A DNA stretch of 64,000 nucleotides, taken from Ignavibacteriales bacterium. GTDB taxonomy: Bacteria > Bacteroidota > Ignavibacteria > Ignavibacteriales > Ignavibacteriaceae. The notes beneath the pieces were generated by a model, which ran no database searches, was not told the origin of the DNA, and saw only the letters and a list, made by a program, of their open reading frames with translations. Numbering within the stretch: position 1 is the stretch's first letter; the number at the start of each line of letters is the position of its first letter. The position numbers were made by a program, and so were the translations under genes. Positions 1 through 64,000 of this stretch are shown piece by piece. Where the stretch lies: assembly GCA_015709675.1 (NCBI GenBank), contig CP054182.1, positions 3,885,448 through 3,949,447 of the forward strand, read 5' to 3'.

Positions 1-1916
1 ACGGGGAGGGGGAAGCAGCGAAGGCACTTGGTATTCTGGCAGAGATCCGGAAATCAGTACCGGCGGAGACATATCCCCAGCAGCATGCGGAGGCGGTACT
101 TACTGAAGCGGATATACGGCTTCAAACAGACAATGCTTCAGAGGCTCATAACCTGCTTTTCTCAACCGGCGTTGCAGAACTGACAGGAAACAATGCCTAT
201 CTCGCGCTGTATTACCATTCCCTACACACCCGCGCGCTGATCACACTCGGAAACAGAGCAGAAGCAGAAAAAGAATTACAAAACGCAATTGCATTGTATG
301 AAAGAACGGCACAATCTCTCATCGGCGGCAGCCATGATATTCCCGGGTTAACAAAACTTGCCGCCGGACTCTACAATTCACAAATAAAACTTCTGAATGA
401 GAGGGGGGATTACAAGACTGCGTTCGGTTACTTAGAGCGAAAAAACGGAGGAAGCGCCTTCAGGAATGTGATATCTCTGACTCTGGCCCAAAGCATGGAT
501 AATCCTGATCTCCTTGACAAACTTTACTCCCTTGCCTGGACTGCAGAGTCGCAGATTCACACACAGACGGAGAGGGATTCTGCACTGCAGCTTTATAACT
601 CACTGCTTGAATTCTTATCATTGCAAAAACCAGTCAGGATGGAAATGCTGAGTGTTACAGAGATGCAGTCCGCCCTTGAGGAGGATGAGTATATCATCGC
701 GCTGCATACAACTGAGGATTCGTCGTATATCTATGCACTTGGGCGGAATGAGTTTCTGACCAGGAAAATAAAAGGAGGAGAAAATTCTTTAAGAAGAATT
801 AAACGGGGCATCTCCCCTAACTATGACCGGAGGCCGGGCTCACCTGATTTCCTCAACAGGGAACTCTTTGCCTTTGACGCAGTTGCCGCACGGTATCTTT
901 ATAAACACCTGTTCGGTTTTCTTAATGACAAACTGGAAAAAGGGAGCAGGCTGATTATCCTTCCTGATAATATCTTCAGGGACTTCCCTTTTGAAACGCT
1001 TGTTGTAAACTCCGATGATGAAAATAACAGTTTTCATTATGAGGCATGCGAATTTGCCGGGGAGAGGTACCGCTTTGTCTATACTCCATCCTTCTCAGCA
1101 TACAAAGGACTTGAGAAGATCAATTACAGCAAAAACAAGACCTCACTGCTGGTGGGGAATCCCCTCGTGTCATCATCATCAAGAGGATTTGCCGAGAGGA
1201 GAAGCATACAGGGGAATACAGATGGCAGCAATACAAAGCAATTCCTCCCGCTGAAATACTCCGCTGAGGAGGTAAACTCCATTGACAATATGCTTGATTT
1301 CTCAACCGTACTAACCGGATCTTTTGCTACTGAATCACGGTTCAGAGAACTGGCAGCAGATGCTTCGCTGATTCATCTTTCAGCACATTCATCAGTCACA
1401 AAGAATCAGCCGGTGATTTATTTTTCCGGACTCTACGATGCTGAACATGACGGCATTCTTGAGCCGGGAGAGATTGCTTCGCTTGGATTAAAATCGGAAA
1501 TGGTTGTGCTAAGCAGCTGCAGTTCGGGGCTGGGAGATCCGGATGCGGAAGAGGGTGTCACCGGCATGAACCGCGCACTGATTGAGGGGGGAGCAAAGAG
1601 TGTTATCTCCACACTCTGGGAAATCAATGATGAATATACATCACGCTTTATGGAGATGTTTTATGATCATCTCAGCGTAGGGATCTCCAAATCGGAAGCA
1701 CTGCGCAGAACCCGGTCAGATTTTATCAGCCAGGTGAATTCTGATCCATACTACTGGGGAGCATTTATTCTCTACGGCGCAGACTCCCCTATGCATATCG
1801 AGAAGAAAAACTATATCTTTATTATGTTTCAATACTTATCTATCGGTTTCGCGGGAGCTTTTGTTTTACTTGTTTATATACGCAGGCTAACACGGCAATT
1901 AGTAATTAGGAGTTAG
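1..1916 (+). CDS. CHAT-domain protein with helical-repeat region and C-terminal membrane anchor (5' end outside window)
   Basis: The frame is open from the first bases of the window, so the gene starts upstream. The first part is helical and Ala/Glu/Leu-rich, like TPR repeats that normally precede CHAT domains. The CHAT peptidase-like domain (caspase/separase clan) occupies the last third: the catalytic His lies in HLSAHS and the catalytic Cys in LSSCSSGLG, followed by the typical GAKSVISTLW segment. A hydrophobic stretch (FQYLSIGFAGAFVLLVYI) then gives a single membrane anchor with a short basic tail. The last residues (LVIRS) and the stop codon are encoded by a heptamer repeat that continues downstream, so the original C-terminus may have been altered. 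CHAT proteins of this build act as proteases or as signalling scaffolds; the substrate here is unknown. Confidence 0.88.
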   Translation, partial: GEGEAAKALGILAEIRKSVPAETYPQQHAEAVLTEADIRLQTDNASEAHNLLFSTGVAELTGNNAYLALYYHSLHTRALITLGNRAEAEKELQNAIALYERTAQSLIGGSHDIPGLTKLAAGLYNSQIKLLNERGDYKTAFGYLERKNGGSAFRNVISLTLAQSMDNPDLLDKLYSLAWTAESQIHTQTERDSALQLYNSLLEFLSLQKPVRMEMLSVTEMQSALEEDEYIIALHTTEDSSYIYALGRNEFLTRKIKGGENSLRRIKRGISPNYDRRPGSPDFLNRELFAFDAVAARYLYKHLFGFLNDKLEKGSRLIILPDNIFRDFPFETLVVNSDDENNSFHYEACEFAGERYRFVYTPSFSAYKGLEKINYSKNKTSLLVGNPLVSSSSRGFAERRSIQGNTDGSNTKQFLPLKYSAEEVNSIDNMLDFSTVLTGSFATESRFRELAADASLIHLSAHSSVTKNQPVIYFSGLYDAEHDGILEPGEIASLGLKSEMVVLSSCSSGLGDPDAEEGVTGMNRALIEGGAKSVISTLWEINDEYTSRFMEMFYDHLSVGISKSEALRRTRSDFISQVNSDPYYWGAFILYGADSPMHIEKKNYIFIMFQYLSIGFAGAFVLLVYIRRLTRQLVIRS

Positions 1917-1966
1917 TAATTAGTAAACTCAATTTACAATTTACAATGAACAAAATTGAACAGATT
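1897..1966. repeat. degenerate heptamer repeats
   Basis: Runs of 7-bp units of the ATTAGTA/ATTAGGA type are followed by ACAATTT/ACAATGA units. They overlap the last codons of the CHAT gene. The same word families recur at many places in the window. Confidence 0.75.
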
Positions 1967-1969
1967 TAA

Positions 1970-2265
1970 CCCGCCGAGCAGGTGACCCATTAATAAAGCC
2001 GCAACATATACACCACCATCCGAACCCGCAGCGCGGGTGACCTGTTAATAAAAACGCAACATATACACCGTCTTCCCCGAACCCGCAGCGCGGGTGACCC
2101 GTTAACAAAATCCCAACTGAAAAGACAACCCCTGAACCCGCAGCGCGGGTGACCCATTAATAAAGCCGCAATATATACACCACCATCCGAACCCGCAGCG
2201 CGGGTGACCTATTTATGATGCTGATATCTTCGCTTCATGCCTCAACCCACGGAGTGGGTGATATA
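1970..2265. repeat. tandem array of about six 55-bp palindrome-bearing units
   Basis: A GC-rich palindromic core (ACCCGCAGCGCGGGT) followed by GACC and an AT-rich linker recurs with GTGA(C/T) anchors at 1982, 2037, 2094, 2149, 2204 and 2258, spacing 54-57 bp. The first and last copies are degenerate. Linkers are similar between copies (TTAATAAAGCCGCAA...), so these are not unique spacers. The palindrome could fold as a stem-loop. A shorter array of the same family lies at 5996-6115. Confidence 0.85.
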
Positions 2266-2460
2266 AGTTAAAATTATGAAATATGAAGGATTAATTATGA
2301 ATTTAACTGAGAATTGAAAATTGAGAATTATTTTGCGGGAGCAGTATATATAAAAAAGGAATTAGTAGTTAGGAATTGGTAATTAGTAAACTCAATGAAT
2401 AATTTACAATTTACAATGAACAAATAACCTTTAGCCAGAAACAAGGAATTACTAATTTAA
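2266..2460. repeat. intergenic heptamer repeats, no gene seen
   Basis: ATTGAAA/ATTGAGA, ATTAGTA/ATTAGGA and ACAATTT/ACAATGA heptamers follow one another with only short unique DNA between. No open frame with a credible start is visible. Confidence 0.65.
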
Positions 2461-2463
2461 AAA

Positions 2464-2490
2464 AGAAAAGCCCCGGGGACGGGGCTTTTT
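2464..2490 (-). terminator. intrinsic terminator downstream of gmd
   Basis: A GC-rich stem AAAGCCCC / GGGGCTTT is flanked by A and T tracts, two bases past the gmd stop codon. On the minus strand it ends in a T-rich tail. The flanking A/T tracts on both sides would allow bidirectional function, though the plus strand has no nearby gene to terminate. Confidence 0.8.
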
Positions 2491-2492
2491 AG

Positions 2493-3611
2493 TTAGAAAC
2501 CTTTGCGGCAGACTTTTTCGTAGTCGGCCAGTGCCATGATCTTTACCAGATCTTCGAACTTTGTCCGGGCTTTCCAGCCAAGTTTTTCTTCAGCTTTTTT
2601 TGGATTGCCCAGGAGCAGATCAACCTCAGTCGGGCGGTAATAGGTCGGGTTTACCGTTACCACTGTCTGGCCAGCCTTCAGATTAGCAAAAGGTTTTACA
2701 ACCGCATTCGGATATAATGCAATCAGTTCATCTTTCTTTGCAGAATCGATTGACGCAACCACACCTTTTTCGGTTTCATTCTCCCCTTCAAAGCGGAGTG
2801 TAACACCGAATGATCCAAATGTATATTTCACAAAATCCCGGACGGTATTTGTCTCGCCGGTTGCCAGGACAAAATCCTCGGCTTTTTTGTAATTGAGTAT
2901 ATCCACCATTCCCTGGCAGTATTCGGGAGCATAACCCCAGTCGCGCTTTGCATTGAGGTTGCCCAGGGAGAAGGAATCCTGAAGTCCGCAGATAATCCGT
3001 GATGCTGCACGGGAGATTTTTCTTGTAACAAATGTTTCACCTCTGCGGGGAGATTCATGATTAAAGAGAATTCCGTTGCAGGCAAATATATCATATGCTT
3101 CGCGGTAGTTTACAATAATCCAGTAACCATAGAGTTTTGCCACACCATACGGAGAGCGGGGATAAAAGGGAGTTGTCTCGCTCTGAGGAGTTTCACGCAC
3201 TTTTCCGTAGAGCTCACTTGTTGATGCCTGATAAAAACGGACTTTTTTGAGGCCGACTTCACGGATTGCATCGAGGAAGCGCAGAGTGCCGAGAGCATCA
3301 ACCTGTGCAGTGTAATCCGGAACTTCAAACGAAACTTTTACATGGCTCTGGGCGGCTAGGTTATATATCTCATCGGGCCCGATCTTTTCCAGCAGGCGGT
3401 TCATATTGCTCGTATCAACCAAGTCACCGTAGTGAAGAAACATCTTCTTGTTGAGGATTTCAGGATCGTTATAAAGATGGTCAATTCTTCCGGTATTAAA
3501 TGAACTGCTGCGGCGTATAATACCGTGCACCTCATATCCCCTTTCAATCAGAATTTCCGCGAGATAACTTCCGTCCTGTCCGGTTATTCCGGTAATAAGC
3601 GCTTTCTTCAT
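2493..3611 (-). CDS. gmd: GDP-mannose 4,6-dehydratase
   Basis: Converts GDP-D-mannose to GDP-4-keto-6-deoxy-D-mannose, the first step to GDP-L-fucose, in the cytoplasm. The 372-residue length is normal for the family. The N-terminus has the extended-SDR Rossmann motif [10 protein letters not shown], and the active site shows Tyr and Lys in SPYGVAK. The ATG start is unambiguous. It follows fcl with a 10-bp gap, so fcl-gmd form one transcript ending at the terminator at 2464-2490. It is separated from the main polysaccharide locus by lhgO and repeats but supplies a sugar likely used there. Confidence 0.95.
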
Positions 3612-3621
3612 TACGGTCTGT

Positions 3622-4584
3622 TTACCTTTTTATCGTTTCTATATTTTCCAAAAACCATTTGTATGTTCTGCGGATACCTTCTTCAAGTGATACAGAGCTT
3701 TCCCAGCCAAGTTCATGAAGACGGGAAGAATCCATCAGCTTACGGGGAGTACCGTCCGGCTTTGATGTATCGTATATAATCTTTCCCTTATATCCGGTAA
3801 TATCCTTCACCAGTTCCGCAAGAGCAGAGATGGTGACATCCGATCCGGTTCCAATATTAATGTGGGATATTTCTTTTTCATATATATCCTTCGCATCCAC
3901 ATTTTCGAGGAGGAATGCAAGAGCGGAGGCAAGATCCTCCACATACATAAATTCGCGGAGAACGGTACCGGTACCCCAGACCATTACATGATCCTTTCCG
4001 GCAGCCTTCGCCTCATGGAATTTTCGCATTAGCGCAGGGAGAACATGGGATTTTTCAAGATCGAAGTTGTCACCCGGACCGTAAAGATTGGTCGGCATCG
4101 CAGAAAAATAATTGCATCCGTACTGGCGATAATAACTTTCACAGAGTTTAATACCGGTGATTTTCGCAATAGCGTAGGGCTCATTGGTGAATTCCAATGT
4201 CCCGGTCAGGAGAGACTCTTCCCTGATCGGCTGCTCGGCAAATTTCGGGTAAATGCAGGAAGAACCGAGAAAGAGAAGTTTCTTCACACCAACGCGACGG
4301 GAGGCTTCAATCAGGTTTGCCTCAATCATGAGGTTATCATAGAGGAATTCGCCCCGGTAGATATTGTTTGCCATGATACCCCCGACTTTAGCGGCTGCAA
4401 TGACAACCACCTCGGGAGAGGCAGATTCCATCCTGTCAAATACCTGCTGCTGATTCCGGAGGTCAGCCTCATTCCGGTCAACCGTTGCCAGATTTACGTA
4501 ACCGCGGGAAGAGAGTTCGCGTACGATCGCAGAGCCAACCATGCCTTTATGACCGGCTACCATTATTTTTGAGTTTTTATCCAT
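3622..4584 (-). CDS. fcl: GDP-L-fucose synthase
   Basis: Epimerises at C3/C5 and reduces GDP-4-keto-6-deoxymannose to GDP-L-fucose using NADPH. Length (320 residues) fits the family. The N-terminal nucleotide motif is [32 protein letters not shown] (Tyr/Lys catalytic pair) and [10 protein letters not shown] are characteristic. It is the first gene of the fcl-gmd pair and is divergent from lhgO. The synonym is wcaG. Confidence 0.95.
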
Positions 4585-4691
4585 CGAGGATGATTAATCC
4601 GTAATTTTCAAATTCACAGAACAAAATTTACGCAGAAACGGGCTGGTTTTCTACAGTAACATCAGTCCCTTGCATTCAAACAGAGAAACTT
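4585..4691. promoter_or_regulatory. divergent intergenic region between fcl and lhgO
   Basis: This 107-bp spacer separates two genes pointing away from each other, so it should hold a promoter for each. On the minus strand a TAAATTTTG box lies about 45 bp before fcl, loosely resembling the Bacteroidota -7 consensus TANNTTTG with one extra base. No operator is obvious. The assignment rests on position more than on motif. Confidence 0.4.
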
Positions 4692-5885
4692 ATGACCTAT
4701 GATATTACCATTATCGGCGGGGGGATTGTGGGGACAGCCACGGGGATGGCAATCCTCAAAAAGAAACCCTGTAAGCTCCTCATTCTTGAGGCAGAGGATG
4801 TGCTGGCAGCACATCAGACGGGGCACAACAGCGGAGTAATTCACTCAGGGCTCTACTACAAACCGGGTTCCTTAAAGGCACAAAACTGCACGGCAGGAAG
4901 AGAATTACTTTATCAGTTCTGCGAGGAGCAAGCGATTCCCCATCAACGATGCGGCAAAATTGTTGTTGCTACCAGCAAGGAAGAAATTCCGGCTCTGAAT
5001 GAACTTGAACGGAAAGGAACACTGAACGGGCTGACCGGAATGAAGCGCCTAAAGAAGGAGGAGATTAAAGAATATGAACCCTATACAGACGGGATTGGGG
5101 CCCTGTATATACCACAGACGGGCATTGTGAACTACACCAAAGTGACTGAAGCGTACGGAAAGATCATTCAGCAATTCGGAGGAGAAATCAGAACCAGCAA
5201 CAAAGTGAAGGGAATCAGAAGCAGAAACAACCAGATAACGATTGAGACGACCGGAGGAACACACAGCACAAAGCTGCTGGTAAACTGCGCAGGGCTTTAT
5301 TCCGACAGAATTGCAAGAATGTGCGGCATTGATCCGGAGGTGATGATCGTCCCGTTTCGCGGAGAATATTATGAGCTGGTTAAGGAGAAAGAATATCTTG
5401 TAAAGAATCTGATCTATCCCGTACCCGATCCCCGATTCCCGTTCCTTGGGGTGCATTTCACCAGAATGATTCAGGGAGGCATTGAGGCAGGACCCAATGC
5501 AGTGCTGGCATTCCGAAGGGAAGGATACAGCAAAACTGATGTGTCACTTTACGATACGGGAGAATTGTTACTCTACAAAGGATTCTGGAAGATGGCGGGG
5601 ATGTATTACAAAATGGGGTGGGAGGAGATGAAGAGGTCATTCAGCAAAGAACTGTTTGTAAGAGCTCTGCAGAAACTGATACCAGAAATTAACGAAGAAG
5701 ATGTTACAAGGGGAGGGGCGGGAGTCCGTGCTCAGGCATTAGACAAAAAGGGCAAACTGCTCGATGACTTCTGCATACAGGAAACGGCAAGGATGGTACA
5801 TGTGCTGAACGCACCAAGTCCGGCGGCGACAGCATCAATTTCCATCGGTAGAAGTATTGCGGATGTTGTGATCAAACATCTTTAA
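4692..5885 (+). CDS. lhgO: L-2-hydroxyglutarate oxidase (LhgO/YgaF family)
   Basis: FAD-dependent oxidation of L-2-hydroxyglutarate to 2-oxoglutarate, feeding electrons to the membrane quinone pool in characterised members. The FAD-binding GGGIVGTATGMAIL motif is near residue 8, and the family signature HQTGHNSGVIHSGLYY follows near residue 42. The middle has VPFRGEYYEL and the end HVLNAPSPAATASISIG, both typical. Its 397 residues match the family. It stands alone between repeat-filled spacers, reads opposite to the surrounding sugar genes and has no evident link to polysaccharide synthesis; it looks like a chromosomal housekeeping gene. Confidence 0.92.
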   Translation: MTYDITIIGGGIVGTATGMAILKKKPCKLLILEAEDVLAAHQTGHNSGVIHSGLYYKPGSLKAQNCTAGRELLYQFCEEQAIPHQRCGKIVVATSKEEIPALNELERKGTLNGLTGMKRLKKEEIKEYEPYTDGIGALYIPQTGIVNYTKVTEAYGKIIQQFGGEIRTSNKVKGIRSRNNQITIETTGGTHSTKLLVNCAGLYSDRIARMCGIDPEVMIVPFRGEYYELVKEKEYLVKNLIYPVPDPRFPFLGVHFTRMIQGGIEAGPNAVLAFRREGYSKTDVSLYDTGELLLYKGFWKMAGMYYKMGWEEMKRSFSKELFVRALQKLIPEINEEDVTRGGAGVRAQALDKKGKLLDDFCIQETARMVHVLNAPSPAATASISIGRSIADVVIKHL

Positions 5886-5904
5886 TACTTTGTGGGATGC
5901 CTAA

Positions 5905-5995
5905 GGAAGTATGAAGTATGAATTATGAAGTATGAACTGAAGATTGTGATCAGCCGCAGCAGAGGTATTTACAATGAACAAAATTGAATTGATTC
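5905..5995. repeat. degenerate heptamer repeats
   Basis: AGTATGA/ATTATGA heptamers (period 7 bp) are followed by a TTTACAATGAACAAAATTGA segment. The same order of words occurs after the CHAT gene and at 8.06-8.16 kb. Confidence 0.75.
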
Positions 5996-6115
5996 AACCA
6001 GCGTAGTGGGTGACCTGTTAATAATACTGACATCTCCGCCCTATGCCTGAACCCGCAGAGCGGGTGACCTATTAATAACACTCACACCTCCGCTTTATGC
6101 CTGAACCCACGAAGT
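5996..6115. repeat. second array of the palindromic 54-bp repeat
   Basis: Three cores of the type AACCCGCAGAGCGGGTGACC are spaced about 54 bp apart with TTAATAA-containing linkers, matching the 1970-2265 array. The outer copies carry substitutions (CAGCGTAGTGGG, CCCACGAAGTGG) that partly keep arm complementarity. Confidence 0.8.
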
Positions 6116-6185
6116 GGATGGCATAATTGATAGTGGATAAAAGAGAATTGAAAATTGTTTGAGACGCATTCGCTTTGAAGCAAAC

Positions 6186-6240
6186 TCACCCCCGTTAATC
6201 CCCCTCTCTCTCCGACAAGTCGGAGAAAGAGGGGAAGTAA
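6186..6240. repeat. palindromic CCCCTCTC repeat
   Basis: CCCCTCTCTCTCCGAC pairs with GTCGGAGAAAGAGGGG across a two-base loop, preceded by CCCCGTTAATCCC. A related copy lies at 7577-7615. It sits just after the galE stop and might help terminate galE transcription, but it lacks a clear T-run. Confidence 0.65.
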
Positions 6241-6255
6241 AATTTAATTCATCGG

Positions 6256-7230
6256 CTATTTTGCTTTGGGGATATACAACGGCAGCATGGTGGATATGAT
6301 AGTTTCGATATCCGAATACTTTGGGATCCAACCGAGGAGTCTATTTGCTTTGGAAGCATCGGCAATAAGGGCTGCGGGATCTCCCTCACGGCGGGAGGTG
6401 ACTTCGTAATTCAGCGGAAGAGCGGAGATATCTGCAGCAGCTTTAATCACTTCAAACACACTATAGCCCTTCCCTGTTCCAAGATTCAGCGTCAGATTCT
6501 GTTGATTCTTCTCCAGATAGTCCATTGCAAGAATATGAGCAGATGAAAGATCGGATGGATGTATATAATCACGAATGCAGGAACCATCGGAGGTGTTATA
6601 ATCATCACCAAAAACCATCAATTTTTGGCGGATTCCGGCAAGGGTTTCCAGCACAACCGGGAGCAGATTTGCTGTTCCCACTTCCCTTTTCGTCACTCTT
6701 CCTTTGACATCATATCCGGCAGCGTTAAAATAGCGGAGCACAGCAACATGGATACCGCGAATCTGTGAGAGCCAGGCAAGATTCTGCTCCAATGAGAGTT
6801 TAGTAAAGCCGTAATAATTAATCGGATTCTTGAGGGCTGCTTCAGAAACCGGGATGGATTCAGGATTTCCATAGACCGCAGCAGTTGAGGAAAAGATTAC
6901 CTTGCGGATCTTCAGATCTTTCAGTAAAGAAAACAGATTAAGCGCCCCGGTGATATTTTCCATCATATATACTTCGGGAATTTCCATTGACTCCCCCGCA
7001 GCTTTCTTTGAGGCAAAGTGGAAGAGAGTATCAAATTCCCTCCCCCTTAAAATATCTTTTAAATCTGGAGATTTCAGATCCGCTACGATCAGTTCGACAC
7101 CAGCGGGAATATTTTCCCGGAAACCGGTTGACAAGTTATCAAGGACGGTTGCTTTATAACCGAGTTCAGTAAGATCGTGGACGAGGTGGGAGCCAATATA
7201 ACCGGCGCCTCCAGTTACTAAAATATTCAA
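6256..7230 (-). CDS. galE: UDP-glucose 4-epimerase
   Basis: Interconverts UDP-glucose and UDP-galactose with bound NAD+. The N-terminus ([15 protein letters not shown]) and the active site (YYGFTK, with SSTAAVYG upstream) are typical of GalE, and IRDYIHPSDLSSAHILA is a strong family segment. Length is 324 residues, slightly under the usual 330-340. The Rossmann strand begins immediately at the TTG codon, so TTG is the real start. It is flanked on both sides by repeats and has no close operon partner. It supplies UDP-Gal, and possibly UDP-GalNAc, for the surface glycan. Confidence 0.93.
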   Translation of the reverse strand: MNILVTGGAGYIGSHLVHDLTELGYKATVLDNLSTGFRENIPAGVELIVADLKSPDLKDILRGREFDTLFHFASKKAAGESMEIPEVYMMENITGALNLFSLLKDLKIRKVIFSSTAAVYGNPESIPVSEAALKNPINYYGFTKLSLEQNLAWLSQIRGIHVAVLRYFNAAGYDVKGRVTKREVGTANLLPVVLETLAGIRQKLMVFGDDYNTSDGSCIRDYIHPSDLSSAHILAMDYLEKNQQNLTLNLGTGKGYSVFEVIKAAADISALPLNYEVTSRREGDPAALIADASKANRLLGWIPKYSDIETIISTMLPLYIPKAK

Positions 7231-7264
7231 ATCTCTTCTTTACGTAATTTTTTTCTTTTGTTTG

Positions 7265-7435
7265 GCAAATTAGGAATTAGCAGTTAGTAATTAGTAATAA
7301 AAAACAATGCACAATGAGATTAGGTACCAGGTGTCAGGGTCTAGTGATCATGGGTAAGGAATTGATTAGTGACTGGTGGCCAGTAGAAGAATTAGCAATT
7401 AGGAAGGAGTAATTAGCAGGGGAATCAATCAAGAA
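7265..7435. repeat. mixed heptamer repeats
   Basis: ATTAGCA/GTTAGTA/ATTAGTA units, an ACAATGC/ACAATGA pair, and GTGACTG/GTGGCCA units appear in sequence. No gene is visible between galE and the helix-turn-helix gene. Confidence 0.65.
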
Positions 7436-7576
7436 GAACTTTGCCACGAAACACGAATAAAAAACATTTTTGGAATTTTTACTTAAAATAACGGGGGTAT
7501 GGCGAAAAAGGGGGTATTTGTTTACCTTTTCTTTACCATGCGAATTTTCACTATTTTCGCAGTTTTCAGAAACTCT

Positions 7577-7615
7577 CCCCCTTAATCCCCCTCTCTACTC
7601 CGTTGAAGAGGGGGA
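7577..7615. repeat. second copy of palindromic CCCCCTTAATCCCCCTCTC repeat
   Basis: CCCCCTCT pairs with AGAGGGGG around a short loop, with the same upstream words as the copy at 6186-6240. Confidence 0.6.
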
Positions 7616-7666
7616 AACTGGGCAGTAAAAATTTTCAAGTGATTAAATATTCGAATGGAGTAAAAG

Positions 7667-8056
7667 GTGTACAGCAAAGAAATTATTAACAGATTTATTG
7701 CCCTGCGGGCAGAGGGGAAGACTTTACTTCAGTGTCAGGAGATACTGGAGATTTCAAAACCAACCCTTGTAAAGTGGAATCAGAAATACAAGAAACAGGT
7801 CCGCAAACAGCAGGTCATTGATCAGGCGCAGTTGTACGCAAAGAAGCTGACTGAGAATGAGGAATCTATTCTCTTCAACGCGAAGCAGATTCTCTGGATA
7901 CGGAAATCAAATTTTCCGGAGTCAGAAAAGAATCTCAGAATAAGGGGAGTATTAAAAGATCTGGAGAAGTTTACCGGGAAGGAAATTGTGAGTGTGAATC
8001 TGAATTATTCGACGACAAAGGAGACGATAAATGAAATCGGGATAAACTTTAAATGA
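7667..8056 (+). CDS. small helix-turn-helix protein of unknown function
   Basis: The 129-residue product begins at GTG; a GGAG sits six bases upstream and the nearest ATG (7655) is followed at once by a stop. The first 45 residues (RFIALRAEGKTLLQCQEILEISKPTLVKW, split here as RAEGKTLLQCQEIL and ISKPTLVKW) form a helix-turn-helix like those in transposase N-termini and phage terminase small subunits. The rest is charged and helical, with a possible coiled coil, and ends in a beta-prone tail. No partner gene is adjacent; it lies isolated in repeat DNA 320 bp from an insertion sequence. I do not recognise the family and assign no function beyond likely DNA binding. Confidence 0.65.
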   Translation: MYSKEIINRFIALRAEGKTLLQCQEILEISKPTLVKWNQKYKKQVRKQQVIDQAQLYAKKLTENEESILFNAKQILWIRKSNFPESEKNLRIRGVLKDLEKFTGKEIVSVNLNYSTTKETINEIGINFK

Positions 8057-8370
8057 GAACTATAAATTATGAAGTATGAAATATGAATTGAAAGATTAGA
8101 ATTGAGAAGGGAGAATTGAAATGTACAATGAACGATTTACAATGTACAGGATTGAACTAGGAATTAGGATTTAGTAATTAGTAATTAGGAAAAAAATTTG
8201 AATGGGCAGGGGAATATTTAGGAATGAAGAATTAAAAATTGAAATTTGGGAGGAGGGGGGTATGGAGAATATATGGGGGAAGGAAATCGCGCAAAGGAGG
8301 CAAAGGCGCTAAGGGGGGTTTATAATTGAGAGTGGGAAATTGAAAAGTGAATCGCAATTAGCGACTAGTG
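8057..8370. repeat. gene-free stretch of heptamer repeats
   Basis: It contains ATTATGA/AGTATGA/AATATGA, ATTGAGA, ACAATGA/ACAATGT, and ATTAGGA/ATTAGTA heptamers in succession, then about 120 bp of purine-rich sequence. It ends in GTGATTAGG, the site into which the insertion sequence has jumped. Confidence 0.65.
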
Positions 8371-8382
8371 ATTAGGTGTTAC

Positions 8383-8516
8383 ATAGCAAGACATCGCTTA
8401 CAGTATAATTAATTAGTATTAGCTGTCTTTCATAGCAAGACATCGCTTACAGTAAGTGCCCTCCCCCCTAGGGGGGAGCCTTAACGGTCAAAAAATAGCA
8501 GGACATCGCTTACAGT
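8383..8516 (+). repeat. left-end array: three copies of a 22-bp transposase end repeat
   Basis: Copies start at 8383, 8432 and 8495, each ending in CATCGCTTACAGT; the first two are identical and the third has one change (AGCAGGAC). A perfect CTCCCCCCTAGGGGGGAG palindrome (8461-8478) sits between copies two and three and could terminate transposase transcription. Confidence 0.9.
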
Positions 8517-8518
8517 CT

Positions 8519-9672
8519 TTACGGTATCAATAGATAATCAAAACATGCAATTAGTTTTTCGTCCAGATAAACCATAAGAGTATGGGTTCTGTAGCATATT
8601 ACAGCTTGAACATATGTGTAAATCGCTTCAGCAGGCAGGATGAATGTTTCGCTAAATAAATGTAGTTTCCTGTCACTTCTGACAAATCTGATGATCATAA
8701 TCTCCCCATCGTCAACATCAAATGTTTTAGGAAGAATGTAATCCCCTCTGAGAAGTATTTTACTATTCCCCGGGATTTTTACCATCTCCAGAAGGGTTTT
8801 CCCATGATTGGCCTTATAGCGATAATAGGTGTTATGGAAATTTTCAAATTTTTTTGCTTTATCAACCAGACTCTGATAGTCGGTAAACACCGTTGTTCTA
8901 AAAAACTTCTTATCAAAGGTATCATTAAACTTCTCAATGACACCATTGCGCCAAGGTTCTTGTACCGGAATAAATATCGGTTTAATCCTGTTAATCAGGC
9001 AGAGCCGAACTACTTTCCCATAACAATGTTTATATCGGTTATTTCCCCTGAAAGACAACTCATTATCCATCTGAAGAAAGTCCGGGATGCCGTATTTCTG
9101 CCAAAAATCAACCAAACAGGGGAGAATCAGATCAGAGGATTTGCCGATAACCGGATAAACAGCTGCAAGTCGGGTATCTAGATCGATGATATTAAGCCAG
9201 TAGATCCGACCCAGGTTTTTAATGTAGCGTGGCCCGACAAAGTCCATTTGCTGCATATTAACATAACCCTGCACCGGATATTCGTTCTTTCTCTTCTTGA
9301 TTTTATCAGGAAGATGGGTAAGTTTATTCCGCTTAATGACTCTGTCAATATTCCAGATTGTCGGTGGTTTAATTCCTTTGCGTTGAAACTCCCATTGAAT
9401 GCTTACTGCCCCGATTTGTGAGTATTGTTTGCTTTCTAATTTGTGCCGGATTGTAACAATTTGGGACTCGATCTCAGGATCAAGTTTTTTTTACTGTTGT
9501 GTGGCTTCCGGCTTTGTTCAACAAACCATTCTCCCTCTGGGTTACTCTGATACCGGCTCTTCCATTTATAAAACCAGACTCTGCTTTGCTTAAGGGTCTG
9601 GCAAATCCGCGTGATTGAAATACCCTGAGTAAACAATTTAATAGCCTCTTTACGCTTAGTGATTTCGTCCAT
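8519..9672 (-). CDS. transposase OrfAB, DDE integrase made by -1 frameshift
   Basis: OrfA begins at ATG 9672 with an upstream GGAG. At an A-run (9492-9485) a -1 shift joins it to a second open frame, which continues without stop to 8519 and gives about 384 residues. The N-terminus carries a helix-turn-helix (TQGISITRICQTLKQSR). The integrase core shows Asp in QQMDFVGP, Asp in LQMDNELSF and Glu in WRNGVIEKFND, the DDE triad. The C-terminus is a beta-rich segment. The second frame is preceded directly by a TAA at the shift point, so it is not translated independently. The product would cut and join the element ends. Confidence 0.85.
9436..9672 (-). CDS. OrfA, unshifted product of the transposase gene
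   Basis: Without frameshifting, translation from ATG 9672 continues about 17 codons past the slippery site and stops, giving a 78-residue protein with only the helix-turn-helix. In IS3-type elements the equivalent OrfA binds the ends and restrains transposition; the same role is inferred here. Confidence 0.7.
   Translation of the reverse strand: MDEITKRKEAIKLFTQGISITRICQTLKQSRVWFYKWKSRYQSNPEGEWFVEQSRKPHNSKKNLILRSSPKLLQSGTN
9484..9490 (-). other. -1 programmed frameshift heptamer A AAA AAC
   Basis: The frame-zero codons AAA AAC preceded by A match the canonical X XXY YYZ slippery heptamer. Shifting back one base joins OrfA to the integrase frame exactly. No stimulatory hairpin was verified. 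A simple inactivating indel is the alternative, made less likely by the perfect fit. Confidence 0.75.
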
Positions 9673-9714
9673 AACTATCTCCGGAAATAAGCAATTTACG
9701 GAGAGTTGCCTCAA

Positions 9715-9798
9715 ATTGTAAACGATGTCCTACTATTTCCTGACTGTTAGCAAAAGCATCTAATCAACCGCTAAAAAGTGTAAGCGATGTCCTGCTAT
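9715..9798 (-). repeat. right-end array: two inverted copies of the transposase end repeat
   Basis: Inverted copies occupy 9715-9736 (three or four mismatches) and 9777-9798 (close match). With the three left copies the ends form an asymmetric 3+2 arrangement. The inner copy lies upstream of OrfA and could also overlap its promoter. Confidence 0.85.
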
Positions 9799-9810
9799 TT
9801 ATCAATTAGG

Positions 9811-9912
9811 GGCTAGTAAAACAATTAGTGTCTATTTCAATTATGAATGATGAATTATGAATTGGAGGGGAGAGAGGAGAAGAAGAAGTGACTAGTGATT
9901 GGGGGCTAGCGG
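9811..9912. repeat. heptamer repeats beside the insertion sequence
   Basis: It contains GGCTAGT, ATTAGTG, ATTATGA/ATGATGA and GTGACTA/GTGATTG units. The phrase GTGACTAGTGATTGGGGGCT (9888-9907) nearly repeats the sequence rebuilt by removing the insertion sequence. Confidence 0.7.
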
Positions 9913-11052
9913 TTAGTTAGATTTAGGCAAAAAGGATTCGAGATAGTGCATAGTTTGGGTGAAGGTATGGCGGAAGGTAATGAAGTGGCTGTTGCTTTTC
10001 TTTTCTTTCAGATTTAAGTTCCCAGCATTATGGGAATCGATCAGATTCCGGACTTCTTCTTCCAGGTTTCCTTGTGCCAGGGTATATCTATGGTAGTTAT
10101 TGTTCTGCATTATTTCAACCAGGGGAGGCCAGGTAAATATGATCCAGAGATTTTCATGGGCTGCTTCGATGAGGGGAATTCCGAAGGATTCCACCACTGA
10201 AGGAAATATCAGTACATCATGCTGCTGATACACTGCCTGCATTTTATCATGAGTGAGTTTCCCCTCGTAAGAAATTCTCCCTCCAGCAACTGATTTGCTG
10301 ACCGCTTCCGTGATTTCTGCCGTATGGGTAAATCCATCCCCGCATAAGGTAAGAGATATGTTATATCCCCGCCTGATGAGATCTTCAAAAAGAGGTATCA
10401 GCATCAGGTGACGCTTGTACTTATAAAAGTTCGATACATAAAGAAAACGTACCGTCTGGCCCGAACCAATCTCAATTGGTGCTGTCGGCTTTGAGAAAGA
10501 AGACCAGGTACCGAACGGTATTACTTTGGAAACTGGTCTTCGAGCAGTACTGAGGGATGAAAGGAATTTATTTTCAGTAAAAGAGGAGGAGAAGAGAAGC
10601 CCATCTGCAAGAAGCATGCTTCGCCTGTACAGGAGATTCAGCAGGCGGTATTTTATATATTTTTTCTCGCCACGGTAGAGATTCACCGCTTCTTCCTCGA
10701 ACGGAAGAAGCGAGTGAAACATAACAACGGTTTTGCAGTTAGACCTGACCGGATATATTCCGCTCTGTACAAAAAGTACAGCATTTGACGGTCTGATTAC
10801 TCCGTAAAACCAGATCAGCCATAAAAGATGAAATATTTTGGACTGAAAAGAAAGAAGGAAAGGAGTTATGATTTCAACAGCGGGATTACTGCAGGTAATT
10901 CCCTGTGCAATATATTTTGATGCATAAACAATTATCCTGTCAAACTTTCCCTGATACTCCTCAAAATTTCTGACGAGTTCCTTCAGGTATAAAAAACCGC
11001 CGCCCGAGCGGAGATTATGGGCATCTATACGTAACGAACGGGATGTATTAAT
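9913..11052 (-). CDS. GT4-family glycosyltransferase with no standard start codon
   Basis: Transfers a sugar from a nucleotide sugar to a lipid-linked glycan in the cytoplasm. The C-terminal GT-B half is clear: RFLYVSNFYKYKRH, then FPSVVESFGIPLIEAA with the donor-binding Glu. The first ATG (10722) would remove the entire N-terminal domain. The same frame stays open upstream and encodes RIDAHNLRSGGGFLYLKEL, a classic GT4 N-terminal motif, from about 11031. Between that motif and the in-frame TAG at 11056 there is no ATG, GTG or TTG; only ATT (11052) is a plausible rare start. The coordinate is therefore an upper bound. Either a non-standard start is used or the gene has lost its start and is a recent pseudogene. 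Confidence 0.75.
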   Translation of the reverse strand: MNTSRSLRIDAHNLRSGGGFLYLKELVRNFEEYQGKFDRIIVYASKYIAQGITCSNPAVEIITPFLLSFQSKIFHLLWLIWFYGVIRPSNAVLFVQSGIYPVRSNCKTVVMFHSLLPFEEEAVNLYRGEKKYIKYRLLNLLYRRSMLLADGLLFSSSFTENKFLSSLSTARRPVSKVIPFGTWSSFSKPTAPIEIGSGQTVRFLYVSNFYKYKRHLMLIPLFEDLIRRGYNISLTLCGDGFTHTAEITEAVSKSVAGGRISYEGKLTHDKMQAVYQQHDVLIFPSVVESFGIPLIEAAHENLWIIFTWPPLVEIMQNNNYHRYTLAQGNLEEEVRNLIDSHNAGNLNLKEKKSNSHFITFRHTFTQTMHYLESFLPKSN

Positions 11053-11066
11053 GAACTATGCTCTTT

Positions 11067-11102
11067 ATATAAAAAAGGAACTGACCAGTGAGGCAGTTCC
11101 TT
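11067..11102 (-). terminator. intrinsic terminator after the dehydratase gene
   Basis: AAGGAACTG (11075-11083) pairs with CAGTTCCTT (11094-11102). On the minus strand the stem is followed by a run of T residues. It lies 28 bp past the stop of the 11130-13055 gene and ends that transcript, so the glycosyltransferase at 9913 needs its own promoter in a very short space. Confidence 0.8.
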
Positions 11103-11129
11103 ATCAATTTCCGTTTATCAATCAAACAA

Positions 11130-13055
11130 TTACTGTTGGCTAATGCCCGGAGCTTCTTCCCATTTATATTCGGGAATAAAACTTTTTATCAGGTTTTTCA
11201 GACTGTCACTATCTCCCCTGAGCGCCATTGAGTGAAGTTCACCCACAAAAAGTTCCAGTTCAGGGTTTATGATTTCCGAGGAGTTTTTGGCATAAAAAAT
11301 CTTTTGATGAAGGGTCCGCTCATAACTTTCCTCTTCGAGGAAAAGCTCTTCATATAGTTTTTCACCAGGGCGCAGCCCGGTAAATTCAATCCTTACATCA
11401 AGATCTTCCCGGAGACCTGAAAGACGGATCAGATCACGGGCAAGGTCAACAATCTTTACCGGCTCACCCATATCAAGAACATAAATCTCACCGCCCGAAC
11501 TGAGCACCGAAGCCTGAAGCACCAACTGGACTGCCTCCGGAATTGTCATGAAAAAGCGCTTGATATCCGGATGGGTAATGGTAATCGGACCACCATAATT
11601 AAGCTGTTTCCGGAAGGTGTTAATGACACTTCCTCTACTACCAAGAACATTGCCAAAACGGACAGCGCAGGCATTCAGTCCGCTATTTTTTGCATGCGAG
11701 AGGACAAGCATTTCCGCAAGGCGCTTGCTGGCACCCATGATGCTGGTCGGATTAACCGCCTTATCCGTTGAGATCAGAACGAAATTCTTTACCTCGTACT
11801 TTACCGCTGCTTTCAGGAGATTCAGGGTTCCGAGCACATTATTGCTGATCGCTTCGGCCGGATTATGCTCCATCAGAGGGACATGCTTATGGGCCGCAGC
11901 ATGATAAACAGCATCGGGACGAGATTCGCTAAAAACATGCTCAACCCGGTTGAAATTGCGAATATCAACAATCCGGGAGAGAATAAGAGGTCTTGGCTGA
12001 CCGCCATTCATTTTATTCAGCCGGAAATAGAGTTCCTGCTCAATTTCAAAAACGGAGTTTTCTCCATGTCCAAGGATGATAATTTTTGAGGGACGGGCTT
12101 TCAGAATCTGACGGCAGAGTTCACTTCCTATGGAGCCGCCACCACCAGTTATGAGAACTGTTTTGCCTGAAAGAAAGGTTTTCACCGCATCCGCGTCAAT
12201 GACCACCGGATCACGGCGAAGAAGGTCTTCAATCTGCACCTTACGGATATTATCCAGCCGGACATTCTGATTGAGCATTTCATCCAGACCAGGAAGGGTG
12301 AGAGTCTCAATTCCGATTCTCTCACAGTCGTGCAGAATAGAACGGATTTCCTTACCACTCGCTGAAGGCATAGCAATTATGACTCGGGTGGCATTTGTAT
12401 GATGCACCGCTTCCTCAAGTTTTGAGATGCTTCCGAACACCTCAACACCTCGGATACGGGTGTTGTGTTTTGCCGGATCGTCATCAAGAAACGCAAGAGG
12501 GTTCATGTTGAGTTTGTTGTTCCGCTGCATCTCTTCAACGATCGCAGTTCCCCCCAAACCGGCACCGATTACTATAGTGGGAATTTTGTGGGAATCATTT
12601 TTCCCAAGCCGCTGGTTTGCCCGCTCAAATAGGCGAACACTAAAGCGGGTAGTCGCCACGAAAAAACCTGAGAGGATTGAATCCAGCAGGGAGAAGGAGT
12701 AGGGCAAGGATTCCATGTGGAGTCCCGGAATCTTCCTTATCGCCAGAAAAACAATAAATTGGGCAATGCTGGCATTGAGACCAATAAAAAGGAGGATGGC
12801 AAGTTCATCAATACTCGCTGTCTTCCAGAAACGGCGGTAAAGCCCAAGGAGGTAAAACACCAGCATTTTTACCGCGGTAAAAATCAGTGTTGCATAGAGA
12901 ATCCCCGTGAGCGCATTTGAATGCTGGGGAAACTCCCCGTCAAATCTGAGAACATACGCTATAAGGGGGGTAATCAGGAGGAATATCAAATCGATATAAA
13001 CGAAATGACGATTCCTGAGATCCTTTGTAAACGCGTAAAATTTCCGAAACGGCAT
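11130..13055 (-). CDS. membrane-bound nucleotide-sugar 4,6-dehydratase (FlaA1/CapD/PglF family)
   Basis: The 641-residue protein has four or five hydrophobic segments in the first 140 residues, a CoA-binding-like Rossmann fold (VIGAGLGGTAIVEEM, near residue 165) and a C-terminal SDR domain with LITGGGGSIGSELCRQIL (near 305), YHAAAHKHVPLMEHNP and LISTDKAVNPTSIMGASKR. This matches full-length PglF/WbpM enzymes, which convert UDP-GlcNAc to UDP-2-acetamido-2,6-dideoxy-4-hexulose at the inner membrane. With the DegT aminotransferase at 15052 it should give a UDP-4-amino-4,6-dideoxy-GlcNAc. It is followed by an intrinsic terminator and preceded by a 254-bp spacer. Confidence 0.92.
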   Translation of the reverse strand: MPFRKFYAFTKDLRNRHFVYIDLIFLLITPLIAYVLRFDGEFPQHSNALTGILYATLIFTAVKMLVFYLLGLYRRFWKTASIDELAILLFIGLNASIAQFIVFLAIRKIPGLHMESLPYSFSLLDSILSGFFVATTRFSVRLFERANQRLGKNDSHKIPTIVIGAGLGGTAIVEEMQRNNKLNMNPLAFLDDDPAKHNTRIRGVEVFGSISKLEEAVHHTNATRVIIAMPSASGKEIRSILHDCERIGIETLTLPGLDEMLNQNVRLDNIRKVQIEDLLRRDPVVIDADAVKTFLSGKTVLITGGGGSIGSELCRQILKARPSKIIILGHGENSVFEIEQELYFRLNKMNGGQPRPLILSRIVDIRNFNRVEHVFSESRPDAVYHAAAHKHVPLMEHNPAEAISNNVLGTLNLLKAAVKYEVKNFVLISTDKAVNPTSIMGASKRLAEMLVLSHAKNSGLNACAVRFGNVLGSRGSVINTFRKQLNYGGPITITHPDIKRFFMTIPEAVQLVLQASVLSSGGEIYVLDMGEPVKIVDLARDLIRLSGLREDLDVRIEFTGLRPGEKLYEELFLEEESYERTLHQKIFYAKNSSEIINPELELFVGELHSMALRGDSDSLKNLIKSFIPEYKWEEAPGISQQ

Positions 13056-13309
13056 AGATTTATCCTTCCCTCATTTGCTCAGCGGATTTCCCCGAAGGGA
13101 CTCCGCACATACTGACTTTAATTCCAAACACACTGCCGGAAACCATGAACCTTTTTCTTTTTTGAAAAACCGGACTGAAACTTACAAAACTAACCTTAAA
13201 GGAATGTGACCGGGAACATGAGGAAAAGGGTTGATGATATGGTTCAAAACCGGCTAAATAAACAGCCACCAAACCCACACAGGAATGCGCTTCACAGGGG
13301 AAAAGCCCT

Positions 13310-15016
13310 TTAGTTAAATCCATACCCTGAACCAAAACTGATTTCCGCATATTTATAATCGGAGGGCTTAATCTGGTTGTTTTTTCCCCAAGCATTAGAA
13401 ATGACTGCGCTGACATCAAAAAACCAATTGTTAAGAAACTCATATTCCCCCCTTAAGGAAACAGTTAGGTAACCGCTTTTATCACCGTAGAGAAACGTCT
13501 GCCCGCTCTTGTAACGCTTTTCAGAATTGTTAAAAAAATCACCTCTGCGGACGAAGGTGTTTTCATTCACCAGACGAATCTTTTCATCATATATATAACT
13601 GAACTCCAGATACATCATATCCGCATTTGAGCCGATCCAGTGCCCCATATAGTAATTTCTGTTACCGTAAGACTGCGCCGGATCATCATGCTCATAAACA
13701 AAAGGATTCACCCTGACATATTCTATTTTTGCCGAGAGATTATCAACCAGCAAATCGTGCCTGGTAAGCCCCGCGGAGAAAGCAACTGCTTCGGGATATT
13801 TTCCCGTAATATTGGAAATGCTCAGTTCATCAATAAACACAGAAAGATCAATCCGAGATTTCCACCCGGGAATCCGGTAACTCAGAGAGGAGAACATCTG
13901 AGCATTCCCGGATGTTTCATCCTTGTTGGTAAAATAGTGATCAGCAAATCTAAAAAGGAGAACCGGCACCAGATACATCGGTTCAAAACGGTCTGAATAT
14001 ATCACTGACTCCCCCAAAGAAAATCTTAGGTCTTCCCACAGATTTACCGTAACGATGTGGGCAGCAAAGTATTTGGGCACCAGTTGAATGTGGTTTCTTC
14101 CGCCATCTGTTCTTCTGAACGTTGCACTATCAAGAATTCCGGAGTTGAGGTCACCGTGAACATACGATATATCCACCCATTCAGCAGGAGACATTGTAAG
14201 CCGTATATGCGGATAAGAAGGAGCCTTGTCAGAATGTATTATCTGACCATCATAACCATTGCCCCACAAAACATTATCCTTCACTAAAGCAACATTTCCC
14301 CATGACCAGGAATACGTTAAATTTCCCTCTGTTTTATCGTGGTTAAATGTTCCTGTTGAAGCACGCCCTGTTCCAAATTCATAGCCCTGAAGTGGAGAAA
14401 ATTTTCTGCCGGTTCCAATCCCAGAGTGTTTTTCAGAGTAATCATTAAACTTCAGATCATAGGATACGTTCTCACCAACAGAGCCAAAGGCAGCAGCACC
14501 GTTCCAATAGTTTAACACATATTCCCCCGACTTCTGGTATGCATACGAAAAGCCACCATCGAACATGGCGTTTACATAGAAGTTTCCGTCGTAATACTCA
14601 AGGTTGCGGAAAGCGCTATTTGAGTTAAAAGCGAGAAAAGTGACTAGTGACTGGTGGTTAGTGACTAGTGGGGAGTCGATGGTGCTTGGTTCTTGGTGCT
14701 TAGTGGTTAGTGAGGGAAGGGGGTATTCATCGATGAAATACTGAAGTTCGGAGCGTTCAATTGGGTTAAGGATCCGGGAAGAGTCTTTTTGGCCAATTTC
14801 GATTAGTTTCTTCAGAATAAACTGACGCGTGAAGGGCTTTTGATGGTGATTGATTGAAATATACCCCTTTACATCCATGCGGTCTAAGAAATCGTATATT
14901 TTATCATTATTACTTATGTTACTTTGGGCCGAGATATATCCATATCCGAACAAAAACCAAATAATTATGAAGTATAAATTATGAAGTATGAGTGGACTTC
15001 TACTTGAGAATTTCAT
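13310..15016 (-). CDS. Wzi-like capsule-assembly outer-membrane beta-barrel protein
   Basis: I choose ATG 15016, which opens a signal-peptide-like N-terminus (LYFIIIWFLFGYGYISAQS); the longer frame overlaps the upstream aminotransferase. The mature start (IYDFLDRMDVKGYI) and PIERSELQYF are typical of the Wzi/capsule-assembly family. The rest alternates short beta strands and ends in an aromatic-containing strand (FGSGYGFN), as outer-membrane barrels do. Wzi-type proteins help attach capsule to the cell surface. Oddities: heptamer repeats are embedded in the coding sequence at 14640-14716, encoding [19 protein letters not shown], and a second repeat overlaps the signal-peptide codons. Confidence 0.78.
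   Translation of the reverse strand: MKFSSRSPLILHNLYFIIIWFLFGYGYISAQSNISNNDKIYDFLDRMDVKGYISINHHQKPFTRQFILKKLIEIGQKDSSRILNPIERSELQYFIDEYPLPSLTTKHQEPSTIDSPLVTNHQSLVTFLAFNSNSAFRNLEYYDGNFYVNAMFDGGFSYAYQKSGEYVLNYWNGAAAFGSVGENVSYDLKFNDYSEKHSGIGTGRKFSPLQGYEFGTGRASTGTFNHDKTEGNLTYSWSWGNVALVKDNVLWGNGYDGQIIHSDKAPSYPHIRLTMSPAEWVDISYVHGDLNSGILDSATFRRTDGGRNHIQLVPKYFAAHIVTVNLWEDLRFSLGESVIYSDRFEPMYLVPVLLFRFADHYFTNKDETSGNAQMFSSLSYRIPGWKSRIDLSVFIDELSISNITGKYPEAVAFSAGLTRHDLLVDNLSAKIEYVRVNPFVYEHDDPAQSYGNRNYYMGHWIGSNADMMYLEFSYIYDEKIRLVNENTFVRRGDFFNNSEKRYKSGQTFLYGDKSGYLTVSLRGEYEFLNNWFFDVSAVISNAWGKNNQIKPSDYKYAEISFGSGYGFN
14640..14716. repeat. eleven heptamers inside the Wzi-like gene
   Basis: Units such as GTGACTA, GTGACTG, GTGGTTA, GTGCTTG and GTTCTTG follow one another with exact 7-bp period. 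The frame stays open through them. The peptide SLVTNHQSL-like stretch is also encoded by the repeat in the dehydrogenase gene at 57.9 kb. Confidence 0.9.
14966..14993. repeat. ATTATGA/AGTATGA heptamers in the signal-peptide region
   Basis: The words ATTATGAAGTATAAATTATG and AAGTATGA lie inside the 5' coding region and encode the hydrophobic LILHNLYFIII part of the predicted signal peptide. Confidence 0.75.
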
Positions 15017-15051
15017 CAGACTTCTAACAGAGCTCCGCGGATTATGGATTT

Positions 15052-16185
15052 TTAGCCTTTGAGTCTTTTGAAGATTACTTCTGAGATTCGGGAGAGGTCG
15101 GAGCTGGTTAGATTTGAGCCGGAAGGGAGGCAAAGTCCGTCATTAAACAAAGATTCTGAAACTCCGTTTGCATACTGCTTTGCCTGGCTGAAGACCGGCT
15201 GCAGATGCATTGGTTTCCATAACGGACGGGATTCAATGTTTTCCTGCTCGAGTGCAAGACGGATATCTTCCCTGGTAATTCCACCGGTTTTTGCAGGATC
15301 GATAATTACCGTTGTGAGCCAGCGATTTGAAAAACTGCCTTCAGGTTCGGATAAAAAGTAAAATCCCTCAATACCATCAAAAGTTTTTACATAAAAATCA
15401 AAATTTGCTCTGCGCTGTGCAACACGATCTGCCACCACTTCCATCTGTCCCCTGCCAATACCGGCGCAGACATTGCTCATCCTGTAATTAAAACCAATGT
15501 GAGAATGCTGATAATGGGGAGCAGCATCACGTGCCTGGGTTGCAAGGAACCGGGCTTTTTTTACATATTCCTCATTATTTGAAATAAACGCACCGCCGCC
15601 AGAAGTTGTGATAAGTTTATTACCGTTAAAAGAGAGAATTCCAATATCACTAAAACCGCCAACATGCTTTCTGTGATATTTTGAACCTAGAGCTTCAGCT
15701 GCATCCTCAATAAGAGGAATTTCATACCTATTAGCAATTTCCCTGATCTCATTAATTTTTGCGGGCATTCCGTAGAGATGCACAAAAATAATCGCCTTTG
15801 CTTTTTTCCCTCTTTTAATGCCGTCCTTAAGCGCTTCTTCAAGAAGGGCTGGATCCATGTTCCAGGTATCCCGCTCACTATCAAGGAAAACAGGAGAAGC
15901 ACCCTGATACGAAATTGGATTTGCAGATGCAGAAAAGGTAAAACTCTGGCATATAACCTCATCCCCCTGACCAACTCCAAGGATTATCAGGGCAAGGTGG
16001 ATGGCAGCCGTACCTGAAGAAAGCGCGGCAGCATATTTAACGCCAGAAAAAGAAGCAAGATCCTGCTCAAAGCCATCAACATGAGGTCCAAGCGGAGCAA
16101 TCCAGTTCGTATCAAAAGCGTTTTGTATATATTTTAATTCATTCCCACCCATATGCGGGGAGGAGAGCCAAATCCGGGGTTTCAT
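15052..16185 (-). CDS. DegT/DnrJ/EryC1 sugar aminotransferase (PglE-like)
   Basis: PLP-dependent transfer of an amino group to a 4-keto nucleotide sugar. ATG 16185 gives the typical start MKPRIWLSSPHMGGNE; the longer frame only adds a TTG-initiated MNNN leader. PLP-site landmarks are SSGTAAIHLAL, EDAAEALGSKY and SFNGNKLITTSGGG, with the Schiff-base Lys. It lies close to the PglF-like dehydratase and upstream of a PglD/PglC pair, matching UDP-bacillosamine-type pathways. The likely product is a UDP-2-acetamido-4-amino-2,4,6-trideoxyhexose. Its stop is separated by 35 bp from the start of the Wzi-like gene. Confidence 0.9.
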   Translation of the reverse strand: MKPRIWLSSPHMGGNELKYIQNAFDTNWIAPLGPHVDGFEQDLASFSGVKYAAALSSGTAAIHLALIILGVGQGDEVICQSFTFSASANPISYQGASPVFLDSERDTWNMDPALLEEALKDGIKRGKKAKAIIFVHLYGMPAKINEIREIANRYEIPLIEDAAEALGSKYHRKHVGGFSDIGILSFNGNKLITTSGGGAFISNNEEYVKKARFLATQARDAAPHYQHSHIGFNYRMSNVCAGIGRGQMEVVADRVAQRRANFDFYVKTFDGIEGFYFLSEPEGSFSNRWLTTVIIDPAKTGGITREDIRLALEQENIESRPLWKPMHLQPVFSQAKQYANGVSESLFNDGLCLPSGSNLTSSDLSRISEVIFKRLKG

Positions 16186-16193
16186 ATTATTAT

Positions 16194-16997
16194 TCAATCA
16201 GATAAGTAGCGGGCATAAAACATACCCATTGATTCATAAATTACACTATTCAATATATCCATTTTTCGCCATGAAGGAATCAGACCTGACTTCGGGAACT
16301 GAGGGTCCTCCTTCACAAGAAAATCACAAGGAACAGGTGTCACAGGTATGCCATACTTACTAAACCAATAGACCGCGCGGGGCATATGTATGGCACTAGT
16401 CACTAAATAGATATCAATATTTTGCTCAGGAAATCGTTTCGTTAATTCATCCAATCGACTCCTGCATGACCGAGCTTCATCCTCTGTAATAAATGTATCC
16501 GAAAGATGCAAAGTATCTTTGGGCAAAACACCAAGAGAAATTGCAGCTTCAGCAACCGCCTGAGCCTGAGAGATACTGCTATTCACAGAAGCACCGGAAG
16601 TAATAAAATATGCGGAATCAAGTTTATTATATAAACCAACTCCTTCCGCCATGCGGGCGAGGACACTATTGCTTAACTTTGTTGTGGGGGATAAGTTGGG
16701 ATCATTAGTAAATCCAGAACCCAATATCATTATCACATTTACCTTTTCAACAGGATCATCAATCCTGCCAGAATTACTATAATTATCTTCCCGTTCAATA
16801 ATCTCTGCCGCCCAAAAAGAAACAGGTGAAATAAATACTATAAAGAAAAAAATTCCAATAAAAATTAATGATAGCCGAAATTTTTTTATGTCCCCCCGCG
16901 AGACAAAAAAATGAATGAGACATAACCCAAAAACAAATTGAAGACTGATGATGAATTTAATGGCAATAAAAATCCAATCAGTTAATTCTTCAATAAT
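16194..16997 (-). CDS. ElyC/YdcF (DUF218)-like membrane protein with no standard start codon
   Basis: The C-terminal domain shows VIMILGSGF, YFITSGASVN, SDTFITEDEARSC, LVTSAIHMPRA and YWFSKYGIPVTPVPCD, all DUF218 hallmarks. The family normally has two N-terminal membrane segments. The first available start (GTG 16736) would omit them, yet the frame runs on upstream and encodes exactly such segments (IKFIISLQFVFGLCLI and LSLIFIGIFFFIVFISPV). No ATG, GTG or TTG lies in frame before them; ATT codons at 16997 and 16994 are the nearest candidates. An ATG at about 17035 opens a different frame that stops after 15 codons, so a one-base indel is also possible. DUF218 proteins affect envelope and polymer biogenesis; exact function is unknown. 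Confidence 0.7.
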   Translation of the reverse strand: MIEELTDWIFIAIKFIISLQFVFGLCLIHFFVSRGDIKKFRLSLIFIGIFFFIVFISPVSFWAAEIIEREDNYSNSGRIDDPVEKVNVIMILGSGFTNDPNLSPTTKLSNSVLARMAEGVGLYNKLDSAYFITSGASVNSSISQAQAVAEAAISLGVLPKDTLHLSDTFITEDEARSCRSRLDELTKRFPEQNIDIYLVTSAIHMPRAVYWFSKYGIPVTPVPCDFLVKEDPQFPKSGLIPSWRKMDILNSVIYESMGMFYARYLSD

Positions 16998-17038
16998 AGT
17001 TAAGGTCCTGTCCGTAATGTTTAGGTTCCAGAAACATC

Positions 17039-17581
17039 TTATTTCTTTCGCAGTTCAACAAGCTGCTCGGCTTTACGAATAATTTCCTCCCTGTACTTAC
17101 GTTTACCTACAGGAAGGCACTCCTGACCATCATAAACTGTCCAAGAATCAAGATTTTTCCTGACAATAGTCCCTGGATTTACTATTGCTCCTTCGCCAAT
17201 TTTGACACCGGGATAAATGAGAGAATTGGCACCTATAAATGCAAAATTATTGATTTCAACTGTCGATCTTTTCACCTTTCGTAGATTCGCGGGAACTGAG
17301 GGAGTAAACAAGGAATCGCCAAATATATCATCAGTCCCACTAATGATTTTTACCGCATAAGAAATGTCTACGAAATCCTGAATATACACCTCTCCACCAC
17401 CGGTTATCATTGCATAAGGTGCCAGATGCGAATACTTACCGATTTTAACAAACTTTTTGCCAAGGATAAAACAAAAATCACTTACAACAGCATGGTCATC
17501 TATGAATACTGTCTCAGGAAAAACAATCTTTGCCAAAGGAAATACTACAGCATCCTTTCCAATAAATAAAAAATCGCTCAT
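17039..17581 (-). CDS. left-handed beta-helix acyltransferase
   Basis: The 180-residue protein shows hexapeptide-repeat character throughout (VFIDDHAVVSDFCFI, VKIGKYSHLAPYAMI, FAFIGANSLIYPGVKIGEGA). These enzymes transfer acetyl or longer acyl groups to amino or hydroxyl groups of sugars. ATG 17581 overlaps the preceding gene's TGA (ATGA), so translation is probably coupled. As the last member of the acyl-building run (17-24 kb) it is a candidate for transferring the ACP-bound acyl group to the 4-amino sugar, an inference from context only. Confidence 0.75.
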   Translation of the reverse strand: MSDFLFIGKDAVVFPLAKIVFPETVFIDDHAVVSDFCFILGKKFVKIGKYSHLAPYAMITGGGEVYIQDFVDISYAVKIISGTDDIFGDSLFTPSVPANLRKVKRSTVEINNFAFIGANSLIYPGVKIGEGAIVNPGTIVRKNLDSWTVYDGQECLPVGKRKYREEIIRKAEQLVELRKK

Positions 17582-18243
17582 GCTTTCAGCAAATTTTTAA
17601 TCCCTGTTTTTTGAACTAGCACAGGATCATTGAGAGCGTTCTCCCCTCTAATTATATCACCATGCCCCGGGCAAATATAGCTTTCTTCACTCACCAAATT
17701 TCTGATTATTTGCAAACTATCACTAATTATCCTATTATCCCCTCCCTTTAGTTTTGTCACAACTTTTATCCCGGGGATATAGGCATCGCCTGTAAAGATA
17801 TAAGAGTCTAATTTATATGTAAGGCAACTTGGGTTATGACCAGGAGTATAATGAACTTTTACAGAGCAATTATTGAAAATACTCACCTCAGAATTATGAT
17901 CAACCAGAGAAACATTCCCCCGATTATAGTAAACCGGAGATTCATGATAGAAGGATAGGTTGATCTTTGCGGATCGAAGGCCTTCCAAGCCATGTTCATT
18001 GGTGATTATCCTGCAATTCGGGTACTTATCAACTAATTCGTTTATCCCCCAAATGTGATCATAATGATAATGAGTGAGGAATAAATCAGAAATTTCGAAG
18101 TTATAACTCAACTTTGCAGCAACACACTCAAAATCCCCAATATCGATCAGACATGCTCTTCGCAGTGTATCATTTGTGATCAGATAACAATTTGAAGTAA
18201 AACTTCTGTTCCTGATTTGTTCAACTTTGTATTCTGCAGGCAT
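17578..18243 (-). CDS. metallo-beta-lactamase-fold hydrolase
   Basis: Zinc-binding motifs are complete: THYHYDHIWG (HxHxDH), TPGHNPSC, FTGDAYIPG and CPGHGDII. Glyoxalase-II-like proteins of this size hydrolyse thioesters. Start and stop overlap the neighbours by one or a few bases (TAATG with the acyl carrier gene upstream, ATGA with the acyltransferase downstream), placing it firmly in the acyl operon. A role in releasing or proofreading acyl-ACP is suggested by position but not shown. Confidence 0.8.
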   Translation of the reverse strand: MPAEYKVEQIRNRSFTSNCYLITNDTLRRACLIDIGDFECVAAKLSYNFEISDLFLTHYHYDHIWGINELVDKYPNCRIITNEHGLEGLRSAKINLSFYHESPVYYNRGNVSLVDHNSEVSIFNNCSVKVHYTPGHNPSCLTYKLDSYIFTGDAYIPGIKVVTKLKGGDNRIISDSLQIIRNLVSEESYICPGHGDIIRGENALNDPVLVQKTGIKNLLKA

Positions 18244-18461
18244 TAGCCCATGAAATCCAGAATGTCTTTGATAGTCTTAAATTCTTTTATTTGTTCGCCG
18301 GTGAGTTTTTTATTAAAGTTCTCATCACAAACAACAATAAGAGTTAGTTTCGCCAGCGAATCAAACGTCTCAATTTGATCAAGAGCGGTATTTTCTGATA
18401 ATGTTCCAGATTCGAGTTCAAAAGAATCTTCAAGTAACGCTATTTTTTCTTCGTTAGACAT
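18243..18461 (-). CDS. acyl carrier protein
   Basis: A small acidic helical protein of 72 residues with the phosphopantetheine attachment Ser in the DSL motif (IETFDSLAKLTL). ATG 18461 is preferred over the TTG six codons upstream because the usual helix I begins just after it. The sequence differs from housekeeping AcpP and from the second carrier at 20005, pointing to dedicated carriers for one pathway. Its stop overlaps the hydrolase start. Confidence 0.78.
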   Translation of the reverse strand: MSNEEKIALLEDSFELESGTLSENTALDQIETFDSLAKLTLIVVCDENFNKKLTGEQIKEFKTIKDILDFMG

Positions 18462-18487
18462 ATGTAACCTTTTTTTCAATAATAGAA

Positions 18488-19237
18488 TTAACTACTTAAA
18501 AATCCCCCATCAACCGGGATACTACTTCCGGTAATAAACCTTGATTTTTCACTCAGCAAAAAAACAATAACATTGGCAATATCTTCAGGCTCAGCCAAAC
18601 CCAAAAACTGCCTCTTTAACACTGGATCCTCCCCTGAAGCAGCAAGTTTCATCAAATCAGAGTAGGCAGGAGTATTTGTCTGACCCGGCATTACAGTATT
18701 TAACCGAATATTTTTAGAACTCAGTTCAACAGCCAGACAGCGGAAAGCCGCATCTACTGCCGCTTTTGAGGCAGAATAAGCAGTAACTGCCGCGCTTCCA
18801 CGGGTTGCAGCAATTGAGGATACCGAAACGATACTCATGCCATCCTGATACCGGTTCCGCTGGGACAAACACCTCACCATTTCTATCACAGCCCCAAAAT
18901 TTATACCTAAAATATTTGCAATCTTATCCGGCTTTAAGAGTGACAATGGTGAGCGGGACCTGATCCCCACACAATTCACATATCCATGCAGCTTACCGTT
19001 TTCAAGAATCACCGAACTGACCAAACTTTCAATCTGATGAATTTCTTTAAAGTTGAATTGATAAACGGTATGCCAATCGTTTTTTAATGATTTTTTAAGC
19101 TGCAAAAGACTTTCAAGATCAATATCAACAAGAGCTAGCTTTGCACCAAAAGAATCCAGCATCACTGCAACAGATTTTCCAATACCTACAGCAGCTCCAG
19201 TGATCAGAATTGTTTTACCCGCTAATTCAGCATGCAT
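18488..19237 (-). CDS. short-chain dehydrogenase/reductase (FabG-like)
   Basis: The 249-residue classical SDR has TGAAVGIGKSVAVML at the nucleotide site, a Ser in VSVSSIAATRG, and catalytic YSASK. The C-terminus (FITGSSIPVDGGF) is characteristic of FabG-type reductases. Sandwiched between two acyl carrier genes and a FabH-like gene, it most likely reduces a 3-ketoacyl-ACP to 3-hydroxyacyl-ACP with NADPH. Confidence 0.85.
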   Translation of the reverse strand: MHAELAGKTILITGAAVGIGKSVAVMLDSFGAKLALVDIDLESLLQLKKSLKNDWHTVYQFNFKEIHQIESLVSSVILENGKLHGYVNCVGIRSRSPLSLLKPDKIANILGINFGAVIEMVRCLSQRNRYQDGMSIVSVSSIAATRGSAAVTAYSASKAAVDAAFRCLAVELSSKNIRLNTVMPGQTNTPAYSDLMKLAASGEDPVLKRQFLGLAEPEDIANVIVFLLSEKSRFITGSSIPVDGGFLSS

Positions 19238-19246
19238 ATATTTCTT

Positions 19247-20005
19247 TCAAATTGTGTATCCCCCATCAAGAACAAGTGCTGTACCAGTAATCATTCTTGA
19301 TCCATTGCTTAATAGAAAAGCTACTGCATTGGCAATATCCTCCGGCTCAATTACACCTAAGATTTGCTTTGAAAAATCAGAATCGCCGGACAATGCCATA
19401 TTATTCTGAATAAAGTCCTGCTGCATATCTGTTGACACCCAGCCTTTCTGAATGGAGTTGACCCGAATTGACCTTACCCCAAATTCGGCTGCTGCTGAGC
19501 GAACAGCAGCATCCAAAGCTGCCTTTGAGGCAGAATAAGCAATTTTGGACTTTAAACCCCTGATGCTGCTAACAGAGGAGAGAGCAACTATTGATGCTCC
19601 TTCCATTAGTATATTTTTTTTGCTGATTATTCTTAACAGTTCAATGAAAGCAAAAACATTTGCGATAAACATATCTTCCACAAATTTCTGTTTTGTCAAC
19701 TGAACTGGTCGAACTCCACCAATCCCATAACAATACACCACCCCATGCAATGGACCATGCTTTTCAGAAATGTTTTTAATAACTGATTCGAATTCAGAAT
19801 TATTCTTAAAATCACATTCCGCGAAATCTGCCGCAATCTCTGTTCTAAGTACATAGTTCGAACCATCCTGGCTGTCTGAATTGTTTAATAAAAGCACCTG
19901 TGCTTTTAACGAAAGCAACTTTTTAGCAATCGAGGACTCAGTACTGCCTGAACCGCCAACCAGAAGTACACTCTTATTCCTTAGAACAAATGGGTTCTCA
20001 AGCAT
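19247..20005 (-). CDS. second short-chain reductase with altered nucleotide motif
   Basis: A 252-residue SDR paralogous to its neighbour. YSASK and SSVSSIRG are intact, and the tail MITGTALVLDGGY is FabG-like. The usual TGxxxGIG is replaced by VGGSGSTESS, lacking two of the glycines, so cofactor binding may differ. Two reductases in one operon would fit two keto reductions in a dihydroxyacyl product, or one could be an epimerase or dehydratase partner. Its ATG overlaps the stop of the carrier protein gene. Confidence 0.8.
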   Translation of the reverse strand: MLENPFVLRNKSVLLVGGSGSTESSIAKKLLSLKAQVLLLNNSDSQDGSNYVLRTEIAADFAECDFKNNSEFESVIKNISEKHGPLHGVVYCYGIGGVRPVQLTKQKFVEDMFIANVFAFIELLRIISKKNILMEGASIVALSSVSSIRGLKSKIAYSASKAALDAAVRSAAAEFGVRSIRVNSIQKGWVSTDMQQDFIQNNMALSGDSDFSKQILGVIEPEDIANAVAFLLSNGSRMITGTALVLDGGYTI

Positions 20006-20232
20006 TATTTCTGCTGTAGTCTTTCAACCATCTTCATAATCGCCCCTGCAGAGTTAAAATTTTCAGGTCCGAGCTCATTTACCCTTATTGAAATGTCAAA
20101 TTCATCATTTAAAACAGATATTATAGAAACAATATCAAATGAGTCGAGGACTGCATTGTCTATTAATTTCTCTTCATTTGCAAAATCAACATCAGGTCTT
20201 ATATCAGTCAGTATTTCGATCAGTTTGTCCAT
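20005..20232 (-). CDS. second acyl carrier protein
   Basis: 75 residues, acidic and helical, with the attachment Ser in NAVLDSFDIVSII. It overlaps the downstream SDR start (TAATG). Its helix II (VSIISVLNDEFDISI) is typical of carrier proteins. Two carriers in one short operon suggest either a loading and an extending carrier or two acyl chains. Confidence 0.8.
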   Translation of the reverse strand: MDKLIEILTDIRPDVDFANEEKLIDNAVLDSFDIVSIISVLNDEFDISIRVNELGPENFNSAGAIMKMVERLQQK

Positions 20233-20247
20233 AGATTTTAAGAATTT

Positions 20248-21054
20248 TTACCTTTTTATCAGAGATGTCGTAAATTTATTTGCAGATGTAAACCCGAACT
20301 TTCGATATAACTCGAGGGCCGGTAAGTTATTATTAAGTACCCACAACTGATAGCGTGAGGGAATGGAAGTAAAGTTATCTTTTAAGTACCGTGATACCAG
20401 TTTTTTTGCGATACCCTTTCCTCTGAAATCAGAATCAACGCAAATATGTCCCAACCAAACCACGCCATGCTTGATTTCAAACTGCAAAATTCCTGCCGGC
20501 TGACCGCCATCATAAGCAATTAACAAACAGTTGTTATCAGCATATTGCTTGAGTTCTATGATACTCAGAATATCTCCGGTGTATTTATCAAGTGTTGCAT
20601 CAATAATCTTCTTCGCATATTCTATCTCAAAAGCAGATTCAGCATACTTAATAGTAAAGCTCTCAAATTCTTCAAAACTCAACTCTAATTTATCATAAAC
20701 ACCTTGCATATTTACACGTGTAAGATGATTTGCAAAACCACAATTTAACCAATAATCAATAATCCTCTTTGGATAATTGTTCTCTCCACGATAAATTATT
20801 TCCATCACCACGGGCAAGCCCATGCCAATATTGAGAATTTCCTCAACATTATTAATGAAGTAATACATTCGGAAAAAATCATCCTTCTGCAGGAACAAGG
20901 CACAATTCGATTCCGAATCAGTATAATATAGCTTTCGCTCTCTGATTAGTGTGTGATAAGAATCAGCTAAAAGATAATTATTGGTCTGCGTCTTTTTGAT
21001 AAAGTAACGCTCAAATAAATCATCCAGCTGTTCTTCATTTTCTATCAGTTTCAT
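20248..21054 (-). CDS. GNAT-family acyltransferase with N-terminal extension
   Basis: The last 120 residues form a GNAT fold: the acyl-CoA/pantetheine loop reads DSDFRGKGIAKKLV, and the end (LWVLNNNLPALELYRKFGF) is classic. The first 140 residues are a less conserved, second GNAT-like or accessory domain. GNAT enzymes N-acylate amines; within this operon it is the strongest candidate to move an acyl group from ACP or CoA to an amino sugar or amino acid. It starts 18 bp after the ligase gene. Confidence 0.8.
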   Translation of the reverse strand: MKLIENEEQLDDLFERYFIKKTQTNNYLLADSYHTLIRERKLYYTDSESNCALFLQKDDFFRMYYFINNVEEILNIGMGLPVVMEIIYRGENNYPKRIIDYWLNCGFANHLTRVNMQGVYDKLELSFEEFESFTIKYAESAFEIEYAKKIIDATLDKYTGDILSIIELKQYADNNCLLIAYDGGQPAGILQFEIKHGVVWLGHICVDSDFRGKGIAKKLVSRYLKDNFTSIPSRYQLWVLNNNLPALELYRKFGFTSANKFTTSLIKR

Positions 21055-21072
21055 TTAAAAACCTTGTCTAAT

Positions 21073-22605
21073 TCAGGATAATTCACCATTATTATACTGA
21101 TTTTTTAATAATGTACGATCTATTTTACCATTCAGATTATATGGCATCTCCCCAAGTTTTATCATAATATTGGGATACATATACTTCGGGAACTTATCTT
21201 TAATGGAGTTGATGATATATTTGTTGTCAGCGTCCTCCCCTTGAAATATAAGAACAATTTTCTGCTTATCATGATCATAAAAACAGATTGAGGCGTCAAT
21301 CAATTCCAGGGAATTAATTAACAACTCGATTTCACCAAGTTCAACTCTTTGCCCCATATGTTTTACCTGATTATCTTTTCTCGATAAAAACATGATCTGA
21401 CCCTCGCTATTATATCTGGCAAGATCCCCAGTACGGTAAATCTTTTCAGGGTAGCTGTCATTTAGAGGATTCTGACAAAAGGCCTCAGCCGTTTTCTCCG
21501 GATTATTGTAATAGCCCAGGGCTAAGCAGCACCCACGAACACAGATTTCACCTATTTCATCACCTGTTACCGGCTGATTCTTCTCATTCAGCAAAAGAAT
21601 TTCGGTATTCTTAAATGGCATCCCGATCGGCAAGGGTTCATCGTCTCCAAATGGTCTATCCGCAATAAAATATGAACAGACAGAAGTAATTTCGGTAGGC
21701 CCATACAAGTTTACAAACATGGTTTCAGGAAGCGTCTTACGCCAGTAATTAAGAACTTTATTATGCATTACTTCACCCGAGAACATGACTTTTTTTAAGG
21801 AGGATGGCTTTTCCAGCTCAAATGCTCCTGTATTCGCAACCAGTGCTATGGCAGCTGCTGACCATAAAATGAGATTTATCTGATATTTATTCAGATAGTC
21901 AACTAGTTTTGCCGGGAACACAAAACATGATTTCGGAATGATGTACATTGTACCACCGCATTTCAAGGTACAATATATGTCTTTAATTGATGCATCAAAA
22001 TAGAATGGATTTTGATTACCAACAATGATATTTTCATCAAAATTAAAAGTACTCACTAGTGCTTCTGTCATATCTACAACTGATCGCTGACAGGTAATTA
22101 CTCCTTTAGGAATTCCCGTTGAACCTGAAGTAAATGTTGCATAGATGGGATCCGTGTCTACCGAAAATCGCCTAATCCTAGCCAATTCATCCTCAGCAAC
22201 TACCGGATTTTTAATTGCCTCCTCATAAACGATGGTCGCTAATCCGGGGGCTATACTTCGAGAAAACTCCACTTCAGATGCCAAAACAACCGTTGCGATT
22301 GGTTTAAGCGTTTGAAGAATCAGTTCGATCCGGGATTTGGGCATCTGCTTGTCAATAGGCACATAAAAATTACCGCTATAGGCGACACCTACAAAGGAAA
22401 CAAGACTTTCAAGATTCCGATCAACATAAACCACAATCGGTTTTCTCTTTGCATTTCCAGTGGCTTTTAGAAGTGTAGTTCCTATTCTCTTGCCAAAATC
22501 CACCAACTCAGAATAAGTAACCTGCTTTTCTTCCTCAGCAAAAACTACTTTGTGAGGAACTCTTTTTTCAGAATTTTCGATGTAATCTAAAATATTCGTG
22601 ACCAA
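21073..22605 (-). CDS. AMP-forming acyl- or aminoacyl-activating enzyme
   Basis: The 510-residue protein has the adenylation core motifs TFTSGSTGIPKGV, NLYGPTE, YRTGDLARY and the catalytic Lys in NGKIDR. The overall pattern resembles DltA and stand-alone adenylation domains that load carrier proteins. TTG 22605, with AGAGGA upstream, is the only start before the conserved N-terminus. It probably activates a carboxylic or amino acid and loads it on one of the two carriers next door, providing the starter unit. Confidence 0.85.
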   Translation of the reverse strand: MVTNILDYIENSEKRVPHKVVFAEEEKQVTYSELVDFGKRIGTTLLKATGNAKRKPIVVYVDRNLESLVSFVGVAYSGNFYVPIDKQMPKSRIELILQTLKPIATVVLASEVEFSRSIAPGLATIVYEEAIKNPVVAEDELARIRRFSVDTDPIYATFTSGSTGIPKGVITCQRSVVDMTEALVSTFNFDENIIVGNQNPFYFDASIKDIYCTLKCGGTMYIIPKSCFVFPAKLVDYLNKYQINLILWSAAAIALVANTGAFELEKPSSLKKVMFSGEVMHNKVLNYWRKTLPETMFVNLYGPTEITSVCSYFIADRPFGDDEPLPIGMPFKNTEILLLNEKNQPVTGDEIGEICVRGCCLALGYYNNPEKTAEAFCQNPLNDSYPEKIYRTGDLARYNSEGQIMFLSRKDNQVKHMGQRVELGEIELLINSLELIDASICFYDHDKQKIVLIFQGEDADNKYIINSIKDKFPKYMYPNIMIKLGEMPYNLNGKIDRTLLKNQYNNGELS

Positions 22606-22620
22606 TATATTATCCTCTTT

Positions 22621-23715
22621 TTATAAATCCTTAACAGAACTGATTATTCCTTCTTCAAAAACTGAATCATCTTCAATGACTGGAAGTATATCGTCTGTAT
22701 TAATTATAGCTGAAAACGCACCCCATGAAAGTCCCACACCAAATCCACAAAAGAAAGCATTAATATTTTTACCGAGTGTCCCTGCATAAGTATCACAAAG
22801 GGTAATAACCGGAGACGCACCTGACGTATTACCAAATTTTCCTAACGTGATTGGCATTTTATCCTCCGGAATTTTAACTTTCCGGGCAATCTGTTTCAGT
22901 ATGTACAGATTCGCCTGATGAAATGCGAAACTATCGTAATTATCAACTGAAGTTTGCGTGATACTTAAATAGTCTTTAATGAGTTTCGGCACATCACTGA
23001 TCGTGAAGGTGAAAACTGATGTACCCTGCATAAAAGAATGATGCAATGTCCGTTCATTTCCATCGGCACAAATTTCCGGTTCCCTGTTGGCATTTAAGTT
23101 TCTGTAACCACCACCTGGTACTATAAGATATCTGTATCCATTCCCATCAGAGCGTGTCAGCGAAACAATAGGACTGCAATGATCGCATTTTTCCATCAAC
23201 ACTGCAACACTACCTTCCCCAACCAGCATAATTGAAGCCCGATCTTTTGGATAAGTTGTCTTAGAAGCGGTATCACCAACAATAAGTATGGCTTTCTTTA
23301 TATCTGAAGAATTCATCATTGAGGCAACTACCTGAAATCCGTAGATGAATGAGGAGCAGCCAAGACCAAGATCGAAGACAGCTGTTTCAACAGAAAGTCC
23401 AAGCCTTTTATGAATTACAAATGCCGTTCCAGGTCTTCTGTAATCAGGACTTGTACTGCCAAATACAAGAGCTCCGATCTCATTCCTATCAATATTCTTT
23501 TGAGAAAGCAGTTTATCAGCTGCAGTGTAACCCAGGTCAGAAGCAGTCTGAAATTCAGAGGTTCTGCGTGTCTCTTTAATTCCAGTCATTACCATAAATT
23601 TATCAACTTCAGCATCACCAAACTGCGATTTGAAGTCTTCAGGCCTGACAATATTTTTAGGTACGGCACTTGCCATACCTGCAATTCGAATGTTGTTATA
23701 TCTGAAAACTGGCAT
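22621..23715 (-). CDS. 3-oxoacyl-ACP synthase III-like ketosynthase
   Basis: FabH-type condensing enzyme: Cys in DLGLGCSSFIYG, His in FAFHQANLYIL and Asn in GKFGNTSGAS form the Cys-His-Asn triad. ATG 23715 (AAGGA upstream) fits homologues better than the TTG at 23736, which overlaps the preceding gene. It would condense a primed acyl group with malonyl-ACP. Only one condensing enzyme is seen, so the product is short, perhaps four to six carbons if used more than once. Confidence 0.87.
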   Translation of the reverse strand: MPVFRYNNIRIAGMASAVPKNIVRPEDFKSQFGDAEVDKFMVMTGIKETRRTSEFQTASDLGYTAADKLLSQKNIDRNEIGALVFGSTSPDYRRPGTAFVIHKRLGLSVETAVFDLGLGCSSFIYGFQVVASMMNSSDIKKAILIVGDTASKTTYPKDRASIMLVGEGSVAVLMEKCDHCSPIVSLTRSDGNGYRYLIVPGGGYRNLNANREPEICADGNERTLHHSFMQGTSVFTFTISDVPKLIKDYLSITQTSVDNYDSFAFHQANLYILKQIARKVKIPEDKMPITLGKFGNTSGASPVITLCDTYAGTLGKNINAFFCGFGVGLSWGAFSAIINTDDILPVIEDDSVFEEGIISSVKDL

Positions 23716-23725
23716 TTTATTATCC

Positions 23726-24370
23726 TTATAAATCAACCCGGCGGGCCGGATTACCTATATAAAAGCTATTATCCTTAGTTTTTCTCACCACCATACTCCC
23801 AGCACCGATTTTTGTGTTTATACCTATTTTGACATTCTGAAGGATAATTGCATTGATCCCAAAAAAATTACAATCTCCAATCTCAGTTCCGCCGGAAACA
23901 CGCACTAATGGCATAAGCACATTGTATGACCCGAGTTTACAATCGTGCGCAAGAGAGGAGATGCTGTTCATTTGATTAAAATCACCCACAGACACGTCAC
24001 ATGAAAATGAACATCCCCGAACGAAAACATTCCCAACACCTATTTTAAAAGATTCGGGATCTGCAAAAAAAACATCAGGGTGAATAATATTAGGAAAACT
24101 TATATTAGGGTTTGTAATATTGCTTACCAGCTTTCGCAGTATTTGCGGATTACCTATCGCAAAGGCAATATTTAAAGGAGATGACCAGGCATTAATTTTA
24201 TTCAGGCCCCCAATCACTTTGCCGAAGTGAGAAATCTGCTCACCAGGTGCTATTCCATCATCAAAATATCCTATAAGTTTCCAGACAGGTGAAATTTCGT
24301 TAATCTTGTTTAAAATACATGCTACTTCTTTACCAAAGCCACCGGCGCCATAGATAGCAATTTCTTTCAT
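23726..24370 (-). CDS. PglD/NeuD-like sugar acyltransferase
   Basis: The N-terminal half is a nucleotide-sugar-binding Rossmann-like domain (IAIYGAGGFGKEVACIL), and the C-terminal half a left-handed beta helix with the catalytic His in LAHDCKLGSYN. In PglD this enzyme N-acetylates UDP-4-amino-4,6-dideoxy-GlcNAc. It precedes the ketosynthase by 10 bp and follows a PglC-like transferase by 3 bp. Whether it uses acetyl-CoA or the operon's special acyl donor cannot be told from sequence. Confidence 0.85.
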   Translation of the reverse strand: MKEIAIYGAGGFGKEVACILNKINEISPVWKLIGYFDDGIAPGEQISHFGKVIGGLNKINAWSSPLNIAFAIGNPQILRKLVSNITNPNISFPNIIHPDVFFADPESFKIGVGNVFVRGCSFSCDVSVGDFNQMNSISSLAHDCKLGSYNVLMPLVRVSGGTEIGDCNFFGINAIILQNVKIGINTKIGAGSMVVRKTKDNSFYIGNPARRVDL

Positions 24371-24373
24371 AGA

Positions 24374-24991
24374 TTAATCATTTCCCCTGAATGCTTCCAT
24401 CGTTACCGATGTTGAGGATGAAATCCCTTCACGCTTAATTACCTTAAATACCGTTAATAACAGAATTTTCATATCCAAAAAAAAGGAAACATTCTCAACA
24501 TACCAAACATCCAGATCAAATCTCTCCTGCCAGCTAATGGCATTTCTTCCATTTACCTGCGCCCAACCAGTAATTCCGGGTCTAACCTCATGCCTACGCG
24601 CTTGCCTGGCAGAATAAAGTGGAAGATATTTAATCAGTAAAGGACGGGGACCAATTAATGACATATCACCCTTCAGAACATTTATAAGTTGAGGAAGCTC
24701 ATCCAATGAAGTTGACCGTAAAAATTTGCCAATTTTCGTTAATCTTTGTGAATCATGGAGTAAGTTGCCATTTGCATCTTTTTCATCTGTCATAGTCTTG
24801 AATTTAATAAGCTTAAAGATTCTGCCGTATTTACCAGGACGGCTCTGGACAAAGAAAACATTAAACCTGTTTGAGAAGAACAAAAGAAAAATTAACAATA
24901 ATAAACAAGGTGATATTAGTAAAATAAGAGTTAAAGAGAATAAAAAATCAAAGATTCTTTTAAATAAAATAATATAGAGATTATTTTTCAT
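24374..24991 (-). CDS. initiating sugar-phosphate transferase (PglC/WcaJ family)
   Basis: A 205-residue monotopic phosphoglycosyl transferase with an N-terminal hydrophobic re-entrant helix ([20 protein letters not shown]), IKFKTMTDE, the catalytic Asp-Glu in [18 protein letters not shown], and [20 protein letters not shown]. It transfers a sugar-1-phosphate, here likely the trideoxy-diamino sugar, from UDP to undecaprenyl phosphate, starting each repeat unit. It is the compact PglC type rather than the large WbaP type. A GT4 gene follows 24 bp upstream in transcription order. Confidence 0.92.
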
Positions 24992-25015
24992 ACGCTTGAT
25001 TGCAATTATATACTA

Positions 25016-26146
25016 TTATTGCACGTACAATGGTGTTAAATATTCTTTGTTAAATAATTTGGATGTTTTAAAGGCATTTTTTTTGAACTTGGCTAATTTA
25101 CTGTCATCACTACTTAATTCAGCTATAAAATTCGCTATTTCTTCTACTTGGTCAATCGAGAAGCTATTCCCAAGAGAGTACAATTCTGTAAACTCCCTTA
25201 ACTCTGTATTTTCATCTGTGATACATAAAAGTGCTGCACCAACAGCTAAAAACCTAAACAATTTGCTCGGAAAACAAAACCCGGAGATCCCACTCTGCTG
25301 ACTTATAATAGCAATGTCAGCAGCTGATAATGAAAAACGTAGTTCTGATGAATCCTCAAAAGGCAATATTTGAATGTTGGTTATATTTTCCTGCAAAATT
25401 CTTTTTTTTAGTCTTTCTCTTTCAGAACCTTTACCAATTAACACAAAATGCACATTTGTATTCAAGACTATTTTTGCTATATCAAATATGACGTTCAAAG
25501 AATGGCTAATGCCCATATTACCAGAATACATCACTATAAACTTCCCCTGTAATTTATTTTTTACTAGAAAAGGATTCTCTGATTTACATAATATTCCATT
25601 ATAGTTAAAATCAGGCCAAAGCGGAATCATTTCAATTCTTTTTTGAATACAATATTTCTGTATTTCATTCTTCATGGAATTACTTATCGTAATTACTCTT
25701 TCAGCTCTATTATAAGCGCATTTATTAAGCCACGACCATATTCGCAAAACTAATGATCGTGAAGAAAATATTTTCAGACCAATCAACAAATCTGGATATA
25801 AATCAAATACTATCAACTCTACTTTTCTTTTAGTTAGCAAAGGCAGCAGCATAGAAAAGGGAGGGTTTGATACCACCAACCATCTTCCTTTGCCACCCCT
25901 TAAAATTAATAAATAAATAATTTGGATGAAGCCAAGCAACCCAGTTAAAATACGTGTCACAAGGGAACTTCTATTATAACTACAAATTTTAGTTATTTTT
26001 GCTGATTTATCAAGTAGATCAGAACCAACATTCAAAGAACCAGTGATTAAACGAACAGTATAATTTGACTTAACGAATCTATTGGCAATGTCAATCATTA
26101 GATATCCTGAAGACTGATTGACTAGGGTCACCGAATTACAAACCAA
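25016..26146 (-). CDS. GT4-family glycosyltransferase
   Basis: A 376-residue GT-B protein. SGYLMIDIANRF near the N-terminus, LVVSNPPFSMLLP, VMYSGNMGISHSLNVIFDIA (donor-site loop) and SGFCFPSKLFRFLAVGAALLC are recognisable of WbuB-like transferases. The start is TTG 26146; no ATG lies before the conserved region. Its position beside the initiating transferase suggests it adds the second sugar. Sugar specificity is not predictable. Confidence 0.82.
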   Translation of the reverse strand: MVCNSVTLVNQSSGYLMIDIANRFVKSNYTVRLITGSLNVGSDLLDKSAKITKICSYNRSSLVTRILTGLLGFIQIIYLLILRGGKGRWLVVSNPPFSMLLPLLTKRKVELIVFDLYPDLLIGLKIFSSRSLVLRIWSWLNKCAYNRAERVITISNSMKNEIQKYCIQKRIEMIPLWPDFNYNGILCKSENPFLVKNKLQGKFIVMYSGNMGISHSLNVIFDIAKIVLNTNVHFVLIGKGSERERLKKRILQENITNIQILPFEDSSELRFSLSAADIAIISQQSGISGFCFPSKLFRFLAVGAALLCITDENTELREFTELYSLGNSFSIDQVEEIANFIAELSSDDSKLAKFKKNAFKTSKLFNKEYLTPLYVQ

Positions 26147-26268
26147 TTATTATCTCAATTTGGCAGCATAATTATATTAACAAGATGCAATACAATGGCA
26201 CAGTTAACTATTATCATTTATTCAATATTAAATAGTACTCTTCCACTGAATTTTTCCAAAATGAAGTT

Positions 26269-27393
26269 TTAATCGTTTTTCCGATTTATTAAATCACCCA
26301 ACTGCATTGAAGTCATGAATTCAACATCGGGCCAGTTCTTCACTATGGATTCAAGTAATTCTTTCAATTGTTTAAGACCATTAATTTGATTTTTTTCACT
26401 TATTGATCCAACATAACTGGACCTATGCGAAATAATAACAGCAGGCTTCTTCCACTTAAATGCCGAATCAATTTCTGCGAGACAGGAGTCAACGACATTG
26501 GACAAATTTAGAGGTCTATGTGGTTCAAAAGTGCAATTTCTGGTAAGATAAACTTGACCAAATTTATTTCGTTTACCAATCCAATGAAAATAAGGTCTAG
26601 TCTTTTTATTATAATAATTCGAATATTTGGTAACTTTAGCTCTCAAAAGAAATCTAATACCTAATTCGTGAGCTTTGCTTTCCAACTCTTTGGTGCCAAA
26701 TTCATCTGGCTCAATAAAATGCTTGGGGCGATATCCAAATGAGTTTTCAAACATCTTACAGGCTTCAACTAATGATTGCATTATAAAAGAAGTATCTTCA
26801 GGCAACTCTGGATCAAATGCTCCCAAATACATTGGAATAGGAACACCCTTAAATGAATCGGCCCCTATTGATCTGTGCTGAAACTGAACAATTGCTCCTT
26901 CATTATTACTTCTTAAGATTCGTAACCATCTCGGTGCATTTAAATGTTCTCTTCCATGCAATGCTGGAACAAAGATATGACTACCAATTCCTTCTAATAT
27001 AAGTTGCTTTACCTTATCATGACAAGGATAATCTTTGCAAGTTTCAAAAAAGTGTTCATAATGGTAATTTTGAAAATCATCGTCTTTAATCTTTTTATAA
27101 TCAGGATTAGCCATAATATACATTGGTGTAAAGACGGGATAATTTCCATACTTATCTTTTACTGCACTCAGAGTATCGTATAATCGCTCCAAATCGTTGT
27201 TTGACTCTAAGGAATCATACTTCGTGTAAGGATTTCCATTTAAGTTCAAACCCAATGACAACATTCTATCATAATCCGTCTTACTTCTTGTTCTTATACT
27301 TCCCCAATCATCAGATTCAATTACAACAATCTTCCTGTTAGATACAAATCCAATAATATTTTTTAGATTGCTACGAATGTTTTCCTTGGACAT
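26269..27393 (-). CDS. polysaccharide-deacetylase-like protein (paralogue A)
   Basis: The 374-residue protein is paralogous to 35236-36345. Shared marks are VVIESDDWGS near residue 25, HGREHLNAPRWL near 150, a FGYRPKHFIEPDEFG block, and ISHRSSYVG near 330. The paired Asp and the His-containing motifs recall the metal and catalytic motifs of the NodB/CE4 fold, but the order is not classical, so I call it deacetylase-like only. No signal peptide is present, suggesting action on cytoplasmic intermediates. It overlaps the next GT4 gene by 23 bp. Confidence 0.55.
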   Translation of the reverse strand: MSKENIRSNLKNIIGFVSNRKIVVIESDDWGSIRTRSKTDYDRMLSLGLNLNGNPYTKYDSLESNNDLERLYDTLSAVKDKYGNYPVFTPMYIMANPDYKKIKDDDFQNYHYEHFFETCKDYPCHDKVKQLILEGIGSHIFVPALHGREHLNAPRWLRILRSNNEGAIVQFQHRSIGADSFKGVPIPMYLGAFDPELPEDTSFIMQSLVEACKMFENSFGYRPKHFIEPDEFGTKELESKAHELGIRFLLRAKVTKYSNYYNKKTRPYFHWIGKRNKFGQVYLTRNCTFEPHRPLNLSNVVDSCLAEIDSAFKWKKPAVIISHRSSYVGSISEKNQINGLKQLKELLESIVKNWPDVEFMTSMQLGDLINRKND

Positions 27394-28564
27394 TATTTTT
27401 ATCCCTAATTACTTTTTCATACTCATTTTTCAAATATTCCCAGTATTTCTTTTGATCATATAATTGCGCTATTTTCTCTCGACTTTTATTTTCTAATTCT
27501 TTTTGGCAACTATATTTTTCATATGTCTTTTTCATTGCTTCAGCAAGAGAAAATCTATCATTTACCGGTACCAAAAATCCCCCAACTGATTCAATGATTT
27601 CTTCATTCCCCAATATCCTAGTCGCAATTAGTGGTAAGCCCATTGCAGCAGCTTGAATTAATGACCCCGGCAGACCCTCTCTATGACTAGGAAAAACAAA
27701 TGTATTGCTCAATAGAAGAAAGGGTCTTACATCACGCTGCAAACCAACAAATCGTATTTTGGGATGATTTATCAAAATATCTTGATAGTATTTTGGAATT
27801 GGATCATCTGTTTCTCGCAGAGGCCCTATGATTAATAGCTTGCAGTTCAAATACTTTTGGTCCTCACAAAATGACAAAAATGCCTCCAACAACTCTTTAA
27901 CGCCTTTGTCATTAACCACCCTCCCCATGAATGAGAAAACAAAGTCCATTTTTGTTAACCTGGTATTTCTTCTAATCTTCTCAAGCTTTTCAATGCTGAC
28001 TCTACTTGGATTATAGTAATTTAGATCAATTCCATTTGAACTTCCATTACCAATCATTCCGATTTTTTTACTTAGAACTTTCCATTTACTGTAATAATGG
28101 TAAAGTCCCCATGAATTTGGGTAGACATTCGTAGCTAACGAATAACTTAGCAAATCTAAATTACGTAGGAACCAACCTCGTATACCGTAATCTTTATAAG
28201 CAGGCATCCCCACAATAGAAAGAATTCTGATTGGAGTGCGACATATGAAAGCTGCAAGCATAGCCAATAGGTTAGCCTTTGGTGTTTGCGTATGAATTAA
28301 AAGAGGTTTTTCCCTCATAATAATAGAAACTAGCTTCATTACTGCCAGCAAATCTTTTACTGGTGTAATTTTTCTTGTCATCTCAACATCATATAATTTT
28401 ATTCCTTCTCGAATAATAATTTCCTCAAAATAATTTAAGTATTTTGCAGTAATACCGATTACTTTATAATATTGATTTAAATATTCTAACTGTCCTTTTA
28501 GAATAACATTCATGGTGGCTGAAATCGTTGTTATTCTTATAATCTTTATTTTATTTGAATTCAT
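27371..28564 (-). CDS. GT4-family glycosyltransferase
   Basis: A 397-residue GT-B protein with an N-terminal acceptor domain (KPLLIHTQTPKANLLAMLAA, typical of CapM/PglA-like enzymes) and a donor domain (FSFMGRVVNDKGVKELLEAF, then FPSHREGLPGSLIQAAAMG with the conserved Glu). ATG 28564 is clear. The 3' end overlaps the deacetylase-like gene, indicating coupled translation. A PglA-like role, adding a sugar to the initial bacillosamine-type residue, is reasonable but unproven. Confidence 0.85.
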   Translation of the reverse strand: MNSNKIKIIRITTISATMNVILKGQLEYLNQYYKVIGITAKYLNYFEEIIIREGIKLYDVEMTRKITPVKDLLAVMKLVSIIMREKPLLIHTQTPKANLLAMLAAFICRTPIRILSIVGMPAYKDYGIRGWFLRNLDLLSYSLATNVYPNSWGLYHYYSKWKVLSKKIGMIGNGSSNGIDLNYYNPSRVSIEKLEKIRRNTRLTKMDFVFSFMGRVVNDKGVKELLEAFLSFCEDQKYLNCKLLIIGPLRETDDPIPKYYQDILINHPKIRFVGLQRDVRPFLLLSNTFVFPSHREGLPGSLIQAAAMGLPLIATRILGNEEIIESVGGFLVPVNDRFSLAEAMKKTYEKYSCQKELENKSREKIAQLYDQKKYWEYLKNEYEKVIRDKNNVQGKHS

Positions 28565-28705
28565 TATACAAAAACTAAAGTAGTTATATCATCGAATTTA
28601 TAGATTATCTTCAAACAAAAATATATTGTTCAGATACAATAGGAAAAATATTTATAAATTCCATTAGATTTTATAAATCTTCTTTTTTATCTACTAATTT
28701 TTTAA

Positions 28706-29797
28706 TCACGAGAAGAAAATAAATATAGACGAGATGCTGCTTTTCAAAGAATTAAGTCTTCTGTATATATAAGTCAATATAATTAAAGGTAGCGGCTTTC
28801 GGTTTTTTGCAAATAAGAAAAAAATCTTCCAAACTACTGGTAGATATCTTAAACTTAATCTAGAAATACACTCTTTATAAAGATTATCATTCAATATCTT
28901 ATTAAGATCTCCTATTTTTTTTGCTAAAGATGCTTCGTATCTTGAACTTGTTATAGTCAAGCAATTATTTATTATCCACAAAGAAAATCTATTTCGTAAT
29001 GCTGTTTCATACTCTTCATTTAAATTCTTCTCCAATACAAATCCATAAATATAACTATATAGACTTTTTAATCTCACATACAAGGTGTTAGAATGATGCT
29101 TTGTTAGAGAATTAGGATTATACATCCTGTAGTGACTGAAATATTTGTTTAAATACACTATCCTGTGAGCATAGAAAAATGCTTGAATGTTAAAAAAAAC
29201 ATCTTCACTCCCAACTTCCTGAGTTGGTAAAAATGTTAAATTATTTTGGAATATAATATCACGTTTGTATAATTTACCCCATGCTGAAATAAACGCATCA
29301 GTTTTTGTGGGAGTTTTTAATTCTTCCTTAATTAATCCAAACATTCTTCTCCTTAAAATCTCCAATTTACTACCCTCAAATAGAATAGATTCATCTAAAG
29401 TAGAAATTGCAGGAACTTTCACACTTCTATTTTTATACTCTTTAATACGAGACCAAAAAACTATATCACAATGATATTTTTTTATTACTGAGTTAGCCTC
29501 ACTTAATGTATTAATATTTAGATAGTCATCGGAATCTACAAAAGCAATATAATCACCCTTTGCAAGTGTTAAACCAACATTTCGCGCAGCAGACAATCCA
29601 CTATTTAGTTGGTGGACAACAATTATGCGTTCATCTAGAACTGCAAATGAATCACAAATAGCAGAAGATCCATCCTTGGAACCATCATCAATAAGAATTA
29701 TTTCAATATTCTTAAAAGTTTGATTTATTATACTTTCTATGCATTCATTAAGATAGTTTTCAACATTATATACAGGGACAATTACACTAATCAACAT
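28706..29797 (-). CDS. GT2-family glycosyltransferase
   Basis: Inverting GT-A transferase with the standard N-terminus ISVIVPVYNVENYLNECI, IILIDDGSKDGS and the metal-binding DSDDYL. Length is 363 residues; the basic, hydrophobic C-terminus suggests peripheral membrane association. It follows a methyltransferase by 5 bp in the transcript. Confidence 0.87.
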   Translation of the reverse strand: MLISVIVPVYNVENYLNECIESIINQTFKNIEIILIDDGSKDGSSAICDSFAVLDERIIVVHQLNSGLSAARNVGLTLAKGDYIAFVDSDDYLNINTLSEANSVIKKYHCDIVFWSRIKEYKNRSVKVPAISTLDESILFEGSKLEILRRRMFGLIKEELKTPTKTDAFISAWGKLYKRDIIFQNNLTFLPTQEVGSEDVFFNIQAFFYAHRIVYLNKYFSHYRMYNPNSLTKHHSNTLYVRLKSLYSYIYGFVLEKNLNEEYETALRNRFSLWIINNCLTITSSRYEASLAKKIGDLNKILNDNLYKECISRLSLRYLPVVWKIFFLFAKNRKPLPLIILTYIYRRLNSLKSSISSIFIFFS

Positions 29798-29802
29798 AAT
29801 AA

Positions 29803-30501
29803 TTAAGTATTTGTTATAGAACGAAACAATATTTTGAGATGTCTTTTAATTGCATTTTTATCCTTAGGATTAGATATAACTTTTAAGAGTTCAGGGTGTA
29901 TAATATCTATTGGTAGCTTAACATTATTAGTAATATTGTTGGATTCAATAGCTTTTTTAAATAGTACAGTATTCTGACGGTACCACCAAAATATAGATTC
30001 ATCGTCCCAGATAATAGGTCTGATGGTATCATGACATTCATATCCATTTTTATTAAACTCTTTAATCCAATAAGATAATGGCTTTTCGTTTAGATGATGA
30101 TCGCCTCCTTGGAAGGGGACTGCTGCAGAAAAGAGAATTGTATTACTCAACGAACACAAATCCTTAATAAAACTTTCTGCTCTTTCGCTTGATAAATGTT
30201 CAGCAACTTCTAATGAGATTGCTAAATCGAATGTTTTGTTTAGTTGTATATTTTTCTCTAAATCTAGTTCAAGAAATTCATCTTTACTAATATTCTCAAA
30301 TAGTAAATCTTTTTTACACCAATTACCATCAATACCCAGTATTTGATTTACACCCATCTCCTTAAAAACGCGAAGAAAGGTACCTAAACCACATCCTACA
30401 TCAACTACAGATTGACAATTTATCTGTGGTAATATATGATTGACTATTCTACGCGGCGATTCTAAGTTGTGTTTTTCAATCGTATGTGTATATTTTGTCA
30501 T
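29803..30501 (-). CDS. SAM-dependent methyltransferase
   Basis: A class I Rossmann methyltransferase of 232 residues. Motif I reads VVDVGCGLGTFLRVF, the acidic strand-2 end is GIDGNW, and the post-II region is DLAISLEVAEHL. Its ATG overlaps the upstream GT4 stop. In this setting it probably methylates a sugar hydroxyl or the end of the glycan chain, the latter being a known way to control chain length; the sequence does not discriminate. Confidence 0.8.
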   Translation of the reverse strand: MTKYTHTIEKHNLESPRRIVNHILPQINCQSVVDVGCGLGTFLRVFKEMGVNQILGIDGNWCKKDLLFENISKDEFLELDLEKNIQLNKTFDLAISLEVAEHLSSERAESFIKDLCSLSNTILFSAAVPFQGGDHHLNEKPLSYWIKEFNKNGYECHDTIRPIIWDDESIFWWYRQNTVLFKKAIESNNITNNVKLPIDIIHPELLKVISNPKDKNAIKRHLKILFRSITNT

Positions 30502-31589
30502 ATAGAACTTCTATTTTTATCGTCATTAATTATTTTTACTAATTTATTTGATATACTATCAATTGATAATTTATCCATAATATCCATTGCTTTTTCACCA
30601 ATTTTTCTTCTAATCTCATCGTTTTTAATTAAAAAATCTAACTTATACGTCATTTCATTTATATCTCCATCTGGTACTATATACCCGTTATATTTATCAA
30701 TTATGATATCTCTCGGGCCAGCTATGAAATCGAATGCTACACAACAACAACCAGCTGCCATAGCCTCAGCAAGTGCGTTAGGGAACCCTTCACTCCGTGA
30801 CGACATTACGAAGATTCCTGATCGAGCGAAATATAGGTCAATATTGTTTGTCTTTCTCAGAAATTTAACACGATGCTTAATTTTTAGTGCTACTGCAATT
30901 TCATTAAGTTTTTTATCATCATCGTCATCGTCGCCACCTACTATAAGTAATTCCCAATCTTTGTTCTCCAAAAGTGAAAAAACGTTCAATAATATATCAA
31001 AACCTTTCAAATAATCTTTAATTCGGCCAACTGCCAATATCATTTTTTCCCTCTTTATTTCAGGAAATGTTTTAACGTCCCGTATTGCATTAGGCAATAT
31101 ATGAATTTTTGAATTCCGGTAATATAATTTGTGTGATTCAGCCGCTATTTTCGTTTGTGATAACACGCCCTCTGGTGGCCTTAACCAAAACGCTAATTTG
31201 CAAAAGATATTAACATGATATGGCCATCTGTATAATGGACTTGATCTCTCTGATATGTATAAAGGAATTCTGGATCCTAAAAGAGCTATCGCTGTAATAG
31301 CACTATATAGTTTAACAAAAGCTATAACCTGATCTGGCTTGTATATATATATATTTTTTTTTATCCAGACCACTGATTTGAACAAATTTATTGATTTCTT
31401 GTTAAAATTTTCTGGCTCTAAAAGAATGATTTCAGAATTCAATTGAAAAAAGTGAGGTCTTTTAAAGATTGTCAATAATATAACTTCATATCCTGCATTA
31501 GATAGACCATTGGCAATGTTTGCAGAAGCTCTTTCTACTCCTCCCATGGCTAAACATGTTGTGACAAAAATAATTCTATTCTTTTTCAA
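30498..31589 (-). CDS. GT4-family glycosyltransferase
   Basis: A 363-residue GT-B protein: FVTTCLAMGGVERASANIAN at the N-terminus (glycine loop), ILAVGRIKDYLKGFDILL and VMSSRSEGFPNALAEAMAAG with the donor-binding Glu. The start is TTG 31589, overlapping the stop of the GT-D gene (TTGA), which supports translational coupling. A poly-Asp patch (GGDDDDDD) is unusual but lies in a loop. Confidence 0.85.
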   Translation of the reverse strand: MKKNRIIFVTTCLAMGGVERASANIANGLSNAGYEVILLTIFKRPHFFQLNSEIILLEPENFNKKSINLFKSVVWIKKNIYIYKPDQVIAFVKLYSAITAIALLGSRIPLYISERSSPLYRWPYHVNIFCKLAFWLRPPEGVLSQTKIAAESHKLYYRNSKIHILPNAIRDVKTFPEIKREKMILAVGRIKDYLKGFDILLNVFSLLENKDWELLIVGGDDDDDDKKLNEIAVALKIKHRVKFLRKTNNIDLYFARSGIFVMSSRSEGFPNALAEAMAAGCCCVAFDFIAGPRDIIIDKYNGYIVPDGDINEMTYKLDFLIKNDEIRRKIGEKAMDIMDKLSIDSISNKLVKIINDDKNRSSI

Positions 31590-32521
31590 ATAATTTTTTT
31601 GATAATTTGTGAATCATACTTCTCATCAGCAATATCTTCGACATCCCTACCTCCGCTTGCTTCACTTGTATATTTTCCAATTATTTTGGTTTTTTTTGTT
31701 ACTCTTGCTAATAACCATTCATATTCAATATCAACATTCCCAACATCAATTGCTCTTCTTCCATTTAATGCCAAAGAATAAGCCAATGCAGTGGCGGTCG
31801 GACCTAAGGCGAGAAGTGTAATTTTATTTTGGCCATACTTCATTGCTGCCGCAAATAACTCATCAAACCTATCAAAAGCATCGTGCTTAGGTGCGAGAAT
31901 CCTTGAAACAGAGTTGGCGTTATTAAAGAGATTATTCCCCACACCAAGCCTTGACTTCTCACCTTCAATTAAAAGAACATCTAAATTGTTCCAAATTTTT
32001 CTTATTTTATTAATGTATTGTTCTGAACGAGATTTATCCTTTACCTCAATATAAAATCTTGTAAAACTTGCATTAAAGTATCTTTTACCAGGTTTTAATA
32101 GTTTACTTACCCTTGGGTATGTCCATGCAATATGACTACGCCATACAATTTTACTCTTAAAAGTGAGATTGTTTAGTGAATGATAACCACTTGGCAGACC
32201 AATTAACAAACCAGAGATATTTGAAGAAAGTGCAAGTTTCAATATCTCTGATAATCGTTCGTTATAAGATTGAAATGGTAGATTCAATTTGTCAACCATA
32301 TACAAAAATTCACCATCTCCGAATCTTGCAATACTGGATTTATAATGGATTAAATTATCAAGAGTTTCATCTATCGATGCTACCTGGGGTAGTGACCATT
32401 TTCGTATCACAAGCGGATAAAGAACTAAAGCAAATAAATACTTTAGCATTTTTCGCAATGGCCTGAAAAGGGGACCATAGCGCACTGTTTTTAGAGAATA
32501 GAACTTAAAACTTATATTCAA
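31586..32521 (-). CDS. GT-D-fold (DUF1792-like) glycosyltransferase
   Basis: The 311-residue protein carries the GT-D hallmarks SIARFGDGEF near residue 65 and LLIEGEKSRLGVGNNLF near 185, followed by LLALGPTATALAYSLA. The fold was first described in streptococcal adhesin glycosylation. The TTG start (32521) is the first option before the conserved region; ATG 25 codons later is an alternative. It is the first gene after an 826-bp gap, so a promoter probably lies just upstream. Confidence 0.72.
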   Translation of the reverse strand: MNISFKFYSLKTVRYGPLFRPLRKMLKYLFALVLYPLVIRKWSLPQVASIDETLDNLIHYKSSIARFGDGEFLYMVDKLNLPFQSYNERLSEILKLALSSNISGLLIGLPSGYHSLNNLTFKSKIVWRSHIAWTYPRVSKLLKPGKRYFNASFTRFYIEVKDKSRSEQYINKIRKIWNNLDVLLIEGEKSRLGVGNNLFNNANSVSRILAPKHDAFDRFDELFAAAMKYGQNKITLLALGPTATALAYSLALNGRRAIDVGNVDIEYEWLLARVTKKTKIIGKYTSEASGGRDVEDIADEKYDSQIIKKII

Positions 32522-33347
32522 AATTATTGTGGCTATATTGGTTATGGGTAATTTAAGTTTTCGTTATAAAATCAAGTCTTATCTGTATAAAATTTAATAT
32601 TACACTTAATTTCTACAGTCATCAACTATATTAGTGTTTGAAAAAAATCCTGAATGCAGCAAATTAAATGATTCTTTAGAATTGTTTAATATAATTAACT
32701 TTTAATCTTTTTTTGTTATAATGAATATAATGTAATAAAATTTCTACTTGGTAATTTTCATTGAGACCAAAGAAGTTTCTTTTTTTCATTATTGCTAAAG
32801 ACTTCGAATAAAGCATTAATTTTTCATTAATTTGCACCTAGTTAGGAGAGGATTTAACATGAGTCAGTTAGGTAAATTTAATAAACTAATTGAAGTCTTT
32901 GTTTTAAGTATACGAACCATTGCCTAAAAAGATCTTTGGTCACTATACTGATATTATTCTCTGGTTCGTTGCATGATAAATTTGACTTCAAAATCAAACA
33001 AATGAGTTCTTAGTTCATAAGGTTGGATTTACTTGCTGTAATTATAATTAGCTAAAATCAGAAAAAGGAAATTTCTTCTGAAATTGATATACATAATATC
33101 ACATACTATTCTTGATGTGGTATGTAAAATTAATAGTAAGGTGGAGATATATAAGATTATATCTATTTCTTTTCTGTAACTCTACTTTAAGAGAAATTGT
33201 TAATTATTTGATAAAAAACCATTGTGACGATTTGACCATACCTTCATAGGGAGACAGCAAACAAAATATTGAATTCCAAATTCATATAGATTATTAACTG
33301 AACAAATTTACAATTTTGTAAAATATTAAAAACGAATAAATAGATTT
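32522..33347. other. 826-bp AT-rich gap inside the polysaccharide core
   Basis: No long open frame or recognised RNA is seen. It should contain the promoter for the genes transcribed leftward from 32521. Short broken frames, including one with a strong ribosome-binding site on the plus strand at 32859, suggest decayed coding DNA. Confidence 0.5.
32859..32927 (+). pseudogene. 22-codon frame with strong Shine-Dalgarno, probable 5' remnant
   Basis: AGGAGAGG ends seven bases before ATG, the best ribosome-binding site in the area and on the strand opposite to all neighbours. The peptide MSQLGKFNKLIEVFVLSIRT ends at TAA. Downstream another frame continues plausibly (EPLPKKIFGHYTDIILWFVA) before a stop, as if a frameshift broke a longer gene. 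It could instead be a genuine short peptide. I do not recognise it. Confidence 0.3.
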
Positions 33348-35228
33348 TTACGAAAAATATTCGCGATGCCACATTTCAAAAATCATAAGTCTCCAAATGA
33401 CTGAAGGGTATCTAAAACTACCAGCAATGAACTGCTTTTTAATTTTTTGTACATATTCAAGGTTGAAATACTTATCCTTTTTTGTATTTTCAGTTCCCAA
33501 ATAGTCTTCTAACAAAAATTTTAAGTCTGTCTTTAGCCACTGATATATTGGTAAATCAAAACCAACTTTAGGACGATCCATCATTTTCTTTGGTAAATAC
33601 TTATAAACGATTTCCCTTAATGGTCTTTTACTTAACATACCATTATTTTTGTAACTAAAAGGCAGTGAGGCAGCGAAAGCCATTAGATTATTATCTAATA
33701 AAGGTTCACGTCCTTCAAGTGAAAACGCCATAGTTGCTCTATCTGTCTTTACTAAAAGTAAATTTCTAAAAATATCTTCAAATCCCAGGATGAATAAATC
33801 ATCTAGGGTTTCTGACAATTTTACATTTCTACGATTATGTGGTATAATATTTCCGGGATTCAAGAGTAGGTTATTAATGATTCCTTCAGGCAATCCACTT
33901 TTTAGAATGTGAAATTGATAAATTTGGTCCAAATTCTGTGATAAAAGAGTTTTACTAAGTCCATTTAGCTTTTTATAATAGAAATTTTCATGATCTATAA
34001 AATGTCTTGCAACTAACTCTGCACCTATTCCAATAGCTTTTTTAAAGGGTATATTTTTCATGCGATTAAATAAGGCTGGCGTTGTCTTAAATCCATCATA
34101 ACCACCAAATAACTCATCTCCACCATCCCCTGTTATCGCAACTTTAACTTCACGTCTTGACAACTTGCTAACCAACATAGTCGGAATACAAGAGATATCA
34201 GCAATTGGATCATCGTAGAATTTCGCTAATTCCGGAATCAGTTCCATTGCATCTTTTAGACAACAATCATAAGTAGTATGATCAGTACCTAAGTAATTTG
34301 CAATTGTTTCAGCATCTTTTGATTCATCAACTCCGTCAGAGAATCCAATCGTAAAGGTCTTAACTTTATCAGTTCTTTCTTTTTGTAGCATCGCAGTAAG
34401 TAAAGAACTATCCAAACCACTACTCAAAAAGACACCAATCTGTACATCAGAAACCATTCGCAATTCACAGGATTGTTGTATTAGTAATTCAACTTCCTCC
34501 ACTGCGTCTTCAAAACTACCAGAATACTTTTTCATTTCAAACAACTCTGAAAATGACCAGTATTCTAATATTGATATTTCGTTATTCTCCAGGTTAAATA
34601 TCGTCCAAGCTCCAGCCTGTGCCTTAAAAACATCTTTCAATATCGTACTATCATTGGTCACATATCCATAATTAAGGAATGTTTTGAGGCTGTTCTTATC
34701 AACCCTTGCGTCAAAGCCGATAGTGTTAAAAAAAATCTTCAACTCAGAACCAAATATAAGCAACCCCTCACCCTTGTACCAATACAATGGTTTCACACCC
34801 GCACGATCTCTACATAAATAGATCTGCGACATAATAGAATCATAAATTGCAAAAGCGTACATACCTCTAAATTTATCGACGCAACGCAGACCCCAAGCGT
34901 GGAAGCTTTTTAATACCACTTCTGTATCAGTCGAAGATATAAAGTTGTATCCCATCCCAATCAATTCTTTTTGAATTGTCCTGAAGTTATAAATCTCGCC
35001 GTTCAGCACAATCGTAAGATGCATGAATCTCATAGGTTGTTTCCCAGACTCTGACAGATCGAGAATTGAAAGTCTTGTATGGGCAAGCCCGACTTCACCA
35101 AATGAATTCATATCATAAAAAGTACCGTTGCCATCCGGCCCGCGATGTGAAAGCACCTTAACATACTTTTCAAGCTGCTGAACACCAAAATTGCATTTAC
35201 GGTTATAATATCCACTAATTCCACACAT
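33348..35228 (-). CDS. asparagine-synthetase-type glutamine amidotransferase
   Basis: The 626-residue protein has the class II glutaminase N-terminus with nucleophile Cys2 (MCGISGYYN), LSHRGPDGNGTF and LNGEIYNFR, then the ATP pyrophosphatase loop SSGLDSSLL and TGDGGDELFGGYD. In Pseudomonas O6 a similar enzyme (WbpS) amidates a uronic acid in the O-antigen. Because this locus also makes UDP-GalNAcA, amidation of that residue is more likely here than asparagine synthesis. The gene lies 7 bp after the second deacetylase-like gene. Confidence 0.87.
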   Translation of the reverse strand: MCGISGYYNRKCNFGVQQLEKYVKVLSHRGPDGNGTFYDMNSFGEVGLAHTRLSILDLSESGKQPMRFMHLTIVLNGEIYNFRTIQKELIGMGYNFISSTDTEVVLKSFHAWGLRCVDKFRGMYAFAIYDSIMSQIYLCRDRAGVKPLYWYKGEGLLIFGSELKIFFNTIGFDARVDKNSLKTFLNYGYVTNDSTILKDVFKAQAGAWTIFNLENNEISILEYWSFSELFEMKKYSGSFEDAVEEVELLIQQSCELRMVSDVQIGVFLSSGLDSSLLTAMLQKERTDKVKTFTIGFSDGVDESKDAETIANYLGTDHTTYDCCLKDAMELIPELAKFYDDPIADISCIPTMLVSKLSRREVKVAITGDGGDELFGGYDGFKTTPALFNRMKNIPFKKAIGIGAELVARHFIDHENFYYKKLNGLSKTLLSQNLDQIYQFHILKSGLPEGIINNLLLNPGNIIPHNRRNVKLSETLDDLFILGFEDIFRNLLLVKTDRATMAFSLEGREPLLDNNLMAFAASLPFSYKNNGMLSKRPLREIVYKYLPKKMMDRPKVGFDLPIYQWLKTDLKFLLEDYLGTENTKKDKYFNLEYVQKIKKQFIAGSFRYPSVIWRLMIFEMWHREYFS

Positions 35229-35235
35229 ATTGTCC

Positions 35236-36345
35236 TTAAATAATCTCGCTTAGTTCATCCGAAAATAAAAATTCCACATCGGGGAAGTTAATAATTAATT
35301 TTTCTAAAAGAGCATTAAACAAATAGAGATTTCTTTTCCTTTGATCTTCGTTCAACCCGCCTACAAAATTCAATCTATGCATAGATATGACAGCGGGAAG
35401 ATTAAACAGAAAAGCATATTTTACAATGCTAAAAGTCTTTTGAACCCAATCAATATTTTCAGAATAAGCTGGTTCAAAATGAGCTATCCGAACCAAATAA
35501 TTAAGACCGGAAGCTTTATTCACCTCTCCAAGATAATGAAATATTTTATGATAGTTCATTTGATTTGGCTTAAGTTGAAATAAAGACGTCTGAAGGCTGG
35601 TAATCCCACTCTCTTTAAACACCATTTCTAATTCCGGATTCCAGACATACCGAGGTGCCACTAATGTTTTAGAAGGATATCCAAATAACTCCTTAAACAT
35701 ATTTAGACCATCGCGAATACTGTTTTCAACAAAATTTCTCTGCTTTTCGTTTTCATATTCAAAAGCCGCCATCAAATTAACCCGATGATTATTACTCATC
35801 TTTACATCTATTGCATAACAACCTAATTCAAATGCTTTTAGAAAAGACGGATTCCTTTTTCTCAGTTGTGCTAACCATAAAGGTACATTAATATGCTCTC
35901 TGCAATGAAACTGAGGTTTAATCCAATCACCTTCTATCAATTGTTGAACTTTACGCCATACTTTGTCTGATTTGTCTCTTTCGGTATAACAATCAACGAA
36001 TCTCTTATAATGATAGTTTTCATATTCATTTTTATTAATGAAATTAAAATCGGGATTAGTTAAAACAAAATTTGGTGTGAGTTTTACTTTTTTCCCATGT
36101 TTCTTTTCAATTTCAATTAGCAGTTCCTCAAGCAAGACCAGGTCATCATAACTTTCGAGTGTGTCAAACTTAAGATGTGGATTGGACTCCATATCCAGCC
36201 CAAAAGCAATTAATTGGCTCCGAACATCAATATTTGGAACCCGCTGACTTCCCCAATCATCTGATTGGATAACAACAATTTTTCTATCACTTTTATGCCC
36301 ATACATAAAAGAACGTAATAAGCTTATTTTAGTCTTAAAGCTCAA
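35236..36345 (-). CDS. polysaccharide-deacetylase-like protein (paralogue B)
   Basis: This 369-residue paralogue of 26269-27393 keeps VVIQSDDWGSQR, HCREHINVPLWL, VAPRYVWNPELE and ISMHRLNFVGG. Both have an N-terminal basic segment and no export signal. Having two copies nine kilobases apart in one locus suggests action on two different residues, or duplication with the flanking glycosyltransferases. The start is TTG 36345. Exact chemistry is unknown. Confidence 0.55.
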   Translation of the reverse strand: MSFKTKISLLRSFMYGHKSDRKIVVIQSDDWGSQRVPNIDVRSQLIAFGLDMESNPHLKFDTLESYDDLVLLEELLIEIEKKHGKKVKLTPNFVLTNPDFNFINKNEYENYHYKRFVDCYTERDKSDKVWRKVQQLIEGDWIKPQFHCREHINVPLWLAQLRKRNPSFLKAFELGCYAIDVKMSNNHRVNLMAAFEYENEKQRNFVENSIRDGLNMFKELFGYPSKTLVAPRYVWNPELEMVFKESGITSLQTSLFQLKPNQMNYHKIFHYLGEVNKASGLNYLVRIAHFEPAYSENIDWVQKTFSIVKYAFLFNLPAVISMHRLNFVGGLNEDQRKRNLYLFNALLEKLIINFPDVEFLFSDELSEII

Positions 36346-36404
36346 TGTTTATTAAAGACATCCAAAAAAATTAAAAAAGTTAACTATATGTAGTGGATTA
36401 TGCC

Positions 36405-37643
36405 TTAACACGTAGTACTTACACCATCGTACATTTTCTCAAAAAATTCAAGTAATAATCCACTCTGATGTGTTTTGTTGAAGTATTGCCCAGCAATTTT
36501 CCGCCCCAGGACACCCACCTTTTTAGCTTCATCATAATTATTCAAGGCGCGACTCATTGCCTCAGCAAATGAGTCTATTGAACCAGGTTCAGCAAAATAA
36601 ACTGACTCTCCATTTTTTAAATAATTGGGAATCTCTCCTACACTTGTGGCGCATACAGGTTTGCCGGTTGCCAGATATTCTCCCAATTTCGTTGGGAATC
36701 CACCCCGAGCTTGTTTTGAATCAGGTCTTGGTAAAACAAGTAAATCGGCATTATCTATGATTGCCGGTATTTGATCCCTGGAGTACTCACCTGTCCAAAT
36801 CACACGATTCTCAAGAGACAGCCGTTTTATTAATTCTAAATGGCCAGGGGTATCATAATGTTTTGGACCTACGAGATATAAGGTGTGCTCGGGGATAGTA
36901 TGTTGAATTTTCGAAAAGGCATTAATTAGGATATCAACTCCATCCTTTGCGTTATTCATTATCCCAACGAAGGCAATATAAGGTTTTTTAAAGTATTGAA
37001 GAGGCTCGGAATTTTTCTTAAATCTATCGAGATCAACAGTCATTGGCAAATGTAACAATCTTGGCTGTGGAGGAATAAATCTTAAATAATGGTTGAATAA
37101 TGCAACCGTCATTAGTGCAATTCCATCGAAGCAATAAAAAGCTTTTTTCTCAAAAAATATCTTTGTTATTCGGGCTTTCCATCTTTGAAAGAAGTTGCTG
37201 ATATTATACTCATGGATATCAAGGTATTCGCTCATTTCTAAGAATAATTTAAGATTTGATATGTTTCTTTTCTTTAGCTTTACTGCAACCCGAAAGCTTA
37301 CTAAACTCGAGTCAAACCATAAAATGTTTTTTCCCACATTAAAGTAGTTTGTGATTCTCCTTACTAAACAATCAACAATAAAAACATCACCCAAATATCC
37401 GATAAATCGTTTTTTCCAAAATCCTTGTATTGTCATTAAATTCAAGTAAACATAATCGATTCCCTTTACTCTACCTGAAATACCCATGGTTCTCTTTTCT
37501 TCAGATGAACTATAGCCCCCATATATACATATTTGAACTTCAAGTCCACTATCCCCCAAGGGTTCGATCAATGAACGAAGTCTATTTGCAGAAGCCGTAT
37601 TCTGTAAAAATATATTTTGCCAACAGAAAACAAGAATTTTCAA
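36405..37643 (-). CDS. GT4-family glycosyltransferase
   Basis: A 412-residue GT-B protein with NTASANRLRSLIEPL at the N-terminus, IAFVGIMNNAKDGVDILINA, and TKLGEYLATGKPVCATSVGE in the donor site. TTG 37643 is the only start before the beta strand KILVFCWQN, and it overlaps the upstream gene's stop. It lies in a run of three coupled genes with the GT4 at 37640 and the Wzy-like polymerase. Confidence 0.83.
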   Translation of the reverse strand: MKILVFCWQNIFLQNTASANRLRSLIEPLGDSGLEVQICIYGGYSSSEEKRTMGISGRVKGIDYVYLNLMTIQGFWKKRFIGYLGDVFIVDCLVRRITNYFNVGKNILWFDSSLVSFRVAVKLKKRNISNLKLFLEMSEYLDIHEYNISNFFQRWKARITKIFFEKKAFYCFDGIALMTVALFNHYLRFIPPQPRLLHLPMTVDLDRFKKNSEPLQYFKKPYIAFVGIMNNAKDGVDILINAFSKIQHTIPEHTLYLVGPKHYDTPGHLELIKRLSLENRVIWTGEYSRDQIPAIIDNADLLVLPRPDSKQARGGFPTKLGEYLATGKPVCATSVGEIPNYLKNGESVYFAEPGSIDSFAEAMSRALNNYDEAKKVGVLGRKIAGQYFNKTHQSGLLLEFFEKMYDGVSTTC

Positions 37644-38908
37644 ATGGATTTATCTTCCAGAATTTTAGAATAAATAGCAAGATACTGATTAGTTACGGTT
37701 TGCTTATCATGCCTTTTAAGGGAGCTTTCCCTTGCTTTTATTCCATATTCTTTTGCCATTTGTGTATTTTGTATCATTTCAATGACCGCTCCGGCCATTG
37801 CCCATGGATCACCATCTTGTATAAGAATTCCTTCTTCTTGGTCTTTCAAAATTGAACTTGTACCTCCAGCAAATGTACTTATACAGGGCATTCCCAGAAT
37901 CATCGCTTCTGACAAGTTATTTGGACTATTTTCAATATGAGAAGTCATTATGAATATATGTGATTCGAGAAGATTTTCAATAAGTTCCTCCTGATTCAGT
38001 GTGCCAAGCAGTTTTAATCCTTTTTGCGGATATTCAGCACCCAAGAATTTTTTTGTTATTTTATTAATTAAACTTTCATCTGTAATTCCGGCAAACCTCC
38101 ATTCTACATCAAAACCTTTAGCAATAAGTAATTTTAATGCGTGAGCCCCGGTTTCGAATCCCTTATAATAACTATTACCAGTAACTGACATAATTATCAG
38201 TTTCCCCCCCCTGTACATGTTATTCCAACATTTGTTATAGAAGCTGTCCCGCAATATTTCACCACCCCTGTAATAAACACTTTCTGGAGATAATATTCTT
38301 GACACCCTTCTATCCCAATCTGTTCTGCCTATTAGATGTTTTATGAACTTCATCCGGGATTGTTCTATATCCGCCATTTTTTTATATTGATTCATGTTCT
38401 TCTTAAAGTTGCTTCTGCCAAAAAGAATTCCTCTTAAACTCAATTGCAAATCGCCCTCAGACAAGTATTTTCCATGAAATCCCGAGAGATATTTATGATA
38501 GATAACATTAATATTTCCCTGAAATGATACCACCACTGGGATTTCGGTTTTTTCGATAATTCCCAAGAATGAATTTTCGGTTCCATGAATATGAATGATA
38601 TCAGGCTTAAGAAAATTAATTATGTTCAAATATTTTAAAGTATATTCCAAATCATAAACAACATTAAAAAATCTCTTTCTTAATGCTTCAATAATTATAT
38701 TTCCTGTATAAATTGGAAAATAACTAGTTTTCTCCACTGCAAATTCTCTTTTTTTGTATGGGTAATGAAAAGCCACAGACAAATCAATATGATTCTGCAA
38801 TTCTTTATTTAGTGAATAAATCCAACCTCCAGTTCCTTTAATCTGAAAGCCCTCATTGAGGTATTCAGAACCAAGGGCTGGCGAGTTTGAAAACCATAGT
38901 ACTTTCAT
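37640..38908 (-). CDS. GT4-family glycosyltransferase
   Basis: A 422-residue GT-B protein: VLWFSNSPALGSEYL at the N-terminus, IIHIHGTENSFLGII, IIMSVTGNSYYKGFETGAHA and TSHIENSPNNLSEAMILGMP (donor-site Glu). ATG 38908 overlaps the polymerase stop, and its own stop overlaps the next GT4 start. Donor and acceptor are unknown. Confidence 0.85.
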   Translation of the reverse strand: MKVLWFSNSPALGSEYLNEGFQIKGTGGWIYSLNKELQNHIDLSVAFHYPYKKREFAVEKTSYFPIYTGNIIIEALRKRFFNVVYDLEYTLKYLNIINFLKPDIIHIHGTENSFLGIIEKTEIPVVVSFQGNINVIYHKYLSGFHGKYLSEGDLQLSLRGILFGRSNFKKNMNQYKKMADIEQSRMKFIKHLIGRTDWDRRVSRILSPESVYYRGGEILRDSFYNKCWNNMYRGGKLIIMSVTGNSYYKGFETGAHALKLLIAKGFDVEWRFAGITDESLINKITKKFLGAEYPQKGLKLLGTLNQEELIENLLESHIFIMTSHIENSPNNLSEAMILGMPCISTFAGGTSSILKDQEEGILIQDGDPWAMAGAVIEMIQNTQMAKEYGIKARESSLKRHDKQTVTNQYLAIYSKILEDKSI

Positions 38909-40185
38909 TTATTATTTACATTAGTTTGAAAGTATTTTGAATATAAGATGCCTAAAAAGCCCATACTTATAAGTGAGAATTCGGGTAGCAATTGAAAAGT
39001 ACCTGCTAATGTTAAAACAATAGTTGTAATAATAGACATCAGTGAAAATGCTAACAGTAAAGGAGCATGCCCAGGCAAAACAAAAAAGGAACGTGTCCTG
39101 AGAACAATGGATATTAATAAATAGACGAGAATACCTCCTGCAACTATACCATAGATTCGAATAAGTTCAATAATTGTTGAATGAGAACCAAAGTCAACAT
39201 TTTGCCACTGATTGGTAGAAAGAAAGGCAGTGATCTTTGGAATAGCCGGATCCGGTAATATTGGCTTAAGAAATAAGATCTGTTCTATGCCGCCAGCCCA
39301 GTAAGGCGCACGATCCCAGAAAAGTTTAAAGGAGAACCTATCAATAAATTCATTTAGATTTTTAATGCTTTCAAAACTATCTGGTATATAAGCAAATGAA
39401 ACACCACCATACTTTATTACCCCGATGGCGATGACTCCGACAATTAATAAAAAAGAGTTTAATCCAAGCGATTTGATCAATAGTTCTTTCTTATTTTTAT
39501 AATATAAAACTGTAAATAGAGATACCAAAAAGATAATTAATATTACCGTAAACGTTAAATTCTTAGGATCAGAAAATAGAATAAATATTCCATAGATTGC
39601 GGGTAAGATTAGAGAACCGGGAATAGACTTTCTTAAACCAAGAGAAATTAGCAAACTCGCACTTACAACACTGAAGGCAAATTGAACCCTATGGTAATCA
39701 GTATCAAAAAGGTTACCAGACAGACTCAATACAAATAGCGAAAAATAGATTGAATAAAGTACTCTGTTGTCAACAGTTTTGCTGATCAAAACTCCATAAA
39801 AAAAAGCGAAAAATGACAAATAATATCCTATATAACTTACGGCAATTGGAATATATTCACCCATCACCAATACTTTATAGATTGCCAACCAAACAAATAT
39901 TGGCGATAGATATATTAAGTAATTTAACGGTTTGTTTAGTTTTTTGTGTTTAAACGCATTATAATTTATTATTGACAAACCTATTATCGACAAAGAAATA
40001 ACAAGCATTATTGTGGTAGCAGAAGCAGCATGCAAAATTAACGCTGGTAAATATTTTGCATCAGTACTAAAAACCATCCAAATAACATAAGGCATTATTA
40101 AAATGATAAAAAATTCTCCGGTACTGGGATACAAGAACAAGACGGACAACAATCCAATAATGGTATGTAAAACTATTTTCCCCAA
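38905..40185 (-). CDS. Wzy-like O-antigen polymerase
   Basis: The 426-residue protein is almost entirely hydrophobic with about 11-12 membrane segments and one larger polar loop (about residues 265-330) containing RAPYWAGGIEQI and FGSHSTIIELIRIYG. That loop and the HSTIIELIRIYGIVAGG segment resemble the periplasmic loop of Wzy polymerases, which join repeat units on undecaprenyl diphosphate. Sequence conservation in this family is low, so the call rests on topology and locus. TTG 40185 is the likely start. Confidence 0.75.
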   Translation of the reverse strand: MGKIVLHTIIGLLSVLFLYPSTGEFFIILIMPYVIWMVFSTDAKYLPALILHAASATTIMLVISLSIIGLSIINYNAFKHKKLNKPLNYLIYLSPIFVWLAIYKVLVMGEYIPIAVSYIGYYLSFFAFFYGVLISKTVDNRVLYSIYFSLFVLSLSGNLFDTDYHRVQFAFSVVSASLLISLGLRKSIPGSLILPAIYGIFILFSDPKNLTFTVILIIFLVSLFTVLYYKNKKELLIKSLGLNSFLLIVGVIAIGVIKYGGVSFAYIPDSFESIKNLNEFIDRFSFKLFWDRAPYWAGGIEQILFLKPILPDPAIPKITAFLSTNQWQNVDFGSHSTIIELIRIYGIVAGGILVYLLISIVLRTRSFFVLPGHAPLLLAFSLMSIITTIVLTLAGTFQLLPEFSLISMGFLGILYSKYFQTNVNNK

Positions 40186-41288
40186 TTTATATCTCGCAAA
40201 AATGACCCGCTGAATAGTTAAATGAAATTATCATTACTTATTTATAAGTTAATACTAAAATAAATCTTTAATGCCAACTGCGCACAGAAAATTATGTGTT
40301 CATAGATAGATAGGATCTTTGTAATAATCCAGTCGAAGTTAAATTCTAAATAGTAAAAGAATAAAAAAAGTTATTCCTTAGCTGCATAAACTCAATTCCA
40401 TTTAATAAAAGAATTAATCTTTCATAATTGTTAGCAGACTTCATATAAAACTTTGGATTTAAAAGACCATTCCCTTCGATGTCATAGTCTCAATTGAGAA
40501 AAATATTTTGAAAGATGTCATCACCACCTTCGTTGAAGGTATTTCAAAATTGACAGACCAATAGTTTTATGGAGCACTTGATCAAGGAAATATTATGCAT
40601 ACACTTGAAGAATTCAGTGGGCTTAACTTCAACTGACTTGATATAAAATTTTCTAAATTCTTGGCAAATGATCAAAAAAGATTGGCAGATTTATCGAACC
40701 TAACATAAACTTAAAGAATCTAATAGAGGTTTAATTCTGGCTTAGACGACAAAAGTAAATTACAAAAAATGAGCTAATTGGAATGATGAGTAGAAGGACC
40801 TCAAAGGTGCTTTTATTGTCCAAGATTCGTTTGCTTTTTCTTCTGTTTATTACCTTCAGGACAAAGCACCAATTTAACAAAATGAAGCTCAATAATTTTT
40901 TAAACTGAAGTAATGAGCATAAGTTGAACAAACCAAAGTTATTTAGAAAGAGGTTTATTCAATATCTAACAGAACCTATCACGATATTAAGCAAAAAAAT
41001 CTAAAACTGCTTTAAGTATCCATATGGCAAATTGGCAATTTCCAAGATTATAAAGTGAATGGCTAAGTTAATGCTGAAAGATTTCTGAATTGGCTGACAG
41101 TATACTATTTTTAAAATCAACTCTGAATTAAATAAAAATAAATAGATTCAGAAATTAATTAGTGCCGAAGGCAGTTAAACAAAACAAAGAAAAACTTTAG
41201 AACAGATGCTAAAAAGCCAACATTTATTTCAGATTTTTGGAAAATTTTGCACAGGTCATTATTTTAATCGTTTTTATGATACAACAAT
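40186..41288. other. 1.1-kb AT-rich gap with probable decayed coding sequence
   Basis: No intact gene is seen. On the plus strand from about 40465 to 40710 a reading frame gives protein-like text (IEKNILKDVITTFVEGISKL, GNIMHTLEEFSGLNF, FSKFLANDQKRLADLSN) interrupted by in-frame stops, which looks like an old pseudogene opposite to its neighbours. The right part, before the Wzx-like gene, is unstructured AT-rich DNA. A promoter for the polymerase transcript should lie at the left edge. Confidence 0.45.
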
Positions 41289-42656
41289 TTATCGTAAAAA
41301 TATTCCAAAGGCTTTCTTATTTATTATTCTAATTACCTGTGTGCCCTGTACAGTAAGTCCAATAAGACTTGTAAAAGATAATGCCAAAGCAATGGCTAAA
41401 CTACTATTCAGAGATCCAGACAAAATAAATGTAATAGCAAAAAATGTCACAATTCCAAGTATGGAAAAACTCATTGTTAGCTTCAGTTTACCAAAACCAT
41501 TTATAAAAGTAGAAAATGGTGCTGTAATTACCCAGATTATGGCATATAATGCGATTCCGGCAGATAAATGAAACGGGATATTAACTGTTGAGCCAATCCA
41601 TACACTATAAAGAAAGTCAGAAAAGTAAAGAATTAATAAGATCCCACAAACAAAACCTAAAGAAATCATATTAAATCTTCTAAGAGTAACTTTTAACCAA
41701 ATAAAATCATTCCTGGAGTATGCATCAGTGACAGCAGACCAAATAGGTGATAAAAGGATTCCATATATCATTATCACCACACTAAACAACTTAAAGGCAA
41801 TATTGTATCTTACTACTTCCTCAGAACCAAATAGCTGCAAAATTAAAAAGTTTGTAGTTGAAAAAATGGCCATCGCTGTAATCTGAACAACAAAGAACTT
41901 CAAGCCCAAGGAAAGCAGATCTTTCTTAATCTTGAAATCAACGTAATCCCCGGAGGGGGATATTTCCTTAAACCGGGATTTAAAGGAAAGAACGGATGCA
42001 AGCAAATAAATTATTACTGGAATAACAGTCACTATAGTTCCAAGAACTACAAGATTAGCGTTTTCCGTAATTTTTGTGACTAAAAAAACAAGGAGCAGAG
42101 CTAAGACGTTTCCAGCTGTTTGTACAAAATTATTAAAGGATGATTTTTGATGGGCAATATATATTGTACTTATAGGCTGCAGAAGAAACCGCAAGCAAAA
42201 AGCACCAAATACTACAACAGCCAGCCAGTAGAGTTCATGTGATGATATCTTTGTGGTGTTTAATACTTTTTGCCAATCAAGAAATGGAAAAATCAAATTA
42301 AAGATAATAAAAACAATAGAAATTATTATCGCAAGCAATGCATAAGTAGTTGAAATGTATTTTCGACCCAGTTCTTTTTCATCCTTCGCTATTGCATCCG
42401 TCAGTTTGTTCCTTAATCCATTACTCAACCCAATATCAAGAATATTAAACCAGCCAACAATCGAAATAAGAGTCAACCAGACCCCATATCGCTCTGAATC
42501 GTAATAATTCAACAACAATGGAACAAATAGAAATGAGCTAATTACATTTAAGCCTTGTGAACCAATTGTATACAGAATCTGTTGTAAAGCCAAAGTCGAT
42601 CGGGTTTCACCTTGCAGAATGGATTTGATGAAACGAGGATTAAAATATCTTATCAA
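41289..42656 (-). CDS. Wzx-like oligosaccharide flippase
   Basis: 455 residues with about 12 membrane segments and the MATE/MVF-type pattern of polysaccharide exporters (QQILYTIGSQGLNVISSFLF near the start, GLSNGLRNKLTDAIAKDE after segment 2). It should flip lipid-linked repeat units to the periplasm, working with the Wzy-like protein at 38905. TTG 42656 is the start. It lies 14 bp after a GT2 gene. Confidence 0.85.
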   Translation of the reverse strand: MIRYFNPRFIKSILQGETRSTLALQQILYTIGSQGLNVISSFLFVPLLLNYYDSERYGVWLTLISIVGWFNILDIGLSNGLRNKLTDAIAKDEKELGRKYISTTYALLAIIISIVFIIFNLIFPFLDWQKVLNTTKISSHELYWLAVVVFGAFCLRFLLQPISTIYIAHQKSSFNNFVQTAGNVLALLLVFLVTKITENANLVVLGTIVTVIPVIIYLLASVLSFKSRFKEISPSGDYVDFKIKKDLLSLGLKFFVVQITAMAIFSTTNFLILQLFGSEEVVRYNIAFKLFSVVIMIYGILLSPIWSAVTDAYSRNDFIWLKVTLRRFNMISLGFVCGILLILYFSDFLYSVWIGSTVNIPFHLSAGIALYAIIWVITAPFSTFINGFGKLKLTMSFSILGIVTFFAITFILSGSLNSSLAIALALSFTSLIGLTVQGTQVIRIINKKAFGIFLR

Positions 42657-42669
42657 ATCTTTCGATTAA

Positions 42670-43623
42670 TTAAACCGTCCCAACTATTCCAATTTTTCTA
42701 AAACTGCGGAACAAAAAAGTTCTTAGAAATAATGGCAACAACATAAACACACGCAATACAAACTCTGACGAAAGTTTTGACTTCAAAAATTCCGAATAAA
42801 TATTATTTGTTGATAAGATCTCTATCGCTTTCTTTTTAGGAATTATTCCCAAAAAATACCATAATGTAGCTCTTCCGTTATTCTTAGCCATATCAGATAA
42901 TTCAGAGCCGTTTTCAAAGTAACCTGCAAGAACTTTGTCATAGATATAAGCGATTGAAAGCATACAATGAATGTGAGTGTTTATGTTTTTTGAATCTTGT
43001 TCCAAATGAGTTCCATACCGGAGAAGTTTTTTTTGTTCTCCAAACACAGAAAGTTCTTTAATCTTTTCATAAACCCATAACCAGTCGTTCGAAGCATGAA
43101 ATGCTGTGTAATATTCTGTAAACTTGCTTTTATTAACTATAAAAGCATACGGAATACCTAACTTATATCTTATTCCATATTCAATTATCTTCATTCCATT
43201 TTCACAATATCCAAAAGGATATATATGCTTATGAGATGATACATTATTATTTGCTAAATCAAATAAGGAAAAATCAGTGAAATAGAAATCTAAATTCGGA
43301 TAATTGTTAAGGGTCTTAATAAACTCTTCCACAAATGTGGCTTCCAAAATGTTATCATCTTGAAAAATCATTGAATATTTTGTTCTGGTCAAGGACATAC
43401 ATTTGTTCCAATTGGGAAACAGTCCGATATTCGATTCATTCCTATGATATTCTACATTATATTTTTCACATGTTTCTTTAAAGAAATTATGAGAAGAACA
43501 GTTATCAACTACAATTATATGGCATTTTACTGTCTGATGGAGGATTGATAAGAGTGCCTTTTCAAAGAAATCCTTCCTTTCATAAACAGGCATTGTAATT
43601 GTTAAAGCATCGGAAATTTTCAT
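42670..43623 (-). CDS. GT2-family glycosyltransferase
   Basis: A GT-A transferase with TITMPVYERKDFFEKALLSI, IIVVDNCSSHN and the metal motif FQDDNILE (in place of the usual DxD). ATG 43623 overlaps the epimerase stop (ATGA), and the longer frame from TTG 43650 only adds nine unlikely residues. It follows the dideoxyhexose genes directly, so it may transfer that sugar. Confidence 0.82.
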   Translation of the reverse strand: MKISDALTITMPVYERKDFFEKALLSILHQTVKCHIIVVDNCSSHNFFKETCEKYNVEYHRNESNIGLFPNWNKCMSLTRTKYSMIFQDDNILEATFVEEFIKTLNNYPNLDFYFTDFSLFDLANNNVSSHKHIYPFGYCENGMKIIEYGIRYKLGIPYAFIVNKSKFTEYYTAFHASNDWLWVYEKIKELSVFGEQKKLLRYGTHLEQDSKNINTHIHCMLSIAYIYDKVLAGYFENGSELSDMAKNNGRATLWYFLGIIPKKKAIEILSTNNIYSEFLKSKLSSEFVLRVFMLLPLFLRTFLFRSFRKIGIVGTV

Positions 43624-44651
43624 ACTGATTTTTCCAATTTCATCATCCAATTTTTTGTTTTAATAATACCCTCTCTATAACTTACAGTAGGCTCCCAACC
43701 AAAATGACTCTTAGCTTTTTTGATATTCGCAATAAAGATTTTTTGATCACTCTGTCTCCAATCTAACTCATGATAATGCATCTTAATAGAGAGAATCTCC
43801 TCAAGCACATTAAAGAGTTCAATAAGGGAAAGACTATTCTGAAACCCGCCGCCAATGTTGTAGGCATTACCTCGAGTAGTTTCAATATTTTTAATAGCCT
43901 TAAAGTAACACTCAATCAAATCGTCCGCATGTAAGACATCCCTAACCTGTTTCCCATTTCCCGATATACTAAAGGGCTCAGTTTGGGATTTATTTGATAT
44001 TTCAAGTGCGTTTTTTACAAACCAACCAACCCAACCCTGGTCAATTGTGGAGTTCTGATTGGACCCATAGATTGAAGAATGCCTAAAGACCACAGTATTT
44101 AAATCAAACATTCTTGCGTAATCTAACATATACTGATCAACTGCTCCTTTTGAACATCCATAAGGCGACTCAAAACATAATGGCAAGTTTTCATTAAATC
44201 CATCAGGATACTGATTACATATATATCTTGTTTCAGTTTCAAGAAATTCTAAGTGATTTAGATCACCGTAAACTTTATTTGTTGATGAATATAGGACAAT
44301 TGTACTTGGCGCAAACTTCCTAACACACTCAAGTAGATTATGTCCTCCAATAACATTAATTTCAAAATCTTGTCTTGGATTTTCTAAGGAGGTTGTCATT
44401 GCAACCTGACCCGCTAAATGAAAGATAACGTCTGGTTTTGAATTCTTAATTACACTTTCGACATCATTATAAGATCTGATATCGGCATGAAAATATTCAA
44501 AGCTACCTTCATTTCGCAATACTTTAAGATTGTTAGCTGAACCAACCCTAAACAAATTGTCCATTATGAATAACTCTTCACCACGCCTAAGTATTTCACT
44601 GGCTAAGTTAGTACCAACAAATCCACAGCCACCGGTTATTAGATAACGCAA
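43620..44651 (-). CDS. rfbE: CDP-paratose 2-epimerase-like protein (tyvelose epimerase)
   Basis: An extended SDR of 343 residues: LITGGCGFVGTNLASEIL at the TTG start, VLYSSTNKVYGDLN, active-site SPYGCSKGAVDQYMLDYAR, RHSSIYGSNQN and DQGWVGWF, a set typical of CDP-tyvelose epimerase (RfbE/Tyv). The enzyme epimerises C2 of CDP-paratose to give CDP-tyvelose. Its presence distinguishes this pathway from abequose or ascarylose routes. It lies 1 bp from the preceding reductase gene. Confidence 0.82.
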   Translation of the reverse strand: MRYLITGGCGFVGTNLASEILRRGEELFIMDNLFRVGSANNLKVLRNEGSFEYFHADIRSYNDVESVIKNSKPDVIFHLAGQVAMTTSLENPRQDFEINVIGGHNLLECVRKFAPSTIVLYSSTNKVYGDLNHLEFLETETRYICNQYPDGFNENLPLCFESPYGCSKGAVDQYMLDYARMFDLNTVVFRHSSIYGSNQNSTIDQGWVGWFVKNALEISNKSQTEPFSISGNGKQVRDVLHADDLIECYFKAIKNIETTRGNAYNIGGGFQNSLSLIELFNVLEEILSIKMHYHELDWRQSDQKIFIANIKKAKSHFGWEPTVSYREGIIKTKNWMMKLEKSV

Positions 44652-44652
44652 A

Positions 44653-45504
44653 TTATGTCTCCTTTATCGTTGCCAGTAATCCATCGTATATTTCTACCCT
44701 TGGAGTCCATCCTAATTTATATAGTCCTTTGTTGCATTTCTTTTCATTTTTTAATTCATTCTTTCGATATTCAATCGCCCCAAATCTTAATTCCGTATTA
44801 CTATTTAGATTTACTTTAATGAAAGTTAATAGCTCTTTAATACTAATTAGATTCCCTGTGCAAACCTCAAACTGTGAAAATGATTTATTAAAATCTTTAA
44901 TATTATTCATAACGCTCAGAAATGCGGTTACCACATCCGAATAATAAACAAAATCTCTTTTTTGTTCACCCGTTGTCAAATCGATATGTGAAACGTTCGA
45001 CTTTAATAATTTTATCATTCTTGTAATAAAATTTGTTTCGGGGCAACCAGGGCCATAAAAATGCTCCAGTTGTAGGTTAACAACCTTTATTTGTTCCGAG
45101 TAAAATTGCAACCAATCTCTAAAATGAGACTTAGTGAGTGAGTATGCACTTGTAAATTTGTCAAGTACGGTATCTGTATTGATAAATAAAGGAACTTTGT
45201 TTTTAATACCAACTTCCAACAGTGTAAGTGGTGACAGTGAGTTTGCCTTTACAAGATCAGATGTGATTTCATTATCTCTACCATAGAGTGTGGCGGTATG
45301 AATAATGACATCAATTTTAAACGCTTTAAAAATCTTTGTAATTGAATCGTGATCAGCCTCAAAAACAGAATAATTTTTACCTGCAAGCCTGAATAAGTTG
45401 TCCAGTGAGTATTCTGTGCCAACTATAGCATATTCAGTTTCCAGAACTTTTGCGAGATTACTTCCCAAAAAACCATTTATTCCTGAAATTAATACTGTTT
45501 TCAT
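44653..45504 (-). CDS. CDP-3,6-dideoxyhexose reductase (CDP-paratose/abequose synthase-like)
   Basis: A 283-residue SDR with LISGINGFLGSNLAKVL, FINTDTVLDKFTSAYSLTKSHF (catalytic Thr/Tyr/Lys), LEHFYGPG and KRDFVYYSDV, resembling RfbS/RfbJ. It would reduce the 4-keto group of CDP-3,6-dideoxy-4-hexulose. The next gene being a CDP-paratose 2-epimerase makes paratose synthase (RfbS) the better guess than abequose synthase (RfbJ); these cannot be separated by sequence inspection alone. Confidence 0.8.
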   Translation of the reverse strand: MKTVLISGINGFLGSNLAKVLETEYAIVGTEYSLDNLFRLAGKNYSVFEADHDSITKIFKAFKIDVIIHTATLYGRDNEITSDLVKANSLSPLTLLEVGIKNKVPLFINTDTVLDKFTSAYSLTKSHFRDWLQFYSEQIKVVNLQLEHFYGPGCPETNFITRMIKLLKSNVSHIDLTTGEQKRDFVYYSDVVTAFLSVMNNIKDFNKSFSQFEVCTGNLISIKELLTFIKVNLNSNTELRFGAIEYRKNELKNEKKCNKGLYKLGWTPRVEIYDGLLATIKET

Positions 45505-45528
45505 AGCATTCTTACTAATTTTATAAGA

Positions 45529-46206
45529 TTATTCCCAGTCATCTGTAACAATATTATTTTCGGGGAGACCATATTGAATTAATTCGGTCTTAAAGTTTTT
45601 AAGCATTAAAGGCGGACCTGAGAGGTAGTACACTGTTGAACCATTTTTTTTATAAATATTATTTATGTTGAGCATCCCATCGGAATCCTCATACAGTACC
45701 TTAATTTGGACTGTAGGGTTCTGCGTATTGTTTAATTCAACATTATATAAATTATAATCTCTAGTCCGGAAACCAAGATAAACTCGTGGATTAACGAACT
45801 CCTCAAATGAACTATGAGAGAAAAGAGAGAGGAATGGCGTAATACCGGTTCCCCCCGCAATAAAAACACAATTTTCTTTTTTATGATCCCTCTGAAACAA
45901 ATCACCGTAAGGTAGTTTTAGCCATACTTCTTTACCGGGGTATAACGCCTTTTCCATTCTTTTTGTAAACTTCCCCTTTACCGCATAGGTAATTTTTATC
46001 AAATCTTCATCAGGGCTGCTTTGCATTGAAAAGCATCGTGAGTCAGGCCACTGACCCGCGCCATCATAATTGTCCAGAGCCAGATGCAGAAACTGTCCGG
46101 GAAGATATCTGAATTTCTGCCTGCTTTTAAAAGTAACCGTATAAAGCCCCGCAAAAGGGTTTGAAATGTTCACTACTTCAGACAGATACTTTTTTACAAT
46201 TGCCAT
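45529..46206 (-). CDS. flavin reductase partner of RfbH, lacking a ferredoxin domain
   Basis: A 225-residue ferredoxin-NADP-reductase module: YLPGQFLHLAL, FAD motif RCFSMQSSP, NAD motif IAGGTGITPFLSLF and YYLSGPPLMLKNF. It should pass electrons from NAD(P)H to RfbH for C3 deoxygenation. Classical AscD/DdhD proteins are longer and carry their own [2Fe-2S] ferredoxin domain; here that domain is absent, so an outside ferredoxin or direct transfer to the RfbH cluster is required. It overlaps rfbH by one base. Confidence 0.83.
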   Translation of the reverse strand: MAIVKKYLSEVVNISNPFAGLYTVTFKSRQKFRYLPGQFLHLALDNYDGAGQWPDSRCFSMQSSPDEDLIKITYAVKGKFTKRMEKALYPGKEVWLKLPYGDLFQRDHKKENCVFIAGGTGITPFLSLFSHSSFEEFVNPRVYLGFRTRDYNLYNVELNNTQNPTVQIKVLYEDSDGMLNINNIYKKNGSTVYYLSGPPLMLKNFKTELIQYGLPENNIVTDDWE

Positions 46207-47522
46207 TATTTGACAAATTTTTGCATAAATTCAGAGACTGTCTTATCGATATAATCTAACCGCTCTTCGGTATTCCCGGGGAAAGTACCTATAAAAAATG
46301 TATTATTCATAATGTAGTCAGAATTCTTCAAATGATCTGCTATCCGGTACTCCTTACCAATAAATGCAGGCTGTCTGACCATATTACCGGCAAAAAGATT
46401 TCTTGTTTCGATAAGTTTTTCATTAAGGTAGCGTGTAAACTCATCTCTGGTAAAAGGCAGATTCTCCTTTAATGACACTATGTAACTGAACCATGCAGGG
46501 TCTGATCCGGGAGTTGCCACAGGCAGAATAAAGAACTCAGGGTATTTGCCGAAGATTTTATTATACCTGCTAAAGTTTTGCTTTCTTTTTTCGCAAAACT
46601 CCGGCAGTTTGTCTACCTGTGCCGCACCTATTGCGGCCTGCATGTCGGTCATCTTTAAGTTGTAACCTATTTCCGAGTACACATATTTGTGGTCATAACC
46701 ATAAGGAAGAGTTCCAAAACTCTGAGAAAACCGTTTACCGCAGGTATTATTTTCCCCTCCAGCGCAATAACAATCCCTACCCCAATCTCTGAAAGATTTA
46801 ATTATTTTTGCCAATTGTTCATCATTTGTACAGACAGCCCCTCCCTCACCTGTTGTAATATGGTGAGCCGGATAAAATGAAATGGTTGAAATATGCCCAA
46901 ATGTACCGGTAAATTTTCCCTGATATTTGCTTCCGAATGAGTCGCAGTTATCTTCAATGACCCAGAGATCATGTTCCCGGGCTAATTTCATTACTGCATC
47001 AAGGTTAAACGGATTGCCTAATGTGTGGGCAAGAAAAATGCATCTGGCTTTCGACGAGATAGCTTTTTTCATCATTTCAACATCAATGTTGTAGGTTGGT
47101 ATATCAACATCTACAAAAACCGGTATTAAACCATACTGTATAATAGGAGTTACAGTAGCAGGAAAACCGGCCGATACTGAGATTACTTCATCTCCTGGCT
47201 TCAGTCTTTTCTCACCTAACTTCTCAGATGTAAGTGCAGAGAAAGCCAGCAAATTTGCCGAGGAACCAGAGTTGGTTAAAATTACATCCGCTACTCCGAG
47301 AAAGTCTGCTATTTTCCCTGCAAACTCTTCCGAAAACCGCCCCTCCGTCAGCCAGAAGTCCAGTGAAGAATCAACAAGATTAACTAATTCTTTCTCATCA
47401 AATACACGACCTGCATAATTAACCCTGGAGATTCCTTCAAGAAAGGGAATATCATTAAATTTTACTTCATAATATTTTTTTGTTAGTTCCAGTATTTGAT
47501 TGCGTAATTGTTTATGATCCAT
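46206..47522 (-). CDS. rfbH: CDP-4-keto-6-deoxyglucose 3-dehydrase
   Basis: A PMP-dependent, iron-sulfur enzyme removing the C3 hydroxyl of CDP-4-keto-6-deoxyglucose. The usual PLP Lys is replaced by His in SFYPAHHITTGEGGAV, the diagnostic E1 change, and the cluster cysteines are in DCYCAGGENNTCGKRF. Length 438 is standard. It lies between rfbG and the flavin reductase with short spacing, forming the central step of the CDP-dideoxyhexose set. Confidence 0.95.
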   Translation of the reverse strand: MDHKQLRNQILELTKKYYEVKFNDIPFLEGISRVNYAGRVFDEKELVNLVDSSLDFWLTEGRFSEEFAGKIADFLGVADVILTNSGSSANLLAFSALTSEKLGEKRLKPGDEVISVSAGFPATVTPIIQYGLIPVFVDVDIPTYNIDVEMMKKAISSKARCIFLAHTLGNPFNLDAVMKLAREHDLWVIEDNCDSFGSKYQGKFTGTFGHISTISFYPAHHITTGEGGAVCTNDEQLAKIIKSFRDWGRDCYCAGGENNTCGKRFSQSFGTLPYGYDHKYVYSEIGYNLKMTDMQAAIGAAQVDKLPEFCEKRKQNFSRYNKIFGKYPEFFILPVATPGSDPAWFSYIVSLKENLPFTRDEFTRYLNEKLIETRNLFAGNMVRQPAFIGKEYRIADHLKNSDYIMNNTFFIGTFPGNTEERLDYIDKTVSEFMQKFVK

Positions 47523-47539
47523 TTTACTTTCTTGTGAAA

Positions 47540-48625
47540 TTATAAATACGATATATTTTGATTTCTGCCAAGTTCACAATATCGCTGAATCTGGCTCTTC
47601 CTGCACTCATAAGAAGAACCGGTCGGAGTATATCCTTCAACTGTGAATTTTACTGTCTGAGCAAAATCAAGGACAGGGCTCCATTGTAAATATGTCCGCG
47701 CTTTGGAAATATCAAGCTGCAGCAACGAAGCTTCATGAAGTTTTTGCCCTTCTTCTGCCTGATATGTCCCTTTACCTGTCAACTCAATCATTTTTTGTAC
47801 TATATCTTCAACAGATTTGTTTGCTGCACTTACAGGCCCAAAATTCCAACCGCCTGAATATTTCTTACCTTCAACGAATAGTTTTGAGCCAAGAAGCAAA
47901 TATCCGCTTAGCGGTTCAAGTACATGCTGCCAGGGACGTGTAGCTTTTGGATAGCGGAGCAATAATTGCTGACCTGAGTTTATTGCCCTGAAAAAATCAG
48001 GAACTATTCTGTTATCAGCCCAGTCACCGCCGCCAATTACATTACCTGCACGGGCAGATGCAACATTGCAAGCTACATCCCCTGAAAAGAATGATGATAT
48101 ATATGAAGCAGTTATTAATTCTGAACATCCCTTGGATGCACTGTAAGGGTCTTTTCCGCCCATCGGGTCATTTTCCCTGTAACCCCAAATCCACTCACTA
48201 TTATGATAACATTTATCACTAGTCACATTAATTGCAGTTTTTACAGACTTTGTTGACCGAACTGCCTCCAAAAAATTGACCGTTCCCATCAGGTTGGTCT
48301 CAAAAGTATACTTTGGATCGTTATATGAATCCAAAACAAGCGGCTGAGCAGCTAAGTGAAAAGCAATATCCGGCTCAACAGCTTCAAAGCATGTGAGAAG
48401 AGATTCGAAATCCCGAACATCACCATCCTGATGACTAATATACTTTTCAAGCCCGGTTACAACAAAATTATCTTCAGGACGCTGAGGAGGCAACGCATAC
48501 CCGATTACTTCTGCACCAAGCTCTTTCAGCCATAAAGCAAGCCAGCTGCCCTTAAAGCCCGTATCTCCGGTTATAAGTACCTTTTTTCCGTTATATACAC
48601 CTGAAAAGGAATTCTTTATTTCCAA
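47540..48625 (-). CDS. rfbG: CDP-glucose 4,6-dehydratase
   Basis: Converts CDP-glucose to CDP-4-keto-6-deoxyglucose. It has VLITGDTGFKGSWLALWLKE, FHLAAQPLVLDSY, TSDKCYHNSEW and active-site DPYSASKGCSEL. No ATG precedes the Rossmann strand. I choose TTG 48625, which gives an N-terminal length like homologues; TTG codons at 48634 and 48655 are alternatives. All overlap the end of rfbF, so the two genes are translationally linked. Confidence 0.92.
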   Translation of the reverse strand: MEIKNSFSGVYNGKKVLITGDTGFKGSWLALWLKELGAEVIGYALPPQRPEDNFVVTGLEKYISHQDGDVRDFESLLTCFEAVEPDIAFHLAAQPLVLDSYNDPKYTFETNLMGTVNFLEAVRSTKSVKTAINVTSDKCYHNSEWIWGYRENDPMGGKDPYSASKGCSELITASYISSFFSGDVACNVASARAGNVIGGGDWADNRIVPDFFRAINSGQQLLLRYPKATRPWQHVLEPLSGYLLLGSKLFVEGKKYSGGWNFGPVSAANKSVEDIVQKMIELTGKGTYQAEEGQKLHEASLLQLDISKARTYLQWSPVLDFAQTVKFTVEGYTPTGSSYECRKSQIQRYCELGRNQNISYL

Positions 48626-49392
48626 AGTTTCCAAGGGGCCTTTCCGGAGTTCCAAAGTTTTTCAAGATCAATTTTGTCAGATAATTTATCCATCGGCATC
48701 CAAAATCCATTGTGGTGAAACGCCCTTAGTTCACCATTTTTTGCAAGATTTTGTAATGGCTCTTTCTCAAATACAGTGGAATCCCCCGACAAATAATCAA
48801 ACACACCTTGTCTCAAGATGAAGAACCCGGCATTTACCCAAGAACCATCCCCCGAAGGCTTTTCATGAAACGACGATACCATCTGATTATCTTCAATATG
48901 CAATGCCCCAAATCTGCCGGTGGGTTGAGCAGCCGTAACGGTGGCCAGTTGATTATGAGAACCATGGAATTTTATCAGATTAGTGATATCAATGTCAGCA
49001 AGACCATCGCCGTAAGTCAGCAAAAATTCTTCTTCATGGATATAGTCTTTTACCCGCAGCAGTCTGCCTCCGGTCATAGTTCCTTCTCCGGTATCAACAA
49101 GGGTCACTTTCCATGGCTCTGCAGAATTGTTATGGATCTCCATTGAATTATTTGAAAGATCAAAGGTCACATCTGACTGATGCAGAAAATAATTCGCAAA
49201 GTATTCTTTAATAACATAGCCCTTATAACCAAGACAGATAATAAATTCGTTAAATCCAAATGAGGAATATATCTTCATAATATGCCAAAGAATTGGCCTA
49301 CCGCCAATTTCAACCATTGGTTTGGGTTTTATAGATGTCTCTTCACTAAGGCGAGTACCGTAACCGCCTGCTAAAATCACGACTTTCTTCAT
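48616..49392 (-). CDS. rfbF: glucose-1-phosphate cytidylyltransferase
   Basis: Makes CDP-glucose from CTP and glucose 1-phosphate. The N-terminus VVILAGGYGTRLSEETSIKP, the PMVEIGGRPILWHIMKIYS segment and YGDGLADI are diagnostic. Length 258 is normal. It is the first gene of the rfbF-G-H-reductase-RfbS-RfbE-GT2 run. Confidence 0.95.
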   Translation of the reverse strand: MKKVVILAGGYGTRLSEETSIKPKPMVEIGGRPILWHIMKIYSSFGFNEFIICLGYKGYVIKEYFANYFLHQSDVTFDLSNNSMEIHNNSAEPWKVTLVDTGEGTMTGGRLLRVKDYIHEEEFLLTYGDGLADIDITNLIKFHGSHNQLATVTAAQPTGRFGALHIEDNQMVSSFHEKPSGDGSWVNAGFFILRQGVFDYLSGDSTVFEKEPLQNLAKNGELRAFHHNGFWMPMDKLSDKIDLEKLWNSGKAPWKLWK

Positions 49393-49434
49393 AAACCTAA
49401 GAATTATGGGAGATTCAAGTTATTAATAATTTTT

Positions 49435-50346
49435 TTATTTCGAATTCCGAATAACTTTTGCTACAAGTCTTGAGTAAATCTCTGCACCTCGTCTATTCAA
49501 ATGAAAAGGATCAGCAAAATATTCCGGATGGTTTAAAAACAAACTATCACTCTGAAAATCAAATACCTTGATCCCCTTTTCACGGCGCAGTTTTTCTTTT
49601 ATGCCTGAATATAAATTCTTTCCCGAATCAAGCGCATAGTGAGGGGAAATAAAAACAAAAAGCTCTATACCCGCGTTTTTGCAAATGTCAACAAATTCAT
49701 ATAGTGAACTAACTTTTTTAAAATCAAATTCCTCTTGGAATAATCCGGCAACCGACCGTTTTTTGTTCCACACGCGATCAATCGGGAGGTGTCCCTTAAT
49801 GTCATTTTCGAAGGGAAAAAAGTTGTTTCTGAGAGCAGTATATTGCAACGAATTAAAAGGATAGATCCAGGAAAGGAGTTTAATACTTTCTGAATAACCT
49901 CTTAACATCACTGTGTTTTTGGCTGATTCTGATTTATCTGCAAAAGGCAAAAGAACTCCCAATTTTTCAGTATCCCATTGAGAGGGTGTTTTCTGAAAAT
50001 CGATATACATCAGTTCAAGTATGGCTACTTTTGGGGTATATCTTTCCAAAACTGTTTGCAGAAGAGCTTTATGAAAATAAATATTTTGTCCACCCGACCC
50101 CACATTATAAGTAGTTTGGCTAAGTAAATCTTCAAATATTTTTGGGTTGTAATGGTGTAGTGCTCTTGAAGATCCAAAAATGAGGATCTCTTCATTAGTA
50201 TGCAGAACTGATTTAATTAAACGATCATTTGCCCTGCTGCTTTCAGAAAAGAATGAATATTCGTATATTTTCCCAATAGTGATGTCTAATAGTATCGTAA
50301 AGACTGCAAGATAGATGAGGTATTTTTTCGATTTATTTTCTCTCAT
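49435..50346 (-). CDS. SGNH/AlgX-J-like membrane-anchored protein
   Basis: 303 residues with one N-terminal membrane segment (YLIYLAVFTILLDITIGKI) and an extracytoplasmic domain. The possible SGNH blocks are ILIFGSSRALHHYNP (Ser nucleophile region) and ADPFHLNRRGAEIYS (Asp-His pair). It pairs with the MBOAT gene 3 bp away, as AlgJ/AlgX or DltD pair with AlgI/DltB. It probably accepts acyl groups from the MBOAT protein and places them on the glycan in the periplasm. Confidence 0.7.
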   Translation of the reverse strand: MRENKSKKYLIYLAVFTILLDITIGKIYEYSFFSESSRANDRLIKSVLHTNEEILIFGSSRALHHYNPKIFEDLLSQTTYNVGSGGQNIYFHKALLQTVLERYTPKVAILELMYIDFQKTPSQWDTEKLGVLLPFADKSESAKNTVMLRGYSESIKLLSWIYPFNSLQYTALRNNFFPFENDIKGHLPIDRVWNKKRSVAGLFQEEFDFKKVSSLYEFVDICKNAGIELFVFISPHYALDSGKNLYSGIKEKLRREKGIKVFDFQSDSLFLNHPEYFADPFHLNRRGAEIYSRLVAKVIRNSK

Positions 50347-50348
50347 GA

Positions 50349-51761
50349 TCAGAACTGGAAATAAATGAATTGACTGCCATCAAAAACTCCAAAGGACAAA
50401 ATGATCACAACCAAAACTGCTGAGAAAAAGGCTGACAATACCGGTCTTTCACTTTCAAACAACTTAATGCGATCTGCATAGTATTCTTCCCTGATTTCTT
50501 TTACGATAAGAATCACCAGTCCAAAAACACCATATAGATACGTTGTAATACTTTCCTTAAATGGCATTCCCGGCTCAGTGAATATTTTAACAATCACATT
50601 CACAGCGTCTCCCACATTATTCGCCCGAAAGAATATCCATGCCAGAAGCACCAAAAAAAAGTTCGAGATTATGAGAAAGAATGTGGTAAATTTACCCCGG
50701 TTATTTTTAGGACTGCCTATACTCAGTGCCCTCTGCAGAGCATTATAAATACCATGAAGACTACCCCAAACAACAAAAGTCCAGTTCGCACCATGCCAAA
50801 TACCGCTTACGATGAATGTTGTTAGAACATTAAAATAATTCCGTTTAACCGAAACTCTGTTCCCTCCAAGTGGGATATACAGATAATCTCTGAACCAGGT
50901 TGATAAGGAGATGTGCCACCTGTGCCAGAATTCTCCTATTGAGGTCGAAAAATATGGTCGCCTGAAGTTTGTCATCAAATCAAAGCCCATCATTCTTGCT
51001 GCACCTATTGCAATATTGGTATAGCCAGCAAAATCACAATAAATCTGAAATGCGAAGAATATGGTAGCGATCAGAAGAGAAGTTCCGTTATGGGAATCTA
51101 TGTTATTATAGGTTGCATTTACAAAAAGAGCTAGACGGTCTGCAATGACCACTTTCATGAAATAACCCCAAATCATTTGTCTAATCCCTGATGCAAACCG
51201 ATCAGCATTAGGTTTATGAACAACATAGAACTGAGAAAGAAGATTTTTTGCCCGCTCAATAGGTCCGGCAACCAGCTGTGGAAAAAAAGAAACAAATAGC
51301 GCATAAATTCCTAAATGCCGTTCGGCTTTAAGATCACCCCTGTAAACATCAATGGTATAACCAACTGCCTGGAATGTATAAAATGATATCCCCACAGGCA
51401 ACAATAAGTCCAAATTAGGTACACTCCAACGAATTCCAAAATTCTCGAGTAAACCAAAAATACTTGAGTTAATAAAGTCGAAATACTTATAGAGGAACAA
51501 TATTCCAAAGTTTATTATAAGACTTACTGTTAAAAAAATTCGTTTTTGATTCAGTGATTTGGCATTCTCTAATAAAACACCGCAACCCCAGGTAATTAAT
51601 GTTGAGAAGAAAATCAGAACCGCATAAATTGGCTGCCAGTTCATATAAAAATAGTAACTGGCAGCTAGCAGAAATATCCACCTGAATCTATGGCCTAAAA
51701 GAAAATATACCAGAACAACGAGTGGAAAAAAAACAAGAAACTCAAACGAATTAAATAGCAT
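50349..51761 (-). CDS. MBOAT-family O-acyltransferase (AlgI-like)
   Basis: 470 residues with about 10-11 membrane segments. Diagnostic blocks are FWHRWHISLSTWFRDYLYIPLGG (given here as HRWHISLSTWFRDYLYIPL) and SGIWHGANWTFVVWG with the catalytic His. AlgI-type proteins move acyl groups across the membrane for O-acetylation of exopolysaccharide. It is transcribed before its SGNH partner, so the locus adds an O-acyl modification in the periplasm. Confidence 0.92.
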   Translation of the reverse strand: MLFNSFEFLVFFPLVVLVYFLLGHRFRWIFLLAASYYFYMNWQPIYAVLIFFSTLITWGCGVLLENAKSLNQKRIFLTVSLIINFGILFLYKYFDFINSSIFGLLENFGIRWSVPNLDLLLPVGISFYTFQAVGYTIDVYRGDLKAERHLGIYALFVSFFPQLVAGPIERAKNLLSQFYVVHKPNADRFASGIRQMIWGYFMKVVIADRLALFVNATYNNIDSHNGTSLLIATIFFAFQIYCDFAGYTNIAIGAARMMGFDLMTNFRRPYFSTSIGEFWHRWHISLSTWFRDYLYIPLGGNRVSVKRNYFNVLTTFIVSGIWHGANWTFVVWGSLHGIYNALQRALSIGSPKNNRGKFTTFFLIISNFFLVLLAWIFFRANNVGDAVNVIVKIFTEPGMPFKESITTYLYGVFGLVILIVKEIREEYYADRIKLFESERPVLSAFFSAVLVVIILSFGVFDGSQFIYFQF

Positions 51762-51809
51762 ATACCGGTTGGTTACTTAGTATTAAAGCGAATAAGATAT
51801 CCGGGAAAG

Positions 51810-52949
51810 TTATTTTTCATTATGCCAAACCACTCTCTTTACATAATCAACGTACCCCACAATAATTCTCACCACCTTATCGCTAACATTCGGCATAGAA
51901 TAATCATTAACCCTTCTAAAATTACGCTGATCACCAGTCTGCTGATATTGAAGTTGCTTTAACCCTTGCATAATTCGGTCGGGATTTAAGCCAACCATCA
52001 GCACTGAAGCTTCTTCCATGGCTTCCGGGCGCTCATGTGCTTCTCTTATATTAAGAGCCCGAAAATTAAGAATAGAAGATTCCTCACTTATAGTACCACT
52101 ATCAGAAAGTACAGCAAAGGAATTTATTTGCAAAGCATTATAATCACTAAAACCCAAAGGTTTCATCCACTGAACAAGATCGTTTACCTTAGCTCCCTTC
52201 TCATCAACCATCTTTCTTGTACGGGGATGAGTACTAACTATTACCGGCATCTTATATTCTTCGGCAATCATATTTAGTGAACTGATCAGGCCATCAAAAT
52301 TTCTATGGCTGTTAATATTTTCTTCACGGTGTGCTGAAACTACAAAAAATTTCTCTTTTTCAAGATTAAGACGACTCAAAATATCTGATTTGTCAATTTT
52401 CTCTTTATAAAAATTAAGCACCTCAAACATCGGACTTCCGGTTTTTATTATTCTGTCCGGCGGCAATCCTTCTCTTAAAAGATACTCACGCGCTATTTCG
52501 CTGTAAGTCAGGTTAATGTCCGAAATGTGATCAACGATTTTTCTGTTGGTTTCCTCCGGCACCCGCTGGTCAAAACAACGGTTCCCGGCTTCCATATGAA
52601 ATATGGGGATATGCATTTTCTTTGCAGGAATGGCACATAAGCAACTGTTTGTATCTCCCAATACCAGAAATGCATCCGGCTTTGTTTCTAGGAGTATTGG
52701 TTCGATATTTATCAGAATCTGACCTATTGTTGCCGCCGGAGTCGAAGCCGCAGCATTCAGAAAATAGTCCGGCTTTCTGATACCGAGATCTTCATAAAAT
52801 ATCTGATTTAATTCATAGTCATAATTTTGACCGGTATGAACCGTCACATGTTCAATTGCTTCAGACTCATCAAGCCGTGCCATCACCCTGGAAAGACGGA
52901 TGATTTCAGGACGGGTACCAACAACGGTCATGACTTTAAGTTTTTTCAT
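51810..52949 (-). CDS. fnlC: UDP-N-acetyl-L-fucosamine synthase (WecB-like 2-epimerase)
   Basis: A non-hydrolysing UDP-HexNAc 2-epimerase of 379 residues: VVGTRPEIIRLSRVMARL, VHTGQNYDYELNQIFYEDL, GDTNSCLCAIPA, FHMEAGNRCFDQRVPEETNR and SDSGTISEESS. Alone it could be WecB, but the adjacent FnlB- and FnlA-like genes identify it as the last step to UDP-L-FucNAc (FnlC/WbjD/CapG). Confidence 0.9.
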   Translation of the reverse strand: MKKLKVMTVVGTRPEIIRLSRVMARLDESEAIEHVTVHTGQNYDYELNQIFYEDLGIRKPDYFLNAAASTPAATIGQILINIEPILLETKPDAFLVLGDTNSCLCAIPAKKMHIPIFHMEAGNRCFDQRVPEETNRKIVDHISDINLTYSEIAREYLLREGLPPDRIIKTGSPMFEVLNFYKEKIDKSDILSRLNLEKEKFFVVSAHREENINSHRNFDGLISSLNMIAEEYKMPVIVSTHPRTRKMVDEKGAKVNDLVQWMKPLGFSDYNALQINSFAVLSDSGTISEESSILNFRALNIREAHERPEAMEEASVLMVGLNPDRIMQGLKQLQYQQTGDQRNFRRVNDYSMPNVSDKVVRIIVGYVDYVKRVVWHNEK

Positions 52950-53055
52950 GTAACTGGCAACATGTTATTTGTGATGTGCATCTGATTTGTTGGAAGTGAA
53001 CTCAGTAGAAAAGTGTAAGAAAAGTAACCAGTCACTAACCACCATTTACCGGATT

Positions 53056-54186
53056 TCAAACTTCTTCCAACCAAGTATCAGGGTCAGCGGGATCATAGGG
53101 CTCGTTAATCCAGAAAAGAGTGACCAGTTCTTCATTACCTGTATTTGTGATATTGTGTGTGTGCCAGACCGGCATGTCAACGAACGACGGGTCTGAACCA
53201 TCAAGCTGATACACAATTTTATCATTTGAACCTATTCTGCGAATAGCTATTTCTGCTTTTCCTTTAATTACTGCAAAGCGTTCAATTTTCCTGGTATGAA
53301 AATGATTGCCTCTTGTAATCCCTGGTTTTGTGGTTGAGAAAGAATACTGCCCGGGCATTCCTGACCGCAATATTTCAACAAACGTTCCGCGATTGTCTGT
53401 ATACAGCTTAAAATTTACAGGATAGTGCTCAGATGGCACATAACATCTGAAAGTATTAAAAAGACTTACTTCAAAACTGTTTTGCAGCGACGGGATGATT
53501 CCATTTGACAAATACTGTTCTTGATAATTTCTGAGAAGAGCAAGAATTTCAGATACTTTTATCCTCTTAGAAAAGGGAACTTCATACATCTCAACATCCG
53601 GTACACTGTTTCCTTGCGATTTCTCTGTTATCTTCTTCCAAAATTCATAAACCAGTTCATTTATATAAATGAGTTTTAACTCCCCATCAATCTCAATTTT
53701 GGGGGATTCCCCTCTTGCAAGCTGATGGCAGAATGTTGCAATCACCGAATTATAATGGGGATTTCCAAAAGGACCAAATACATTGGGAATAATCATCCCT
53801 GTAAAATTCGAACTGTTTTTCTCAGACCATTTTTCCAGCAACCTTCTTCCATCACGCTTTGACTTTCCATAAAGATTATCGCGCTCCTCCTGTGTAGAGG
53901 AAGAGAATACTATATGAGCCTTGGATGATGTCCGCTCACAAGCTGTTATAAGTGAATTTACCAGTCTGATATTCGTATCATATATCACCTTAGGGTCACC
54001 ATGTCTGTTCATCGCAGCTAAGTGCACAATTACATCACACTGAGCCACAAAGCTTTCAAGATCATTCTGATGGTTAAAGTATTCATCCGAGAAGGGGATA
54101 CGCTCAACACCATTTTGCAACCCCAAAAAGTTATAAAGGTGAGTCCCCATAAACCCCGCCTGACCAGTAATTCCTATTCTTATCAT
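53056..54186 (-). CDS. fnlB: UDP-2-acetamido-2,6-dideoxy-hexulose reductase with C-terminal cupin
   Basis: The N-terminal SDR (IGITGQAGFMGTHLYNFL, SSSTQEERDNLYGKSK) is followed by a cupin (RGNHFHTRKIERFAVI, MPVWHTHNITNTG), the CapF/WbjC/FnlB build. It reduces the 4-keto intermediate after C3 epimerisation. ATG 54186 gives the standard N-terminus; the TTG at 54201 is less likely. A 106-bp spacer separates it from fnlC and contains a few GTGACTG-type heptamers. Confidence 0.92.
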   Translation of the reverse strand: MIRIGITGQAGFMGTHLYNFLGLQNGVERIPFSDEYFNHQNDLESFVAQCDVIVHLAAMNRHGDPKVIYDTNIRLVNSLITACERTSSKAHIVFSSSTQEERDNLYGKSKRDGRRLLEKWSEKNSSNFTGMIIPNVFGPFGNPHYNSVIATFCHQLARGESPKIEIDGELKLIYINELVYEFWKKITEKSQGNSVPDVEMYEVPFSKRIKVSEILALLRNYQEQYLSNGIIPSLQNSFEVSLFNTFRCYVPSEHYPVNFKLYTDNRGTFVEILRSGMPGQYSFSTTKPGITRGNHFHTRKIERFAVIKGKAEIAIRRIGSNDKIVYQLDGSDPSFVDMPVWHTHNITNTGNEELVTLFWINEPYDPADPDTWLEEV

Positions 54187-54212
54187 TTCAGAATTTTTCA
54201 AATCTTAGAATT

Positions 54213-55256
54213 TTAGGGGGCGTAGATTTCTGATAGTTTCTCGCTAAGCACATCCTGACGAATAAACCGAAGTTTTAACAACAGTTCTTTCGTTTCATCA
54301 AGGGTAAGTAATTTTGTATTGTGGGAAGTGTAATCTTCGGTAGTGAAAATTTTTGATTCGCCTTCCGAGAAAAACTTATTATAGTTAAGATCCCTTGTAT
54401 CAGCAGGAATCCGATAATAATTGCCATAATCTTCAGCTTTCACCATTTCTTCCCTGCTAACCAATGTTTCAAAAATTTTTTCACCATGGCGAATGCCAAT
54501 AATTTGTATAGGGTTCTTTGCGTTATACATTTCGAGCAATGCATCAGCAACTATTTTTACAGTAGCTGCCGGAGATTTTTGTACAAAAAGATCCCCTGAA
54601 TTTCCATGTTCAAAAGCAAAAAGAACCAGATCAACCGCATCCTCCAGAGTCATCATGTAGCGGGTCATTTGCGGTTCGGTGATTGTAAGCGGTTGTCCGG
54701 TTTTAATCTGATTTACAAATAAAGGTATAACTGATCCACGGGAAGCCATAACATTACCATACCGAGTGCCGCATAGTATTGTCTTATGGCTATTTTCTCT
54801 GGAACGGGCAACCATTACTTTTTCCGCCAATGCTTTTGATATTCCCATTGCATTAACCGGATAAACTGCTTTATCTGTGCTAAGAACTATTATCTTTTCT
54901 ACATTACAATCAATCGCAGAATCGATAACATTTTGTGTACCAATGATATTTGTATTTACTGCTTCTATTGGAAAAAATTCACACGATGGCACCTGTTTGA
55001 GAGCTGCTGCATGAAACACAAAATCCACCCCTCTCATTGCGTAATCAACAGACTGTTTGTTTCTTACATCTCCAATAAAATACTTAATTTTATCATTCTG
55101 ATAAAACAGGCGCATATCGTCCTGCTTTTTTTCATCACGGCTGAATATCCGGATTTCTTTTATATCTGTCGCTAGAAATTTTCTCAGTACCGCATTGCCA
55201 AAGGAGCCTGTTCCCCCTGTAATTAATAAAATCTTATTCTTAAATAATTCAGTCAT
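54213..55256 (-). CDS. fnlA: UDP-GlcNAc 4,6-dehydratase/5-epimerase
   Basis: Soluble SDR of 347 residues with ITGGTGSFGNAVLRKFL, FHAAALKQVPSCEFFPIEAV and LSTDKAVYPVNAMGISKALAE (Asp-Lys replacing the usual Tyr, typical of this group). It starts the UDP-L-FucNAc pathway (FnlA/WbjB/CapE) from UDP-GlcNAc. It lies 26 bp from fnlB. Confidence 0.93.
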   Translation of the reverse strand: MTELFKNKILLITGGTGSFGNAVLRKFLATDIKEIRIFSRDEKKQDDMRLFYQNDKIKYFIGDVRNKQSVDYAMRGVDFVFHAAALKQVPSCEFFPIEAVNTNIIGTQNVIDSAIDCNVEKIIVLSTDKAVYPVNAMGISKALAEKVMVARSRENSHKTILCGTRYGNVMASRGSVIPLFVNQIKTGQPLTITEPQMTRYMMTLEDAVDLVLFAFEHGNSGDLFVQKSPAATVKIVADALLEMYNAKNPIQIIGIRHGEKIFETLVSREEMVKAEDYGNYYRIPADTRDLNYNKFFSEGESKIFTTEDYTSHNTKLLTLDETKELLLKLRFIRQDVLSEKLSEIYAP

Positions 55257-55291
55257 TTTATATTCAAAGTTTTGGTAATTGATATATGCAT

Positions 55292-56635
55292 TTATTCAAG
55301 CAAAAGATAACTCTGGGTTTGAAAAGATGCGGATAAACATATGTATACAAATAGCAAGGGTGAATGCACCCCTGTCATCCATGCCTCGAACTGGGCGTGC
55401 GTAAAGAGAATCAAAAGAAGAAAAATTGATAGTTTTGGGTACGAGAAAAGTTCTCCTGAATTATAAAAGAAAAACCGAAAAAAAAAGAAAACAGGCAATA
55501 AAAATAAACCTAACCCAACACCCCCCACTTCCTCTACCATAGCCAAAAAGCTATTTCCCTTTTCTCTAATATATCTGCCACTTTCATCAAATCTGCTGCC
55601 GGCAGCATTGTTCTTTATATTAGGGTGACTGATCCCATAGCCAATACCAAAAAGTCCGCCAATCTGAGCTGCCTTCCAGCTATCCGCAAAGATATGCTGC
55701 CGGGTTGAATAAGGAGTATCATCACCTTTGTACCAAAACGAATACCAAGTTTTACCCCATAGTTTCGGGGGAACCTGCTCCTCCTGAATATTTGTTGCAG
55801 CTTTTTCTGAATTGCCTAAAAGACTATTCTTAACCAAAACAGGATTTACAGCCGAAACTGAAAAGAACATTAAAATCAGTAAAGCAGAACCGATCGCAAG
55901 CCTTTTAACATTTTTCCTGTAAAGCAGAAACAAGTAAAGCGACAGCATCACAAAAAGAAAAAGAATACTTGCCCGCGAGTGGGTAAGTGTTAGCAGCAGA
56001 ATATTCAACACAAAACCCGCTGCAAAAAAATACTTAAAACTTCTGGGATAGGTATACCGAAAAAGAAAGGAAAATTTTCCTGAATCTTCCGATGCTTTTT
56101 TGTCCTCAATTAACAAATGGAGGTATAACCACCCCGGAAACGTAAACAGAAGTATTGCACCCAACGAGTTCTGATGTGAGAACAGCCCCATGAATCCTTT
56201 TGCATTTCCCGCTGTCCAGCCATCTGAAGGGATTTCGCTCAACAATGAAAAGAGTGAAGCAAAAATTATCAGCACATTTACCGGTAGCAGCAGTTCAAAA
56301 ACGGTTATACCGTGTTTCTTAAGATGATATACCAGTGCTGTAAGACCGGTTACCAGAAACAGGTAGTACAAACCTCTGGTAAGCGAAACAACGGAGTAAA
56401 ATGACCAAAATGATGTCAGTGTTGCCCATATTCCGAAGGGGAGCATGAGATACATCACTCTACGGCAATCTCCAATAATAATGCCCCGCCCTGCTGCAAA
56501 AATTCCGACCATCAGCAAAACCGGCACTGCCGGATATAACCAGCTGAATCCCCTGATAATTACCGATACAGCCGCAAGTAAAACCAGAATCCCCCATATA
56601 TAAACGAAGAAACTGTTAGTAAATAGTCTCTTCAC
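55292..56635 (-). CDS. O-antigen ligase-like (WaaL/Wzy family) membrane protein
   Basis: 447 residues with about 11-12 membrane segments, a basic LTLTHSRASILFLF loop and a large periplasmic loop (residues 275-355) holding the YREKGNSFLAMVEEVG-like segment IREKGNSFLAMVEEVG. These are features of the PF04932 ligase/polymerase family. With a separate Wzy-like protein at 38905, ligation to lipid A core or another anchor is the better guess. The start is GTG 56635. Confidence 0.75.
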   Translation of the reverse strand: MKRLFTNSFFVYIWGILVLLAAVSVIIRGFSWLYPAVPVLLMVGIFAAGRGIIIGDCRRVMYLMLPFGIWATLTSFWSFYSVVSLTRGLYYLFLVTGLTALVYHLKKHGITVFELLLPVNVLIIFASLFSLLSEIPSDGWTAGNAKGFMGLFSHQNSLGAILLFTFPGWLYLHLLIEDKKASEDSGKFSFLFRYTYPRSFKYFFAAGFVLNILLLTLTHSRASILFLFVMLSLYLFLLYRKNVKRLAIGSALLILMFFSVSAVNPVLVKNSLLGNSEKAATNIQEEQVPPKLWGKTWYSFWYKGDDTPYSTRQHIFADSWKAAQIGGLFGIGYGISHPNIKNNAAGSRFDESGRYIREKGNSFLAMVEEVGGVGLGLFLLPVFFFFRFFFYNSGELFSYPKLSIFLLLILFTHAQFEAWMTGVHSPLLFVYICLSASFQTQSYLLLE

Positions 56636-56656
56636 TGTTTTAAGAGGTATAAAGTT

Positions 56657-57688
56657 TTACCCTGTTTTCAGATTGTCAAAATACCATTCAGCCGCAAGTT
56701 CAAATCCCTTTGCGGCATCAAACTCCGGTTTGTATCCCAGCATCTTTTCAGCTTTTGCAATACTTGCCTGTGAGTGAGGAATATCCCCTTCACGGAACGG
56801 TCCATAAACCGGTTCAATGGATTTGATTGTCTGATCAAACCGCGCAAGATTATCCCTAAGAGCAGCAAACAACTGATTCAGAGTTGTATTTCCTCCAAAA
56901 GCAATATTAAAAACTTCTGAGAAAGGTTCTGCCTTGTCTTCATTTTTCGCACCCCCGTCTGCAGAATGCTCTTCATTGTTCAGGAAGTTTTCAGATGGAG
57001 CGAACAAAGCTCTTTCGTTTGACTGGATTACATTATCGATATAGGTAAAATCACGGCTGTATAAACCGTCTCCATTAATGACCGGTCTTTCATGGTTGAT
57101 CAGCAGCTTTACCCATAAAGGTATCACTGCTGCATACGCTCCGTTTGGGTCCTGCCGCCTTCCGAATACATTAAAATACCGAAGCCCGACGCACCGCATG
57201 TCGTATGTTCTGGCAAAGATATCAGCATAGAGTTCATTGACATATTTGGTGATTGCATAAGGTGACAGGGGTTTCCCTATTTCATGTTCAACCTTAGGAA
57301 GCTTTTTCGAGTCACCATAGGTGCTTGAACTAGCAGCATAAACAAACCGCTTTACTCCGGCATCCCGGGCTGCAACCAGCATATTAATAAAGCCATCAAT
57401 ATTTACTGCATTTGTAGTAATCGGGTCTTTTATTGAACGGGGTACAGACCCCAGAGCTGCCTGATGGGAAACATAATCACACCCCTCAACCGCTCTCTGA
57501 CAGTCTGAGAGATTGCGTATATCACCATTAATAAACATGAATCTAGGATTGCCAAAATTATGAGCAATATTCTTTTCGTAACCGGTGCTCAGATTATCAA
57601 AGCAGACGACCTCATATCCTTGCGCAAGGAAGTAATCTACGAGATTGCTCCCAATAAATCCGGCACCGCCGGTAACTAATATCTTCAA
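56657..57688 (-). CDS. wbpP: UDP-GlcNAc 4-epimerase (WbpP-like)
   Basis: A 343-residue extended SDR with [44 protein letters not shown] and active-site [15 protein letters not shown], close to WbpP/Gne type 3 epimerases acting on N-acetylated sugars. It forms UDP-GalNAc, the substrate for the neighbouring dehydrogenase. The Rossmann strand starts at the TTG codon, and heptamer repeats begin on the very next base upstream, leaving no normal ribosome-binding site. An unusual acidic insert ([18 protein letters not shown]) lies near residue 235. Confidence 0.88.
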
Positions 57689-57762
57689 GTGACTAGTGAT
57701 TAGTGGTTAGTGATTAGTGGTCTTGGTTCTTGGTGCTTAGTTCGTAGTGCGTCGTTCCTGGT
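57689..57762. repeat. heptamer repeats filling the wbpP upstream spacer
   Basis: GTGACTA, GTGATTA, GTGGTTA, GTGATTA, then TTGGTTC, TTGGTGC, TTAGTTC, GTAGTGC units run from the wbpP start codon to the next gene's stop, so the entire intergenic region is repeat. Confidence 0.85.
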
Positions 57763-59070
57763 CTAGAGGCGGTCGCTGACGATGTCTTTGGAAATAATAC
57801 CTTTGACATCATATATGATTTTGCCATCTTTTTTAAGTGAGGCAAAGTCAAGTGATTTGAATTCGTTGTGGGCGACGGCAAGGATGAAACCACTATAAGT
57901 GGTTAGTGACTGGTGATTAGTGACCAGTGATTTGTCGACTAAGTCTATGCCATATTCTTCTTTGACTTCGTGGGGATCTGCCCAAGGGTCAACTACATCA
58001 ACATCGCAACCAAATTGTTTTAATTCGTTGATGATATCAATAACTCTTGAGTTACGAATGTCAGGGCAATTTTCCTTAAAGGTGATGCCCATTACCAGAA
58101 CTTTGGCGCCTTTAATCGGATGACCTTCATGAATCATCAGTTTAATGAATTTTGATGCAACAAATGCCCCCATGCCATCATTAATTCTGCGACCTGCTAA
58201 AATTACTTCCGGATGATACCCGAAACTCTTTGCTTTGTGGGTAAGGTAATATGGATCGACACCTATGCAGTGTCCTCCAACAAGACCGGGGCGGAAGTTC
58301 AAAAAATTCCATTTTGTACCTGCTGCTTCAAGAACATCCAGTGTGTCAATTCCCATTGCATCAAAGAGCATTGCCAGTTCGTTGACAAATGCAATATTGA
58401 TATCACGCTGTGAGTTTTCTATGACCTTTGCAGCTTCTGCAACCTTTATAGTCGGAGCTAAATGTGTACCCGCAGTTATCACTGATTGATACAGATTATT
58501 CAGAACTGCTCCTATTTCCGGAGTACTTCCGCTGACAACTTTTTTTATGGTACTTACCCGATGCTCTTTATCACCCGGATTGATACGTTCAGGACTGTAT
58601 CCAGCAAAAAAGTCAGCATTATATTTTAACCCGCTGAATTTCTCAACCACGGGAATACAGTCATCCTCTGTGCAGCCAGGATATACTGTTGATTCATACA
58701 CAACCACTGCGCCTTTTTTTATAACTTTACCAACGGTTTCACTTGCTTTTATTAACGGGGTAAGATCAGGAATCTTATAATCATCAACAGGTGTTGGTAC
58801 TGTTACAATAAAGACATCAACATCCCGAAGTTCTTCAGGATTAGTTGTATAAGAAATATATTTTGATTCTTTGAGCTCTTCACTGCTTACCTCAAGCGTG
58901 AAGTCATGAAAATTCTTTAGGTCCTCAACACGTTTTTTGTTGATGTCAAAACCAATTGTCTTAAATTTCTTGCCAAATTCAACAGCAAGCGGAAGTCCGA
59001 CATAGCCGAGGCCGATGATGCCAAGTATGATGGAGTGGTCGTTTATTTTTGAGTTTAATTCTGTTTTCAA
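57763..59070 (-). CDS. UDP-N-acetylhexosamine 6-dehydrogenase (WbpO/TviB family) with a repeat-encoded insert
   Basis: Oxidises C6 of a UDP-HexNAc to the uronic acid, here probably UDP-GalNAc to UDP-GalNAcA. Motifs are [51 protein letters not shown], and [20 protein letters not shown] with the catalytic Cys, and [13 protein letters not shown]. In the C-terminal domain 14 extra residues ([14 protein letters not shown]) interrupt the usual IDLV...[11 protein letters not shown] strand; they are encoded by six heptamers. The frame is preserved. The start is TTG 59070, directly abutting another heptamer array. Confidence 0.9.
57893..57937. repeat. heptamer array inside the dehydrogenase gene
   Basis: TATAAGT, GGTTAGT, GACTGGT, GATTAGT, GACCAGT and GATTTGT follow with exact 7-bp period. 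Six units are 42 bp, a multiple of three, so the reading frame continues and adds 14 residues. Confidence 0.88.
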
Positions 59071-59158
59071 AGTTCTTAGTTCGTAGTGCTTTGTTCTTGG
59101 TTCTTAGTCAAATTAGCTTGGTTCTATGTTCGTAGTGCTTAGTTTTTGGTTTTTAGGT
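59071..59158. repeat. heptamer repeats between dehydrogenase and four-helix-bundle genes
   Basis: GTTCTTA, GTTCGTA, GTGCTTT, GTTCTTG and GTTCTTA units run with a 7-bp period up to the stop of the four-helix-bundle gene and encode its last residues (YLKTKN). Confidence 0.8.
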
Positions 59159-59504
59159 ATTTGATGAAACCACCAATTAATTTTTTGATTTTATCCGTTC
59201 GGTTCAGGAGTTCTTTTGATTTTTCTGTGCTGATGTAACCTACATCAACCCCAACAAAAATCAAAGATTCAACCTCTGATGCAGAACGGTATGCATAGTT
59301 AAGAAAATTTATAAAACTTTTGTTGCTGCCGCTGTCAAATCCTTCAGCTATATTCGACATGATTGAGACTCCAGCCCGCCGTATTTGGTCACGATAACCA
59401 AAATCAACCTTCATTCGTCCCTCATCTGTAATGAGATATATCTCTTTTACCAGTTCACGGGCTTCTTTCCAGGATTCGATTTCGGTAAAGGAAGTTAAGG
59501 GCAT
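59139..59504 (-). CDS. four-helix-bundle protein (23S rRNA intervening-sequence family)
   Basis: The 121-residue protein from ATG 59504 (MPLTSFTEIESWKEAREL) matches the family: an Arg-containing DQIRRAGVSIMSNIAEGF helix and FINFLNYAYRSASEVESLI. It is all helical and probably pentameric, as in relatives such as Avd. The longer frame to 59588 only translates heptamer repeats (NSELRTTNSEPRTK) and is rejected as a start. Function in the family is unclear. Repeats flank it on both sides. Confidence 0.85.
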   Translation of the reverse strand: MPLTSFTEIESWKEARELVKEIYLITDEGRMKVDFGYRDQIRRAGVSIMSNIAEGFDSGSNKSFINFLNYAYRSASEVESLIFVGVDVGYISTEKSKELLNRTDKIKKLIGGFIKYLKTKN

Positions 59505-59640
59505 GTGAGTTTTGGTTCTTGGTTCAGAGTTCGTCGTTCTTAGTTCAGAGTTGTTTGTTTCAACTAAGCACCCAGCACTACGCAGCAATCACTCTTAACG
59601 CAGCACTAAGAACTCAGCACTAAGAACATATTCATCACCC
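59505..59640. repeat. heptamer repeats upstream of the four-helix-bundle gene, running into pgpA
   Basis: GGTTCTT, GGTTCAG, AGTTCGT, CGTTCTT and, after a break, CACTAAG/AACTCAG units. They extend into the 3' end of pgpA and encode its last residues (FLVLSS). Confidence 0.8.
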
Positions 59641-60067
59641 CCATCGTATATACCCCCAGCACCACATCGTCCAGCATGATGCCCCAGCCGCCGGGGAGGG
59701 TTTCGAGTTTTTTTCCGCCAAAGGGTTTGATGATGTCAAATGCCCGCCAGAGGAGAAATGCTGCAACAGACCAGATCAGCGTTTTCGGAAGAAAAAGCAG
59801 GCTGATCCACATGCCCGCCACTTCATCAATAGTGCACTCAGCCGGATCTTTACCGTAAAGCTTTTCGAACCAGGTACCAACCGGTATCCCCAGCGCAATT
59901 ACCACCAGTATTGCCGGAATTATTACTTCCGGTTTTTCAAATCCGGGTATCAGCCAGTAGATGCCAAGCGCCATAAGAGAACCCCAAGTACCGGAGGCAA
60001 AGGGAATATATCCGGTCCAGAGTCCCGAACCGAACGCTTTAAGGATGTAACCGTTAAGGCAGGTAAT
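59606..60067 (-). CDS. pgpA: phosphatidylglycerophosphatase A, no standard start codon
   Basis: Dephosphorylates phosphatidylglycerophosphate in the membrane. IDEVAGMWISLLFLP, WRAFDIIKPF and GGWGIMLDDVVLGVYT are the PgpA signatures. The first ATG (59974) would delete the conserved GYIPFASGTWGSL block, which is encoded in frame just upstream. The frame opens after a TGA at 60079, and within it no ATG, GTG or TTG occurs before that block; ATT 60067 gives 153 residues, near the family norm. The start would overlap the prenyltransferase stop by 14 bp, suggesting coupling. The C-terminus is formed by heptamer repeats. Confidence 0.83.
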   Translation of the reverse strand: MTCLNGYILKAFGSGLWTGYIPFASGTWGSLMALGIYWLIPGFEKPEVIIPAILVVIALGIPVGTWFEKLYGKDPAECTIDEVAGMWISLLFLPKTLIWSVAAFLLWRAFDIIKPFGGKKLETLPGGWGIMLDDVVLGVYTMGVMNMFLVLSS

Positions 60068-60914
60068 GGTAAATGATCACTATTGCTGATAAAAACCAGA
60101 GCGCTACCGAAGCAGCAATTCCCGCATCACCGAAGAGCACTTTTGACGGATCTCCCGTCCCCCTGTTTTTGTCAATCAGCCAGATATATCTGAAGACTCC
60201 GTAAAAGACAAACAGTGATGTAAAGATCAGTTTGTCCGTATTAAACTTTGCTATCGTCTCAGCGGAAATGGTATAGAGAAGATAAGAAATCACCGTGGTG
60301 GTTGTCAGAACGGTGATGATCTGATCAAGAAATTCTTTTGAGTATTCAGTCAGCACTTTCCGGTGTGAACCGCCGTCATCTCCCAGCAGCACCAATTCAT
60401 GCCGACGCTTGGCAAATCCAAGGAAAAGTGACATTGTCAATGTACAAACCAGCAGCCATTGGGAAATAGGTACATCAATGATTACTGCTCCGCTCACTAC
60501 CCTCAACAAAAATCCCGATGAGATACAGAAGACATCCAGCAGAATGACTTCTTTCAATTTTATTCCATACAGGAGGTTAATCAGCAGATAGATGCCGATC
60601 ACCAGTAAAAACTCAGTACTCAACCATGATGCACCCATCAGTGAAATTGCCAGAAGAACCCCCGCGAATACTGATGCTGTGCTTTTTTTCAGCGCCCCGC
60701 TGGCAATAGGACGGTTCCGCTTCAGCGGATGGATTTTATCACGCTCATAGTCGAGGATATCGTTAAAGATATATACCGCACTTGAAGCGAGGGAGAACAT
60801 CAGGAATCCGGCCGCCGACTTCATCAGATACGAACCGGAGAACAAATGCTCCGAGAAGATCAATGGAGTAAACAAAAAAATGTTTTTGATCCACTGATAG
60901 GGGCGAGCGCTAAT
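60054..60914 (-). CDS. UbiA-family prenyltransferase, decaprenyl-phosphate phosphoribosyltransferase-like
   Basis: About eight to nine membrane segments with the Asp-rich motif YIFNDILDYERDKIHPLKRN, typical of the DPPR-synthase branch that links phosphoribosyl diphosphate to polyprenyl phosphate. The conserved N-terminal RPYQWIKN motif lies upstream of the first TTG (60875), and no ATG, GTG or TTG precedes it in frame; ATT 60914 is the candidate start. Repeats begin just upstream. A decaprenyl-phosphate arabinose donor for the glycan is possible, but the matching epimerase pair is not seen. Confidence 0.82.
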   Translation of the reverse strand: MSARPYQWIKNIFLFTPLIFSEHLFSGSYLMKSAAGFLMFSLASSAVYIFNDILDYERDKIHPLKRNRPIASGALKKSTASVFAGVLLAISLMGASWLSTEFLLVIGIYLLINLLYGIKLKEVILLDVFCISSGFLLRVVSGAVIIDVPISQWLLVCTLTMSLFLGFAKRRHELVLLGDDGGSHRKVLTEYSKEFLDQIITVLTTTTVISYLLYTISAETIAKFNTDKLIFTSLFVFYGVFRYIWLIDKNRGTGDPSKVLFGDAGIAASVALWFLSAIVIIYHYLP

Positions 60915-61044
60915 TAATAATTGAGAATGGATAATGGATAATTCTAATTAGTAATTAGGAAGTAGTAATTAGCAAAATAGAGAAAATGTGCAATTAATAA
61001 TTTACAATTAACAAAGATCGAAGAACACCGAACCAAGAACTGAA
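60915..61044. repeat. heptamer-like repeats upstream of the prenyltransferase
   Basis: ATTGAGA/ATGGATA, ATTAGTA/ATTAGGA and ACAATTA units plus a GAACACCGAACCAAGAACTG phrase fill the spacer. No gene is visible. Confidence 0.6.
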
Positions 61045-62094
61045 TCAGAAAAACTTTTTCGCAAGAGAGAGTATGCCCTGCTTCCAGGGTAGGCGGTGGG
61101 AGATGCCACTTTCTCCTTTAAACTTGTCCAGATTTTCCAGATACCACTTATAGTTTCTGATCAGCGCGTCTTTGTTGGAATACTTTGGCGCGAAGCTGAG
61201 TTTCTTTTCCGCTTTTTCTATCGAAACAAATGAGTCTTTCGACGCGGTTTCATACACCCATTTATACAAAGGGCTCAGCTTTAATGCTTCAAGCAGACGC
61301 AGCGTATATATTACCGGCTTTTCAGGGAGTCCGGTAATCTTTTTTCCGAATCCGGCCTCATCAAGCACTGCCTGATAATCTTCCTTCATTGTGGTAAATT
61401 CTTTTGCCCCGATGTTAAAGGTATCATTCACCGTTTCTGTGTCAAGCGTCATGGTTTTATATACCGCTTCACAGAGATCCTCAACATCAAGCAGCTGGTA
61501 ACGGTTGTTTCCTGAGCCGATCATCGGGAATCCGTGTCCGTCTTTTGCCCAGTCATAAAACAGGGCAAACACACCAAGGCGCTCAGGACCGATAAATGAT
61601 TTCGGTCTTAGGATCGGAACACAGAAGCCCTTCTTCCGGTATATAAGGCATTCCTCTTCAGCCTGAATCTTTGCCTTTCCGTAAGGGCCGACTCCGTCAA
61701 GTTTGTCATCCTCATACAGCGGATGATGGTCCGGAATACCATAGACTGCCGTGGATGAAATATGAATAAAGCGTTCCACGGGTTTGTCTCTGTTAAAGGC
61801 ATGTTCCAGCAGCAGCCGGGTGCCTTCAACATCGGTAGTATATATATCGTTTTCTGAATAAAGCGGGAGGGCAGCCGCGCAGTGAACTACCATATCAGCA
61901 CCGTTCATTGCCTGCTGTATATCTTTCGGATTTCTGATATCCCCTTGGACCGAAAGGATGCTATCGCGGCAGTCGGGATAGTCAAAAGGGACAAAATCCA
62001 GCGACGCTACAGAGTAGCCTTTTGCGAGTAGGTATCGGATGAGGTTGATCCCCAGGAAGCCAGCTCCACCTGTTACAAGAACCTGTTTTTTCAT
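61045..62094 (-). CDS. NAD-dependent sugar epimerase/dehydratase (extended SDR), substrate unknown
   Basis: 349 residues with [34 protein letters not shown], active-site GPYGKAKIQAE and RPKSFIGPERLGVFALFYDW. ATG 62094 is clear. It is related to nucleotide-sugar epimerases and 3-beta-HSD-like enzymes, but the substrate cannot be assigned. It is the first gene at the upstream end of the minus-strand locus. Confidence 0.8.
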   Translation of the reverse strand: MKKQVLVTGGAGFLGINLIRYLLAKGYSVASLDFVPFDYPDCRDSILSVQGDIRNPKDIQQAMNGADMVVHCAAALPLYSENDIYTTDVEGTRLLLEHAFNRDKPVERFIHISSTAVYGIPDHHPLYEDDKLDGVGPYGKAKIQAEEECLIYRKKGFCVPILRPKSFIGPERLGVFALFYDWAKDGHGFPMIGSGNNRYQLLDVEDLCEAVYKTMTLDTETVNDTFNIGAKEFTTMKEDYQAVLDEAGFGKKITGLPEKPVIYTLRLLEALKLSPLYKWVYETASKDSFVSIEKAEKKLSFAPKYSNKDALIRNYKWYLENLDKFKGESGISHRLPWKQGILSLAKKFF

Positions 62095-62600
62095 CTGCGT
62101 ATGTTACACTGACAGCAGCGCAGCCGGCTCTTCCGAACACAGCTCCGCTTCATCACTCCCATAAGGGGTAATGAACCCGCCTTCGGTTCCTGGATCCTCC
62201 AGCGGCGGCAGAAGTAATTTTTGTGCCCTATTATTCAAAATTGAAATATCAATATACCAATCTGAAAGAATTCCGGCAATTCCAGAAATTAAGAAAATAT
62301 TATGATTTTACCGATTTTGACAGAAAACACATAAAACAATTATGAATTATGAAGTATGAAGTATGAAATATGAATTGACAATCAATTTACAATACACAGT
62401 TCTGCCACTAATCCCGCGAACTAGGCACTGACTGGTGACCAGGGATCAGGGATCAGTAACTAAGCACCAGGAACCAGGAACCAGGAACCAGGAACCAAGA
62501 ACTAAGCCCCAGGACCAAGAACTAATCACTACTTTTGTTTTGGTAAACAGGGGGCAATGTGATAATTTTAGGCAGTTTATTTACCCTTTTTACGCATTCA
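62095..62600. other. 500-bp intergenic region with several repeat types
   Basis: The left 230 bp is unique and should hold the promoter for the leftward locus. Then come ATTATGA/AGTATGA/AATATGA heptamers (62340-62380), ACAATTT-type words, CTGGTGA/CCAGGGA units and a run of GGAACCA heptamers with related AGAACTA/AGCCCCA units (62459-62525). A long plus-strand frame through this repeat is not a gene. Confidence 0.65.
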
Positions 62601-62615
62601 TTTTCAAGGAGCTTT

Positions 62616-63380
62616 ATGACCAAGACGTTCGATGTGAAATCCGCCGGTATTTCGGTTATTGTCGGCACTGCTTTTGTCGTTCTTCTCACCTGGTGGAGCG
62701 GCACCGACTTCCGCTCTCCCGTCTTTCCCTTTATGGGGATGTTAGCGGGCTTCATCATTTCCGGCCTTCTGGTCGGCTTTGTCTCAAAGGAGGAAACCAT
62801 TGCCGAGCCGGGAGTAGCATCCCTAGCCGTCGGCGCGCTCAGTTATGTAATCCTCTCTTCCATGGAACTGAAATGTTTCAGCATGCTTCAGGGGGATGTT
62901 TTTACGACTAATATCCTTCTGGTCATTTTTAACGGTATCATCCTCACCTTCGCGGGTGCATGGGCAGGAGAAAAATTCCAGGGTACGTTCGAAAAGAAAA
63001 ACTCTGAGGAACCTGGCGAATATCTTGAATGGGGATGGATTATCTCCGGTACTATACTCGGTATTACGATCAGCCTGATTGTCGCCAATCTGATTCTGAA
63101 GGTCGCAGGTCTTGTTTACACTCCTTTCTTCCTGGCTCTGGTGCTCGGCCTGTTCATCACCGGTCTGGTTATCGGCTGGAAATCCCCCGGCATTACTGTT
63201 AAGGAAGCTACCCTTGCCGGATTCATCACCACAGTTCTTAATCTTGACATCTTCAAACTTTCCCTCGACCCTGAGACCCATTACCTGACAACCACCACGG
63301 TTATCGTTGCGCTGGCAGCAGGACTGGTTTCGTCATATATCGGAGGAATAGTCGGAGAGAAGATACAGGCAGCGAACTAA
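62616..63380 (+). CDS. polytopic membrane protein of unknown function
   Basis: ATG 62616 has AAGGAG five bases upstream, better than the longer frame from 62559. The 254-residue product (MTKTFDVKSAGISVIVGTAF...) has about seven to eight hydrophobic segments (e.g. GMLAGFIISGLLVGFVS, LEWGWIISGTILGITISLIV, TTTVIVALAAGLVSSYIGG) with glycine-rich turns and a short acidic loop (FEKKNSEEPGEYLE). The pattern resembles DUF5518-like small integral membrane proteins. It reads opposite to the locus and converges with efp; no link to polysaccharide is evident. Confidence 0.75.
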   Translation: MTKTFDVKSAGISVIVGTAFVVLLTWWSGTDFRSPVFPFMGMLAGFIISGLLVGFVSKEETIAEPGVASLAVGALSYVILSSMELKCFSMLQGDVFTTNILLVIFNGIILTFAGAWAGEKFQGTFEKKNSEEPGEYLEWGWIISGTILGITISLIVANLILKVAGLVYTPFFLALVLGLFITGLVIGWKSPGITVKEATLAGFITTVLNLDIFKLSLDPETHYLTTTTVIVALAAGLVSSYIGGIVGEKIQAAN

Positions 63381-63383
63381 ACT

Positions 63384-63422
63384 AAACTAATTAGGAATTA
63401 GAAATTAGTAGTTAGTAATGTA
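63384..63422. repeat. short heptamer repeats after the membrane-protein gene
   Basis: ACTAAACTAA followed by ATTAGGA, ATTAGAA, ATTAGTA, GTTAGTA units. Confidence 0.6.
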
Positions 63423-63430
63423 TTAGAATA

Positions 63431-63463
63431 AAAAAAGCCCCGCTATGCGGGGCTTTTTTGTTG
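63431..63463. terminator. bidirectional intrinsic terminator between convergent genes
   Basis: AAAAAAAGCCCCGC pairs with GCGGGGCTTTTTT around a TAT loop. A tracts and T tracts on opposite sides serve both the plus-strand membrane-protein gene and efp on the minus strand. Confidence 0.9.
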
Positions 63464-63466
63464 GGG

Positions 63467-64000
63467 TTAAGCTTTTACACGTTCGACGTAACTGCCGTCG
63501 CGGGTGTCAACTTTTATTAAGTCTCCTTCGTTAACAAAGAGGGGGACGTTAATCACCGCACCGGTTTCAAGGGTTGCAGGCTTCTGAACATTATTCACGG
63601 TATCCCCCTTCTCACCGCGGACGGTTTCGGTTACTTTAAGATTCATGAAGATTGGCAGTTCGATCGCAATAATTACCGAACCATCAAAAAGGATGTCAAT
63701 ATTGGTGCTTTCCTTCATATACTTTTCACCTTCACCAATCAGGTCAATCGAGACATTGAACTGATCGTAGGTTTCATTGTCCATCACCACAAAATCATTT
63801 CCGTCACGATAGAGGAACTGGCAGACTTTCCGCTCCACCCTCACGGTGTCAATGCTTTCACCTGCACGGAAACGGTTTTCAATCACCTTGCCCGATTTCA
63901 TGTTCTTCAGCTTTGCCCGCACGAAGGCACGCCAGTTGCCGGGATTCACATGCTGAAATTCCACAATCGTCCAAAGTTCGTTATTCCACCTGATAACCAG
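63467..64000 (-). CDS. efp: elongation factor P (5' end outside window)
   Basis: Binds ribosomes stalled at polyproline stretches. Three domains are recognisable: N-terminal KOW-like (LVIRWNNELWTIVEFQHVNP), then an OB domain (FLYRDGNDFVVMDNETYDQF) and a second OB domain ending VINVPLFVNEGDLIKVDTRDGSYVERV (here in part). The frame continues to the window edge without a start, so GTG 63964 is internal. At the modified loop the sequence is PGNWRAF, with Asn where Escherichia coli has Lys34 and others Arg32. The rest is standard. Confidence 0.92.
   Translation of the reverse strand: MVIRWNNELWTIVEFQHVNPGNWRAFVRAKLKNMKSGKVIENRFRAGESIDTVRVERKVCQFLYRDGNDFVVMDNETYDQFNVSIDLIGEGEKYMKESTNIDILFDGSVIIAIELPIFMNLKVTETVRGEKGDTVNNVQKPATLETGAVINVPLFVNEGDLIKVDTRDGSYVERVKA

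Follow-up and report, generated by a model that had tools for sequence, protein, structure and literature searches.

The cassette and the surrounding sugar genes

We analysed a window of 64,000 nucleotides from an Ignavibacteriales genome, within which ten packed open reading frames (ORFs) occupy positions 17,039-24,370 of the minus strand, as do all genes for which coordinates are given below. Nine of these had been singled out in a preliminary description as a dedicated acyl-building cassette, and a gene for a PglD-type enzyme at 23726..24370 brings the unit to ten. Every gene class named there was borne out by Pfam: Hexapep, Lactamase_B, two PP-binding, two SDRs, GNAT, AMP-binding, ACP_syn_III and PglD_N/Hexapep. 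The nine junctions range from -11 to +18 bp, with overlaps at four of them if the starts are taken as listed; when the KASIII gene is begun at the ATG aligned to its Chitinophaga counterpart, the -11 junction becomes a gap of about 10 bp and three overlaps are left.

The PglD/VioB/NeuD-type amino-sugar N-acyltransferase scores 46.5 bits on PglD_N, over the Pfam cut-off, and 158.7 bits on TIGR03570, 2.1 bits short of the cut-off of 160.8. Beside it lies a PglC-like sugar-phosphate transferase (24374..24991; Bac_transf, 217.9 bits), in keeping with the earlier statement that PglD/PglC-like genes adjoin the cassette, the former being inside the unit. Genes for a 4-amino sugar nucleotide, as previously described, are present by Pfam: a PglE/LegC-like aminotransferase for the sugar 4-amine (15052..16197; DegT_DnrJ_EryC1, 330.1 bits), which reaches 394.5 bits on TIGR04181 LegC (cut-off 420), and a PglF-like 4,6-dehydratase (11130..13055; Polysacc_synt_2, 389.4 bits, with CoA_binding_3). 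UDP-QuiNAc4N is the expected product of these two genes.

The ketosynthase, reductases and second carrier

The KASIII/FabH-like ketosynthase (22621..23736, with a likely start at an ATG near 23,715; ACP_syn_III_C, 73.1 bits) has all of its catalytic residues, the Cys in GLGCSS, the His in FHQAN and the Asn in FGNTS, and is 71% identical to its counterpart in a Chitinophaga MAG. Two FabG-like reductases are encoded side by side. SDR1 (18488..19237; adh_short_C2, 159.8 bits; 52% identical to the Chitinophaga protein) has intact cofactor and catalytic motifs (TGAAVGIG, YSASK); SDR2 (19247..20005; adh_short_C2, 152.3 bits) keeps YSASK, and its cofactor glycine motif is degenerate, TGxxxGxG being missing both here and in the Chitinophaga counterpart. 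The carrier protein ACP2 (18243..18479, perhaps starting at an ATG near 18,461) has counterparts in Chitinophaga (63%) and in a Paenibacillus genome (42%); its PP-binding match is 17.7 bits (E 0.0045), under the Pfam cut-off of 20.8.

The adenylation ligase and ACP1

The AMP-forming ligase (21073..22605, 510 aa) is a stand-alone amino-acid adenylation domain by TIGR01733, whose cut-off of 317.4 bits it passes with 319.1; its relatives in Chitinophaga (310.8) and Paenibacillus (317.2) fall slightly below. Two KASIII cassettes of Parabacteroides have ligases that reach 129.2 and 120.5 bits on this model. The Ignavibacteriales protein has the A3 motif TSGSTGIPK and the A10 motif NGKI, and its FDAS motif aligns with gramicidin synthetase A domains. 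The A4 aspartate, which in NRPS A domains contacts the alpha-amine of the substrate, is aligned in the ligases of all three cassettes and missing from those of Parabacteroides. The preliminary description had placed the ligase within a plain fatty-acid or polyketide route to a hydroxyacyl group, and this part of it is not supported: because the enzyme belongs with the amino-acid adenylation domains, the acyl group is probably amino-acid derived. DltA was the second-best NCBIfam match, its cut-off not being reached (295.2 of 476 bits); DltA and DltC are a stand-alone D-alanine ligase and its separate carrier. From motif spacing, read by eye, we take the specificity code to be D-A-K-L-M-S-L-S-V-K, which by the same reading is identical in Chitinophaga and differs in Paenibacillus. 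The lysine at the third place hints at an acidic side chain, too weakly for the exact amino acid to be named.

ACP1 (20005..20232) is a putative DltC-like aminoacyl carrier, DltC being the best NCBIfam match of this protein in each of the three cassettes, always below the cut-off (36.6 bits against 68 in Ignavibacteriales). It is 71% identical to its Chitinophaga and 38% to its Paenibacillus counterpart, and its Pfam PP-binding match is weak (17.0 bits, cut-off 20.8; E 0.0069); when the whole genome was searched for PP-binding domains at E 0.001, two further carriers were listed and neither ACP1 nor ACP2 was. The two acyl carriers reported earlier are nevertheless upheld, each having the pantetheine serine (LDSFD in ACP1, FDSLA in ACP2) and counterparts in both other genomes, and the ACP1 trio and the ACP2 trio are mutual best matches among the carriers compared. 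The genome also has a PPTase.

The GNAT, metallo-hydrolase and hexapeptide acyltransferase

The GNAT N-acyltransferase (20248..21054, 268 aa) matches Acetyltransf_1 with 54.8 bits over residues 168-255, and the Paenibacillus GNAT with 21% identity over 219 aa (E 4e-9). Its matches among solved structures are weak and partial, and a single-sequence structure model (mean pLDDT 43.7) was of too low confidence for use. We propose it as a candidate acylator of a carrier-bound amine. The metallo-beta-lactamase-fold, GloB-like hydrolase (17578..18243, 221 aa; Lactamase_B, 67.8 bits) has the metal motif HYHYDH and is retained in Chitinophaga (46%) and Paenibacillus (27%); GloB is its best NCBIfam model at 54.7 bits, far below the cut-off of 200.8, which places it in the fold family only. 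It is likely a thioesterase. The WcaF/NeuD-like hexapeptide acyltransferase HexAT (17039..17581, 180 aa; Hexapep, 45.5 bits) shares 50% identity over 169 aa with a gene sited between PglD and PglE in another locus (L017) and has no counterpart in the Paenibacillus locus. It may act on the same sugar, as an O- or N-acylating enzyme.

Distribution of related cassettes

The gene set had not been recognised in the preliminary description, which proposed a synteny search; it is not unique, as the same order recurs in the Chitinophaga MAG (L005, Bacteroidota) and a rearranged copy is found in Paenibacillus (L009, Bacillota). Since its order is conserved in another genome, the cassette is, on this comparison, beyond chance, and its reading as a dedicated acyl-building unit is supported. 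Three cassettes of this type were found. In Paenibacillus the ligase, GNAT and ACP1 genes are adjacent and occur with ACP2, an SDR, KASIII and the hydrolase; this cassette is at most a candidate for serving a polysaccharide.

In the Chitinophaga locus a formyltransferase stands exactly at the position of the GNAT; a 156-aa ORF considered there as a missed GNAT was rejected, having no Pfam match and no similarity to the Ignavibacteriales protein. Because the nearest solved relatives of the formyltransferase are sugar-amine formyltransferases (5vys, E 9e-14), followed by Met-tRNA formyltransferase and later by gramicidin-synthetase chains, its substrate may be a sugar, and the analogy would extend to the GNAT. 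The formylation domain of gramicidin synthetase acts on a carrier-bound amino acid.

None of the six other KASIII loci examined has a match to the hydrolase or GNAT, or an amino-acid-type ligase. Azospirillum KASIII matches make up 19 of 23 plasmid records; in the one of these 19 contexts examined (L008), KASIII is accompanied by genes for an SDR and a GNAT, and there is no ligase match. Further relatives of the ligase were found within a 1,899-aa frame (G044, 30%) and in four more genomes (L019-L022, 32-36%). These last were rejected as cassettes: the L019 contig is only 3.2 kb, the L020 and L021 ligases are probably multidomain because their frames are about 1,560 aa, and the L022 ligase lies among a phosphoesterase, an aminotransferase, a glutamate-synthase-like gene and one small carrier.

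Comparison with known systems

The Flavobacterium psychrophilum O-polysaccharide, cited earlier as a parallel, is a real one: as described for that locus, wfpC-wfpG with pglE/pglF are associated with 3,5-dihydroxyhexanamido-QuiNAc4N (PMC6519341), and the sugar route, a dedicated carrier, a ketosynthase, a reductase and a pglD homologue are shared with our cassette. Both loci have FucNAc-type genes, by Pfam only in Ignavibacteriales. The account of F. psychrophilum describes two ketosynthases and one carrier, and the word "ligase" is absent from its main text (PMC6519341). An equally close published parallel, unnamed in the preliminary description, is the viosamine island of Pseudomonas syringae, reported to comprise vioS (KASIII), vioR (reductase), acp and vioB (acyltransferase) and to yield N-(3-hydroxy-1-oxobutyl)-2-O-methylviosamine, with orfA-orfE as the counterpart in P. 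aeruginosa PAK (PMC3927599). It shares with the cassette the KASIII, SDR, carrier, VioB/PglD-type transferase and adjoining 4-amino-sugar aminotransferase; an adenylation domain, a GNAT, a second carrier and a metallo-hydrolase, all present in the cassette, are absent from its seven-gene table (PMC3927599).

Two loci on Parabacteroides distasonis plasmid records (L006, NZ_OY725812.1; L007, NZ_OY725780.1) also have two carriers, an AMP-binding ligase, KASIII, one or two SDRs, a PglD-like acetyltransferase and a sugar transferase. Unlike the cassette ligase, theirs are not of the amino-acid type, and neither the GNAT nor the metallo-hydrolase was matched at E 0.01 across the 16.0 kb and 13.1 kb of sequence examined. 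The cassette would share with DltA/DltC a design in which a free-standing adenylation enzyme charges a separate carrier with an amino acid. The lincosamide synthetase pair LmbC/LmbN-CP has this design too and is described as serving to form an amide to an amino sugar (PMC4351081). As these systems are described, both have other transfer enzymes and no ketide module. The cassette is a rare relative of the viosamine-island and wfp acyl cassettes, with a putative amino-acid ligase.

Amides reported on 4-amino-4,6-dideoxyglucose include N-acetylglycyl, N-acetyl-D-alanyl and N-[(R)-3-hydroxybutyryl]-L-alanyl groups (PMC3210612; PMC8074265). The last occurs in the Proteus vulgaris O4 antigen as 4-{N-[(R)-3-hydroxybutyryl]-L-alanyl}amino-4,6-dideoxyglucose (PMC8074265; the group also in PMC3210612), and is what a KASIII-SDR set with an amino-acid ligase would explain; we draw on it as a structure alone.

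A proposed pathway and its alternatives

The reactions are inferred from what the sequences show, namely protein families, motifs and gene sets kept across genomes. In the reading we favour as the probable one, a hybrid of discrete NRPS and FASII-like parts with two carriers would furnish the 4-amine of UDP-QuiNAc4N with an N-acylated acyl group derived from an amino acid. The adenylation domain would activate an amino acid and load ACP1, and the GNAT would N-acylate the carrier-bound amine; KASIII would build or extend a ketide on ACP2, to be reduced to a beta-hydroxyacyl group by SDR1 with or without SDR2, these two steps coming in either order. PglD would then move the finished acyl group onto the sugar 4-amine, the metallo-hydrolase would clear stalled thioesters, and PglC would begin the lipid-linked repeat unit. 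The product might be a gamma-N-acylamino-beta-hydroxy acid, if the ketide extends the amino acid, or an N-(3-hydroxyacyl)aminoacyl amide, the type known from P. vulgaris O4, if it caps the nitrogen of the amino acid. In favour of the hybrid we count the ligase and carrier matches given above, the PPTase, the amides known on 4-amino-4,6-dideoxyglucose, the formyltransferase, another kind of amine acylator, at the place of the GNAT in Chitinophaga, and the adjacent ligase-GNAT-ACP1 genes in Paenibacillus; against it we count the sugar-type relatives of that formyltransferase, the weak and partial solved relatives of the GNAT, the degenerate SDR2 cofactor motif, the two of three adenylation domains slightly below the TIGR01733 cut-off, the weak Pfam scores of the carriers and the small number of cassettes, three in all. 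More tentatively, KASIII might add two carbons to a carrier-bound N-acylated amino acid and so place a statine-like gamma-acylamino-beta-hydroxy acid on a surface sugar, the N-cap (acetyl-type by the GNAT, formyl by the formyltransferase) being swapped between strains as a surface-chemistry switch; a search of the open literature found neither a statine-like glycan acyl group nor a matching KASIII reaction. The product 3-hydroxy-2,3-dimethyl-5-oxoproline was rejected, as its chemistry needs no reductase whereas the unit has two SDRs.

Among other explanations, the one that survives best, itself unlikely, is that two independent acyl groups are made, KASIII, SDR and ACP2 giving a 3-hydroxyacyl group transferred to one amine by PglD, and ligase, GNAT and ACP1 giving an N-acylaminoacyl group placed elsewhere by the hexapeptide acyltransferase. 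The Ignavibacteriales locus does have two hexapeptide-type acyltransferases, a second PglD-like gene follows the Chitinophaga cassette, and carrier-KASIII-SDR-PglD forms a complete simple cassette by itself in L016 and L017; however, in Ignavibacteriales, Chitinophaga and Paenibacillus alike the ligase-acylator-ACP1 genes are nested between those for KASIII and SDR/ACP2, and of the Paenibacillus ORFs scanned only one, of AAC3 type, encodes a sugar acyltransferase of the terminal type. Still less probable is a fatty-acid or polyketide route that starts from a carboxylic acid and ends in a plain hydroxyacyl amide, as first described. The cassette has KASIII and SDRs, and the nearest published cassettes are assigned, in the accounts cited, to 3-hydroxybutyryl or 3,5-dihydroxyhexanoyl groups (PMC3927599; PMC6519341), but the amino-acid type of the ligase argues against so simple a product, as do the simple cassettes (L015-L017), in which there is no ligase match at E 1 and GNAT matches are at chance level. 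A small secondary-metabolite NRPS/PKS operon lying by chance within the polysaccharide locus is very improbable: the adenylation domain and carriers are free-standing, and the ligase and hydrolase match the solanimycin proteins SolG and SolJ under cut-off, but PglD and PglC are contiguous with the cassette in Ignavibacteriales and Chitinophaga, and Pfam finds neither a condensation domain nor a transporter in the ten genes.

Significance

Structural work has already established amino-acyl and hydroxyacyl amides of 4-amino sugars, and genetic work 3-hydroxyacyl cassettes; our search of the open literature found no genes assigned to mixed amino-acid/ketide acyl amides. The cassette provides a defined set of genes on which this mixed kind can be tested, and its relatives fall in two phyla, the Bacteroidota and Bacillota. 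It suggests that polysaccharide loci swap entire acyl-building modules between PglC and PglE/PglF, thereby changing the antigen, and the cassette would be a more elaborate form of the known variation in bacterial coats.

Organization of the cassette

The cassette is a real, conserved and rare unit of ten genes, all on the minus strand (17,039-24,370), which in the order of transcription encode a PglD-like protein, KASIII, the AMP-forming ligase, a GNAT, ACP1, SDR2, SDR1, ACP2, a metallo-hydrolase and a hexapeptide acyltransferase. The spacing between genes is -11 to +18 bp. A PglC gene lies 5' of the unit in the sense of transcription; on the 3' side there follow a gap of 302 bp, a DUF218 gene, and then genes for a PglE-like aminotransferase, a Wzi-like protein and a PglF-like dehydratase. 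The G+C content is 38% in the cassette, 32% in the preceding glycosyltransferase stretch, and 45% and 44% at the two ends of the window.

Pfam backed the class of every one of the ten genes, with both carriers scoring below the curated cut-off; ACP1 and ACP2 were also absent from the results of a genome-wide carrier search. The catalytic residues searched for are present, the cofactor motif of SDR2 excepted. Both carriers have the serine, and the genome encodes one phosphopantetheinyl transferase of the ACPS family; as judged by sequence, then, the carriers should accept phosphopantetheine, as the pathway of the preliminary description demands.

Conserved relatives and rarity

One scan of the species-genome collection, with KASIII as query and a reach limited to close relatives, left a single confirmed locus out of 34 pattern matches: L005, in a metagenome-assembled genome labelled Chitinophaga pinensis (Bacteroidota). 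A check of synteny found the order of the window preserved there: PglC (56% identity), PglD (64%), KASIII (71%), ligase (72%), ACP1 (71%), SDR2 (50%), SDR1 (52%), ACP2 (63%) and hydrolase (46%). Between ligase and ACP1, the position of the GNAT is occupied in L005 by an unrelated gene whose product has a Formyl_trans_N domain and the NxH and D motifs to be expected in an active formyltransferase. The TGxxxGxG cofactor motif was not found in SDR2 (19247-20005) or its L005 counterpart (L005:13727-14512), both of which retain YxxxK, and is present in the other seven of the nine SDRs compared; SDR2 may serve SDR1 as a structural partner, or may not be a reductase.

With the ligase protein as query, a search of 72,556 plasmid records (E 1e-60) yielded one match, a Paenibacillus cellulosilyticus record (L009), where the genes around the ligase (38%) are rearranged: ACP2 (42%), an SDR, an AAC3-type acyltransferase, the ligase, a GNAT (21%, E 4e-9), ACP1 (38%), KASIII (31%) and the hydrolase (27%). 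Genes of the secA and prfB types precede them and genes of the yitT and argJ types follow; no counterpart of the hexapeptide acyltransferase was found at the locus. Since flagellin genes lie ~37 kb away in the same record, the product of this locus is possibly a flagellar glycan. The three ACP1 sequences (window, L005, L009) match each other best among the carriers compared, as do the three ACP2 sequences.

All counts of rarity include the organism's own genome, and the draws of genomes overlap. The ligase was matched in 2 of 59 relatives' genomes (E 1e-60), the second match having 30% identity and lying inside a 1,899-aa frame; in 1 of 164 genomes of the order (1e-75); and, with three candidates scored per genome in the matches listed, in 5 of 391 of the class (1e-65) and 1 of 395 of the phylum (1e-80). 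The four other class matches (32-36% identical) are at most candidate cassettes. One genome of the same genus was listed (88% complete), and it had no ligase match. KASIII was matched in 4 of 391 class genomes (1e-70), the three besides its own being simple cassettes (L015-L017).

A predicted aminoacyl-loading pair

The preliminary description had proposed a small fatty-acid or polyketide pathway making a hydroxyacyl group for the sugar 4-amine. In outline this holds, but the building block is probably an amino acid: rather than a fatty- or hydroxy-acid enzyme, the ligase proved to be one that passes the NCBIfam amino-acid adenylation model (319.1 bits; curated cut-off 317.4). DltA is its second NCBIfam match, below cut-off, and among its best solved relatives (the best 60 of 78) NRPS adenylation domains and DltA predominate. 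The relatives in L005 (310.8 bits) and L009 (317.2 bits) fall slightly below the adenylation cut-off; as a control, the ligases of two Parabacteroides cassettes that also contain KASIII were scored on the identical library and reached 129.2 (L006) and 120.5 bits (L007). In the alignment the ligases of the window, L005 and L009 have the A4 aspartate, presumably the residue binding the amine, and those of L006 and L007 lack it. The best match of ACP1 is DltC in all three loci, each below that model's cut-off. From the adenylation scores, the A4 aspartate and the DltC matches, we read ligase and ACP1 as a predicted aminoacyl-loading pair.

Comparison with other KASIII loci

Six further KASIII loci were compared (L006 and L007; L008, from an Azospirillum plasmid record; L015-L017), in stretches of 10 to 17 kb, that of L015 being cut upstream, 0.9 kb before KASIII. 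By tblastn at E 0.01 none of the six matched the hydrolase or the GNAT, GNAT genes being present in L008 and L017. None matched ACP1 either, in a test insensitive for carriers, which also missed the annotated or Pfam-confirmed carriers of L006, L007, L016 and L017.

L006 and L007, from Parabacteroides distasonis plasmid records, are polysaccharide loci with two carriers, an AMP ligase, KASIII and SDRs. Their ligases are weak matches to that of the window (E 3e-8 and 4e-12), outside the amino-acid type, and their second carrier is of a different type; these loci are a second kind of acyl cassette with two carriers.

L016 and L017 have a minimal set made up of a carrier, KASIII, an SDR and PglD, followed in L017 by a hexapeptide gene 50% identical to that of the window and then by PglE- and PglF-like genes. 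The published descriptions of F. psychrophilum wfpC-wfpG (PMC6519341) and, with a different sugar nucleotide, of the viosamine island (PMC3927599) give this arrangement. Compared with these, the cassette of the window is of the same kind with an amino-acid module and the hydrolase added. Enterobacterial and Aeromonas flagellar islands have ACP, FabG and ligase genes (PMC4875605; PMC7874193), so there is precedent for genes of the fatty-acid type in glycan loci. In the open literature, subscription papers lying mostly outside the search, we found no description of a glycan locus that combines two carriers and KASIII with an amino-acid adenylation domain; this is weak evidence of novelty.

Other features of the window

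Consecutive genes at 51810-55256 (Epimerase_2, an epimerase with Polysacc_synt_C, and Polysacc_synt_2) look like a UDP-L-FucNAc (fnlABC-type) set, which is paralleled in the F. psychrophilum O-polysaccharide locus. At 43620-49392 a nucleotidyltransferase, a dehydratase, a 438-aa DegT aminotransferase, an NAD_binding reductase and epimerases look like a CDP-3,6-dideoxyhexose pathway. Within the polysaccharide locus an MBOAT O-acyltransferase adjoins a 303-aa ORF without a Pfam match (49435-51761). Two ORFs (26269-27393 and 35236-36345) have no Pfam match or only matches below cut-off; they are related to one another, since they share their homologues in L005 and L016, and perhaps represent an undescribed family of polysaccharide-locus proteins.

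Proposed mechanism

The replacement of the GNAT by a formyltransferase between the window and L005 suggests that a free amine is what the cassette works on, with a cap differing by strain: this amine would receive a formyl group in L005 and an acyl group in the window, in keeping with an amino acid on ACP1. A sugar is a possible substrate of the formyltransferase instead, since the solved relatives that it matches best use sugar amines. The metallo-hydrolase is GloB-like, with a score far below the GloB cut-off, and we infer that it is a thioesterase.

Were the GNAT to use a hydroxyacyl group borne by ACP2, an N-(3-hydroxyacyl)aminoacyl amide would result; Proteus vulgaris O4 has a product of this type (PMC8074265; PMC3210612). 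With a small cap, the chain from KASIII would be built onto the amino acid. We lean weakly towards this extension of the amino acid, because in L005 the N-(3-hydroxyacyl) model would give the KASIII product no obvious acceptor.
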